A stretch of DNA of 34,428 nt. Source: Candidatus Acidiflorens stordalenmirensis. GTDB taxonomy: Bacteria; Acidobacteriota; Terriglobia; Terriglobales; Acidobacteriaceae. The notes beneath the pieces are model-generated. The model was given only the letters and a program-made list of their open reading frames with translations, was not told the origin of the DNA and searched no databases. The position numbers and the translations under genes are program-made. Below are positions 1 through 34,428 of this stretch, piece by piece; position 1 is the stretch's first letter; every line of letters begins with the position of its first letter. The stretch covers positions 1-34,428 of the forward strand of contig PLIC01000175.1 in NCBI GenBank assembly GCA_003139995.1. The letters are read 5' to 3'.

Positions 1-418
1 ACCGGCTGCATTCCACCAACAACGTCCACAATGTCTCGGGCTTGATCGCCGGCTGCCACGGTTTGGTTGCCGCTTGGCAATCCAACAAACGTTTCATCGG
101 CAGAAAGCGCAGTTTGGAGAGAGCTGCGCTGATTGGTGGCCCCGCCTTCTATGCGGTCCGGAGAGCGTTCCGAGCCGGATTACGCAGGGAAGGATTGCGG
201 CTCTTCATAAGGGTTTGGCCCTGGGTCGCCGCTGCCGCCTTTGTCCGTCTTCGGGTCCGGGTTTTTGGCAGGCGCCCCACCGAGACTATGTTCGTGCGAA
301 TTAGCCCGCCGCACGCAGGCCGACTCCCAAGGGCGTCATAGAACTGAACACAAGGCGTTTGTTCCTACACGAGCGGCAGCACAGCAACGCTGGGTCTGCT
401 CTAGACCCCAAGCTGAAT
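1..418. other. Flank without a supportable gene
   Basis: I see no convincing gene here. Several short open frames exist on both strands, but none has a recognisable motif together with a plausible ribosome binding site. A minus-strand frame ending at about 178 encodes a Pro/Gly/Asp-rich tail and may be decayed coding sequence, but that is only an impression. The adjoining stretches to the right contain clear gene remnants, so this may be part of the same decayed flank. Confidence 0.4.
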
Positions 419-613
419 CTATTGCAGTGTGGTCGATTGAGGTGGCTCCTCGCGGGCGCCTATGTGGTAGCGCTTTAGTTTGCGATAGAGGGTGGCGCGG
501 CTGATACCTAACATCTTACCGGCCAGAGCTTTGTCTCCCTTGACCTGGGAAAAGACGCGCCCGGCCAGTTGTGGTTCCGGCCAAGACCTTCCTAAGCCAA
601 CTCCTGTGACTCG
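419..613 (-). pseudogene. Fis-type HTH tail of an NtrC-like regulator (remnant)
   Basis: Read on the minus strand, this frame ends at a TAG (419-421) and encodes a typical Fis-family helix-turn-helix at the C-terminus of sigma-54 activators. It contains GDKALAGKMLGISRATLYRK followed by LKRYHI. The same frame is closed upstream by a stop at 614-616, so only about 65 residues remain. There is no AAA+ domain and no start codon with a ribosome binding site. The HTH family is read directly from the motif. That it is the leftover of a full response regulator is inference. It is too short to be a usual Fis protein (about 98 residues), although a short standalone DNA-binding peptide cannot be excluded. 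Confidence 0.65.
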
Positions 614-714
614 TCAACGCCTTGGGGGGAGCGCATCGCGGAGTGGACGAGACTTCCAGAATACGATCCGCCGAAGAACGGCAATTCAATTGGAACGTCC
701 TAAACAGACGGAAC

Positions 715-987
715 ATCGGAGGCTCGGAGACATTGTCTCAGGCCTGTTTACGCCGGTGCTCGCGAAACACTCAAAATCGTTCTCACTCGTGGACTGCCTT
801 TCAGTTGGTGCGGACCGAATGCAGCGAAACTTTGAGCCGATGCGAAAGCAGGTGGAAGCATCGCAGAGAAGTGAATTGGTTGATGTCACTGCCAAGGCGA
901 TCATCTACAAAGCGTTTTATCGAGGGCAGACTCGAAGCTCCAAAACACCTCGCCCACAGCGTGCATGACCTCTCCTTTGGATATTAA
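715..987 (+). pseudogene. Frameshifted C-terminal remnant, possibly DUF932-like
   Basis: Two plus-strand frames join into one protein-like sequence. The first runs from about 720 to 917 and includes FTPVLAKHSKSFSLVDCLSV and DRMQRNFEPMRKQVE. The second continues from 916 as FIEGRLEAPKHLAHSVHDL. The switch falls exactly on a TTTT run at 915-918, as expected for a one-base insertion. The joined sequence reminds me of the C-terminal half of DUF932-type proteins common on phages and plasmids. That assignment is from memory and uncertain. The N-terminal part and the expected distal C-terminus are missing. Together with the adjacent Fis-HTH tail, this marks the left edge of the EPS locus as a region of gene decay. 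Confidence 0.45.
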
Positions 988-1150
988 AGATGGCCTGCCA
1001 CGTATTCCGGCTGATAAAGAAGGCGGAAGAGAACAAGAAGCACTCAGCGATGAACTGGCGTTGTCCGCGAGCTGGGCCAACCGTTAAGCGACGAACGCGG
1101 GAAGCCTCGCGCGACAGCATGCAAAGGTCACTCGATTGACATGCGAAGCG

Positions 1151-2227
1151 CTATCGAGCGCGGACTCGCATCTTCCGTTGTCCGTCAGTCTGTACGTCAT
1201 CGCCGCCGGCGAAAGCAGGATGTTTCTTGATGTTTCTCAACCACGCGGCAGCTCTCGCTTCGGCCTCTTCCAGTTGTTGAGGAGACATTGTCCGGCCGGT
1301 GTTTTTCTTACCTTCCTCAATTTGTTCAAGCATCGGGGCCGCCGTTTTTTCCGCGAGCAGGTACCACGTGTAAGCAGAAACGGAAGCGGATTGGAAGCCC
1401 GCAATCTGTCCATCTTCGTTGTTCTGAACATCTTTGATCTGACAAAAATGCTCGGCCAAGCGAAGTTGCGCCGAGGGGTCGCCGGCCTCGGCGGCTTCGA
1501 TCGTCGCCGAGAATGCGTTGCCATCTCCGTTGGCGTTACTGTGTGGCTGGACCCGCGAGTTGTTCATGGTCAGGTAGAGCAACTCGGTGCGGCTGGAGAC
1601 GCCCAGCTTGTCAAAAATGCGGAACAGGTAATTCTTGACCGTATGCGGGCTGAGGCCGAGAGCGTGAGCAATTTCGCGGTTGGTCATACCTGCGGCGAGG
1701 TGCTGGATGACCTGGCGCTCGCGCGCGGAAAGCAGTTCAATTCCCTTGTGATTGATGGCGCCGACGCGCGGCGAGTTGGCAAGCGCTTCGAGCGCATGAC
1801 TCAGATCGACGCTGCGCGCCCAGATTTGTCCTTCATGGACGGCGCGAATGCATTTGCAGAGATTCTCCAGCCGCTCTTGCTTGGAAAAAATTCCCTTTGC
1901 GCCAGCGCGAAAGCACTCGAGGACTTCCTGGGGCTTGGAAGACTCCAGCAAGATGACGCCCTTGATCTGCGGCCGGAGCGCACACATCTCCCGCAACACC
2001 TGGGTGCCGCGGCCAGGCTGGTCGTCCAAATTGTGACTGATGACCGCGACATCGATGGGCACGTGAGTCATGGCAGCCAACAACTCCTCGGAATTCGAGG
2101 CCGCAGCTACGACCTGCAAGCCGCGATCGTTGCGCAGGGCGTCGGCTAGGAGTTGGGTGTGGATGCGCGTGCCGTCGGCAACGACGATACTGACAAAATC
2201 CGAGCCCAATTCTTCATGGGATGGCAT
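1151..2227 (-). CDS. LuxR-type response regulator with Sel1-like C-terminal extension
   Basis: A 358-residue cytoplasmic transcription factor. Residues 12-130 form a CheY-like receiver. Residues 166-222 form a LuxR/GerE helix-turn-helix (LSARERQVIQHLAAGMTNRE, then LGLSPHTVKNYLFRIFDKLG). Residues about 245-295 look like a Sel1/TPR-type repeat (AEAGDPSAQLRLAEHF and AYTWYLLAE). The receiver keeps an acidic N-terminal residue (D18) and the conserved lysine (K116), but the expected phospho-acceptor position holds Ser64 (DVAVIS where DVVLLD is usual). It may therefore work without phosphorylation. The start is fixed by an AGGAGG on the minus strand (2232-2237), four bases before the ATG. It faces away from the EPS operon across a 650-bp control region, so it is a good candidate for a local regulator. 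The Sel1-like tail suggests a protein partner (inference). Confidence 0.88.
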   Translation of the reverse strand: MPSHEELGSDFVSIVVADGTRIHTQLLADALRNDRGLQVVAAASNSEELLAAMTHVPIDVAVISHNLDDQPGRGTQVLREMCALRPQIKGVILLESSKPQEVLECFRAGAKGIFSKQERLENLCKCIRAVHEGQIWARSVDLSHALEALANSPRVGAINHKGIELLSARERQVIQHLAAGMTNREIAHALGLSPHTVKNYLFRIFDKLGVSSRTELLYLTMNNSRVQPHSNANGDGNAFSATIEAAEAGDPSAQLRLAEHFCQIKDVQNNEDGQIAGFQSASVSAYTWYLLAEKTAAPMLEQIEEGKKNTGRTMSPQQLEEAEARAAAWLRNIKKHPAFAGGDDVQTDGQRKMRVRAR

Positions 2228-2457
2228 CGGACCTCCTGATATTTAGTTATACGAACCGGAAGGGGGAATTAGAAAGCACTCCGTTCGTCAGTACTATGGC
2301 CTCGGGGGAGGAGGGAAAATAAGGCAAAAAAAGCCGATCCAACTTTCTTGCTACAGTTGAAAATGTACCACCAAATTCCCGAACCGGCAAGCAAGGGGCT
2401 TGCGACCTATGCAAAATAATGCACTGATGGTCGTGGCCTCGGGTGCAGCTTGACCGG

Positions 2458-2473
2458 TTGCACGGCCATGCAA
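2458..2473. promoter_or_regulatory. Inverted repeat TTGCA-N6-TGCAA (putative operator 1)
   Basis: Perfect 5-bp arms TTGCA and TGCAA with a 6-base spacer CGGCCA. The core TTGCACG-N4-TGCAA is shared with the stronger palindrome at 2726-2747, about 271 bp downstream. Two sites of the same geometry in one control region suggest a dimeric regulator binding site, but the protein is unknown. Confidence 0.4.
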
Positions 2474-2725
2474 AGGATCAGATCGAGTCCGGGCTTCGTT
2501 GTCGCCGCTGTTTGTACAAGAGGATGTCTAACATAAAGGTAATAAAATCAGCGAGATACGCAATTCAATCTCGACGGATGGATTGATGCCGGAGCGAACT
2601 GTTCAACTTCCGGTTGTGCGCACATTACGGTTGTGCCAAGGAATAACGTCTCCAAGCCGTATAGCTTGGTCATGAGAAGATCAACCCGTGCATAGATAGG
2701 GTTGATATGTCCTGGGTAATCCTAC

Positions 2726-2747
2726 CACTTGCACGTTCTTGCAAGTG
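2726..2747. promoter_or_regulatory. Inverted repeat CACTTGCA-N6-TGCAAGTG (putative operator 2)
   Basis: Perfect 8-bp arms (2726-2733 and 2740-2747) around the 6-base spacer CGTTCT. It lies about 130 bp before the NusG-like start and overlaps a possible -35-like TTGCAC. The symmetry fits a dimeric DNA-binding protein. Without a following T-run it does not look like a terminator. Candidate binders include the divergent LuxR-type regulator or the NtrC-like protein in the operon (inference). Confidence 0.55.
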
Positions 2748-2874
2748 ACTATAGAGTTGGGCCACTAGTAACTTTCCCCTAGCAGTGTGGGTTGCTTCCT
2801 CCCCCGAAGGTGTTGACGAGATTTCCCATACGATCCAGGCGGACCCAGTTCAATGGGACCCAGAGGGCGAAGCT

Positions 2875-3432
2875 ATGAGCAGTGCCAATCAGAGCTACGA
2901 AGTGGGCAGCGGGCTCGGCCAATGGGCGTCGCAAGAAGAGCTGCGCTGGTACGCGCTGCACACCAGAGCGCGTCACGAAAAGGCGGTCGAGCGGCGATTG
3001 CGCGATCAAGGCATGGAAACGTTTGTGCCCATCACGATGGAAGTGCATCGCTGGAGCGATCGCAAGAAAAAAGTCGAAGTGCCGCTGTTCAGTTGCTATG
3101 TGTTCCTCCGCTGCGCTTTGAGCGCGGAAGACCGGACGCGCGTGTACCAGGTGGAGAGCGTGCACGGTTTTGTGGGCGTTCGCGGGGCGAGCCTGCCGAT
3201 TCCCGATGAACAGATCGAAAGCATCCAGAAGGTTCTGACGCAGTCCGCGCCCTGGCGATCGTACCCCTTTCTCAAGGCGGGGCAGCGGGTCCGGGTACGC
3301 GGCGGGGCGATGGACGGAGTGGAAGGCGTGTTCTTGTCAGAGAACGGCGACCACAGCCTGATCATTTCCGTCGAAGCGATTCAGCGGTCGATGGCCGTGC
3401 GAATCGATGGGTACGACGTAGAGCCGGTCTGA
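2875..3432 (+). CDS. NusG/UpxY-like transcription antiterminator
   Basis: A 185-residue NusG paralogue. Residues about 23-110 form the NGN domain (LRWYALHTRARHEKAVERRL, later FSCYVFLRC). Residues about 133-185 form the KOW domain (LKAGQRVRVRGGAMDGVEGV). Specialised NusG paralogues such as UpxY, LoaP and RfaH bind RNA polymerase and let it read through long polysaccharide operons. Its place as first gene of a long same-strand EPS cluster fits that role, although the target site is unknown. I chose the ATG at 2875, which has a GAGGG a few bases upstream. An in-frame GTG at 2785 would add 30 residues that do not resemble the NGN domain. I did not recognise a JUMPstart/ops element. Confidence 0.88.
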   Translation: MSSANQSYEVGSGLGQWASQEELRWYALHTRARHEKAVERRLRDQGMETFVPITMEVHRWSDRKKKVEVPLFSCYVFLRCALSAEDRTRVYQVESVHGFVGVRGASLPIPDEQIESIQKVLTQSAPWRSYPFLKAGQRVRVRGGAMDGVEGVFLSENGDHSLIISVEAIQRSMAVRIDGYDVEPV

Positions 3433-3556
3433 AGAGCCGTTCGGAAAAATAGTTTGAAGAGATAATCTGAAAAGAATGTTGCCGTCCGCCAATCAACCGA
3501 TTCCTTCCTAAACGATCCACGATTTCTTTACCACTTTTCGTCGGGCCCTCTTAAAC

Positions 3557-4666
3557 ATGTACAAACCAGAAATCGAGCGAATCAGCGAGGAGTTGTATTT
3601 CATTGCGGCCAGCCCGGCCACACGCCGGCTGCGCACGCAAGCGGAATTACTCTCGCAAACCGACGTGCCGGTGCTGATCACCGGAGAAGCGGGGAGCGGG
3701 AAGACGACCACTGCCCGGCTGATCCACTCGCTTTCGATTCGTTCCAGCTTCCAGTTCATGCAGGTCAAGTGCGCGGTGCTCACCCCCGACCTGCTGGAGA
3801 ATGAGCTGTTCGGTTACGAGCACGCTTCCGCCAACGGGCGGCCGGAATCGACGCTAGGGAAGTTCGAGCAGTGCGCCAAGGGAACCATCTTGCTGGACGA
3901 ATTCGATGCCATGCCGGACGCGGTGCAACGGCGGCTTCTGAAACTGCTGGAGACAGGAGAGTTTGTCCGGTGCGGCGGCCAGAGCCCGATCCAGGCCGAC
4001 GTGCGCATCATCGCGGCCACGTGCGGAGATCTGAAGTTGGCAGCGGCGGAAAAAAGAGTTCATGAAGAGCTGTTCTACCGCTTGAGCGTTTTCGAATTGC
4101 GCGTGCCACCACTCCGCGAGCGGCATGAGGAAATCCCGCTGCTGCTGGGGCACCTGATGAACCGGCTGACCCGGCGCTACGGCGTGCCGGCCCCGCACTT
4201 TTCAAGCGTGTTGCTGGATGCATGCCAGCAGTGTGCGTGGCCCGGCAACCTGCACGAATTAGAGAACTTTGCCAAGCGCTTCCTGTCGCACGGCGATGAG
4301 AGTGCGGCGTTGCAGGAATTGCATTCGCGTCCCGATTACGAGCTCGGAAGTAAGGATGAGAATGGGGATGGGAATGGAAACGGGCATGCGAAAACCAGCG
4401 GTCAGCCTGCGAGCGTTTACCCTTCGAGCCTGCACACAGCGGAAGAAAAATCGTCTCTGAAGCTGCTGGTAAGAAATGCAAAAGGGGAAACCGAGCGCAG
4501 TGCGATTGCCCACGCACTCGAACAGACACAGTGGAACCGGAAAGCGGCAGCTCGTTTGCTGAATATTAGCTATCGCGCGCTGCTTTACAAAATCCAGGAG
4601 TACCACATGGCGCCGCCGGCGTCTGCGCGATTTGTTGGTACCGACGATTTGCGGCAAGCGAAGTAA
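3557..4666 (+). CDS. NtrC-type AAA+ regulator lacking GAFTGA, with Fis HTH
   Basis: A 369-residue protein with a sigma-54-interaction-type AAA+ domain and a Fis-type HTH, but no N-terminal sensor domain. Walker A is GEAGSGKT (43-50) and Walker B is ILLDEFDAMP (111-120). The arginine-rich ELFYRLSVFELRVPPLRER follows at about 171-189, and WPGNLHELENF at 228-238 is the usual domain end. A low-complexity Asp/Gly/Asn linker (about 267-278) leads to the HTH (WNRKAAARLLNISYRALLYK, 326-345). The GAFTGA loop that contacts sigma-54 is replaced by a sequence like HASANGRPES (89-98), so classical sigma-54 activation is unlikely. It may be a repressor or act on another sigma factor, as TyrR-like proteins do (inference). 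No clear Shine-Dalgarno sequence precedes the ATG. Confidence 0.85.
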   Translation: MYKPEIERISEELYFIAASPATRRLRTQAELLSQTDVPVLITGEAGSGKTTTARLIHSLSIRSSFQFMQVKCAVLTPDLLENELFGYEHASANGRPESTLGKFEQCAKGTILLDEFDAMPDAVQRRLLKLLETGEFVRCGGQSPIQADVRIIAATCGDLKLAAAEKRVHEELFYRLSVFELRVPPLRERHEEIPLLLGHLMNRLTRRYGVPAPHFSSVLLDACQQCAWPGNLHELENFAKRFLSHGDESAALQELHSRPDYELGSKDENGDGNGNGHAKTSGQPASVYPSSLHTAEEKSSLKLLVRNAKGETERSAIAHALEQTQWNRKAAARLLNISYRALLYKIQEYHMAPPASARFVGTDDLRQAK

Positions 4667-4764
4667 TGACGCGTGGGAGCAGCTGCGATTGAACTCGGAA
4701 GCGTTGAACGGCTACGATTGAACGAGCTACGGTTAAACCGGAGAATGGCTGAGAGGCATTGCTA

Positions 4765-5442
4765 ATGACGGAACCCATGACGGCCCATCGAATCATGCCC
4801 TTCCTGATGGTCCTGGTGCTGGTGTCCATCGGGGCGTTCGCGCAATCTAATTCCACATCGCGGCCCACGGCGCCCGCCGCCGCAGCCGATAAGCAGGCCG
4901 GCCAGAAGACAGTTGGCGAGAAACCGAGGGAAGGCTCGGGGGCCGTACATTCGGATAGTTCCTACGTGATTGGCGCTAATGATGTCCTGGCAATCAATGT
5001 GTGGAAAGAACCTGACATCTCGCGTTCCGTTCCCGTTCGTTCCGATGGCAAGATTTCTTTGCCGTTAGTCGGGGAGTTGCAGGCGAGTGGTCAGACGCCA
5101 CAGCAACTGGAACAAGAGATCACAAAGCGCCTGCAGAGCTATATCTCCGAGCCTGAAGTCACGGTCATCGTTACCGATAGCAAGAGTCAGAAAGTGAACA
5201 TCTTGGGCATGGTGGCTCGACCTGGCGCCTATCTGTTGACGAGCTCGACCACCGTACTCGATGCCATCGCGATGGCCGGAGGGTTCAAAGACTTCGCGAA
5301 GCAGAAGTCGATCTATGTTCTACGGCAAGCTCCGGACGGAACGCAGAAGCGAGTCGCATTCAACTACAAAGAAGTGATCAAAGGCAAAAATCCGGAGCAA
5401 AACATCCCCCTGCAGGCTGGCGATACGGTGGTGGTCCCGTAG
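4765..5442 (+). CDS. Polysaccharide export protein (Wza-like, Poly_export/SLBB)
   Basis: A 225-residue secreted protein of the outer-membrane polysaccharide exporter family. It begins with a signal peptide (MTAHRIMPFLMVLVLVSIGA, then FA|Q). The Poly_export domain follows from about residue 70 (YVIGANDVLAINVWKEPDIS, then DGKISLPLVGELQASGQT), and then an SLBB domain (VNILGMVARPGAYLL and LDAIAMAGGF). Known members form the periplasmic and outer-membrane channel for capsule or EPS together with Wzz-type proteins. The signal peptide lacks a lipobox cysteine, unlike E. coli Wza. The start at 4765 has GAGAGG at 4751-4756; a TTG six bases upstream is less likely. The next gene begins only two bases after the stop, so the two are surely co-transcribed. 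Confidence 0.92.
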   Translation: MTEPMTAHRIMPFLMVLVLVSIGAFAQSNSTSRPTAPAAAADKQAGQKTVGEKPREGSGAVHSDSSYVIGANDVLAINVWKEPDISRSVPVRSDGKISLPLVGELQASGQTPQQLEQEITKRLQSYISEPEVTVIVTDSKSQKVNILGMVARPGAYLLTSSTTVLDAIAMAGGFKDFAKQKSIYVLRQAPDGTQKRVAFNYKEVIKGKNPEQNIPLQAGDTVVVP

Positions 5443-5444
5443 TT

Positions 5445-6893
5445 ATGGCGGGAAGTATTCGACGCTATTTAATCCTCGTGTGGATGGTGGCTGGGTTGCA
5501 GGTTCTCTCGGCGGCGCAGAACGCGCCTCCGCAGAACCCTCCGGCCCAGAGTCCCGGCAGCGATGATGCTAGCGCCAGAACGGCTCCGGCTGCCGCACTC
5601 TCGGCTATAGCAGGGATGCAGACCGAAGGCGGCACAGAGGACGCCAGCAGCGATTTGCCCCAGATACCGGCGCTGCTCGGGGGGATGGGAATTTCTACGG
5701 CTTTCGTCTCCGAGTTAGAGAGATCGAATTACCTGCGCGGCGGCGTGAATGTGGGCGCCACGTATGATGACAACCCGCTGCTGGCTCCAAGTGGACAGGT
5801 CAGCAATACGAGCGAGTCGATCTTCCCCAACATCAAGATCGACGAATCGTCGTCTCGAATGCACTGGATGTTGGGGTACGCCGGCGGCCTGACGGTGAAC
5901 CAGAAGATCACGAACCAAAACCAGGGATCGCACAACCTGAATTTTGATTCGCAATACCGGCTAAGCCCGCACGTGAACCTGCGAGTGGCAGAAAACTTTT
6001 CCTTGACCACCGGGTTTTTTGACGCGGGCAACGGCACCGAAGTCATCGCCGGCTCGGGCGAGCTGAACTCCAGTCTTATTACACCTTTGGCCACGCAAAG
6101 ATCCAGCGTAACGACGGTAGAGACGAACTATCACTTTGCCTTGAACGATCTGATTGGGGCCAGCGGGTCATTCTATGATTCGCATTTCACCAACGTCCCC
6201 ACAGGAATCGAACTAACGAATTCCGAAACCGCGTCCGGGTCTGCCTTCTGGCTGCACCGCATCTTTCGCGGAGACTGGGGCGGCACAAGCTACCGCTTCG
6301 ATCGGCTGACCTTCAATCTCGGCGGCGGCGAAGCCCGTGTCCATAGCGTCTTCGCGGTGGATACGCTGAACCTTTCGAAGCGATTCACGCTGACTGGCTT
6401 CGTCGGTCCGCAGTACTCGGAGAACCAGGGTTTGGCTCTGGGTGGTTCGCAGCCCACGCATTGGAACGGTTGGTCGGTCGCCGGAGGAGCGGAAGGCGGC
6501 TGGCAGAACCAGCGTACCAGCGTGTCCGCCGGATACTCCCGAATCATCAGCGACGGCGGCGGCCTTTTGGGCGCGGTGCGTTTGCAGACGGTTCATGGCA
6601 CCTTCCGCCGCGAACTGGTTCCGGGGTGGGCGGCTGCTCTCAACGCCAGTCATGGAACGAACCAGTCGATTATCATGCCTTCGACGAGCAGCGCGAGTTC
6701 AATCAACTTTACGTCGGCAGGCATCTCGCTGGAGCGTAACGTTGGGAAGAGTGTCGGGCTGCGGTTGGGCTACTCCCACGACTTTGAAGAGCAGTTTTTT
6801 GTACCGACAGTCCTAGCGCAGACGTTCGACGCGAGTCGGAATCGATTTTTTGTGACGCTTTCATACCAGTGGGCAAAGCCTTTAGGAATGTAG
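5445..6893 (+). CDS. Outer-membrane beta-barrel protein of EPS export
   Basis: A 482-residue protein with a signal peptide (LILVWMVAGLQVLSAAQ) and a Pro/Ala-rich linker. A long run of alternating strands from about residue 95 onwards ends in an aromatic C-terminal strand (FFVTLSYQWAKPLGM), typical of outer-membrane barrels. Positions such as VNVGATYDDNPLLAPSGQVS mark the first strand. Barrel proteins of about this size accompany Poly_export, Wzz and tyrosine-kinase genes in exosortase-associated EPS loci (BBP2/TIGR03016-like). I infer that role from order and architecture rather than from a catalytic motif. It probably forms the outer-membrane pore for the polymer or a scaffold for it. It starts two bases after the exporter stop. 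Confidence 0.8.
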   Translation: MAGSIRRYLILVWMVAGLQVLSAAQNAPPQNPPAQSPGSDDASARTAPAAALSAIAGMQTEGGTEDASSDLPQIPALLGGMGISTAFVSELERSNYLRGGVNVGATYDDNPLLAPSGQVSNTSESIFPNIKIDESSSRMHWMLGYAGGLTVNQKITNQNQGSHNLNFDSQYRLSPHVNLRVAENFSLTTGFFDAGNGTEVIAGSGELNSSLITPLATQRSSVTTVETNYHFALNDLIGASGSFYDSHFTNVPTGIELTNSETASGSAFWLHRIFRGDWGGTSYRFDRLTFNLGGGEARVHSVFAVDTLNLSKRFTLTGFVGPQYSENQGLALGGSQPTHWNGWSVAGGAEGGWQNQRTSVSAGYSRIISDGGGLLGAVRLQTVHGTFRRELVPGWAAALNASHGTNQSIIMPSTSSASSINFTSAGISLERNVGKSVGLRLGYSHDFEEQFFVPTVLAQTFDASRNRFFVTLSYQWAKPLGM

Positions 6894-6906
6894 TGGGAAT
6901 GTAATC

Positions 6907-8505
6907 ATGGAAGAAGAACTACAAGAATCAAGCCAACTACCCGATTTTGCCGAGATCAAAGGAATCGTCCGCCGCCGGCGGTGGCAATTTCTTGTGCCCC
7001 TTTTCTGCGGCTGGGCGCTGGTGTGGGGAGCGAGCTGGCTGATCCCTTCGACCTACCGGTCGGGCACGCTGATTCTGGTCGAACAGCCTTCCGTGCCGGA
7101 GAAATATGTTGAATCGAACATCGGCAGCGACATTCAGCATCAGCTAGACAGCATTACGCAGCAAATCCTGAGCCGCACCCGCCTTCTCCGCGTCATTGAC
7201 TCTCTCGGTCTCTACGCCGAGGACCGGAAGCGCAAGAGCCCGGACGATCTGGTGGAGAAGATGCGCAAGGACATCGAAATCGAGTTGTCGCAGGGCGATG
7301 ACAGGAAGCTCTCCGCCTTCAACATCTATTACGTGAGTCGCGATCCGAAGATGGCACAGCTGGCCACGGCCGAGCTCGCGAACCTCTTCATCACCGAGAA
7401 TCTCGAGGAGCGGCAGAAACGCTCGGAGAACACAACCAACTTCCTCGGAGATCAGCTCGAACAGGCGCGCGCAAAACTCGCGGAACAAGAAGCGAAAGTG
7501 CGCGTGTTCAAAGACCAGCACCTGGGCGAGTTGCCCACCCAGACCCAGACCAATCTGCAGATCTTGACCGGCCTGCAGAGTCAGGTGCAGGTAAACCAAG
7601 ACTCGCTGAACCGGGCCAAGCAGCAAAACACCTATCTGGAATCGCTGATCAATCAATATCGCGCCATGGATCGCGGTTCGAAGCCGGGTGAGGTCGGCGG
7701 GCCGGCCGGGCTGGCGGAGATTGACAAAGAGCTGGATCAACTGAAGGCGCAGTTGGCGGACTTGACTTCTCACTACACTGATAAGCATCCCGACGTCCGC
7801 AAGACCAAAGAGCAGATTGCCCGGACCGAGCAGATGCGCGAACGGATCGTCGCTGACGTGAATAGTCGAGCGAATAATTCCAGTCCGGAGCCGGCCGCCG
7901 CCACTACATCACTCGATCCGAAAAGCGCGCCGCTGCTGGAGCTGGAAAGTCAGCTCAAGGCCAATCGCGTCGAAATCGCGAGCCGCGAAGCGGAAATCAA
8001 GGACGAGCTAAGCAAGATCAACCAATACCAGGGCCGGTTGAATATGGCCCCGGTGATGGAACAGCAGTTTGCCGATATCACGCGCGACTATGATCAGTCG
8101 AAGACCGATTACGAATCGCTGCTGGCCAAGAAGAACCAGTCGGAAATGTCGACCGACCTGGAAAAAACGCAACAGGGCGAGCATTTCCGCATGTTGGATC
8201 CGCCGAATCTTCCGGTAAGGCCCTACAAACCGAACCGTCTGCTGTTGTGCGGCGCGGGATTGGCGGTGGGCCTGGTTCTCGGCGCGGGCTTCGCTTTCGG
8301 CCAGGAAAAGCTGAGCGGCAAGATTTACAGCGAGCGCGAGATCAAGAAGCTGGTTCCCTTCGATGTGATCGCGGAAATTCCGCCGATCGAGAGTTTACAG
8401 GAGCAGTCGTCCAATCGGCGCGGTGCCTGGTTCGCGGGCGCGGCGGCAGTGGTGATCGCGGGTTTCATCCTGTTAGGATCGGCAGTAACGTATTTGTACG
8501 GCTAG
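6907..8505 (+). CDS. Wzz-like polysaccharide chain-length determinant
   Basis: A 532-residue inner-membrane protein. A Wzz domain with the first membrane segment at about 26-47 (WQFLVPLFCGWALVWGASWL) is followed by a long periplasmic part rich in coiled coil (about 190-400). The second membrane segment is at about 444-465. The proline-rich NLPVRPYKPNR just before it is typical of GNVR/Wzz proteins. An additional hydrophobic segment (about 508-529) at the very C-terminus is unusual compared with two-pass Wzz proteins. No P-loop kinase domain is fused; the kinase is a separate gene two positions downstream. Family members set polymer length and couple the polymerase to the export channel. Confidence 0.92.
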   Translation: MEEELQESSQLPDFAEIKGIVRRRRWQFLVPLFCGWALVWGASWLIPSTYRSGTLILVEQPSVPEKYVESNIGSDIQHQLDSITQQILSRTRLLRVIDSLGLYAEDRKRKSPDDLVEKMRKDIEIELSQGDDRKLSAFNIYYVSRDPKMAQLATAELANLFITENLEERQKRSENTTNFLGDQLEQARAKLAEQEAKVRVFKDQHLGELPTQTQTNLQILTGLQSQVQVNQDSLNRAKQQNTYLESLINQYRAMDRGSKPGEVGGPAGLAEIDKELDQLKAQLADLTSHYTDKHPDVRKTKEQIARTEQMRERIVADVNSRANNSSPEPAAATTSLDPKSAPLLELESQLKANRVEIASREAEIKDELSKINQYQGRLNMAPVMEQQFADITRDYDQSKTDYESLLAKKNQSEMSTDLEKTQQGEHFRMLDPPNLPVRPYKPNRLLLCGAGLAVGLVLGAGFAFGQEKLSGKIYSEREIKKLVPFDVIAEIPPIESLQEQSSNRRGAWFAGAAAVVIAGFILLGSAVTYLYG

Positions 8506-8510
8506 AAATC

Positions 8511-9464
8511 ATGTACAAGAGCTTCTACAAGCTGCAGCGAAACCCGTTCGAAATCACGCCGGATCCGTCGTTTTTATTTCCCACGACGCGGCACAACGAA
8601 GCGCTCGCTTCGTTGTACTACGGCGTGACGGCGCACCGCGGATTTGTAGTTTTGACGGGCGAGGTGGGCACGGGAAAAACGCTCATTCTGCGCTCGTTGC
8701 TAGGGTTGCTGCAGCGCCGCGATGTCGCCTTCGCTCTGATTTTCAATCCGACGCTTTCGCCGCTGGAATTCATGCGCTATATCGCGGGCGATTTCGGGTT
8801 GCCGGTCACGGGCAAGGCCAAAGACGAACTGATTCATGTGCTGAATGGCTTCCTGCTGCAGAGACATGAGAAGGGTTTGACGACGATTCTGGTGGTGGAC
8901 GAGGCGCACCACCTGTCGGCGGAAATACTGGAAGAGATCCGGCTTTTGACCAACCTGGAAACGTCGCAGCAGAAGTTATTGCAGATTGTGCTGGCGGGTC
9001 AGCCGGAACTCGATCAGAAACTCGATTCCCAGGAACTCCGGCAGCTAAAACAGCGGATCGCGCTGCGCTGCCATCTCGACGCGCTCAGTCCGAACGAAAC
9101 CAGGGAGTACATGGGCCGCCGTCTTAAGATTGCGGGGGCGCCTGCCGCCGGCGAGATTTTTTCCGGGCCTGCGATCGAGGCTGTCTTCCGCCACTCGCGG
9201 GGAATTCCGCGCCTCGTCAACACCATCTGCGAGAACGCGCTGCTCTCGGGCTACGCCAAAAACGCGGCCACGATTACACCGGAAATCATTGACGGCGTCG
9301 CGCGGGATTTGCGGCTCGGGGTGGTGGCCGTGGAACCGAAAAACAATGGCGGAGCCTGGCTGTCGAAAGAACGGGAGCAGAACGAGCTCCTGCTGGCGGT
9401 GAAGACGCTGCTTGAAGTGCATGACCGCCTGCTGGGGCCCGAGACGAAGGGCCGGCTGCAATAG
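8511..9464 (+). CDS. ExeA/GspA-like AAA+ ATPase of the EPS locus
   Basis: A 317-residue cytoplasmic ATPase. The N-terminus (MYKSFYKLQRNPFEITPDPS) is the hallmark of the ExeA/GspA-like group. Walker A is GEVGTGKT (50-57) and Walker B is VVDEAHHL (128-135). GQPELDQKL and the GIPRLVNTICENALL box follow. Related ATPases (TIGR03015 type) sit next to chain-length and tyrosine kinase genes in exosortase-associated EPS loci, and a role in energising or organising secretion is assumed there. The start is the ATG five bases after the Wzz stop. A longer frame upstream only overlaps the Wzz gene and is rejected. This copy lacks the C-terminal peptidoglycan-binding part of ExeA. Confidence 0.9.
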   Translation: MYKSFYKLQRNPFEITPDPSFLFPTTRHNEALASLYYGVTAHRGFVVLTGEVGTGKTLILRSLLGLLQRRDVAFALIFNPTLSPLEFMRYIAGDFGLPVTGKAKDELIHVLNGFLLQRHEKGLTTILVVDEAHHLSAEILEEIRLLTNLETSQQKLLQIVLAGQPELDQKLDSQELRQLKQRIALRCHLDALSPNETREYMGRRLKIAGAPAAGEIFSGPAIEAVFRHSRGIPRLVNTICENALLSGYAKNAATITPEIIDGVARDLRLGVVAVEPKNNGGAWLSKEREQNELLLAVKTLLEVHDRLLGPETKGRLQ

Positions 9465-9482
9465 GCACAAGGTTTCTCTTAC

Positions 9483-10409
9483 ATGAGCCAGATATTTGAA
9501 GCGTTGCAGCGAGCGGAGGCCGAGCGGTCGGGCGGAAGCCTGCCGAAAAACGCCGACTCGGTCGCGGATCTACTGCAAGGGGTCGAACAGGAAATCGCGC
9601 GCAAACAATCGCTTTCCGAGTTGCCGGCGGCGGCGAAAGCAGAGTCTCCAAAGGCGGGTTCGTTTGCCTCCGCGAAAGTGCTCTTGCCCGCACCGGCGGC
9701 GGATTCCCGGCTGGTGTGTCTGACGGATCAGGGCAGCCTGGCCGCGGAAAAGTTTCGCGTGCTTGGTTTGAAGCTGCGAAACCTGCGCGAACGGCGCAAG
9801 CTCAAACGGATCGCGGTGACCGGTACGGCCCCGGAAGAAGGGAAAAGTCTAGTTGCGGCGAATCTCGCGCTCAATCAGGCGCGCAGCAAGGTTTTGAAGA
9901 CGCTGCTGCTGGACGGAGATCTCCGGCGGCCAACCTTGTCCAGCCGATTCGGGTTCGACCGTTCCTTGCCGGGACTGAGCGAGTGTTTGCGAGGCGAGCG
10001 GCAACTTGCGGAAGTGGTGTACAAAGTCAGTGGCTCCGGTCTCTGGTTCCTTCCCGCTGGGCGCCTGCCCGAGAACCCGCTCGAACTGATGCAGACCGGA
10101 CGCCTCCCGGAAGTGCTCGACCGGCTCGGAGAATTCTTCGACTGGATCATCATTGACACTCCTCCGGTTCTCCCCGTGGCGGACACCACGTTCTGGATGA
10201 AGCTGGCGGACGGAGTTCTCGTCGTGATCCGCGAAGGTGTCACTGAGAAGAAAGCAATAGAGCGGGCTTTGGATTCATTTGATCGCGCAGCTTTGCTGGG
10301 CGTAGTCGTCAACAGTTGTAGCCGCATCGAGCACACGGATTATTATTCGCGTTACGGTCAGGCAACGGTTCGAACCGGCGAAGATCCCCCCTCCGCCGAG
10401 AACGAGTAA
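9483..10409 (+). CDS. CpsD/CapB-type tyrosine kinase
   Basis: A 308-residue bacterial tyrosine kinase of the standalone (cytoplasmic) type. Walker A is GTAPEEGKS (114-122), Walker A' is LLLDGDLRRP (141-150) and Walker B is WIIIDTPPV (221-229). A short C-terminal tyrosine cluster (Tyr287, Tyr288, Tyr291) is the likely autophosphorylation site. The N-terminal 80 residues begin MSQIFEALQRAEAER, a start seen in PEP-CTERM-associated tyrosine autokinases (TIGR03018-like). Such kinases act with a Wzz-type membrane activator to control polymer assembly; here the activator would be the Wzz-like protein. No low-molecular-weight or PHP-type tyrosine phosphatase gene is seen in the window. Confidence 0.92.
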   Translation: MSQIFEALQRAEAERSGGSLPKNADSVADLLQGVEQEIARKQSLSELPAAAKAESPKAGSFASAKVLLPAPAADSRLVCLTDQGSLAAEKFRVLGLKLRNLRERRKLKRIAVTGTAPEEGKSLVAANLALNQARSKVLKTLLLDGDLRRPTLSSRFGFDRSLPGLSECLRGERQLAEVVYKVSGSGLWFLPAGRLPENPLELMQTGRLPEVLDRLGEFFDWIIIDTPPVLPVADTTFWMKLADGVLVVIREGVTEKKAIERALDSFDRAALLGVVVNSCSRIEHTDYYSRYGQATVRTGEDPPSAENE

Positions 10410-10527
10410 GCGCCAGGTCGAGTTAAGTAAGCCGAGTTCCCCCAACTAGGATCGCAATTTCTTTCCCGATCGATCACCAAGTAGGTCTGGGCCACTTTTT
10501 TATGGATGGCTCAGCAAGGAGCTACCC

Positions 10528-11685
10528 GTGGCATCCCGTTCCGCAGATTCAATGTATCGCTCTCCAGAACTCTCATCGTCGCAAGGCCGTGTGGAACCCG
10601 GCGAAGTGCTGAGCGAAGGAGCATTTCACCGGATGATCTCGCTGGAGCGAAGGCGCAGCGAGCGTTCACAGCGTCCGTTCGTGCTTTTGCTCATCGACAC
10701 CGGGCGTAATCACCCGGGTGACAAGCAAGGCCGCGTCTTGCTGGACATGCTTTCCGCGCTCCAGGGGGCGACCCGTGAAACCGACGTTACGGGATGGTAC
10801 ACGGCAAACTCCGTGGTGGGAGTCATGTTCACCGAGATCGTTTTGGACAACAATGCAGTGCTCAGCACGATTCTTTCCCGGATCGGCGCGGTGCTGCGCG
10901 GCCAGCTCGACACCGATCAGTTCAGCCGGATCAAGTTTTCCTTTCACGTTTTTCCGGACGACTGGAATTCGCAGGATCAGGATATGGAGCGCCCCAGCAA
11001 CCCAACCCTTTACCCGGATCTCGAGAAGCGCCAAAGGTCGAACCGGCTGGGCCGCGCCACGAAGCGGATGATCGACGTTGTGGGAAGCCTGACGTTGCTG
11101 GCGATGTTGTCGCCCATTCTTTTTATCATCGCGGTTGTGATCAAGCTGACTTCCCGCGGGCCGATTTTGTTCCGGCAGAAACGCATCGGCGAGCATGGAA
11201 CTCCCTTCACGTTTCTGAAATTCCGGTCGATGTACATCAATAACGATTCCAGCGAGCACAAGGAATATGTTCGCCAGTTGATTGCCGGTCAGGCGGAAAA
11301 GAAGCCGGCCAACGGCAACGGTACGGGTGTTTTCAAACTGACGAACGATCGGCGAATCACGCCGGTGGGGAGGATTCTGCGGCGCGCCAGCCTGGACGAA
11401 CTGCCGCAACTGATCAATGTGCTGCACGGCGAAATGTCGCTGGTCGGGCCCCGCCCGCCAGTGCCGTATGAAGTGGAAGCGTACGCCACATGGCATCGCC
11501 GCCGTCTGCTGGAGGCGAAGCCGGGAATCACCGGACTCTGGCAAGTGTACGGCCGCAGCCGCGTGGAATTTGACGACATGGTGCGGCTGGATTTGCGCTA
11601 TGCCCGCGATTGTTCTCCGCTGCTTGACCTGAAGATCCTCTTGCAGACTCCAAGAGCGGTGATGGGCGGAGACGGCGCCTGCTAG
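10528..11685 (+). CDS. Undecaprenyl-phosphate sugar phosphotransferase with GGDEF-like N-terminus
   Basis: A 385-residue monotopic phosphoglycosyl transferase. The C-terminal Bac_transf domain (about 178-382) starts with a membrane segment at 181-206. It contains RQKRIG (216-221), KFRSM (231-235), [20 protein letters not shown] (288-307), then PRPP (308-311), and PGITGLWQV (332-340). These enzymes put the first sugar phosphate on undecaprenyl phosphate and so start the repeat unit. Instead of the multi-pass N-terminus of WbaP, residues about 33-145 resemble a GGDEF domain ([24 protein letters not shown]), but the GGDEF signature is lost. The start is a GTG with AAGGAG six bases upstream (10516-10521). 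A downstream Met (10552) is possible. Confidence 0.92.
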
Positions 11686-11760
11686 TTGAAATTAGTTTGC
11701 GAAATTCCCCACGAATAACAAAGCAGTCTCATAACCAGCAGTCTCCGAAGGTGAATTCCT

Positions 11761-12762
11761 ATGCTTAGGTTTGGCGTTATCGGTTACGGCTATTGGGGGC
11801 CGAATATCGTGCGCAATCTGCGCACCCTGGAAGGCTGCCAGGTCGTCGGAATCTGCGATCAGACTCCCGCCGCCCGCAAGCGCATACAGGCGGCGAATCC
11901 CGGGATCCCGGTCCATAGCGACTTCCACGAACTGATAAAGTCGCCCGACGTGGATGTCATCGCGGTGATCACCCCGGTGTGGACGCACTATGAATTGGCC
12001 AAGGCCGCGCTGGAGAACGGCAAACATGTGTTCGTGGAGAAGCCGTTCACCAGCAATGCGGCGCAAGCCGAAGAACTGGTCAACCTCGCGGAGCAGAAAA
12101 AGCTCCAGATCATGGTGGACCACACGTTCCTATTTACCGGCGCAGTCCGCAAAATACAAAAACTGCTGGCGGACGGGACGCTCGGCAACCTCTACTACTA
12201 CGATTCGACCCGCGTGAACCTGGGGCTGTTTCAGCATGATTGCAACGTGATTTGGGACCTCGCGCCGCACGACCTCTCGATCATGAACCACCTGCTGCAC
12301 AAAGACGCGGAGGCCGTCTCGGCCACCGGGCAAGCGCACCTCAACGGGCACGAGGATATCGCGTTCATTACCGCGTATTATCCCGACAAGATGATTGCGC
12401 ACGTCAACGTGAACTGGATTTCGCCAGTCAAAATTCGAACCACGCTGATCGGCGGCGAAAAGAAAATGCTGGTCTGGAACGATCTTGAGGCCGACGAGAA
12501 GCTGAAGATTTACGACAAGGGTGTGGACGTGAAGAGCCAGGAAGGTGTGTACCACCTGCTGATAAGTTACCGTTCAGGCGACATGTGGGCGCCGCAGATC
12601 GAACAGGTGGAGGCGCTTAAGTTGGAGCTTGAATACTTCGTGGAATGCATCAAGAAGAGCAAGGCGCCATTCAACGACGGCCGCGCGGGATTGAAGGTTG
12701 TTCGCATGCTGGAAGCCGCGACCAAATCGCTCGCCAAGCGCGGCGAGCTCGTCTACATTTAG
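11761..12762 (+). CDS. Gfo/Idh/MocA-family nucleotide-sugar dehydrogenase (WbpB/WlbA-like)
   Basis: A 333-residue NAD(P)-dependent oxidoreductase. The Rossmann motif is GYGYWG (8-13). The family signature is VEKP (92-95), and WDLAPHDL (165-172) carries the likely catalytic His170. The following two genes encode a hexapeptide acetyltransferase and a PLP aminotransferase. In Pseudomonas and Bordetella the same trio (WbpB-WbpD-WbpE, WlbABC) converts UDP-GlcNAc uronic acid to the 2,3-diacetamido sugar, this enzyme making the 3-keto form. I infer the same chemistry from gene order. The substrate could be another nucleotide sugar, since no WbpA-type UDP-GlcNAc 6-dehydrogenase gene lies in the window. 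Confidence 0.88.
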   Translation: MLRFGVIGYGYWGPNIVRNLRTLEGCQVVGICDQTPAARKRIQAANPGIPVHSDFHELIKSPDVDVIAVITPVWTHYELAKAALENGKHVFVEKPFTSNAAQAEELVNLAEQKKLQIMVDHTFLFTGAVRKIQKLLADGTLGNLYYYDSTRVNLGLFQHDCNVIWDLAPHDLSIMNHLLHKDAEAVSATGQAHLNGHEDIAFITAYYPDKMIAHVNVNWISPVKIRTTLIGGEKKMLVWNDLEADEKLKIYDKGVDVKSQEGVYHLLISYRSGDMWAPQIEQVEALKLELEYFVECIKKSKAPFNDGRAGLKVVRMLEAATKSLAKRGELVYI

Positions 12763-12798
12763 GACAAACGTTTAAGAAAAAGTCCAGGACAATACCAG

Positions 12799-12829
12799 GG
12801 ACGCCGGCGCTGCTGGCTCGGAGGCGTCC
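12799..12829 (+). other. Stem-loop between dehydrogenase and acetyltransferase genes
   Basis: Perfect 7-bp arms GGACGCC (12799-12805) and GGCGTCC (12823-12829) with a 17-base loop, in the 187-bp gap after the dehydrogenase gene. There is no T-run, so it is not a clear intrinsic terminator. It could stabilise an mRNA end or be chance in GC-rich DNA. Confidence 0.25.
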
Positions 12830-12949
12830 GAACCGTCCACTCGCCCCACGGCCGCGTTTCGCATTCCGCGTAGAGAATCTCTCGCCTGGTAAATCCAACC
12901 TCAACGTAAATCCATACCTGGCGAAAGGTTGAAGAGGAGTCTGCCGAAA

Positions 12950-13441
12950 ATGGATCAATTTCTCAGCATCGCCCCGGATGTAAAGCTCGGGGAAGGAGTC
13001 AAGCTGTCGAAGTTCATCAATCTCTACGGTTGCGAGATTGGCGATGAAACGAAAATCGGTGCGTTCGTCGAAATTCAGAAAAACGCCTCGGTTGGCAAGC
13101 GCTGCAAGATCTCGAGCCACACCTTCATTTGCGAAGGGGTGACGATTGAAGACAACGTGTTCATCGGTCACGGCGTGATGTTCATCAACGACTTGTATCC
13201 GCGCGCGACGACTGGCACGGGTGGCTTGCAGACGGAAGCCGACTGGCATGTGGAACGGACGGTAGTGAAAAAGGGAGCCTCGATTGGCTCCGGCGCGACC
13301 ATCCTCGCCAATACCTGCATTGGAGAGAACGCCATTGTGGGGGCGGGAGCCGTGGTCACGAAAGATGTTCCGGCCAACACCATTGTAGCCGGTAATCCGG
13401 CAAGAATTCTTCGTCAAATAGAAACGGGGGTCGCTCAGTGA
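12950..13441 (+). CDS. Left-handed beta-helix acetyltransferase (WbpD/WlbB-like)
   Basis: A 163-residue hexapeptide-repeat acyltransferase. Repeats of the [LIV]-G-x4 type are visible throughout (VKLGEGVKLSKFINLYGCEI, IGDETKIGAF, IGSGATILANTCIGENAIVG). It ends in the usual VTKDVPANTIVAGNPARILR. The nearest named relatives are WbpD/WlbB, which N-acetylate the 3-amino group of a UDP-sugar using acetyl-CoA. This matches its place between the dehydrogenase and the aminotransferase. The ATG at 12950 has GAGGAG at 12934-12939, ten bases away. A TTG 21 bases upstream has poorer support. Its stop overlaps the next start by four bases (GTGA), so the two genes are translationally coupled. Confidence 0.9.
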   Translation: MDQFLSIAPDVKLGEGVKLSKFINLYGCEIGDETKIGAFVEIQKNASVGKRCKISSHTFICEGVTIEDNVFIGHGVMFINDLYPRATTGTGGLQTEADWHVERTVVKKGASIGSGATILANTCIGENAIVGAGAVVTKDVPANTIVAGNPARILRQIETGVAQ

Positions 13442-14661
13442 ATCATCCGCAAAATATTCCTTTTCTCGATCTGGTCACGCCGCATGTCGAGCTCGAACCG
13501 GAGCTGACTGCGGTTTTTCAGCAGGTAATCCGCACCGCGGGCTTCATCGGCGGGCCCATGGTGGAGAATTTTGAAAAAAAGTTTGCCGCGTTCTGCCACA
13601 CCGAGCGCGCGGTCGCAGTCAACAGCGGCACCGACGCGCTCCGTTTCGCGCTGATGGCGGCCGGCGTAAAGCCCGGCGACGTAGTGGTAACGGTTCCGAA
13701 CACGTTTATTGCCACCACCGAAGCCATTTCGCAGGCAGGAGCGCTGCCGGAGTTCGTCGACATCGACGAGCGCACCTACAACATGGATTCCGAAAAGCTG
13801 CGGGAGTATCTCGAACGGAAATGCACGAGAAATACTTCGGGCAAATTGATCAGCCAACGCAGCGGGCGCCCGGTGACCACGATCGTGCCCGTCCACCTCT
13901 ATGGGCAGATGGCCGACATGGACGCCATCCTCGAACTGGCGGACCGATTCGGTCTGTTCGTGGTGGAAGACGCTTGCCAGGCCCACGGCGCGCAATATTT
14001 TTCGCGCAAACAGAATCGCTGGTTCACGGCGGGTTCCATGGGCCGCGCCGCCGCTTTCAGTTTCTATCCCGGCAAGAACTTAGGAGCTTGCGGCGAGGCC
14101 GGCGCGGTCACGACGAACGACGAAGCTCTTGCCGCCAAGATCCGCATGATTCGCGACCACGGCCAGGCAAAGAAGTACTACCACGATGTGGAGGGTTACA
14201 ACGGGCGTTTGGACGCAATCCAAGCGGGGATTTTGCAGGTGAAACTTGGATATCTGGCTGGTTGGAATCATCTGCGGCAGCAGGCCGCAGCACGCTATAC
14301 CGATCTGCTGGCAAACCAGAAAGGCGTGACGCTGCCCTACCAGCCCACTACGGCCAAGCCGGTCTACCACCTATACGTTGTTCGGGTGGACGATCGCGAG
14401 GGGCTGCGCCAGCATCTTGCCGATGCGGGAATCGGCACTGGAATTCACTATCCAATCCCGCTGCACTTACAGAAAGCTTATGCGCACCTTGGCTTCCAAG
14501 CGGGCAGTTTTCCGGTCACCGAGCGTGTGTCCGGGACCATCCTTTCTCTGCCCATGTTTCCACAGCTTGTCAGCGAGCAGCAAAAACGAATAGCGGAAGC
14601 CATCGTCCCGTTCCTCTCACTCCAAGCGGCGCCGGCGCCCGAGCCGGTAAGCATAGGCTGA
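13438..14661 (+). CDS. DegT/DnrJ/EryC1/StrS sugar aminotransferase (WbpE/WlbC-like)
   Basis: A 407-residue PLP-dependent sugar aminotransferase. The fold-type I features are NSGTDAL (62-68), VVEDACQAHGA (175-185, Asp178 binding the PLP nitrogen) and SFYPGKNLGACGEAGA (208-223, Lys213 as the PLP lysine). In the WbpB-D-E scheme it places an amino group on the 3-keto sugar from glutamate before acetylation. Its start is a GTG overlapping the acetyltransferase stop (GTGA). The length is slightly above the usual 360-390 because of a short insertion around 130-145 (CTRNTSGKLISQRSGRPV). A 270-bp gap without a convincing gene follows. Confidence 0.93.
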   Translation: MNHPQNIPFLDLVTPHVELEPELTAVFQQVIRTAGFIGGPMVENFEKKFAAFCHTERAVAVNSGTDALRFALMAAGVKPGDVVVTVPNTFIATTEAISQAGALPEFVDIDERTYNMDSEKLREYLERKCTRNTSGKLISQRSGRPVTTIVPVHLYGQMADMDAILELADRFGLFVVEDACQAHGAQYFSRKQNRWFTAGSMGRAAAFSFYPGKNLGACGEAGAVTTNDEALAAKIRMIRDHGQAKKYYHDVEGYNGRLDAIQAGILQVKLGYLAGWNHLRQQAAARYTDLLANQKGVTLPYQPTTAKPVYHLYVVRVDDREGLRQHLADAGIGTGIHYPIPLHLQKAYAHLGFQAGSFPVTERVSGTILSLPMFPQLVSEQQKRIAEAIVPFLSLQAAPAPEPVSIG

Positions 14662-14928
14662 AGAGCAGTCGCAGTTCAACATCGGCATTACAGAATCCCA
14701 AGGGTTCAATCAGGATGAAGATCATCCCTGTCTTTCCTGAACGATGGGACGGAAAAACCGGCGCACGAATATAGTGAGAATTCTGCTCCAGCAGTGGCAG
14801 TTGCGCAGCGGTATGCGCTGCAGTGAGTCGGTATCCGCCGCTCATGCATGTCCCTATGTTCTTCGCTGCACGCACTCAGCAGCGTTCAAGCTCTCCTGAG
14901 TTCCTTCCCCAATGACGAAAGATGGTCT

Positions 14929-16056
14929 ATGACGCCTAACGGAACTAATAACAACCATAACGGAACCATGCACCCGAAGAAAGTCTGGATCGACCTTGAA
15001 AACTCTCCCCACGTGCCGTTCTTCAAGCCGATTATCGAGGAACTCGAGCGGCGCGGCTACTCCGTCCTGGTGACTGCCAGGGACTGTTTCCAGGTGTGCG
15101 AACTTGCGGACTTGCTCCACGTTCGCTACAAACGCGTTGGCCGGCACTATGGCAAGCACATGGTCGCCAAACTGGGTGGACTCGGTGTGCGCACCTTACA
15201 GATGATGCCGACCATCCTGCGGGAAAAGCCCGATTTGGGCGTCTCGCACGGATCGCGAGCACTTTTCCTGCTCTCTTCCTTGCTGCGCATTCCCACCATC
15301 ACGATGTTCGACTATGAACACGTCAAGTGGGCGGGGTTCGCCCGCTCGTCCTGGATCATGGTGCCCGACATCATTGCCGACCAACCCGCGTCGGCGATGA
15401 GAATCAGGAAGGAGCGTGTGCTCCGGTATCCCGGCATCAAGGAGGATGTCTATGCTTCCTCGTTCCGCCCGGATCCCTCAATCCGCGAACGGCTCCATCT
15501 TCTTCCTGACGACATCGTCGTGACGGTTCGTCCGCCGGCCACGGAGGCCCATTATCATAATCCCGAGAGCGATATACTGCTTGACTCGGTGCTCGACTTT
15601 CTAGGTCAGCGGCCAAATACCAAGGCCATCTTGCTGCCACGGACGGCCAAGCAGGAAGGCGAACTGCGTGAAAAATGGCCAGACCTGTTTTCCAGCGGGA
15701 AGGTTGTCGTGCCCGACCACGTGGTGGACGGCATGGACTTGATCTGGTTCTCCGATCTCGTCATTAGCGGCGGAGGCACGATGAACCGCGAGGCCGCCGC
15801 ACTTGGTGTGCCGGTTTACAGCATCTTTCGCGGAAAGCTTGGGGCCGTGGACAAATATCTCGCGGAGGCAGGACGGCTTACTCTTTTGCTGACCCCCGAA
15901 GATGTGCGCAGCAGGATTGCGCTGGTCCATCGCCACATGGATGTCAAACCCAAGGCAGACGGACGGCCTGCCTTGCAGAGTATCGTCGAGAATATCGTCG
16001 GCATTATGGAGTCGGGATGTCCTGTACACAATCGGAAACAGCGCAAAACCAGCTGA
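14929..16056 (+). CDS. DUF354 family protein, copy 1
   Basis: A 375-residue protein of the DUF354 family, GT-B-like and related in fold to UDP-GlcNAc 2-epimerase and MurG-type proteins. The conserved core begins KKVWIDLENSPHVPFFKPII and includes VSHGSRALFL, PPATEAHYHNPESD and DLVISGGGTMNREAAALGVP. The last stretch resembles the nucleotide-sugar binding loop of GT-B enzymes. The function is not established; a glycosyltransferase or epimerase role is inferred. It is a close paralogue of the gene at 25305, roughly two thirds identical by eye. The start is uncertain. ATG 14929 is preceded by GAAAGA; ATG 14848 and ATG 14968 are alternatives. The 3' end overlaps the next gene by 40 bases. Confidence 0.85.
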   Translation: MTPNGTNNNHNGTMHPKKVWIDLENSPHVPFFKPIIEELERRGYSVLVTARDCFQVCELADLLHVRYKRVGRHYGKHMVAKLGGLGVRTLQMMPTILREKPDLGVSHGSRALFLLSSLLRIPTITMFDYEHVKWAGFARSSWIMVPDIIADQPASAMRIRKERVLRYPGIKEDVYASSFRPDPSIRERLHLLPDDIVVTVRPPATEAHYHNPESDILLDSVLDFLGQRPNTKAILLPRTAKQEGELREKWPDLFSSGKVVVPDHVVDGMDLIWFSDLVISGGGTMNREAAALGVPVYSIFRGKLGAVDKYLAEAGRLTLLLTPEDVRSRIALVHRHMDVKPKADGRPALQSIVENIVGIMESGCPVHNRKQRKTS

Positions 16057-17153
16057 CCACCACATCGGTAGTGACGTTGGCCGCATCCGGCTTAGAGCAG
16101 ATGCTGGATCCTGAACATAAGCTCTTCTGCTTCACACTGCGCCAGGGGGCAAGTGGGCTCGTGCGGGAAGGAATCTCCCATCGTTATACGATGATGACTC
16201 TCCTCGGCCTGGACCGGTTCGAGAAGGCCGGGCAAACTTCTCCTGTACCTATCTCCCCTATTCTTGACCGGCTGATCGCGGACACAGGTTGGATCGATTG
16301 CGTTGGAGATCTCGGCCTGTTGCTCTGGACCTGCGCCATTCTGGCTCCGGAGCGTTTGGCGGCGGTCGCCGATAAGACGCGGGTCCGCGATGCACTCGCG
16401 CGTTATCAAGATGCGCGCGAAGGCCGGACCATGGAGCTCGCCTGGTTCTTGACTGGTCTCTGCTACAGTGCGGCGACTGAACTCCCAGGCCTTTCCGATC
16501 TGCGAGAGGAAGCCAACAAGACGTTCCGATCGCTCGCGGCGAATCAGGGCTGCCAAGGCATTTTCCGGCACCTTGGTCATCGTAAAAGCATGGCGGCAAT
16601 CCTGCGGGGACGAATCGGCAGTTTTGCCGACCAAGTGTATCCGATTTACGCGCTGGCAAAATTCAGCGCGTTGACCGGTAGCCGAGAGGCGCTTGAGCGC
16701 GCCTCGGCATGCGCGGAATCCATTTGTCAGCGGCAAGGACCATCCGGCGAATGGTGGTGGCATTACGACGCTGGCACAGGACGGGTGGTAGAGACCTATC
16801 CCGCCTATTCCGTCCACCAGGATGGAATGGCGCCGATGGCGCTGTTCGCTCTAGCGGATGTCAGTGGCCGCGACTTCACCGTGCCGATCCAGCGAGGACT
16901 TGCCTGGATTCAAGGCAATAACGAGCTGGGACGCGGCCTCGTTGACCCGTCTCGGAAGTTGATCTGGCGCAACCTGCAACTGTCCGCGCAGGAACAGTTT
17001 ATCCGCCGCCTTTTCCCGTCGCGCCAGATTGGCGTCACCCCGGCCAGGAAGCTGGAAGTAAACCGCGAATGCCGTCCCTATGAGCTCGGTTGGGCCCTGT
17101 ACGCTTTAGCTGGCCGGGAACACCTCTGGACATGTGCCAGGAGCGGATGGTGA
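16017..17153 (+). CDS. Unrecognised protein, possibly an (alpha/alpha) toroid
   Basis: A 378-residue protein that I cannot assign to a named family. It has no signal peptide and no membrane segment. It is mostly helical with a Trp/His-rich stretch (GEWWWHYDAGTGRVVETYPA, then YSVHQDGMAPMALFALADVS). That pattern recalls helical-toroid enzymes such as terpene cyclases, polysaccharide lyases and glycoside hydrolases with an (alpha/alpha)6 barrel. This is a fold impression only. It starts inside the DUF354 gene (40-base overlap), implying co-translation and perhaps a shared pathway step. A later start at 16101 (MLDPEHKLFCF) is possible and would remove the overlap. A role in modifying the sugar or polymer is inference. 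Confidence 0.75.
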   Translation: MSCTQSETAQNQLTTTSVVTLAASGLEQMLDPEHKLFCFTLRQGASGLVREGISHRYTMMTLLGLDRFEKAGQTSPVPISPILDRLIADTGWIDCVGDLGLLLWTCAILAPERLAAVADKTRVRDALARYQDAREGRTMELAWFLTGLCYSAATELPGLSDLREEANKTFRSLAANQGCQGIFRHLGHRKSMAAILRGRIGSFADQVYPIYALAKFSALTGSREALERASACAESICQRQGPSGEWWWHYDAGTGRVVETYPAYSVHQDGMAPMALFALADVSGRDFTVPIQRGLAWIQGNNELGRGLVDPSRKLIWRNLQLSAQEQFIRRLFPSRQIGVTPARKLEVNRECRPYELGWALYALAGREHLWTCARSGW

Positions 17154-17274
17154 CTTTAGCAACACTGGCCGAACGGACAATCGCACCTTGTTCTGCAAGT
17201 GCACTTCCGTGTTTGGTAAACCCAAATTCTCTGTGCTAGTTTCGAGATGGATTCTTCCTATCGGGAGTACTACT

Positions 17275-18762
17275 ATGGGTCGCTTCGGTCACGGTTGGCG
17301 CATTTTTACTCTGGTTGCGGCTTGTATTTTGGCTCTTTCGGTTGCCGCATCGGCAACCACCTACTACATCGACTACGCTGCGGGCAGCGATTCCAACAGC
17401 GGAACTTCGACAGCCGCGCCCTGGCAGCACATGTCGGGCATGCACGGCTGCATCGCGAACTGCGCCAAAACGACTCCCAAGGCCGGAGACAGCATCATCC
17501 TCAAGGGCGGGGTCACCTGGCCGAACGCCGCTTTCCCGATCCTGTGGTCCTGGTCGGGAACCAGCACCAGCGACATCTACATTGGAGTCGACCAGACCTG
17601 GTACGCGGGCAGTTCTTGGACCCGCCCCATCTTCGATGCGCAAGACCAAGTCATCGGCGGATCGTGGAACATGTTCTTCCACTGCGTCTATTCTGGCGTG
17701 CACAATGTCACGCTGGACAATATCGAGATGAAAGGCATCTATTGGAGCGGAGCGCCGGCTTACGGTCATCTTGCATACATCACCGCTAACACAGCGTCGG
17801 AAATCCATCTAAAGAATCTTTACCTGCACCGCTGGACCCACGACAGCATCGCAAACGGAACGTCGGATTATCTCAAAATTGTTCTAGGGGATACCAACTC
17901 CCCTTACTGCTCAGGTTGTTCGTTCGATAGCGGAGCGATTGACAACACCGATGGTGATTCGAATTCGGGAGCAGCGTTCTACGCTTTTGGCTCAGTCACT
18001 AACTCTGTCGTCCACGACCTCTCCAATGGCTTATTGCTGGGGGCGCCGTCTAGCGGAACCCTCTTTGTAACCGGCAATCTGGTTTATAACATAATGACTT
18101 CCTTTACTGGCGTCCATGAGAATATCCTGGAAACAATTGGTCCTAATACAGGCACGGTGATTGTGGCCAATAACGTCTTCCACGATTCGGTGGGTGAGAG
18201 TTCATTTCTTGGCGGCCCCACCACCGAAGTCGATTATTATTTCAACAACGTGCTTTACAACCTTTGGAACGAACCTGAGTTCTGTAGCAGGTCGAGCTGC
18301 GGCAGTGTCCATGCTTGGAACAACACCATTGTCCCGAGATCCGGTCAACCGTGCTTTCACCAAGGCCACAGCGGTCCTAAGATGGTAGTAGCCGATTTTC
18401 GGAACAATCATTGCATCACAACATCTTCAGTAATTGAGGACAACATTAGCGCCACAACGCTTATTACCTCGTCCAATACCATGATGACGCCGACGAAATC
18501 GGCCGCCCAGGGGTACTCGACCGGGAACTACTACGCGCCTACATCGAAGGACAGCTCCACGGTGGGCGCAGGTGTGAATTTTGCAAGCCAGTGTTCCGGA
18601 AATATTTCGGGTCTGTGCACTGCTGTTAGCATTGTGTCGCCACCTAGTCCCGGCCCCCTTCGTCCGAATGGGAGTGCCGCATGGGATTCTGGAGCCTACT
18701 TGTATTCCGCAGGAGGGGCAGCACCAGCAGCGCCAAAAGGCTTAACTGCAGTGGTCCACTAG
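17275..18762 (+). CDS. Secreted right-handed beta-helix protein
   Basis: A 495-residue exported protein. A signal peptide (IFTLVAACILALSVAASA|TT) is followed by YYIDYAAGSDSNSGTSTAAP, the typical entry into secreted parallel beta-helix proteins. Repeated NNV/NNI turns follow (VTLDNIEMKGIYW, VIVANNVFHD, YYFNNVLYN, VHAWNNTIV). Such folds include polysaccharide lyases and depolymerases, but I see no definite catalytic set. The C-terminus (PAAPKGLTAVV) looks like the first strand of a truncated fibronectin-type domain or a short tail. The start is chosen at ATG 17275 with CGGGAG at 17262-17267; the frame is open further upstream but lacks a signal there. It could trim, bind or act on the exported polymer. 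Codon use appears richer in A/T than in the core genes. Confidence 0.85.
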   Translation: MGRFGHGWRIFTLVAACILALSVAASATTYYIDYAAGSDSNSGTSTAAPWQHMSGMHGCIANCAKTTPKAGDSIILKGGVTWPNAAFPILWSWSGTSTSDIYIGVDQTWYAGSSWTRPIFDAQDQVIGGSWNMFFHCVYSGVHNVTLDNIEMKGIYWSGAPAYGHLAYITANTASEIHLKNLYLHRWTHDSIANGTSDYLKIVLGDTNSPYCSGCSFDSGAIDNTDGDSNSGAAFYAFGSVTNSVVHDLSNGLLLGAPSSGTLFVTGNLVYNIMTSFTGVHENILETIGPNTGTVIVANNVFHDSVGESSFLGGPTTEVDYYFNNVLYNLWNEPEFCSRSSCGSVHAWNNTIVPRSGQPCFHQGHSGPKMVVADFRNNHCITTSSVIEDNISATTLITSSNTMMTPTKSAAQGYSTGNYYAPTSKDSSTVGAGVNFASQCSGNISGLCTAVSIVSPPSPGPLRPNGSAAWDSGAYLYSAGGAAPAAPKGLTAVVH

Positions 18763-18812
18763 AATCCAATCCTTGACAGTTTAGGATGTGACATTCTTCC
18801 GCAGTTGATTCC

Positions 18813-19406
18813 ATGAATCGCTTTCTGCGCCGGCTCAAAGAAGAACTTCTTCCGTCCCGTCACGCCTTCGATTGCGTGCGCGGAACCGACACTTCTGGCA
18901 TCGTTGCGCTCAAGCGTCTGCGAATCGCTTCGGGCAACAAATCGGACGGCGCGAGTTATCAAGCCACCCCACCGGAAGTTTTTTAGCAAGCGATGTCCTG
19001 GGTTCCGGTTGATGGATACACGTTTATCGACCTGGGTTGTGGGAAGGGCCGCATGTTGCTGATGGCTGCGGAGTTGGGATTCCGCAACATCGTAGGGGTG
19101 GAGTTCTCTCCGCACCTCGCACGCATCGCCCGTAATAACCTGGCGAGTATGGGAGTCGATGCAGGCGTCGTTACGGGAGACGCTGCCGAATTCGCCTTCC
19201 CCGACGACCCTATGATTGTCTTCATGTACAACCCGTTCGGGGCTTTGGTGATGGGGAAGGTCATGGCTAAACTTGCCGTCCACCAGCATCCGGTCTTTGT
19301 GGTGTACGTCAATCCGAAGCATGAATCTACTTTCCCCGCCTCGTTTATCCGGATCGCCCGTTTCCAAGACTGGGCCGTTTGGCGGAAAGATGCTATTGCT
19401 CCTTGA
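18813..19406 (+). pseudogene. SAM-dependent methyltransferase interrupted by an in-frame amber stop
   Basis: A class I SAM methyltransferase split by one TAG (18984-18986) without a change of frame. Codons 1-57 (MNRFLRRLKEELLPSRHAFD to YQATPPEVF) match the N-terminus of a family that reads on as YQPTPPxVFxxxM. The remaining part (from 18987, with MSWVPVDGYTFIDLGCGKGR) carries the SAM-binding loop and VGVEFSPHLARIARNNL. A single change of a CAG or GAG codon would explain the stop. Translation could restart at ATG 18993, but that product (137 residues) would lack the N-terminal part. Whether the gene is dead, translated by readthrough, or altered by a sequencing error cannot be decided here. 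The acceptor substrate is unknown. Confidence 0.75.
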
Positions 19407-19546
19407 TCGTCGCTAGGACACCCGCCGCGCTATTACTGCGACAGGCCCGACGATCCCGTATTACAATCGCCAACCTTGGCGACTGACGTGCTGTGAATGG
19501 TGTACGTCGAACTCGGGAACTGGGAGCACTCCGCTTCGTTTCGCCA

Positions 19547-20782
19547 ATGAAAAATCACAACCTAAAGTCGATGGTTACCGAGTGCCCTCCAGCTGATCCG
19601 TCTGGCCCGGCGCCCGCGTTGTCCCTGCGCGTGCTCCGCACCTTGCCAGAACTCGAATCACTCCGCGGCGTATGGACTTCGTGGAAAGGCCATCGCGACA
19701 GCGACATCGACTTTTTTGCGGAATTTGTTCGAAGTCGACCAGAGGTTATTCGCCCTCATGTGGTCGTGCTCTACCGGTATGGCACTCCGGAAGCGATGCT
19801 CATCGGCCGATTGGAACGCACGCAGCTGACCTTCAGAATCGGATATCTGAGGCTCCCCGGAATTTCGGCCCGCATACTCATCTTTAGTCAGGGTGGAGCT
19901 CGTGGGAATGTTTCCGATGCGAGCAGCGCTGAACTCGTTAACTCAGTTAGAGCTTCGCTGCGAGGTGGCGAAGCTGATTTGGCCTTCCTGCACCAAGTCG
20001 ATGCCGCTTCTCCCCTTTTCAAGAATGCCCTCACGGCGGTGGGCTTCGCGAGCCGCGATCATGTTACTGCCCCTGAGCCTCGATACTTGATGAAACTCCC
20101 GAGGACCGTAGAGGAGCTCTATCAGGGCTTCTCAAAAAGGGTGAGAAAGGAATTTCGCGCAAAGAAAGCAAGTCTTTTCCGGAATTTCGAAGGGCGTATT
20201 AAGACTGAACGCATTCAGACTTCCGCGGAGTTAGATCGCATAATTCCACATCTCGAGGCAATTGCGGAAAAGACGTATCAGAGGGGGCTTGGCGTCGGAT
20301 TTGCCGATACACCTCAAATTCGTCGGAGACTGCATTTGTTTGCAGAAAAGGGATGGCTGCGAGCCTACATTTTGTATTTGGATGACAAACCTTGCGCGTT
20401 TGAGATTGGCACCGTTCACGACGGCATGTTTGCAGGCGAGTTTACTGGGTATGATCCCCTCTTTCGAGACTATTCCATTGGAAGCTTCATAATGATCACG
20501 ATGATCGAGGATCTGTGTCGCCAAGGTGTTAAAGAAGCCGAGTTCGGCGCCGGGCAAGCTGAATACAAGCGGAACTTTAGCAATTGCCAAACGATGGAGG
20601 CTAGCATCCATATTTTCGCGCCCACAATCAAGGGCGTGACGCTTAACACGTTGCGAACGGTAACCGTGTCCACGGATCGTGCTCTCAAAGGGATGTTAGA
20701 GCGAACGATGTTGCTGCGTGCACTGAAGAAGTTCTGGCGTGACCAACTGACACGCGTATCGGCGAAGCAGGTAACGAGTTGA
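19547..20782 (+). CDS. FemAB/GNAT-like (CelD/BcsL-type) acyltransferase
   Basis: A cytoplasmic protein of about 411 residues of the GNAT/FemAB superfamily. The second half contains a recognisable acyltransferase fold: KRVRKEFRAKKASLFRNFEG, then LRAYILYLDDKPCAFEIGTV, then FTGYDPLFRDYSIGSFIMIT, and EAEFGAGQAEYKRNFSN near the end. Related proteins in EPS clusters transfer acyl or aminoacyl groups to sugars, but the donor and acceptor are unknown here. The start is uncertain. A GTG at 19493, ATG 19547 and ATG 19571 are all in frame and none has a good ribosome binding site; I prefer 19547. It is one of three acyltransferase-like genes in this window. Confidence 0.8.
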   Translation: MKNHNLKSMVTECPPADPSGPAPALSLRVLRTLPELESLRGVWTSWKGHRDSDIDFFAEFVRSRPEVIRPHVVVLYRYGTPEAMLIGRLERTQLTFRIGYLRLPGISARILIFSQGGARGNVSDASSAELVNSVRASLRGGEADLAFLHQVDAASPLFKNALTAVGFASRDHVTAPEPRYLMKLPRTVEELYQGFSKRVRKEFRAKKASLFRNFEGRIKTERIQTSAELDRIIPHLEAIAEKTYQRGLGVGFADTPQIRRRLHLFAEKGWLRAYILYLDDKPCAFEIGTVHDGMFAGEFTGYDPLFRDYSIGSFIMITMIEDLCRQGVKEAEFGAGQAEYKRNFSNCQTMEASIHIFAPTIKGVTLNTLRTVTVSTDRALKGMLERTMLLRALKKFWRDQLTRVSAKQVTS

Positions 20783-20818
20783 TGATCTCAGCTAGACATC
20801 TCTACAGCCGGAGTCGCT

Positions 20819-20969
20819 GGGTCATGACGAACCTGTTTCAGCAAATTGCCGGTGGTTACTCGACCGGGGGCATCCGCGGTTACAACACCACAGGGGGGGT
20901 ATTATTCGGAATAACGTCGTCCACGACAGCATCAACGGCGCCACCGCTGTCACGGCACCCGCGAAATGA
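20819..20969 (+). pseudogene. Frameshifted beta-helix protein remnant
   Basis: A short stretch that reads as the end of a right-handed beta-helix protein once a frameshift is allowed. The first frame gives QIAGGYSTGGIRGYNTTGG. The second gives IIRNNVVHDSINGATAVTAP and ends AK-stop (TGA 20967-20969). The switch falls on a run of seven G at 20893-20899, a common slip site. NNVVHDS is a classical beta-helix turn, as in the intact secreted protein about 2 kb upstream. The left edge is approximate. The TGA overlaps the ATG of the flippase gene. I infer that a second beta-helix gene was here and decayed. Confidence 0.5.
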
Positions 20970-22582
20970 ATAGGACAATGTCAGAAACGAACTCCAGGCC
21001 GATGGTTCCTGGTGGCAACCTTGCCGCCAGCATCGGGCGCAACACGCTCTTCGGAGTCGTGGCCCGAGTTGCGCAAGTTGCGACCCGGCTCGTAACGGTC
21101 CCGATCGTGATCTTTCATCTCGGCCTTGGTGGCTACGGTATCTGGTCGATCATTATGACGACCGCCGCCTACATGCGCTTCGGGAGCATAGGGGTCAAGT
21201 CGGCTTTCCAGAAATATGTGGCGGAAGCGACAGGCAACGGAGACTTCGAAACTGCCAACAAATTGCTCAGCACTGGCTGCGCTATCATGCTGTTGGTGTC
21301 CTTGGCCGGTCTGACGCCGATTGCATTTTTTTCCAGAGAACTCGCGACCTTGGCGGGAGTTCCCGCTGAATTCCTGAGTTCCTCCGCCCACTCCTTCACC
21401 ATGCTCGCCTTCATTATGGTGATCGCCAATGTGGGGGCGGTCTTCGAAGCGATTGTGATGGGCGGACACCGGGTTGACCTTGCCCGAAACTTCTCGACGT
21501 TTTTCACTGTCGCTGAGGCGGTGGCTATTATCATTCTCCTCCATTTTGGGGCCGGATTGTTCGCGATGGCCTCGGTGATGGCGGCGTCGGAGGTGGGATT
21601 CATAGCAAGTTGTTACATCGCCTCGAGGAAGATTCTGCCTCAGATCCGTCTCCGCCTGGATCATGTGACGAAGAGTGTGGTGCGCGAACTGGTGCGGTTC
21701 GGGGGCAGCTATCAACTGGTCAGTGTTCTGCAAATACTCTACCTCTCTATCGTGCCTGTCACTGTGCTGCGCATGTTCGGGGCTGACGCGGCTGGCCTCT
21801 ACGCCCTTACAACCAGGCTGGCGGGTTCGGCGCTTATGCTCCCGGACGCGCTTCTCCTGCCTATCCTCTCCGGTGCAGCCATGGTGTTTGCTTCGGGTTC
21901 GGCGGCGGAAATGAGGACGCTGATCAATAAGTCGTTCAAGGTCACTTTGGCCTTGGGGCTTTTCCCGTTGGCTTTTATCGCGATTTTTGGACCCATGATC
22001 GTGTTCGCATGGACAGGCGAGGCCGCTTCTTCGCTGCGGGTTGCCTTTTGGCTGGTCTGCGCGGCAGGTTTATTTCAATCGTTCTCCATACTGGGATTAG
22101 TACTGTACCGGGCTTCGGGAAGGGCACTTTTAGACAATGTTCGGCAGGCACTTCAGATCTTGATTCTCCTTTCCATCGCGATTGCCGCTCATCGTTTGGG
22201 GTTTTACGGCGTTTTAGCCGGCCTCGCTCTTGCCGAATTGTTCGGGATGCTCTTCATGTTATTCGCTCTCGAGAAGGCCTTCGAGGCATTCCGTGTAAGG
22301 TTTTTGCTGACCGATACTCTGAGATTAACGGCTGCCATTGCAGTCGTTCTCTCTGCCGCAGGCGTTGCTTTGCTGCTGCCGGTCCCTGCGGTTTCCAATC
22401 CACGCCTCGCGGCAACTCTTCAGTTGGCGAAAGTCACGCTCGCTTGTTTAGTGGCCGCCTGGCCAGCCCTGGTGCTCACGAAATCTCTGACAGGAACAGA
22501 GGGCAGGGCCCTCGTGGGTGCATTTCTACCCCGTCGAGGCCGCCCTCGCCCTGAGCCGCGTCCTATCGAGACGGCGAACTGA
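20966..22582 (+). CDS. Wzx-type flippase (polysaccharide transporter, MOP superfamily)
   Basis: A 538-residue integral membrane protein with about 12-14 hydrophobic segments. It starts with the typical SIGRNTLFGVVARVAQVATR, followed by VPIVIFHLGLGGYGIWSIIM. Proteins of the PST/Wzx family flip undecaprenyl-linked oligosaccharides to the periplasm. An initiating ATG at 20966 overlaps the stop of the upstream remnant. A second ATG at 20978 is equally possible. The very C-terminus (RRGRPRPEPRPIETAN) is basic and soluble. Together with the polymerase-like gene at 23646 it completes a Wzx/Wzy-type assembly route. Confidence 0.9.
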   Translation: MNRTMSETNSRPMVPGGNLAASIGRNTLFGVVARVAQVATRLVTVPIVIFHLGLGGYGIWSIIMTTAAYMRFGSIGVKSAFQKYVAEATGNGDFETANKLLSTGCAIMLLVSLAGLTPIAFFSRELATLAGVPAEFLSSSAHSFTMLAFIMVIANVGAVFEAIVMGGHRVDLARNFSTFFTVAEAVAIIILLHFGAGLFAMASVMAASEVGFIASCYIASRKILPQIRLRLDHVTKSVVRELVRFGGSYQLVSVLQILYLSIVPVTVLRMFGADAAGLYALTTRLAGSALMLPDALLLPILSGAAMVFASGSAAEMRTLINKSFKVTLALGLFPLAFIAIFGPMIVFAWTGEAASSLRVAFWLVCAAGLFQSFSILGLVLYRASGRALLDNVRQALQILILLSIAIAAHRLGFYGVLAGLALAELFGMLFMLFALEKAFEAFRVRFLLTDTLRLTAAIAVVLSAAGVALLLPVPAVSNPRLAATLQLAKVTLACLVAAWPALVLTKSLTGTEGRALVGAFLPRRGRPRPEPRPIETAN

Positions 22583-22654
22583 ACGCCAGGAAGATGGTGA
22601 CTCAGACGGGCTTTGCTGCCGGGGAACCGCTCTTTCAGCCCCATCAGAAGTAAG

Positions 22655-23617
22655 ATGACGATGATCGACGTAATCAGCGAACAAGCAACTAGTGATCCTG
22701 GAATCTGCCCCACATGTCACGGCACACGGGTTTCGAGGTTCTTAAGCGCCCCCGACAGATTTCACGGGCGACGGGAGCTTTATCACCTGACGCGTTGTTC
22801 GTCCTGCTCTTGCGTCTGGCTGGTGAATCCGCCCAGGCCAGAAGAAATGCCGTTCCACTACGATCAGGATTACCATCACGCCATTGCCGTAGGCGGCGAA
22901 GGTTCGGCCGCTGAGCGTTGGCAATGCGAGCGCGAGACTGTTCTGAAGTACAAACAGCGCGGCGCTATTCTCGACATTGGATGCAGTTCCGGCGGGTTTC
23001 TAAGTACGATGATGAGCGCGTCCTGGAAGCTGTACGGCATCGAAATGGAGCCCTCAACGGCTGACAGAGCCAGGCAGACTACCGATGCGGAGGTGTTTAC
23101 TGGGGACGTGATCGAAGCCCCTTTTGCCGCCGAAAGTTTCGATGTCGTCACCAGCTTCGACGTCCTTGAGCACATGTATGATCCCAGCACATTTCTAGCA
23201 AAGGTGCTGCAGTGGCTCAAACCCGGAGGTATTTACTGCACCAGGGTTCCAAACATCGATTGCTGGGAGGCACGCATGCTTGGAACCTTTTGGTATGGGC
23301 TGGAATTGCCTCGACATCTATCCCATTTCTCGCCGCGCTCTTTGAGGTTCGTCATGGGGGCGCTTGGTTTTGAAGAAGTCCAGGTCCAAACCTCCCCAGT
23401 TTCGTACCTGGAGCATAGCGCTGGTTATCTCTACTCGGCGGTCGTAGAGCGACTGGGTTTCTCCGCGCGGCCGCAGTCCCAGAACAGGTCACAAGGAGTT
23501 GCCCGGAGAGCCGTCCGGAAAGCCATGCGCTTGACGGTCGTCGAGCCGTTCTGCCGGCTCGCCTCCAGCTTTGGCGCGGGCGCCAGTATGCTGGCTATTT
23601 TTCGCAAGCCAATCTAA
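22655..23617 (+). CDS. Zinc-ribbon class I SAM methyltransferase
   Basis: A 320-residue methyltransferase. The N-terminus has a treble of cysteine pairs (CPTCHG and CSSCSC), a zinc ribbon usual in sugar C- or O-methyltransferases of this family. The SAM-binding part reads AILDIGCSSGGFLSTM, with VVTSFDVLEHMYDPSTFLAK and LKPGGIYCTRVPN following. The late part (ELPRHLSHFSPRSLRFVM) is characteristic of the Methyltransf_23 group. It probably methylates a sugar or nucleotide sugar of the repeat unit (inference). ATG 22655, preceded by AGAAG, is chosen over a TTG 42 bases upstream. Confidence 0.9.
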   Translation: MTMIDVISEQATSDPGICPTCHGTRVSRFLSAPDRFHGRRELYHLTRCSSCSCVWLVNPPRPEEMPFHYDQDYHHAIAVGGEGSAAERWQCERETVLKYKQRGAILDIGCSSGGFLSTMMSASWKLYGIEMEPSTADRARQTTDAEVFTGDVIEAPFAAESFDVVTSFDVLEHMYDPSTFLAKVLQWLKPGGIYCTRVPNIDCWEARMLGTFWYGLELPRHLSHFSPRSLRFVMGALGFEEVQVQTSPVSYLEHSAGYLYSAVVERLGFSARPQSQNRSQGVARRAVRKAMRLTVVEPFCRLASSFGAGASMLAIFRKPI

Positions 23618-23645
23618 GCGAGCCCTTATTCCAAACACCTGATTC

Positions 23646-25112
23646 ATGCCTGTTGAAAACCTCAAATTCGGCGGTGGTACTGAGCAGACGATGTTGCACC
23701 CGCTTGTGCTGATTGCGATGCTGCTCGTGATCGTGCTGATGTTTAGCTTGCGCCGCAAGTATCTGATCGTGCCGTTTCTGCTGATCGCTTTCCTGGTTCC
23801 GCTGGGGCAACAATTGGTGGTGGGCGGACTTCACATTTTTGTTCTTCGGATCGTTGTCCTGGCCGGCTTGATCCGGATATTTGTTTCCAAGCGCCCGTCG
23901 GGCGCCAGCCGCATTGCCGGCGGATTCGACAACTTCGACAAGCTCTTCGTAGCCTGGGCTGTGCTGCACTCCATCGCTTTTGTTCTTTTCTACGCGCAGA
24001 TGGGGGCGGTGGTCAATCAGTTCGGCTACCTGTGGGACACCCTGGGCGCCTTTTTCCTGCTGAGGTTCCTGATTCGAGACGACAAGGATGTCGAGAGGGC
24101 CATTCGCGTTTTTGCCCTGATCGGCGTGGTAGTGGCTGCCGGCATGCTCACCGAGCACCTTCGCCATGTCAATGTGTTTGGCCTGCTGGGCGGAGTGCGC
24201 GTTGAACCCGAATTGAAAAATGGCCATGTGCGCGCGCAAGGCCCGTTTGAACACCCCTTGTTGGCGGGTACTTTCGGGGCAATCCTGCTGCCTTTGTTTT
24301 TTTGGCTCTGGAGGAGCCGGCGCTTCAGGAGCACCGCGGTGGCGGGCATGGTTTTATCCACTTTGATCCCTCTCCTGACGTCTACGAGCACGGCGCTGAT
24401 GGCGTACGCGGCGGCAGTGGGGGGCACCTGTATGTGGGCCTTGCGAAAGCATATGCGTGTAGTGCGCTGGAGCATTGCAGGCGCGCTGATTTCCTTGCAT
24501 CTGGTCATGAAAGCGCCGGTGTGGATGATCATTGGTCATATCGATCTTACCGGCGGATCTTCGGCCGACCATCGCGCTTACCTTATCGATCTCTTCATAC
24601 GCCACATCGGCGACTGGTGGCTGCTGGGCACCAACGCCAATCTCAATTGGGGATGGGATATGTGGGATACGGCCAACCAATACGTCGAAGAGGGTTACGG
24701 AGGCGGCCTGGCAGCGTTCATCTGCTTTCTTGGGCTGATCGCGATGGCGTTTAGCAGATTGGGGCGGGCACGGAAACGCGCTCAAGGGGACCGCCGTCAG
24801 GAGTGGTATTTCTGGCTGTTAGGCGCGGCGCTGTTTGCCAATGTGGTGGCGTTTTTCGGCATCAGCTATCACGATCAGACACAGATTGCCTGGTTCGCGC
24901 TATTGGCGATGATTTCCGCCGCCACGATTTCGATACGACACCCGAAACTGGCCCAACCAGCCATTACTGAAACGGTCCCTTGCCCGATTGCCGGCGAGGA
25001 CCCCAACTGGGCGCTTACGGCCAGCGAGAACAGCGAGCTGGGCGCGCCACAAGAGAATGTCAGGCCGGCACAATCGGTGGATGGCACGGTCAGGTCTTTC
25101 CATGCGTATTGA
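23646..25112 (+). CDS. O-antigen polymerase/ligase-like membrane protein (Wzy/WaaL type)
   Basis: A 488-residue protein with about ten hydrophobic segments, beginning LHPLVLIAMLLVIVLMFSL. A large periplasmic loop at about 280-345 contains WMIIGHIDLTGGSSADHRAY, then LGTNANLNWGWDMWDTANQY, as in the Wzy_C/O-antigen ligase family. Such proteins polymerise lipid-linked repeat units or ligate them to an acceptor. With a Wzx flippase and a Wzz-like gene in the same cluster, the polymerase role is more likely. The last 60 residues are hydrophilic. No other polymerase candidate appears in the window. Confidence 0.85.
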   Translation: MPVENLKFGGGTEQTMLHPLVLIAMLLVIVLMFSLRRKYLIVPFLLIAFLVPLGQQLVVGGLHIFVLRIVVLAGLIRIFVSKRPSGASRIAGGFDNFDKLFVAWAVLHSIAFVLFYAQMGAVVNQFGYLWDTLGAFFLLRFLIRDDKDVERAIRVFALIGVVVAAGMLTEHLRHVNVFGLLGGVRVEPELKNGHVRAQGPFEHPLLAGTFGAILLPLFFWLWRSRRFRSTAVAGMVLSTLIPLLTSTSTALMAYAAAVGGTCMWALRKHMRVVRWSIAGALISLHLVMKAPVWMIIGHIDLTGGSSADHRAYLIDLFIRHIGDWWLLGTNANLNWGWDMWDTANQYVEEGYGGGLAAFICFLGLIAMAFSRLGRARKRAQGDRRQEWYFWLLGAALFANVVAFFGISYHDQTQIAWFALLAMISAATISIRHPKLAQPAITETVPCPIAGEDPNWALTASENSELGAPQENVRPAQSVDGTVRSFHAY

Positions 25113-25128
25113 GCCCAGAGAACCTTTC

Positions 25129-25287
25129 ATGGACCTCTCCATCATCTACGCGAACTGGAACTCGATGGATTACTTGTGCCGGTGCGTCGTAAGGATCTAC
25201 GAACACACGGGTGGTATCTCTTTCGAAATCATCGCTGTCGGCAGTGCGTCTCCTGCCATGCCAAGAACCATTTCATGGATTGCGTAA
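25129..25287 (+). pseudogene. Truncated N-terminus of a family 2 glycosyltransferase
   Basis: A 52-codon frame that starts MDLSIIYANWNSMDYLCRCV and matches the first 45 residues of the intact glycosyltransferase at 26524 (MDVSIIFVNWNSVDYLRECI). The two DNA segments look roughly two-thirds identical. Beyond residue 40 the fragment loses the nucleotide-binding pattern (VVDNASPAGD becomes VGSASPAMP) and soon ends in a stop. It therefore cannot be a functional enzyme. It lies just before DUF354 copy 2, with the intact copy just after it. This suggests local duplication or insertion that cut the first copy (inference). Confidence 0.7.
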
Positions 25288-25304
25288 CTTCAAAAGGGGA
25301 TGAG

Positions 25305-26465
25305 ATGTCAAGTATTACCAATCGAGGCGTTCGCGAGCCTTCCTCCGAAACTTCCTCAGGCACAACGCCGGTGAAAGTCGATAGTGCCAAGGCTGCTAGC
25401 CCGCCGCCGCAGCAGAGGACCCGTGGGAAAAAGATCTGGATCGACCTGGAGAATTCCCCCCATGTACCGTTCTTCAAACCGATCATTGAGGAGCTTGAAG
25501 AACGCGGACATTCGGTGTTACTGACGGCCAGAGATTGCTTCCAGGTATGTGATCTTGCCGATCTGCTTGGCCTGCAATACAAGCGAATCGGGCGCCATTA
25601 TGGCAAGCACATGCTGGCAAAGGTCGCGGGACTCGGGGTTCGGGTACTCCAGCTAAGTCCCACTGTTCTGAAGCATAAGCCGGATCTCGCCGTTTCGCAC
25701 GGTTCCAGGTCGATGTTCGTGCTCGCTTCTTTGCTGCGGATTCCCACGATCACGATCTGCGATTATGAACACGCGAGATGGACGAAGTTTGTAAATCCGT
25801 CTTGGGTAATGGCGCCAGATGTTATTCCTGACGAGGTGGTGCGCGGCCTGGGCTTCGACAAGACTCGTATTCTCAGATATCCAGGTATCAAAGAAGATGT
25901 TTATGCGCCCCTTTTCAAGCCCGATCCGTCGATCAAGAGCCGAATCGGCTTGAACACAGACGATCTAATCGTCACCTTGAGGCCCCCCGCAACGGAAGCG
26001 CACTACCATAACCCAGCGAGTGATCGGCTCCTGAATTGCGCACTCGAATTCTTGGGAAGCCAGTCCAATGTGAAAGTCGTGATTCTCCCCCGTACCAGCC
26101 AGCAAGAATCTGAACTGCGGAGAGCGTGGCCACAGAGATTTGCAGAGAAGCGATTTATCGTGCCACAACAGATCGTCGATGGACTAGATCTTATCTGGTA
26201 CTCGGACCTGGTTATCAGCGGCGGCGGTACCATGAATCGCGAGGCCGCGGCATTGGGGGTGCCCGTCTACAGCATCTTTCGTGGGAAGATCGGCGCGGTC
26301 GACCGTCATTTGGCCGATACTGGCCGGCTGGTTCTCCTCGAGAGCGCGGAAGATGTTCACCGCAAACTCCATCTTGTGCGCCGCCGGCCCGAAGCCACAC
26401 CGAACGTGGGCGGCCACTCGGCGCTCCAGGCCGTCGTGGACAACATTGTGGGGGTCCTGCAGTGA
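25305..26465 (+). CDS. DUF354 family protein, copy 2
   Basis: A 386-residue paralogue of the protein at 14929-16056. A Ser/Thr/Pro-rich N-terminal stretch of about 44 residues precedes the shared core (KKIWIDLENSPHVPFFKPII). The other blocks are also kept: VSHGSRSMFVL, RPPATEAHYHNPASD, DLVISGGGTMNREAAALGVP and VYSIFRGKIGAVD. The likely fold is GT-B-like, but the activity is not established. The start ATG 25305 has a good AAAAGGGGA just upstream. The core of the two copies is nearly collinear, with no large gaps, so both could be active. Two retained paralogues suggest that each acts on a different sugar or step (inference). A family 2 glycosyltransferase gene follows 58 bases downstream. Confidence 0.88.
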   Translation: MSSITNRGVREPSSETSSGTTPVKVDSAKAASPPPQQRTRGKKIWIDLENSPHVPFFKPIIEELEERGHSVLLTARDCFQVCDLADLLGLQYKRIGRHYGKHMLAKVAGLGVRVLQLSPTVLKHKPDLAVSHGSRSMFVLASLLRIPTITICDYEHARWTKFVNPSWVMAPDVIPDEVVRGLGFDKTRILRYPGIKEDVYAPLFKPDPSIKSRIGLNTDDLIVTLRPPATEAHYHNPASDRLLNCALEFLGSQSNVKVVILPRTSQQESELRRAWPQRFAEKRFIVPQQIVDGLDLIWYSDLVISGGGTMNREAAALGVPVYSIFRGKIGAVDRHLADTGRLVLLESAEDVHRKLHLVRRRPEATPNVGGHSALQAVVDNIVGVLQ

Positions 26466-26523
26466 CCTGCTAAACGGTCCGCTCGCTCCCCGAGATGTGG
26501 ACTTGATTAGTACTCGTGCTTCC

Positions 26524-27489
26524 ATGGACGTTTCAATCATCTTTGTGAACTGGAATTCGGTGGACTACCTGCGGGAGTGTATCCCCAGCATACGCAAATA
26601 TACCCAGGGGCTCTCCTATGAAATCATCGTCGTCGACAATGCTTCACCGGCTGGAGATGCGGACGTTATTGGACGCGAGTTCTCAGACATCGTGCTGATC
26701 AAGAGTGAGGAAAACCTCGGGTTTGCGGGGGCAAACAATCTTGGGTTCAAGCACTCTACTGGTAGATTCATTCTTTTCCTGAACCCCGACACGAAATTGA
26801 TCTCGCCCATCATCAACATCATGCTGAAACACTCACAATCCTTGCCGGACGCCGGGGTCGTGGGGTGCAAACTGCTGAATCGCGATCTTTCGGTTCAGAC
26901 CAGCTCGATCATGCAGTTTCCAACGATTTTCAATGAGCTGTTTCAATTCGAATACTTGCGGCTGCGATGGCCCGGATTTTGGGGGATCGGACCGCTATTT
27001 TCGAGCGGTACGGAACCTGCCAAGGCCGAGGTGATATCTGGGGCCTGTATGTTGATCAGGAGGGAAGCGTTTGAGAAGGTGGGCATGTTCAGTGAAGAGT
27101 ACTTCATGTACGCCGAAGATATGGATTTGTGCTACAAGATCGCGAAGGCAGGATGGACGAACTACTATGTGGGTGAGGCAGTGGCGGTGCATTACGCGGG
27201 CACAAGCAGTCCACGCGTGTGGCAACTCGCTGCGAAGTCGAAATCTATGCTGAAATTTTGCGAGAAGTTTTACGGGCGCTTCTACACGTGGCTCTTTCGG
27301 ATCGCGTTGGCCGGCAATGCGGTCGCCCGTCTGACCGTCATCTACGGGTTGTCGCTTTTCGGAAGGAAGGAATCTCTACAGTCCTCGATCGTGAAATGGA
27401 CCACGATGCTTAAGACGTTAATCAATCCGTCCACTTGCGACGAAATGGTCCCCTCCCGCAAGGCGGTCGCGTCCCAAGTCCGGCCTTGA
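26524..27489 (+). CDS. Family 2 glycosyltransferase (WbbL-like)
   Basis: A 321-residue GT2 enzyme. The N-terminal GT-A motifs are SIIFVNWNS (4-12), EIIVVDNAS (33-41) and the metal-binding FLNPDT (85-90, in place of DxD). YAEDMDLCYKIAKAGW (196-211) carries the catalytic-base ED pair. The nearest named families are WbbL/RfbF rhamnosyltransferases, but the sugar transferred is unknown. It would add one sugar of the repeat unit from a nucleotide-sugar donor on the cytoplasmic side. The start is the ATG 58 bases after the DUF354 stop; no clear ribosome binding site is visible. A truncated relative lies at 25129. Confidence 0.92.
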   Translation: MDVSIIFVNWNSVDYLRECIPSIRKYTQGLSYEIIVVDNASPAGDADVIGREFSDIVLIKSEENLGFAGANNLGFKHSTGRFILFLNPDTKLISPIINIMLKHSQSLPDAGVVGCKLLNRDLSVQTSSIMQFPTIFNELFQFEYLRLRWPGFWGIGPLFSSGTEPAKAEVISGACMLIRREAFEKVGMFSEEYFMYAEDMDLCYKIAKAGWTNYYVGEAVAVHYAGTSSPRVWQLAAKSKSMLKFCEKFYGRFYTWLFRIALAGNAVARLTVIYGLSLFGRKESLQSSIVKWTTMLKTLINPSTCDEMVPSRKAVASQVRP

Positions 27490-27536
27490 CGCCGAGATCT
27501 GGGACTATCGGGTACCAAAGAAAGAGGTAACAGGAA

Positions 27537-28409
27537 ATGCCGACGACGCCAAAACGTATCATCTTCCTCACGGGAAGCTTGCTTGTCGAAGCGGGCGATC
27601 TGCTGTGGAACAATGCCCGGAGATTGCTGGGCCTGCGGCCACATGGAAGTTGTGTGGTTCTGACCTATCATTCCGTGACCTCGGAGGAGCGTCCGCTGTT
27701 TGCCCGTCAGATGGACACTTTGCTCCGTTATGCGAAGCCGGTGCGCGCTGACATAGAAGCTCTTCCGCCCAAGGGAGGGCGATACGCGGCGGTCACATTC
27801 GATGACGGGATGCAGAACATCGTGGACAATGCCTTGCCCGAACTGGAGAAGAGAAGCATCCCGACAACGCTTTTTATTATTACGGACGTATTGGGAAAGC
27901 TCCCTGACTGGGAATATTTCGGACCAAAAGACACCGGACAAGAGCGTGTTATGAGCGAGGAGCAACTGCGAAAGCTGCCCTCCGCTATCGTGGAGATCGC
28001 GTCCCACACCATGACCCACCCGGTGCTGCCGCAGATCGACCGGGAGAAACTCGCCCAGGAAGTCGAAGGGTCTCGCGCCAAACTGGCCAAAATGCTGGGC
28101 CGAGAAATCAAGCTCCTCAGCTTCCCCTACGGAGCATTTAACGATGACGTCGTCGACGCATGCCGAAAGGCCGGCTACGAGCGCGTCTTCTCGGCGTTGC
28201 CCTATTTCGCGTTCTCCGAGCCCCAGGAGTTCCTGACCGGGCGCATGGGGGTCTACCCTACCGATTGGCCCATCGAGTTTCGTCTCAAAGTGCTGGGAGC
28301 GTACCGCTGGCTCCCATTCATGTTCGATCTAAAACGCAAGGTGCTGTCTCGATTGCGGGGACAGTCAGCCAGAGAGCTTGGACTAAAACCTGGAGAGAAG
28401 ACTGCATGA
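27537..28409 (+). CDS. Polysaccharide deacetylase (NodB-like)
   Basis: A 290-residue NodB-family carbohydrate esterase 4 protein. It contains the metal-binding TFDDG (87-91, catalytic Asp89 and metal Asp90) and SHTMTHP (156-162, His157 and His161). LSFPYGAFND is the usual later motif. YHS (44-46) marks the beginning of the domain. It probably removes an N-acetyl group from a sugar in the repeat unit. There is no clear signal peptide, so a cytoplasmic or membrane-face reaction is more likely than a periplasmic one. AGAGG precedes the ATG. Its stop overlaps the start of the acyl carrier protein gene by four bases (ATGA), which ties it to an acylation step. Confidence 0.92.
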   Translation: MPTTPKRIIFLTGSLLVEAGDLLWNNARRLLGLRPHGSCVVLTYHSVTSEERPLFARQMDTLLRYAKPVRADIEALPPKGGRYAAVTFDDGMQNIVDNALPELEKRSIPTTLFIITDVLGKLPDWEYFGPKDTGQERVMSEEQLRKLPSAIVEIASHTMTHPVLPQIDREKLAQEVEGSRAKLAKMLGREIKLLSFPYGAFNDDVVDACRKAGYERVFSALPYFAFSEPQEFLTGRMGVYPTDWPIEFRLKVLGAYRWLPFMFDLKRKVLSRLRGQSARELGLKPGEKTA

Positions 28410-28639
28410 CTGCTACGGAGAACCAAGTTGCAGAGGTCCTTTTGGAGATTTTTGCTACCAAGGGCCTTGCTCAGCCCCGGTTGCTGGCAGACACGGCGCT
28501 GGATCAATTAGGCCTCGAATCGCTGGACTTTGCCCAAGCGGTGATCCGGCTGGAGGAACTCACCGGTAAGGACCCGTTTGCCACGGGGGACGACTACCAG
28601 ATCAAAACGTTGTCCGACCTTGCTGTACTGTACGCCTGA
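28406..28639 (+). CDS. Acyl carrier protein
   Basis: A 77-residue acyl carrier protein. The phosphopantetheine site is LGLESLDF, with Ser39 as the attachment residue and Glu instead of the usual Asp in the DSL motif. The helical pattern on both sides (AQAVIRLEELTG, IKTLSDLAVLY) is normal. It starts at an ATG overlapping the deacetylase stop, with GGAGAGAAG as the ribosome binding site. The ligase gene follows after 15 bases. This ACP would carry an acyl group activated by the ligase and changed by the reductase downstream. It is too embedded in the cassette to be the housekeeping fatty-acid ACP. Confidence 0.93.
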   Translation: MTATENQVAEVLLEIFATKGLAQPRLLADTALDQLGLESLDFAQAVIRLEELTGKDPFATGDDYQIKTLSDLAVLYA

Positions 28640-28654
28640 AGAACGGCTTCTGAG

Positions 28655-30004
28655 ATGCTGAGTTCCATAATTCTGGAAGAAACAATCCCTCTGGCGCAAG
28701 AGGCGGTGGTCACCCGCGGCCGGCCGGCCACCTGGGAACAGTTGCGGGCCCAAGCGCATGATATGACCGCCGCTTTTGCGGCTCTCAGGTCGCGTCGTGT
28801 GGGAGTGTCGTTCCGCGCCGCGGGCGAGAGTTATGCGGCCCTGGCAGCCTTGGACAAGCTCGAGTCCGACACATTCTTGTTCGATGCACATCTCCCGCTG
28901 GAGGAAATGCTGGCGCTTGCGAGAAAGCTGAAGCTGGGTGCGGTCTTGGCCGCGCCGCCCGGCGGGCAGTCTTCAGGGTTCAGCGTTCACGAATTGTGTG
29001 GCGAGGAAAAGTGGAGTGGCAGCGGCACGGTTACCATCTTGACTTCGGGCAGCACGGGAGAGCCGAAAGCGGCCCGGCACACGTGGGAAAGCCTCTCGCG
29101 TCCGGTTCGAAAAGGGCCTGATGGCGCCGCGCCGCGGTGGCTGCTCACGTACCGGCCCAATCTGTACGCCGGACTGCAGGTCATGCTGCAGTGCTTCGCC
29201 GACCGGGGCACCTTGGCCATTCCTGACGCGGACATGGATCCGCGCGCTATGGCCCAGTTTATGTGCGATGCCGGAGTGCAGTTTGTGTCGGCGACGCCTT
29301 CCTTCTGGCGGCGCTTGCTGATCCTTGTCGACTCGGACCTGCTGAAGAGAGCACCCCTCGTGCAAATCACATTAGGTGGGGAAGTGGTCGATCAGCCTTT
29401 GCTGGACAGGTTGAAACAGTATTTTCCCCAGGTTCGTTTGGCGCACATTTATGCCACCACGGAGCTTGGCCGGTGTTTCTCGGTCCATGATGGGATGGCA
29501 GGGTTCCCCGCCAGTTATCTCGGGAAGGTACTTCCGGACAGATCCGAACTTAGAATCCAGGACGGCGAGCTTCTGGTAAGGTCGGCGAATTCCATGAGGA
29601 TGTATGACCCGCATTCTGGGCAGCAGACCCTGAGCACGGACTGGTTTGCGACGGGCGACCTGGTGGAACTGAAGGGGAATCGGGTGTATTTTGTGGGCCG
29701 CAGGACAGACATGATCAATGTGGCCGGAAGCAAAGTGTACCCGATGGAAGTGGAACGTGTGATCCGAGTTGTTCCTGGAGTCTCTGACGTGCGGGTTTTT
29801 GGCAAGGTTTCATCGGTGGCTGGGGAACTGGTCGCGTGTGAGATTGTCCCGGCCCCGGGTCAAGATCCGGAGGCGCTAAAGATGCGGGTCAATCAGGTTT
29901 GCCGGTCCGCGCTTTCGAGCCCGCAGCAGCCCCGATTGATTAAACTGGTCGATCAAATCGGTCTGTCTGCGGCAGGCAAGACCCTCCGAAGCAGGACTTC
30001 ATGA
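28655..30004 (+). CDS. AMP-forming acyl-ACP/acyl-CoA ligase
   Basis: A 449-residue adenylating enzyme. The P-loop is TSGSTGEPK (130-138). The ATP motifs YATTE (266-270) and TGD (333-335) and the hinge VYFVGRRTDMINVAGSK (344-360) are in order. The C-terminal catalytic lysine is Lys442 (AAGKTLR). It is about 60-100 residues shorter than usual acyl-CoA synthetases, mainly at the N-terminus. With an ACP 15 bases upstream, the likely job is to load a carboxylic acid on that carrier. Ligase and ACP pairs occur in exosortase-A-associated EPS loci (TIGR03098 kind), but the acid is not known. The stop overlaps the SDR start (ATGA). Confidence 0.9.
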   Translation: MLSSIILEETIPLAQEAVVTRGRPATWEQLRAQAHDMTAAFAALRSRRVGVSFRAAGESYAALAALDKLESDTFLFDAHLPLEEMLALARKLKLGAVLAAPPGGQSSGFSVHELCGEEKWSGSGTVTILTSGSTGEPKAARHTWESLSRPVRKGPDGAAPRWLLTYRPNLYAGLQVMLQCFADRGTLAIPDADMDPRAMAQFMCDAGVQFVSATPSFWRRLLILVDSDLLKRAPLVQITLGGEVVDQPLLDRLKQYFPQVRLAHIYATTELGRCFSVHDGMAGFPASYLGKVLPDRSELRIQDGELLVRSANSMRMYDPHSGQQTLSTDWFATGDLVELKGNRVYFVGRRTDMINVAGSKVYPMEVERVIRVVPGVSDVRVFGKVSSVAGELVACEIVPAPGQDPEALKMRVNQVCRSALSSPQQPRLIKLVDQIGLSAAGKTLRSRTS

Positions 30005-30744
30005 GCAACCGATCGACTGGACAACCCAGACACGTTGTTATCAGTGGGGGCAGCCGCGGGCTGGGAAAGGCAATTGTGCAGGGGTTGCTCGATGCCGGTT
30101 ATCAGGTCAGCACTTTCAGCCGCAATTCATCCGAATTCATCGAAAGGTTCGCAGGAAGAGAAGGCTTCTATTTCGCTCGGGCAGACCTTGCCGATGGCCC
30201 TTCAGTTTCATCGTTTCTAAAATCGGCCGAGGCATTGTTCGGCCGCCCTTATGCGTTGATCAATTGTGCGGCGATTGCGGTGGACGGTCTCCTAGCCACT
30301 ACTTCGGAAGATTCCATCAGGAAACTACTACTGGTGAATGCCGAAGGCACATTGCGCTTCACTCGGCTGGTCGTGCGGAGAATGCTGTCGGCGAGAAGTG
30401 GCGGGGTCATTCTAAACATCTCCTCAATCAGTTCGCTGCGTGGCTTCACGGGAATGTCGGCTTATGCTTTTACCAAAGGTGGGCTGGACGCCTTCACCCG
30501 CGCGCTGGCACGCGAATTAGGGGAGCAGAAAATACGTGTCAATTCCATCGCGCCCGGTTACTACGACACGGACATGAGCCACAATATGTCCAATGCGCAT
30601 AAACAACAGATCCTGCGCCGTACACCGTTGGGGCGTTTGGGATCGCCCGAGGACGTGGTGGGGGCTGTCCTGTTCTTCCTGTCCGACCAGGCGAGTTTTA
30701 TCACCGGGCAGTGTTTGGTGATCGATGGCGGGAGCACGGTTTGA
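30001..30744 (+). CDS. FabG-like short-chain dehydrogenase/reductase
   Basis: A 247-residue classical SDR. The cofactor motif is GGSRGLG (16-22). NCAA (88-91) stands where NNAG is usual. Ser142, Tyr155 and Lys159 form the catalytic set (YAFTK), and INSIAPG appears here as VNSIAPGYYDT. It resembles 3-oxoacyl-ACP reductases and would reduce a keto group on the carrier-bound acyl chain or on a sugar. The choice of an acyl-ACP substrate is inferred from its coupling to the ACP and ligase genes. The start ATG overlaps the ligase stop by four bases. Its substrate may also be a nucleotide sugar. Confidence 0.9.
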   Translation: MSNRSTGQPRHVVISGGSRGLGKAIVQGLLDAGYQVSTFSRNSSEFIERFAGREGFYFARADLADGPSVSSFLKSAEALFGRPYALINCAAIAVDGLLATTSEDSIRKLLLVNAEGTLRFTRLVVRRMLSARSGGVILNISSISSLRGFTGMSAYAFTKGGLDAFTRALARELGEQKIRVNSIAPGYYDTDMSHNMSNAHKQQILRRTPLGRLGSPEDVVGAVLFFLSDQASFITGQCLVIDGGSTV

Positions 30745-30860
30745 GTCTTTGGCAGTTCAAGAATCGACTAGGTTCACTATTGTCTACTTGCTTGCTTTGG
30801 TATCGCGAAGTCTGTGACGCAAGCGTTGAACCGGAAACTTAGGGAGGGTTTCGACATCAA

Positions 30861-31979
30861 ATGGCTATACGGACATTCGTGGAAGCCGATGTTCCCCAGG
30901 TAGCGGACTTGGTATGGAAGGTACTTCATGAAAGGGAAGGGGCCTCGCCGTCAAACCTGAGGTCCTATTTCAGGGAGCTGTTCCTCGAAAACCCTTGGCA
31001 TGAGGAAGGCATCGTTTCCCGTGTAGCCGAAGACAACCAAGGGAAGATCGTTGCGTTCTTCGGAACAATCGCGCGCCGGATGACCTTCCAGGGGAAGACC
31101 ATTCGATTCGCGTTTGGCAGCAATTTTGTGGTCGATCCGGAAAGCCGCGCGACCATGGCGGCCATACAACTGCTCCGGGCGTTCATGAAAGGCCCGCAGG
31201 ACGTTTCCATCACTGATTCAGCGAACGAGAACAGCCGGCAGATGCTGCGGAGCCTTGGGTTTACGGTTGTGCCCGTATACAGCCTGCTTTGGGCCCGTCC
31301 ACTGCGGCCGTCTTTCTATGCTCTCCATGGTGTGGCCCGCCTGAAGAAAAGCAAACTAGCGAGAACGGTGAGCGCCATTGCGAAGCCGTTCAGCGCTCTG
31401 GCTGATGCTGTGATCGTACGCATGCCACTCAGCCCGTTTCGGCAGTTTGAACACGATACCATCGGAGAAGAACTTGACCTCGACACCCATCTGCAGGCGC
31501 TGGCTAAACTGCCCAAGAACTGGCTCCTCCCGGAATACGACCGTGCTTCCCTGAAGTGGGTAGTCGATTTCGTAGTTAGAAATAAATCCCTGGGTGAGGA
31601 AGTCCGAAAGGTGGTCGTGCGGGACAAGGATCGCAAGGTGCTGGGTTGGTACATGTACTACGTGGACCGGGGTGAGGTAGGAGAAGTGCTCCAGGTTGGA
31701 GCGGAAACGGCCTCGATGGCCAAGGTGCTCGACCACCTCTTCCACGATGCTTGGAAGCGGGGGATGATCGGGCTCCATGGCCGGCTCGAGCCACAGTTCA
31801 TGGAAGACTTGACACTGAAGTCCTGTTTCTTCCTGCGCAATGGAAGTTGGACACTGGTGCATTCCAGCAAACCGGAACTGCTGGCATTGGTGCAAAGTGG
31901 CACTGCATTCTTCTCGCGCATCGATGGCGAGTGGGGGCTGCGGCCGCCGCGCGTGTTTGCGGCAGGGGTTTCCGCATGA
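30861..31979 (+). CDS. GNAT-family acyltransferase-like protein
   Basis: A 372-residue protein with an N-terminal GNAT domain (MAIRTFVEADVPQVADLVWK, then GKIVAFFGTIARRMTFQGKT, and DSANENSRQMLRSLGF at about 117-132). A second, GNAT-like half follows (GWYMYYVDRGEVGEVLQVGA). Two-lobed proteins of this type occur in EPS clusters, where they may acylate an amino sugar. It follows the ACP-ligase-SDR cassette after a 116-bp gap, so it is the best candidate to move the ACP-bound acyl group (inference). AGGGAGGG lies 12 bases before the ATG, slightly far. Confidence 0.75.
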   Translation: MAIRTFVEADVPQVADLVWKVLHEREGASPSNLRSYFRELFLENPWHEEGIVSRVAEDNQGKIVAFFGTIARRMTFQGKTIRFAFGSNFVVDPESRATMAAIQLLRAFMKGPQDVSITDSANENSRQMLRSLGFTVVPVYSLLWARPLRPSFYALHGVARLKKSKLARTVSAIAKPFSALADAVIVRMPLSPFRQFEHDTIGEELDLDTHLQALAKLPKNWLLPEYDRASLKWVVDFVVRNKSLGEEVRKVVVRDKDRKVLGWYMYYVDRGEVGEVLQVGAETASMAKVLDHLFHDAWKRGMIGLHGRLEPQFMEDLTLKSCFFLRNGSWTLVHSSKPELLALVQSGTAFFSRIDGEWGLRPPRVFAAGVSA

Positions 31980-32187
31980 GGCGCTGAATTAAGATGGTAT
32001 GCGGGCAGCGGTAAAGTGACAGCTCACGCACCGCGGGCTTTGCCGCCAAGGCTGCGTGGTTCCCCTTGGTGAGGCGGATCAACTCGGGGAAGCGGCGGGC
32101 ATCGTCGAAAACTGTAAGAAGCGACGTGCCGCAAACTCCGGTCCTACCGCTTGAGGACCAGGGGCCAACGATGACTTCGAATTTCTT

Positions 32188-33177
32188 ATGAGTGCTCCAG
32201 TTGGACGCAAGTACGTCCTGATCACTGCCGCTCACAATGAAGAGGCCTACGTCGAGCGCACGTTGCAGTCCGTCGTCGCTCAGGTCCAGAAGCCTCTGAA
32301 GTGGGTGGTCGTCAATGACCGGTCCACAGACCGAACCGGGCCGATTGTTGAAGCCTATGCCAAGCAATATGAATTCATCGAATTGGTTGAAGCGCGCGGA
32401 GAGCAGGGGAGAGGATTCTCCTCCAAAGTGCATGCCCTGAGCCTGGGATATCAGCGGCTGCAAGGTCTGGACTACGATTTTCTTGGCATTCTGGACGGAG
32501 ACATTTCCTTCGATCCGCAATATTACAGCGAGCTTTTGGCGAAGTTTTCGCTGGACCCGAAATTGGGGTTATGTGGCGGCTTTATCTACGAAGAAGAGCG
32601 GGGCGAATTCCAGAGTCGTAAGCCGAACACGCCGCTTTCCGTGGCCGGGGCCACCCAGGTGTTCCGGCGCGAATGTTATGAAGCGATCGGCGGCCTGCGG
32701 CCCATCCCATACGGCGGAGAAGATTGGTGCGCCGAGGTGGGCGTGCGTATGCGGGGCTGGAAAGTGCAAGCATTCCCGGAACTGAAGGCTTTTCATCACC
32801 GAGCCACAGGAACTGGCGGCAGCCTACTGCGCTATTTGTACCGACAAGGGAAGATGGATTACGCTTTGGGCAGCCTGCCATCGTTTGAAATCGTGAAGTG
32901 CGCGCGGCGAGTCATGGAAAACCCTTTTGTTCTCAATGCGGCGGCACGCTGGACTGGGTTCTGTGTTTCTTCCCTGCGCCGCGCACCTCGACTAGTATCA
33001 AAGGAGTTCATCGATTACTTGCGGGAAGAGCAGCGCCAGCGGTTGCGCGCCATGATCCGAGCGGGATCAAAAGCGCCGGAATTTAATTCTTCTGTAGATA
33101 AGCCCGTGCAGAAAACGCTGGGAAGCGCGCCATCCCATGATTGCGTTGCAGGCGACACGGGGAAGCCCTCCCCCTAG
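32188..33177 (+). CDS. Family 2 glycosyltransferase
   Basis: A 329-residue GT2 enzyme of the GT-A fold. Motifs are VLITAAHNEEAYVERTLQSV (10-29), VVVNDRSTDRT (40-50), the DxD motif ILDGDISFD (101-109) and GGEDW (176-180). The last 60 residues are hydrophilic and basic (SKEFIDYLREEQRQRLRAMI). It differs clearly from the glycosyltransferase at 26524 and likely adds another sugar of the repeat unit. A 208-bp gap precedes it, in which I see no supported gene. The start ATG has no good ribosome binding site. Confidence 0.92.
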   Translation: MSAPVGRKYVLITAAHNEEAYVERTLQSVVAQVQKPLKWVVVNDRSTDRTGPIVEAYAKQYEFIELVEARGEQGRGFSSKVHALSLGYQRLQGLDYDFLGILDGDISFDPQYYSELLAKFSLDPKLGLCGGFIYEEERGEFQSRKPNTPLSVAGATQVFRRECYEAIGGLRPIPYGGEDWCAEVGVRMRGWKVQAFPELKAFHHRATGTGGSLLRYLYRQGKMDYALGSLPSFEIVKCARRVMENPFVLNAAARWTGFCVSSLRRAPRLVSKEFIDYLREEQRQRLRAMIRAGSKAPEFNSSVDKPVQKTLGSAPSHDCVAGDTGKPSP

Positions 33178-33215
33178 CAGCGCCACAGTATAATCAGTCT
33201 GCTTCCTGACTCCAA

Positions 33216-34265
33216 ATGGCCGTCTATCAGATTGACCCATTGCGCGACCCACGCTGGGCGCAATTTGTGCAAATCCATCCTCGAGCGTCGGTCTTTCACA
33301 CACCCGGTTGGCTGGAAACACTGCGCCGGACTTACGGCTATGAGTGCTTCGGTCTCACCACCACTCCGCCTGGCAATGACCTGACCAACGGAATGGTTTT
33401 CTGTCGTGTGACGAGTTGGTTGACGGGTTCCCGTTGGGTGTCGGTGCCTTTTTCCGACCACTGCGATCCTCTCATCGATCGAACCGAGGACCTTCACTCA
33501 ATACTCGATTGGGTGGTTCAAGAATCAACGCGCGCGCGAACCAGGTATGTCGAAATTAAGCCGTTGGACAGTGGCCTGAGGCTCGAGGGCAGTACCCGTT
33601 TTCGACGGAGCGAGGAATTCCGGATCCATCTGCTTGACTTGGGACCGTCTGTTGAAGAACTGTATCGGTCGTTCGACAAGAGTTCGATCCAAAAAAGGAT
33701 TCAAAAAGCAGAGAAAGAGAGGCTGGTTTACGAGGAGGGATCTTCGCCAGCGCTGCTGAAGAAGTTCTACCACCTGATGGTCATGACGCGCCGGCGGCAC
33801 CGGATTCCGCCCCAACCAGTTGCTTGGTACAGCAATCTGTTAGCTATCTTGGGCGATAAGGCCAGGATTCGTGTGGTTTCCAAGGACGGCGTGCCAGCGG
33901 CCAGTATAATGACCGTAAGCCATGGTAGATCAACGATTTATAAGTATGGCTGCTCCGATGAGCGATACAACAATTTGGCCGGAAACGTACTTCTGTTCTG
34001 GCATGCGGTCCGGGATGCAAAGGAGTCTGGGGCGCAGGTCCTCGATATGGGGCGCTCGGACTTGGACAATCCTGGGTTGATCCACTTCAAGTCCGACTGG
34101 GGCGCAGCGAACTCCACACTCACGTATTGGCGGTTTCCTGAATTGTCACGTTCGGAAAAGAGCGGCCGGCTCAAGGGACGGAAAATCGGCGGTTACTTAT
34201 TGTCTCGGCTGCCGGATCGCTGCTTGATTGCTATGGGGAAGGTGTTATACAAACACGCTGGCTAG
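33216..34265 (+). CDS. FemAB-like (PEP-CTERM/EPS-associated) acyltransferase
   Basis: A 349-residue protein of the FemAB-related GNAT group. Visible blocks are ASVFHTPGWLETLRRTYGYE (24-43), then SFDKSSIQKRIQKAEKERLV (about 152-171), YKYGCSDERYNNLAGNVLLF and DMGRSDLDNPGLIHFKSDWG. The last blocks are the usual FemAB-like acceptor region. Such proteins (TIGR03019 type) are known from exosortase-associated EPS loci; an aminoacyl or acyl transfer to a sugar or lipid is assumed but unproven. The start ATG lies 38 bases after the glycosyltransferase stop. Confidence 0.85.
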   Translation: MAVYQIDPLRDPRWAQFVQIHPRASVFHTPGWLETLRRTYGYECFGLTTTPPGNDLTNGMVFCRVTSWLTGSRWVSVPFSDHCDPLIDRTEDLHSILDWVVQESTRARTRYVEIKPLDSGLRLEGSTRFRRSEEFRIHLLDLGPSVEELYRSFDKSSIQKRIQKAEKERLVYEEGSSPALLKKFYHLMVMTRRRHRIPPQPVAWYSNLLAILGDKARIRVVSKDGVPAASIMTVSHGRSTIYKYGCSDERYNNLAGNVLLFWHAVRDAKESGAQVLDMGRSDLDNPGLIHFKSDWGAANSTLTYWRFPELSRSEKSGRLKGRKIGGYLLSRLPDRCLIAMGKVLYKHAG

Positions 34266-34428
34266 ACAAAAAGATCCTTCCCTGGTTTCGAGACTCTTTC
34301 CCGCAAGAACTTGTACCGATGTGATAAACTCTGTTTCCTCCGGCGGCGTACTATCCGCGACGACAGAGATTGTCCCGCCTCAGCTGGAAATGGAGAAGGC
34401 GTTCGTCCGTTAAGATAGCGGAGCGAAC
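34266..34428. other. Window end without a supported gene
   Basis: I see no gene in these 163 bases. A short open frame starting inside the FemAB-like gene has no motif. The cluster may continue beyond the window. Confidence 0.4.

Follow-up and report, generated by a model that had tools for sequence, protein, structure and literature searches.

In butirosin biosynthesis, BtrJ, BtrI and BtrH are the ligase, the acyl carrier protein (ACP) and the acyltransferase acting onto an amine of the aminoglycoside. In the Nod factor pathway, as outlined in PMC5080398, GlcNAc is deacetylated and the free amine then receives an acyl group from an ACP. In the mupirocin pathway, MupQ, MupS and MacpD convert malonyl-CoA into 3-hydroxypropionyl-ACP, and the genes stand in the order macpD-mupQ-mupS, that is ACP, adenylating ligase and SDR, according to the sections of the source that deal with this cassette (PMC10098928). 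For the Caulobacter holdfast, the corresponding part of PMC8449245 presents HfsH as a putative deacetylase and HfsK as a putative acetyltransferase.

The stretch of DNA analyzed here (the window; 34,428 nucleotides of contig PLIC01000175.1 from Candidatus Acidiflorens stordalenmirensis) carries an XrtA-type exopolysaccharide (EPS) locus, in which genes for a deacetylase, an ACP, an AMP-forming ligase and a FabG-like SDR lie head to tail on the forward strand, followed by the gene of a GNAT-fold protein. Successive gaps are -4, +15, -4 and +116 bases, and all five open reading frames are present as given in the preliminary description, including the ATGA overlaps at 28406 and 30001 and the 15-base gap. 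Directly upstream stands a GT2 glycosyltransferase (26524-27489, + strand; PF00535, 70.9 bits). The NodB-homology polysaccharide deacetylase (27537-28409, +; PF01522, 86.9 bits, 1.3e-24) has 4wcj, a polysaccharide deacetylase, as its nearest solved structure (1e-10); hydropathy indicates no membrane span, the highest 19-residue Kyte-Doolittle mean being 1.03. It was rejected as a NodB orthologue (TIGR04243, 35.5 bits against a cut-off of 240). The ACP (28406-28639, +; PF00550, 22.7 bits, cut-off 20.8), the ligase (28655-30004, +; PF00501 and PF13193) and the SDR (30001-30744, +; PF13561/PF00106) come next. Inspection by eye found TFDDG and SHTMTHP in the deacetylase, LGLESLD in the ACP, TSGSTGEPK, YATTE, TGD, GRRTD and AAGKTLR in the ligase, and SGGSRGLG, VNAEG, ISSISS and YAFTK in the SDR, which we take to be active-site motifs. 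As stated earlier, there is no ketosynthase: a Pfam scan of the 30 window ORFs gave no such match, including at the place after the triad where an MmpF-type enzyme was sought. Scans for sigma-70 promoters and terminators between 26400 and 32300 gave nothing exceeding shuffled sequences.

XrtA-type export, chain-length and ATPase genes of the locus lie at 4759-10409 (+), where the chain-length protein exceeds the cut-off of the XrtA model TIGR03007 (286.2 versus 278.85 bits); matches to TIGR03015, TIGR03027 and TIGR03018 in this region are all under cut-off. The XrtA-type chain-length protein and an AMP ligase in the locus are also features of XrtA EPS loci with a TIGR03098 ligase. The window differs from these in that its ligase, tried as a member of TIGR03098, falls far under the model (63 bits versus a cut-off of 592), and in that exosortase matches are on other contigs: none was found on the window's contig, while the genome has matches elsewhere, above cut-off on contig C278 and below it on C131. 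Genes for a MocA oxidoreductase, a hexapeptide transferase and a DegT aminotransferase (11761-14661, +; Pfam matches, the NCBIfam models listed being all under their cut-offs) are a possible amino-sugar supply. Downstream of the block lies an XrtA-associated FemAB-type protein (33216-34265, +; TIGR03019, 113.6 bits, below the cut-off of 260.35), used here as control transferase. This protein and the product of the gene at 19493 are also possible acyl or aminoacyl transferases.

What is new in this locus is the identity of the ACP-ligase-SDR triad as a relative of macpD-mupQ-mupS. Among solved structures, the window SDR is closest to MupS (4yxf, 192 bits), the next one scoring 158, and MupS is likewise closest to the SDRs of two other triads (L069 and L116, the latter from Azospirillum). 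Scored against MupS, the 11 triad SDRs reach 140-221 bits, the window SDR among them 190 bits, and 12 non-triad SDRs 61-98 bits; in the SDR tree MupS joins the window and L083 proteins, with weak support (81/67). The best solved match of the window ACP is MacpD (6tg5, E 4.8e-5; next 0.34), although the MacpD PDB chain has 138 residues versus 77 in the window ACP. MacpD also comes first for the ACP of L083 and second for that of L069 (3.4e-4, versus 3.1e-4 for a chloroplast ACP), and a DPF signature is shared by MacpD and all 11 triad ACPs. The 11 triad ligases form one clade in a tree of 28 sequences (support 100/99). Kinship of the ligase to MupQ is by gene position, that of the SDR to MupS by sequence. 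Since the SDR is nearest to MupS, the ACP is nearest to MacpD and the gene order is that of the mupirocin cassette (PMC10098928, in its account of these genes), the triad product is likely a hydroxyacyl-ACP, made from a dicarboxylic acyl-CoA rather than from a keto acid. Thus, the hydroxyacyl-ACP that the preliminary description had made by the SDR gains family evidence from MupS and MacpD; the small keto acid that it had placed on the ACP is probably not the substrate, the characterized relative using malonyl-CoA, as that source presents it (PMC10098928). In contrast to the mupirocin cassette, the window triad has no following ketosynthase, and is flanked by a deacetylase and a GNAT protein in an EPS locus.

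The only other complete five-gene copy found is in a genome from another family of the class (locus L083). The genes have the window's order and its spacing of -4, +15 and -4, the SDR-GNAT gap differing (116 bases in the window, 38 in L083); identities are 61% for the deacetylase, 73% for the ACP, 71% for the ligase, 75% for the SDR and 68% for the GNAT protein. Neighbors are retained as well, at 61% for the multi-membrane protein at 23646, 61% for the glycosyltransferase and 48% for FEMAB, so that in both families the block stands between the glycosyltransferase (26524 in the window) upstream and FEMAB downstream. This match in order and spacing makes the block more than a chance arrangement. 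The triad itself is found in nine further loci, always in the order ACP, ligase, SDR, with the ACP about 1.5 kb from the ligase in one of them (L072). None of these nine matches the GNAT or deacetylase profiles and, conversely, a MupS-type triad is absent from 22 of the 23 loci of GNAT homologues; two genomes (G244 and G389) have both, on different contigs or far apart. Hence, conservation of the five genes as a block holds for one other genome and fails for the nine further triads, where this GNAT protein and this deacetylase are missing. The triad also occurs in glycan loci of Alphaproteobacteria, and in two Azospirillum relatives a KAS III gene follows it, at the ketosynthase place.

Several other candidates were set aside. 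A genus-level check of 60 relatives turned up no close ligase of full length; the nearest by identity (G013; 45% over query positions 329-446) was left out of the count because it is a broken piece beside genes that look hemB- and ubiD-like by eye. A Nitrospinaceae locus (L025) with an ACP, an SDR, a ligase, a GNAT-like protein and a deacetylase was rejected as a second full block and is regarded as a parallel set, since FabG proteins rank first for its SDR, its ligase is in another clade and its GNAT-like protein matches only positions 43-100 of the GNAT family profile (1.7e-4). L069, in genome G264, was counted as a triad only, since its upstream protein, a GNAT by eye, has no match in Pfam or to the GNAT profile. 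Finally, a Helarchaeota locus (L026) has a 672-residue ligase without ACP or SDR match.

The last protein of the block, a candidate N-acyltransferase (30861-31979, +), has no NodA match in Pfam, where only PF13527 is seen (23.2 bits, below the cut-off of 25). Its AlphaFold2 model (pLDDT 87.9) gives full-length Foldseek matches to N-myristoyltransferase and Eis-like chains among the matches listed; the fit is rough, with TM scores by query of 0.46-0.57 and rmsd values of 4.3-8.3 among the 50 of 887 matches listed, and an N-myristoyltransferase profile matches only positions 4-77. A double-GNAT fold, with two GNAT-like halves in one chain as in N-myristoyltransferase or Eis, is therefore predicted, and this fold and the profile point to N-acyltransferases; the alignment used for fold and profile search includes two remote sequences (L025 and L069). 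An ACP lies within about 1.5 kb of the GNAT homologue in 13 of 23 loci versus 0 of 29 FEMAB control loci. An ACP model whose training left out the GNAT loci gives 10 of 23 versus 0 of 29 (Fisher p 7e-5, an optimistic value since 15 of the 23 GNAT loci are from two families). In larger stretches, an ACP is within 2.2 kb in 16 of 23 loci; the other seven are L085, L093, L114, L115, L090, L095 and L096, the last three being cut by contig ends. Whole-genome ACP density by PF00550 is a rough baseline only, because the window's own ACP is missed at E 0.001. Acyl transfer by this protein, already proposed, draws support from the ACP neighborhood of its family, as a candidate role. In L084, a GNAT homologue comes directly after a deacetylase, and a 665-residue ORF of this locus fuses GT2 to deacetylase (PF00535 and PF01522).

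We judge it somewhat more probable than the contrary that the block serves to re-acylate amino sugars, as a module in which the Nod-factor logic of deacetylation and N-acylation from an ACP is applied to an exopolysaccharide. What we observe is the presence of the genes, their motifs and synteny, their family affinities, a predicted fold and counts of neighborhoods; from these we infer catalytic activities, substrate, acceptor, order of steps and cell location. The deacetylase would strip the N-acetyl group from the sugar placed by the adjoining glycosyltransferase, on the cytoplasmic side. Starting from a short dicarboxylic acyl-CoA, for which malonyl-CoA is the best guess, the ligase and SDR would charge the MacpD-like carrier and reduce the loaded group, giving an acyl-ACP with a terminal hydroxyl, most likely 3-hydroxypropionyl-ACP. 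The double-GNAT protein would then move the acyl group to the free amine, and the exported polymer would bear N-(hydroxyacyl) amino sugars. The MupS and MacpD kinship, the synteny with L083, the proximity of GNAT homologues and ACPs, the GNAT fold and the GT2-deacetylase fusion of L084 argue for a re-acylation module. Against it, the triad and the GNAT protein are usually apart, L083 alone among the other loci having both, the fold match is rough, the N-myristoyltransferase profile match short and the Pfam match below cut-off, and other possible transferases (19493, 33216) are at hand. Such a module would resemble the butirosin set in its ligase-built acyl-ACP and in acyl transfer onto an amino sugar, and differ from it in the acyltransferase and in the unit, which is aminoacyl in butirosin. 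It has the deacetylate-then-acylate logic of Nod factor N-acylation by NodB, NodA and an acyl-ACP donor, as described in PMC5080398. However, the window deacetylase is far under the NodB model, the acyltransferase has no NodA match, no ketosynthase is present, and a short hydroxyacyl group on a polymer is predicted instead of a fatty acid on an oligosaccharide. A deacetylase and a putative acyltransferase also modify an exported glycan in the Caulobacter holdfast, but the part of PMC8449245 on HfsH and HfsK mentions no dedicated ACP, ligase or reductase, and places hfsK outside the hfs locus.

The acceptor might also be a nucleotide amino sugar from the MocA/DegT genes at 11761-14661, the same cassette supplying the hydroxyacyl-ACP and the deacetylase acting elsewhere on the polymer. 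This is rather unlikely: a hexapeptide transferase already stands beside DegT, the deacetylase and ACP genes of L083 have the very overlap seen in the window, and the deacetylase gene of L084 is immediately ahead of a GNAT homologue, even though MocA, DegT and NeuD-like genes share the locus and two triads devoid of deacetylase by annotation and profile (L118, L119) adjoin an acyltransferase gene, of hexapeptide type in L119. A similarly low probability is given to loading of a keto, 3-hydroxy or fatty acid by the ligase, for instance acetoacetate yielding 3-hydroxybutyryl-ACP, with the SDR as an ordinary 3-oxoacyl-ACP reductase. The SDR does match FabG models (the top ones under cut-offs) and FabG structures up to 147 bits, and L025, L073, L074, L076 and L079 carry a second kind of ACP, SDR and ligase set, whose SDRs cluster together away from MupS, FabG ranking first for L025, the one tested. 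Yet MupS exceeds the next structure by 34 bits for the window SDR, MacpD is nearest to the ACP, and the window ligase and SDR cluster with those of the other triads, apart from this second set.

It is improbable that ligase and ACP work in a DltA/DltC- or NRPS-like manner, activating an amino acid or another unit for transfer by the GNAT or FemAB protein while the SDR acts on sugar. GNAT homologues do also adjoin A-domain-like ligases (L086 and, by eye, L091 add a luciferase-like monooxygenase), and the weak PDB matches listed include a D-alanyl carrier protein ligase, but the window ligase matches those A-domain-like ligases weakly or not at all, and the SDR stays with the ligase across triads. 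As for a small diffusible metabolite or lipid made by the trio, its position in an EPS locus being incidental, we hold it very unlikely, given that two families keep the glycosyltransferase upstream and FEMAB downstream and that Alphaproteobacteria have the triad in glycan loci; in its favor, the triad stretches of L068, L070 and L071 have no match to the window's glycosyltransferases.

To return to the re-acylation module, the overall interpretation of the preliminary description is partly supported: the gene set is confirmed, the hydroxyacyl-ACP and the transfer by the GNAT protein gain support, and the small keto acid is probably not what is loaded. Its statement that no such EPS system had been described agrees with the open-licence PMC papers, among which we found no EPS description of this kind; those listed for glycan genes linked to hydroxybutyryl or hydroxypropionyl groups likewise showed nothing on such a set, and the thiomarinol and mupirocin papers examined for gene names contained none of those sought. 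If the module is real, an antibiotic starter-unit cassette would be linked to surface polysaccharide decoration, an uncharacterized EPS would receive a specific acyl prediction, and a role would be assigned to a GNAT family barely seen by Pfam. The NodB/NodA logic of deacetylation and ACP-dependent re-acylation would reach bacterial matrix polymers, beyond nodulation signals. More tentatively, it is possible that the GNAT protein represents a family of N-acyltransferases, so far undescribed, that depend on acyl-ACP, decorate EPS amino sugars and are fed by interchangeable, natural-product-style loading cassettes: a mupirocin-type 3-hydroxypropionyl cassette here, and in relatives an A-domain-like ligase and a luciferase-like monooxygenase, together with a carbamoyltransferase or asparagine-synthase-like enzyme, or a HAD-like one. 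Slime-polymer diversity would then have a general, swappable layer of antibiotic-style acyl chemistry.

The five open reading frames proposed in the preliminary description were confirmed, and Pfam assigns the first four to a polysaccharide deacetylase (27537-28409), a phosphopantetheine carrier (ACP; 28406-28639), an AMP-binding ligase with its C-terminal domain (28655-30004) and an SDR (30001-30744). The sole Pfam match of the fifth (30861-31979) is GNAT, below the cut-off. Successive genes are separated by -4, +15, -4 and +116 bases, and the first four proteins have the residues expected for activity. The absence of a ketosynthase, also put forward earlier, holds for the 30 window ORFs scanned, none of which gave a match. 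Searching the whole genome with PF00550 at E 0.001 missed the ACP at 28406-28639; carriers of this type may therefore be under-annotated.

Upstream of the block lies an exopolysaccharide (EPS) export system. Its chain-length protein scores above the cut-off of the XrtA model; matches to XrtA models are also seen for the kinase, ATPase and export protein, below cut-offs, and the exosortase matches of the genome are on contigs other than that of the window. A MocA oxidoreductase, a hexapeptide transferase and a DegT aminotransferase are present and together suggest amino-sugar supply. The locus opens with genes for a NusG-like protein and, next, a sigma-54 activator ATPase (2785-4666), and two DUF354 proteins (14848-16056 and 25299-26465) are close paralogues (E about 1e-164).

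Conservation of the five genes as a block could be established in one case. In L083, a contig stretch of genome G476 (another family of the same class) picked up via the GNAT search, deacetylase, ACP, ligase, SDR and GNAT follow one another as in the window, with identical -4, +15, -4 spacing. Relatives of gene 23646 (a multi-membrane protein without family match, polymerase-like by eye) and of the GT2 gene at 26524-27489 precede the deacetylase, the DUF354 gene that separates them in the window being missing; an epimerase-like gene, a glycosyltransferase and a relative of the FemAB-type protein (33216-34265) follow the GNAT. Identity to the window is 68-75% for ACP, ligase, SDR and GNAT, 61% for deacetylase, GT2 and 23646, and 48% for the FemAB-type protein. 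Order, spacing and identities thus indicate that the five genes hold together, although L083 is the only other complete homologous copy found. No full-length close ligase was found among 60 relatives searched, and among 89 genomes of the G476 family G476 alone passes 1e-40. A same-genus genome has a broken ligase piece (L027:359-1410; 45% identity over the C-terminal part), adjoining genes resembling hemB and ubiD.

The ACP, ligase and SDR form a triad with affinity to the mupirocin cassette. MupS is the closest solved structure to the window SDR (192 bits; next 158) and also comes top for the SDRs of Azospirillum and of locus L069; for the SDR of the Nitrospinaceae locus L025, FabG proteins are on top and MupS is not among the best 60 of 75 matches. 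Scored directly with MupS, 11 triad SDRs reach 140-221 bits, versus 61-98 bits for 12 other SDRs, and in the SDR tree MupS stands beside the window and L083 with weak support (81/67). Likewise, MacpD is the closest solved structure to the window ACP (E 4.8e-5; next 0.34), is first for the L083 ACP and narrowly second for that of L069. MacpD and all 11 triad ACPs share a DPF signature past the serine helix; none of the 11 non-triad ACPs compared has it. In mupirocin biosynthesis, malonyl-CoA is converted to 3-hydroxypropionyl-ACP by MacpD, MupQ and MupS, the gene order is macpD, mupQ, mupS, then a ketosynthase gene, and thiomarinol uses a 4-hydroxybutanoyl unit (PMC10098928). The window SDR and ACP thus resemble MupS and MacpD by sequence, and the ligase corresponds to MupQ by gene position; unlike the mupirocin order as given there, no ketosynthase gene follows among the 30 scanned ORFs.

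The triad recurs without the other two block genes. In 396 phylum genomes, including that of the window, 20 pass E 1e-22 in the ligase search. Five of the 19 other loci have an SDR of at least 150 bits against that of the window, with an ACP within 1.5 kb in four and farther upstream in the fifth; at four others the ACP is accompanied by an SDR of the other group (78-125 bits), two have an SDR only, and eight show neither in the 1.5-kb flanks. Four Alphaproteobacterial plasmid regions, chosen from the best 30 of 1466 matching records, also carry the triad. In Haematobacter and Qingshengfaniella its neighbours are acyltransferase genes (hexapeptide-type in the latter). In two Azospirillum regions they are pseI, flagellin and KAS III genes, which suggests an acylated flagellin sugar; there, triad and KAS III gene are placed between the pseudaminic acid synthase and flagellin genes (L116:9483-12814, L117:9507-12821). 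One clade (support 100/99) unites the ligases of the 11 triads (window, L083, five phylum loci, four plasmid loci) and excludes the 17 other ligases. Within the fetched stretches, none of the nine triads beyond the window and L083 has a GNAT or deacetylase profile match; G244 and G389 have both triad and GNAT homologue, yet either on separate contigs or at a large distance from each other. In L071 and L072 the triad is followed by a second ligase and, in differing order, by genes that by eye resemble those for a homoserine acyltransferase, a PLP decarboxylase and a Cys/Met PLP enzyme.

The AlphaFold2 model of the GNAT protein (pLDDT 87.9, pTM 0.87) was built from an alignment of 20 sequences, of which those of L025 and L069 are remote or doubtful. 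Its best 50 of 887 Foldseek matches are to N-myristoyltransferases and Eis-like acetyltransferases and span the full chain (TM by query 0.46-0.57, rmsd 4.3-8.3). A profile of the same alignment matches N-myristoyltransferase at 1e-4, limited to profile positions 4-77, and gives a weak match to aminoglycoside 2'-N-acetyltransferase (8e-3). These three families are amine-acylating enzymes.

GNAT homologues, matched in 12 of 299 class and 9 of 396 phylum genomes (the window's own included), gave 23 further loci. Thirteen of them have an ACP no more than about 1.5 kb away, by a model built partly from ACPs of those same loci, versus 0 of 29 loci of a FemAB-type control. The search for the control gene gave a match in 52 of 151 genomes; the 29 loci compared, from which the window's own is excluded, are high-scoring ones, two being from genomes that also carry the GNAT. 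With a model trained on ligase loci only, the counts are 10/23 versus 0/29 (Fisher p 7e-5, which overstates independence since two families, f7 and f27, contribute 15 of the 23). When larger stretches are taken, 16 of the 23 have an ACP at 2.2 kb or less. The seven that do not are L085, L090, L093, L095, L096, L114 and L115; contig ends truncate L090, L095 and L096. L095 and L096 end, at two contig ends of one genome, in the N- and C-terminal portions of a GNAT homologue.

The gene partners of the homologues differ among loci. L083 alone of the 23 has the MupS-type triad; L094 encodes a protein with a HAD match below cut-off; in L086 a deacetylase, a luciferase-like monooxygenase and an A-domain-like ligase adjoin ACP and GNAT; and L091 shows by eye monooxygenase, ligase, ACP and GNAT, with no deacetylase match. 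L086, L087 and L089, as well as L088 and L091, are EPS-type loci where, the deacetylase of L091 excepted, the set seen in L086 (deacetylase, luciferase-like monooxygenase, A-domain-like ligase, ACP and the same GNAT family) goes together with carbamoyltransferase or asparagine-synthase-like genes (Pfam, partial, for L086 and L087; others by eye), and possibly encode another acyl decoration.

Taken together, the best-supported reading, held with moderate confidence, is that the deacetylase would remove the acetyl group from a transferred HexNAc, the triad would form a short hydroxyacyl-ACP, and the GNAT would N-acylate the freed amine. For the acyl group, 3-hydroxypropionyl is the leading guess, itself tentative and rather doubtful. 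The GT2 gene adjoins the deacetylase in the window, and in L084 a single 665-aa ORF (7348-9345) joins GT2 and polysaccharide deacetylase domains, and a GNAT homologue and an ACP come after it. The highest Kyte-Doolittle mean of the window deacetylase, 1.03, is too low for a membrane span (usual threshold about 1.6). The GT2 link and the missing span are both compatible with, but do not prove, deacetylation in the cytoplasm, the compartment of the ACPs. The usual separation of triad and GNAT fits interchangeable modules, and is also the chief reason for doubting the transfer by the GNAT. In Nod factor assembly, NodB acts as the deacetylase and NodA transfers an acyl group carried by an ACP onto the terminal GlcNAc (PMC5080398). 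The mechanism proposed here has the same logic, but the window deacetylase scores far below the NodB model cut-off and the GNAT has no NodA match in Pfam; the block may thus work in a Nod-factor-like way without belonging to that system. Searches of open-licence papers in one library listed no description of this gene set in an EPS locus, which is weak evidence of absence. The parts are individually of known kinds; their combination is a new variation on them.
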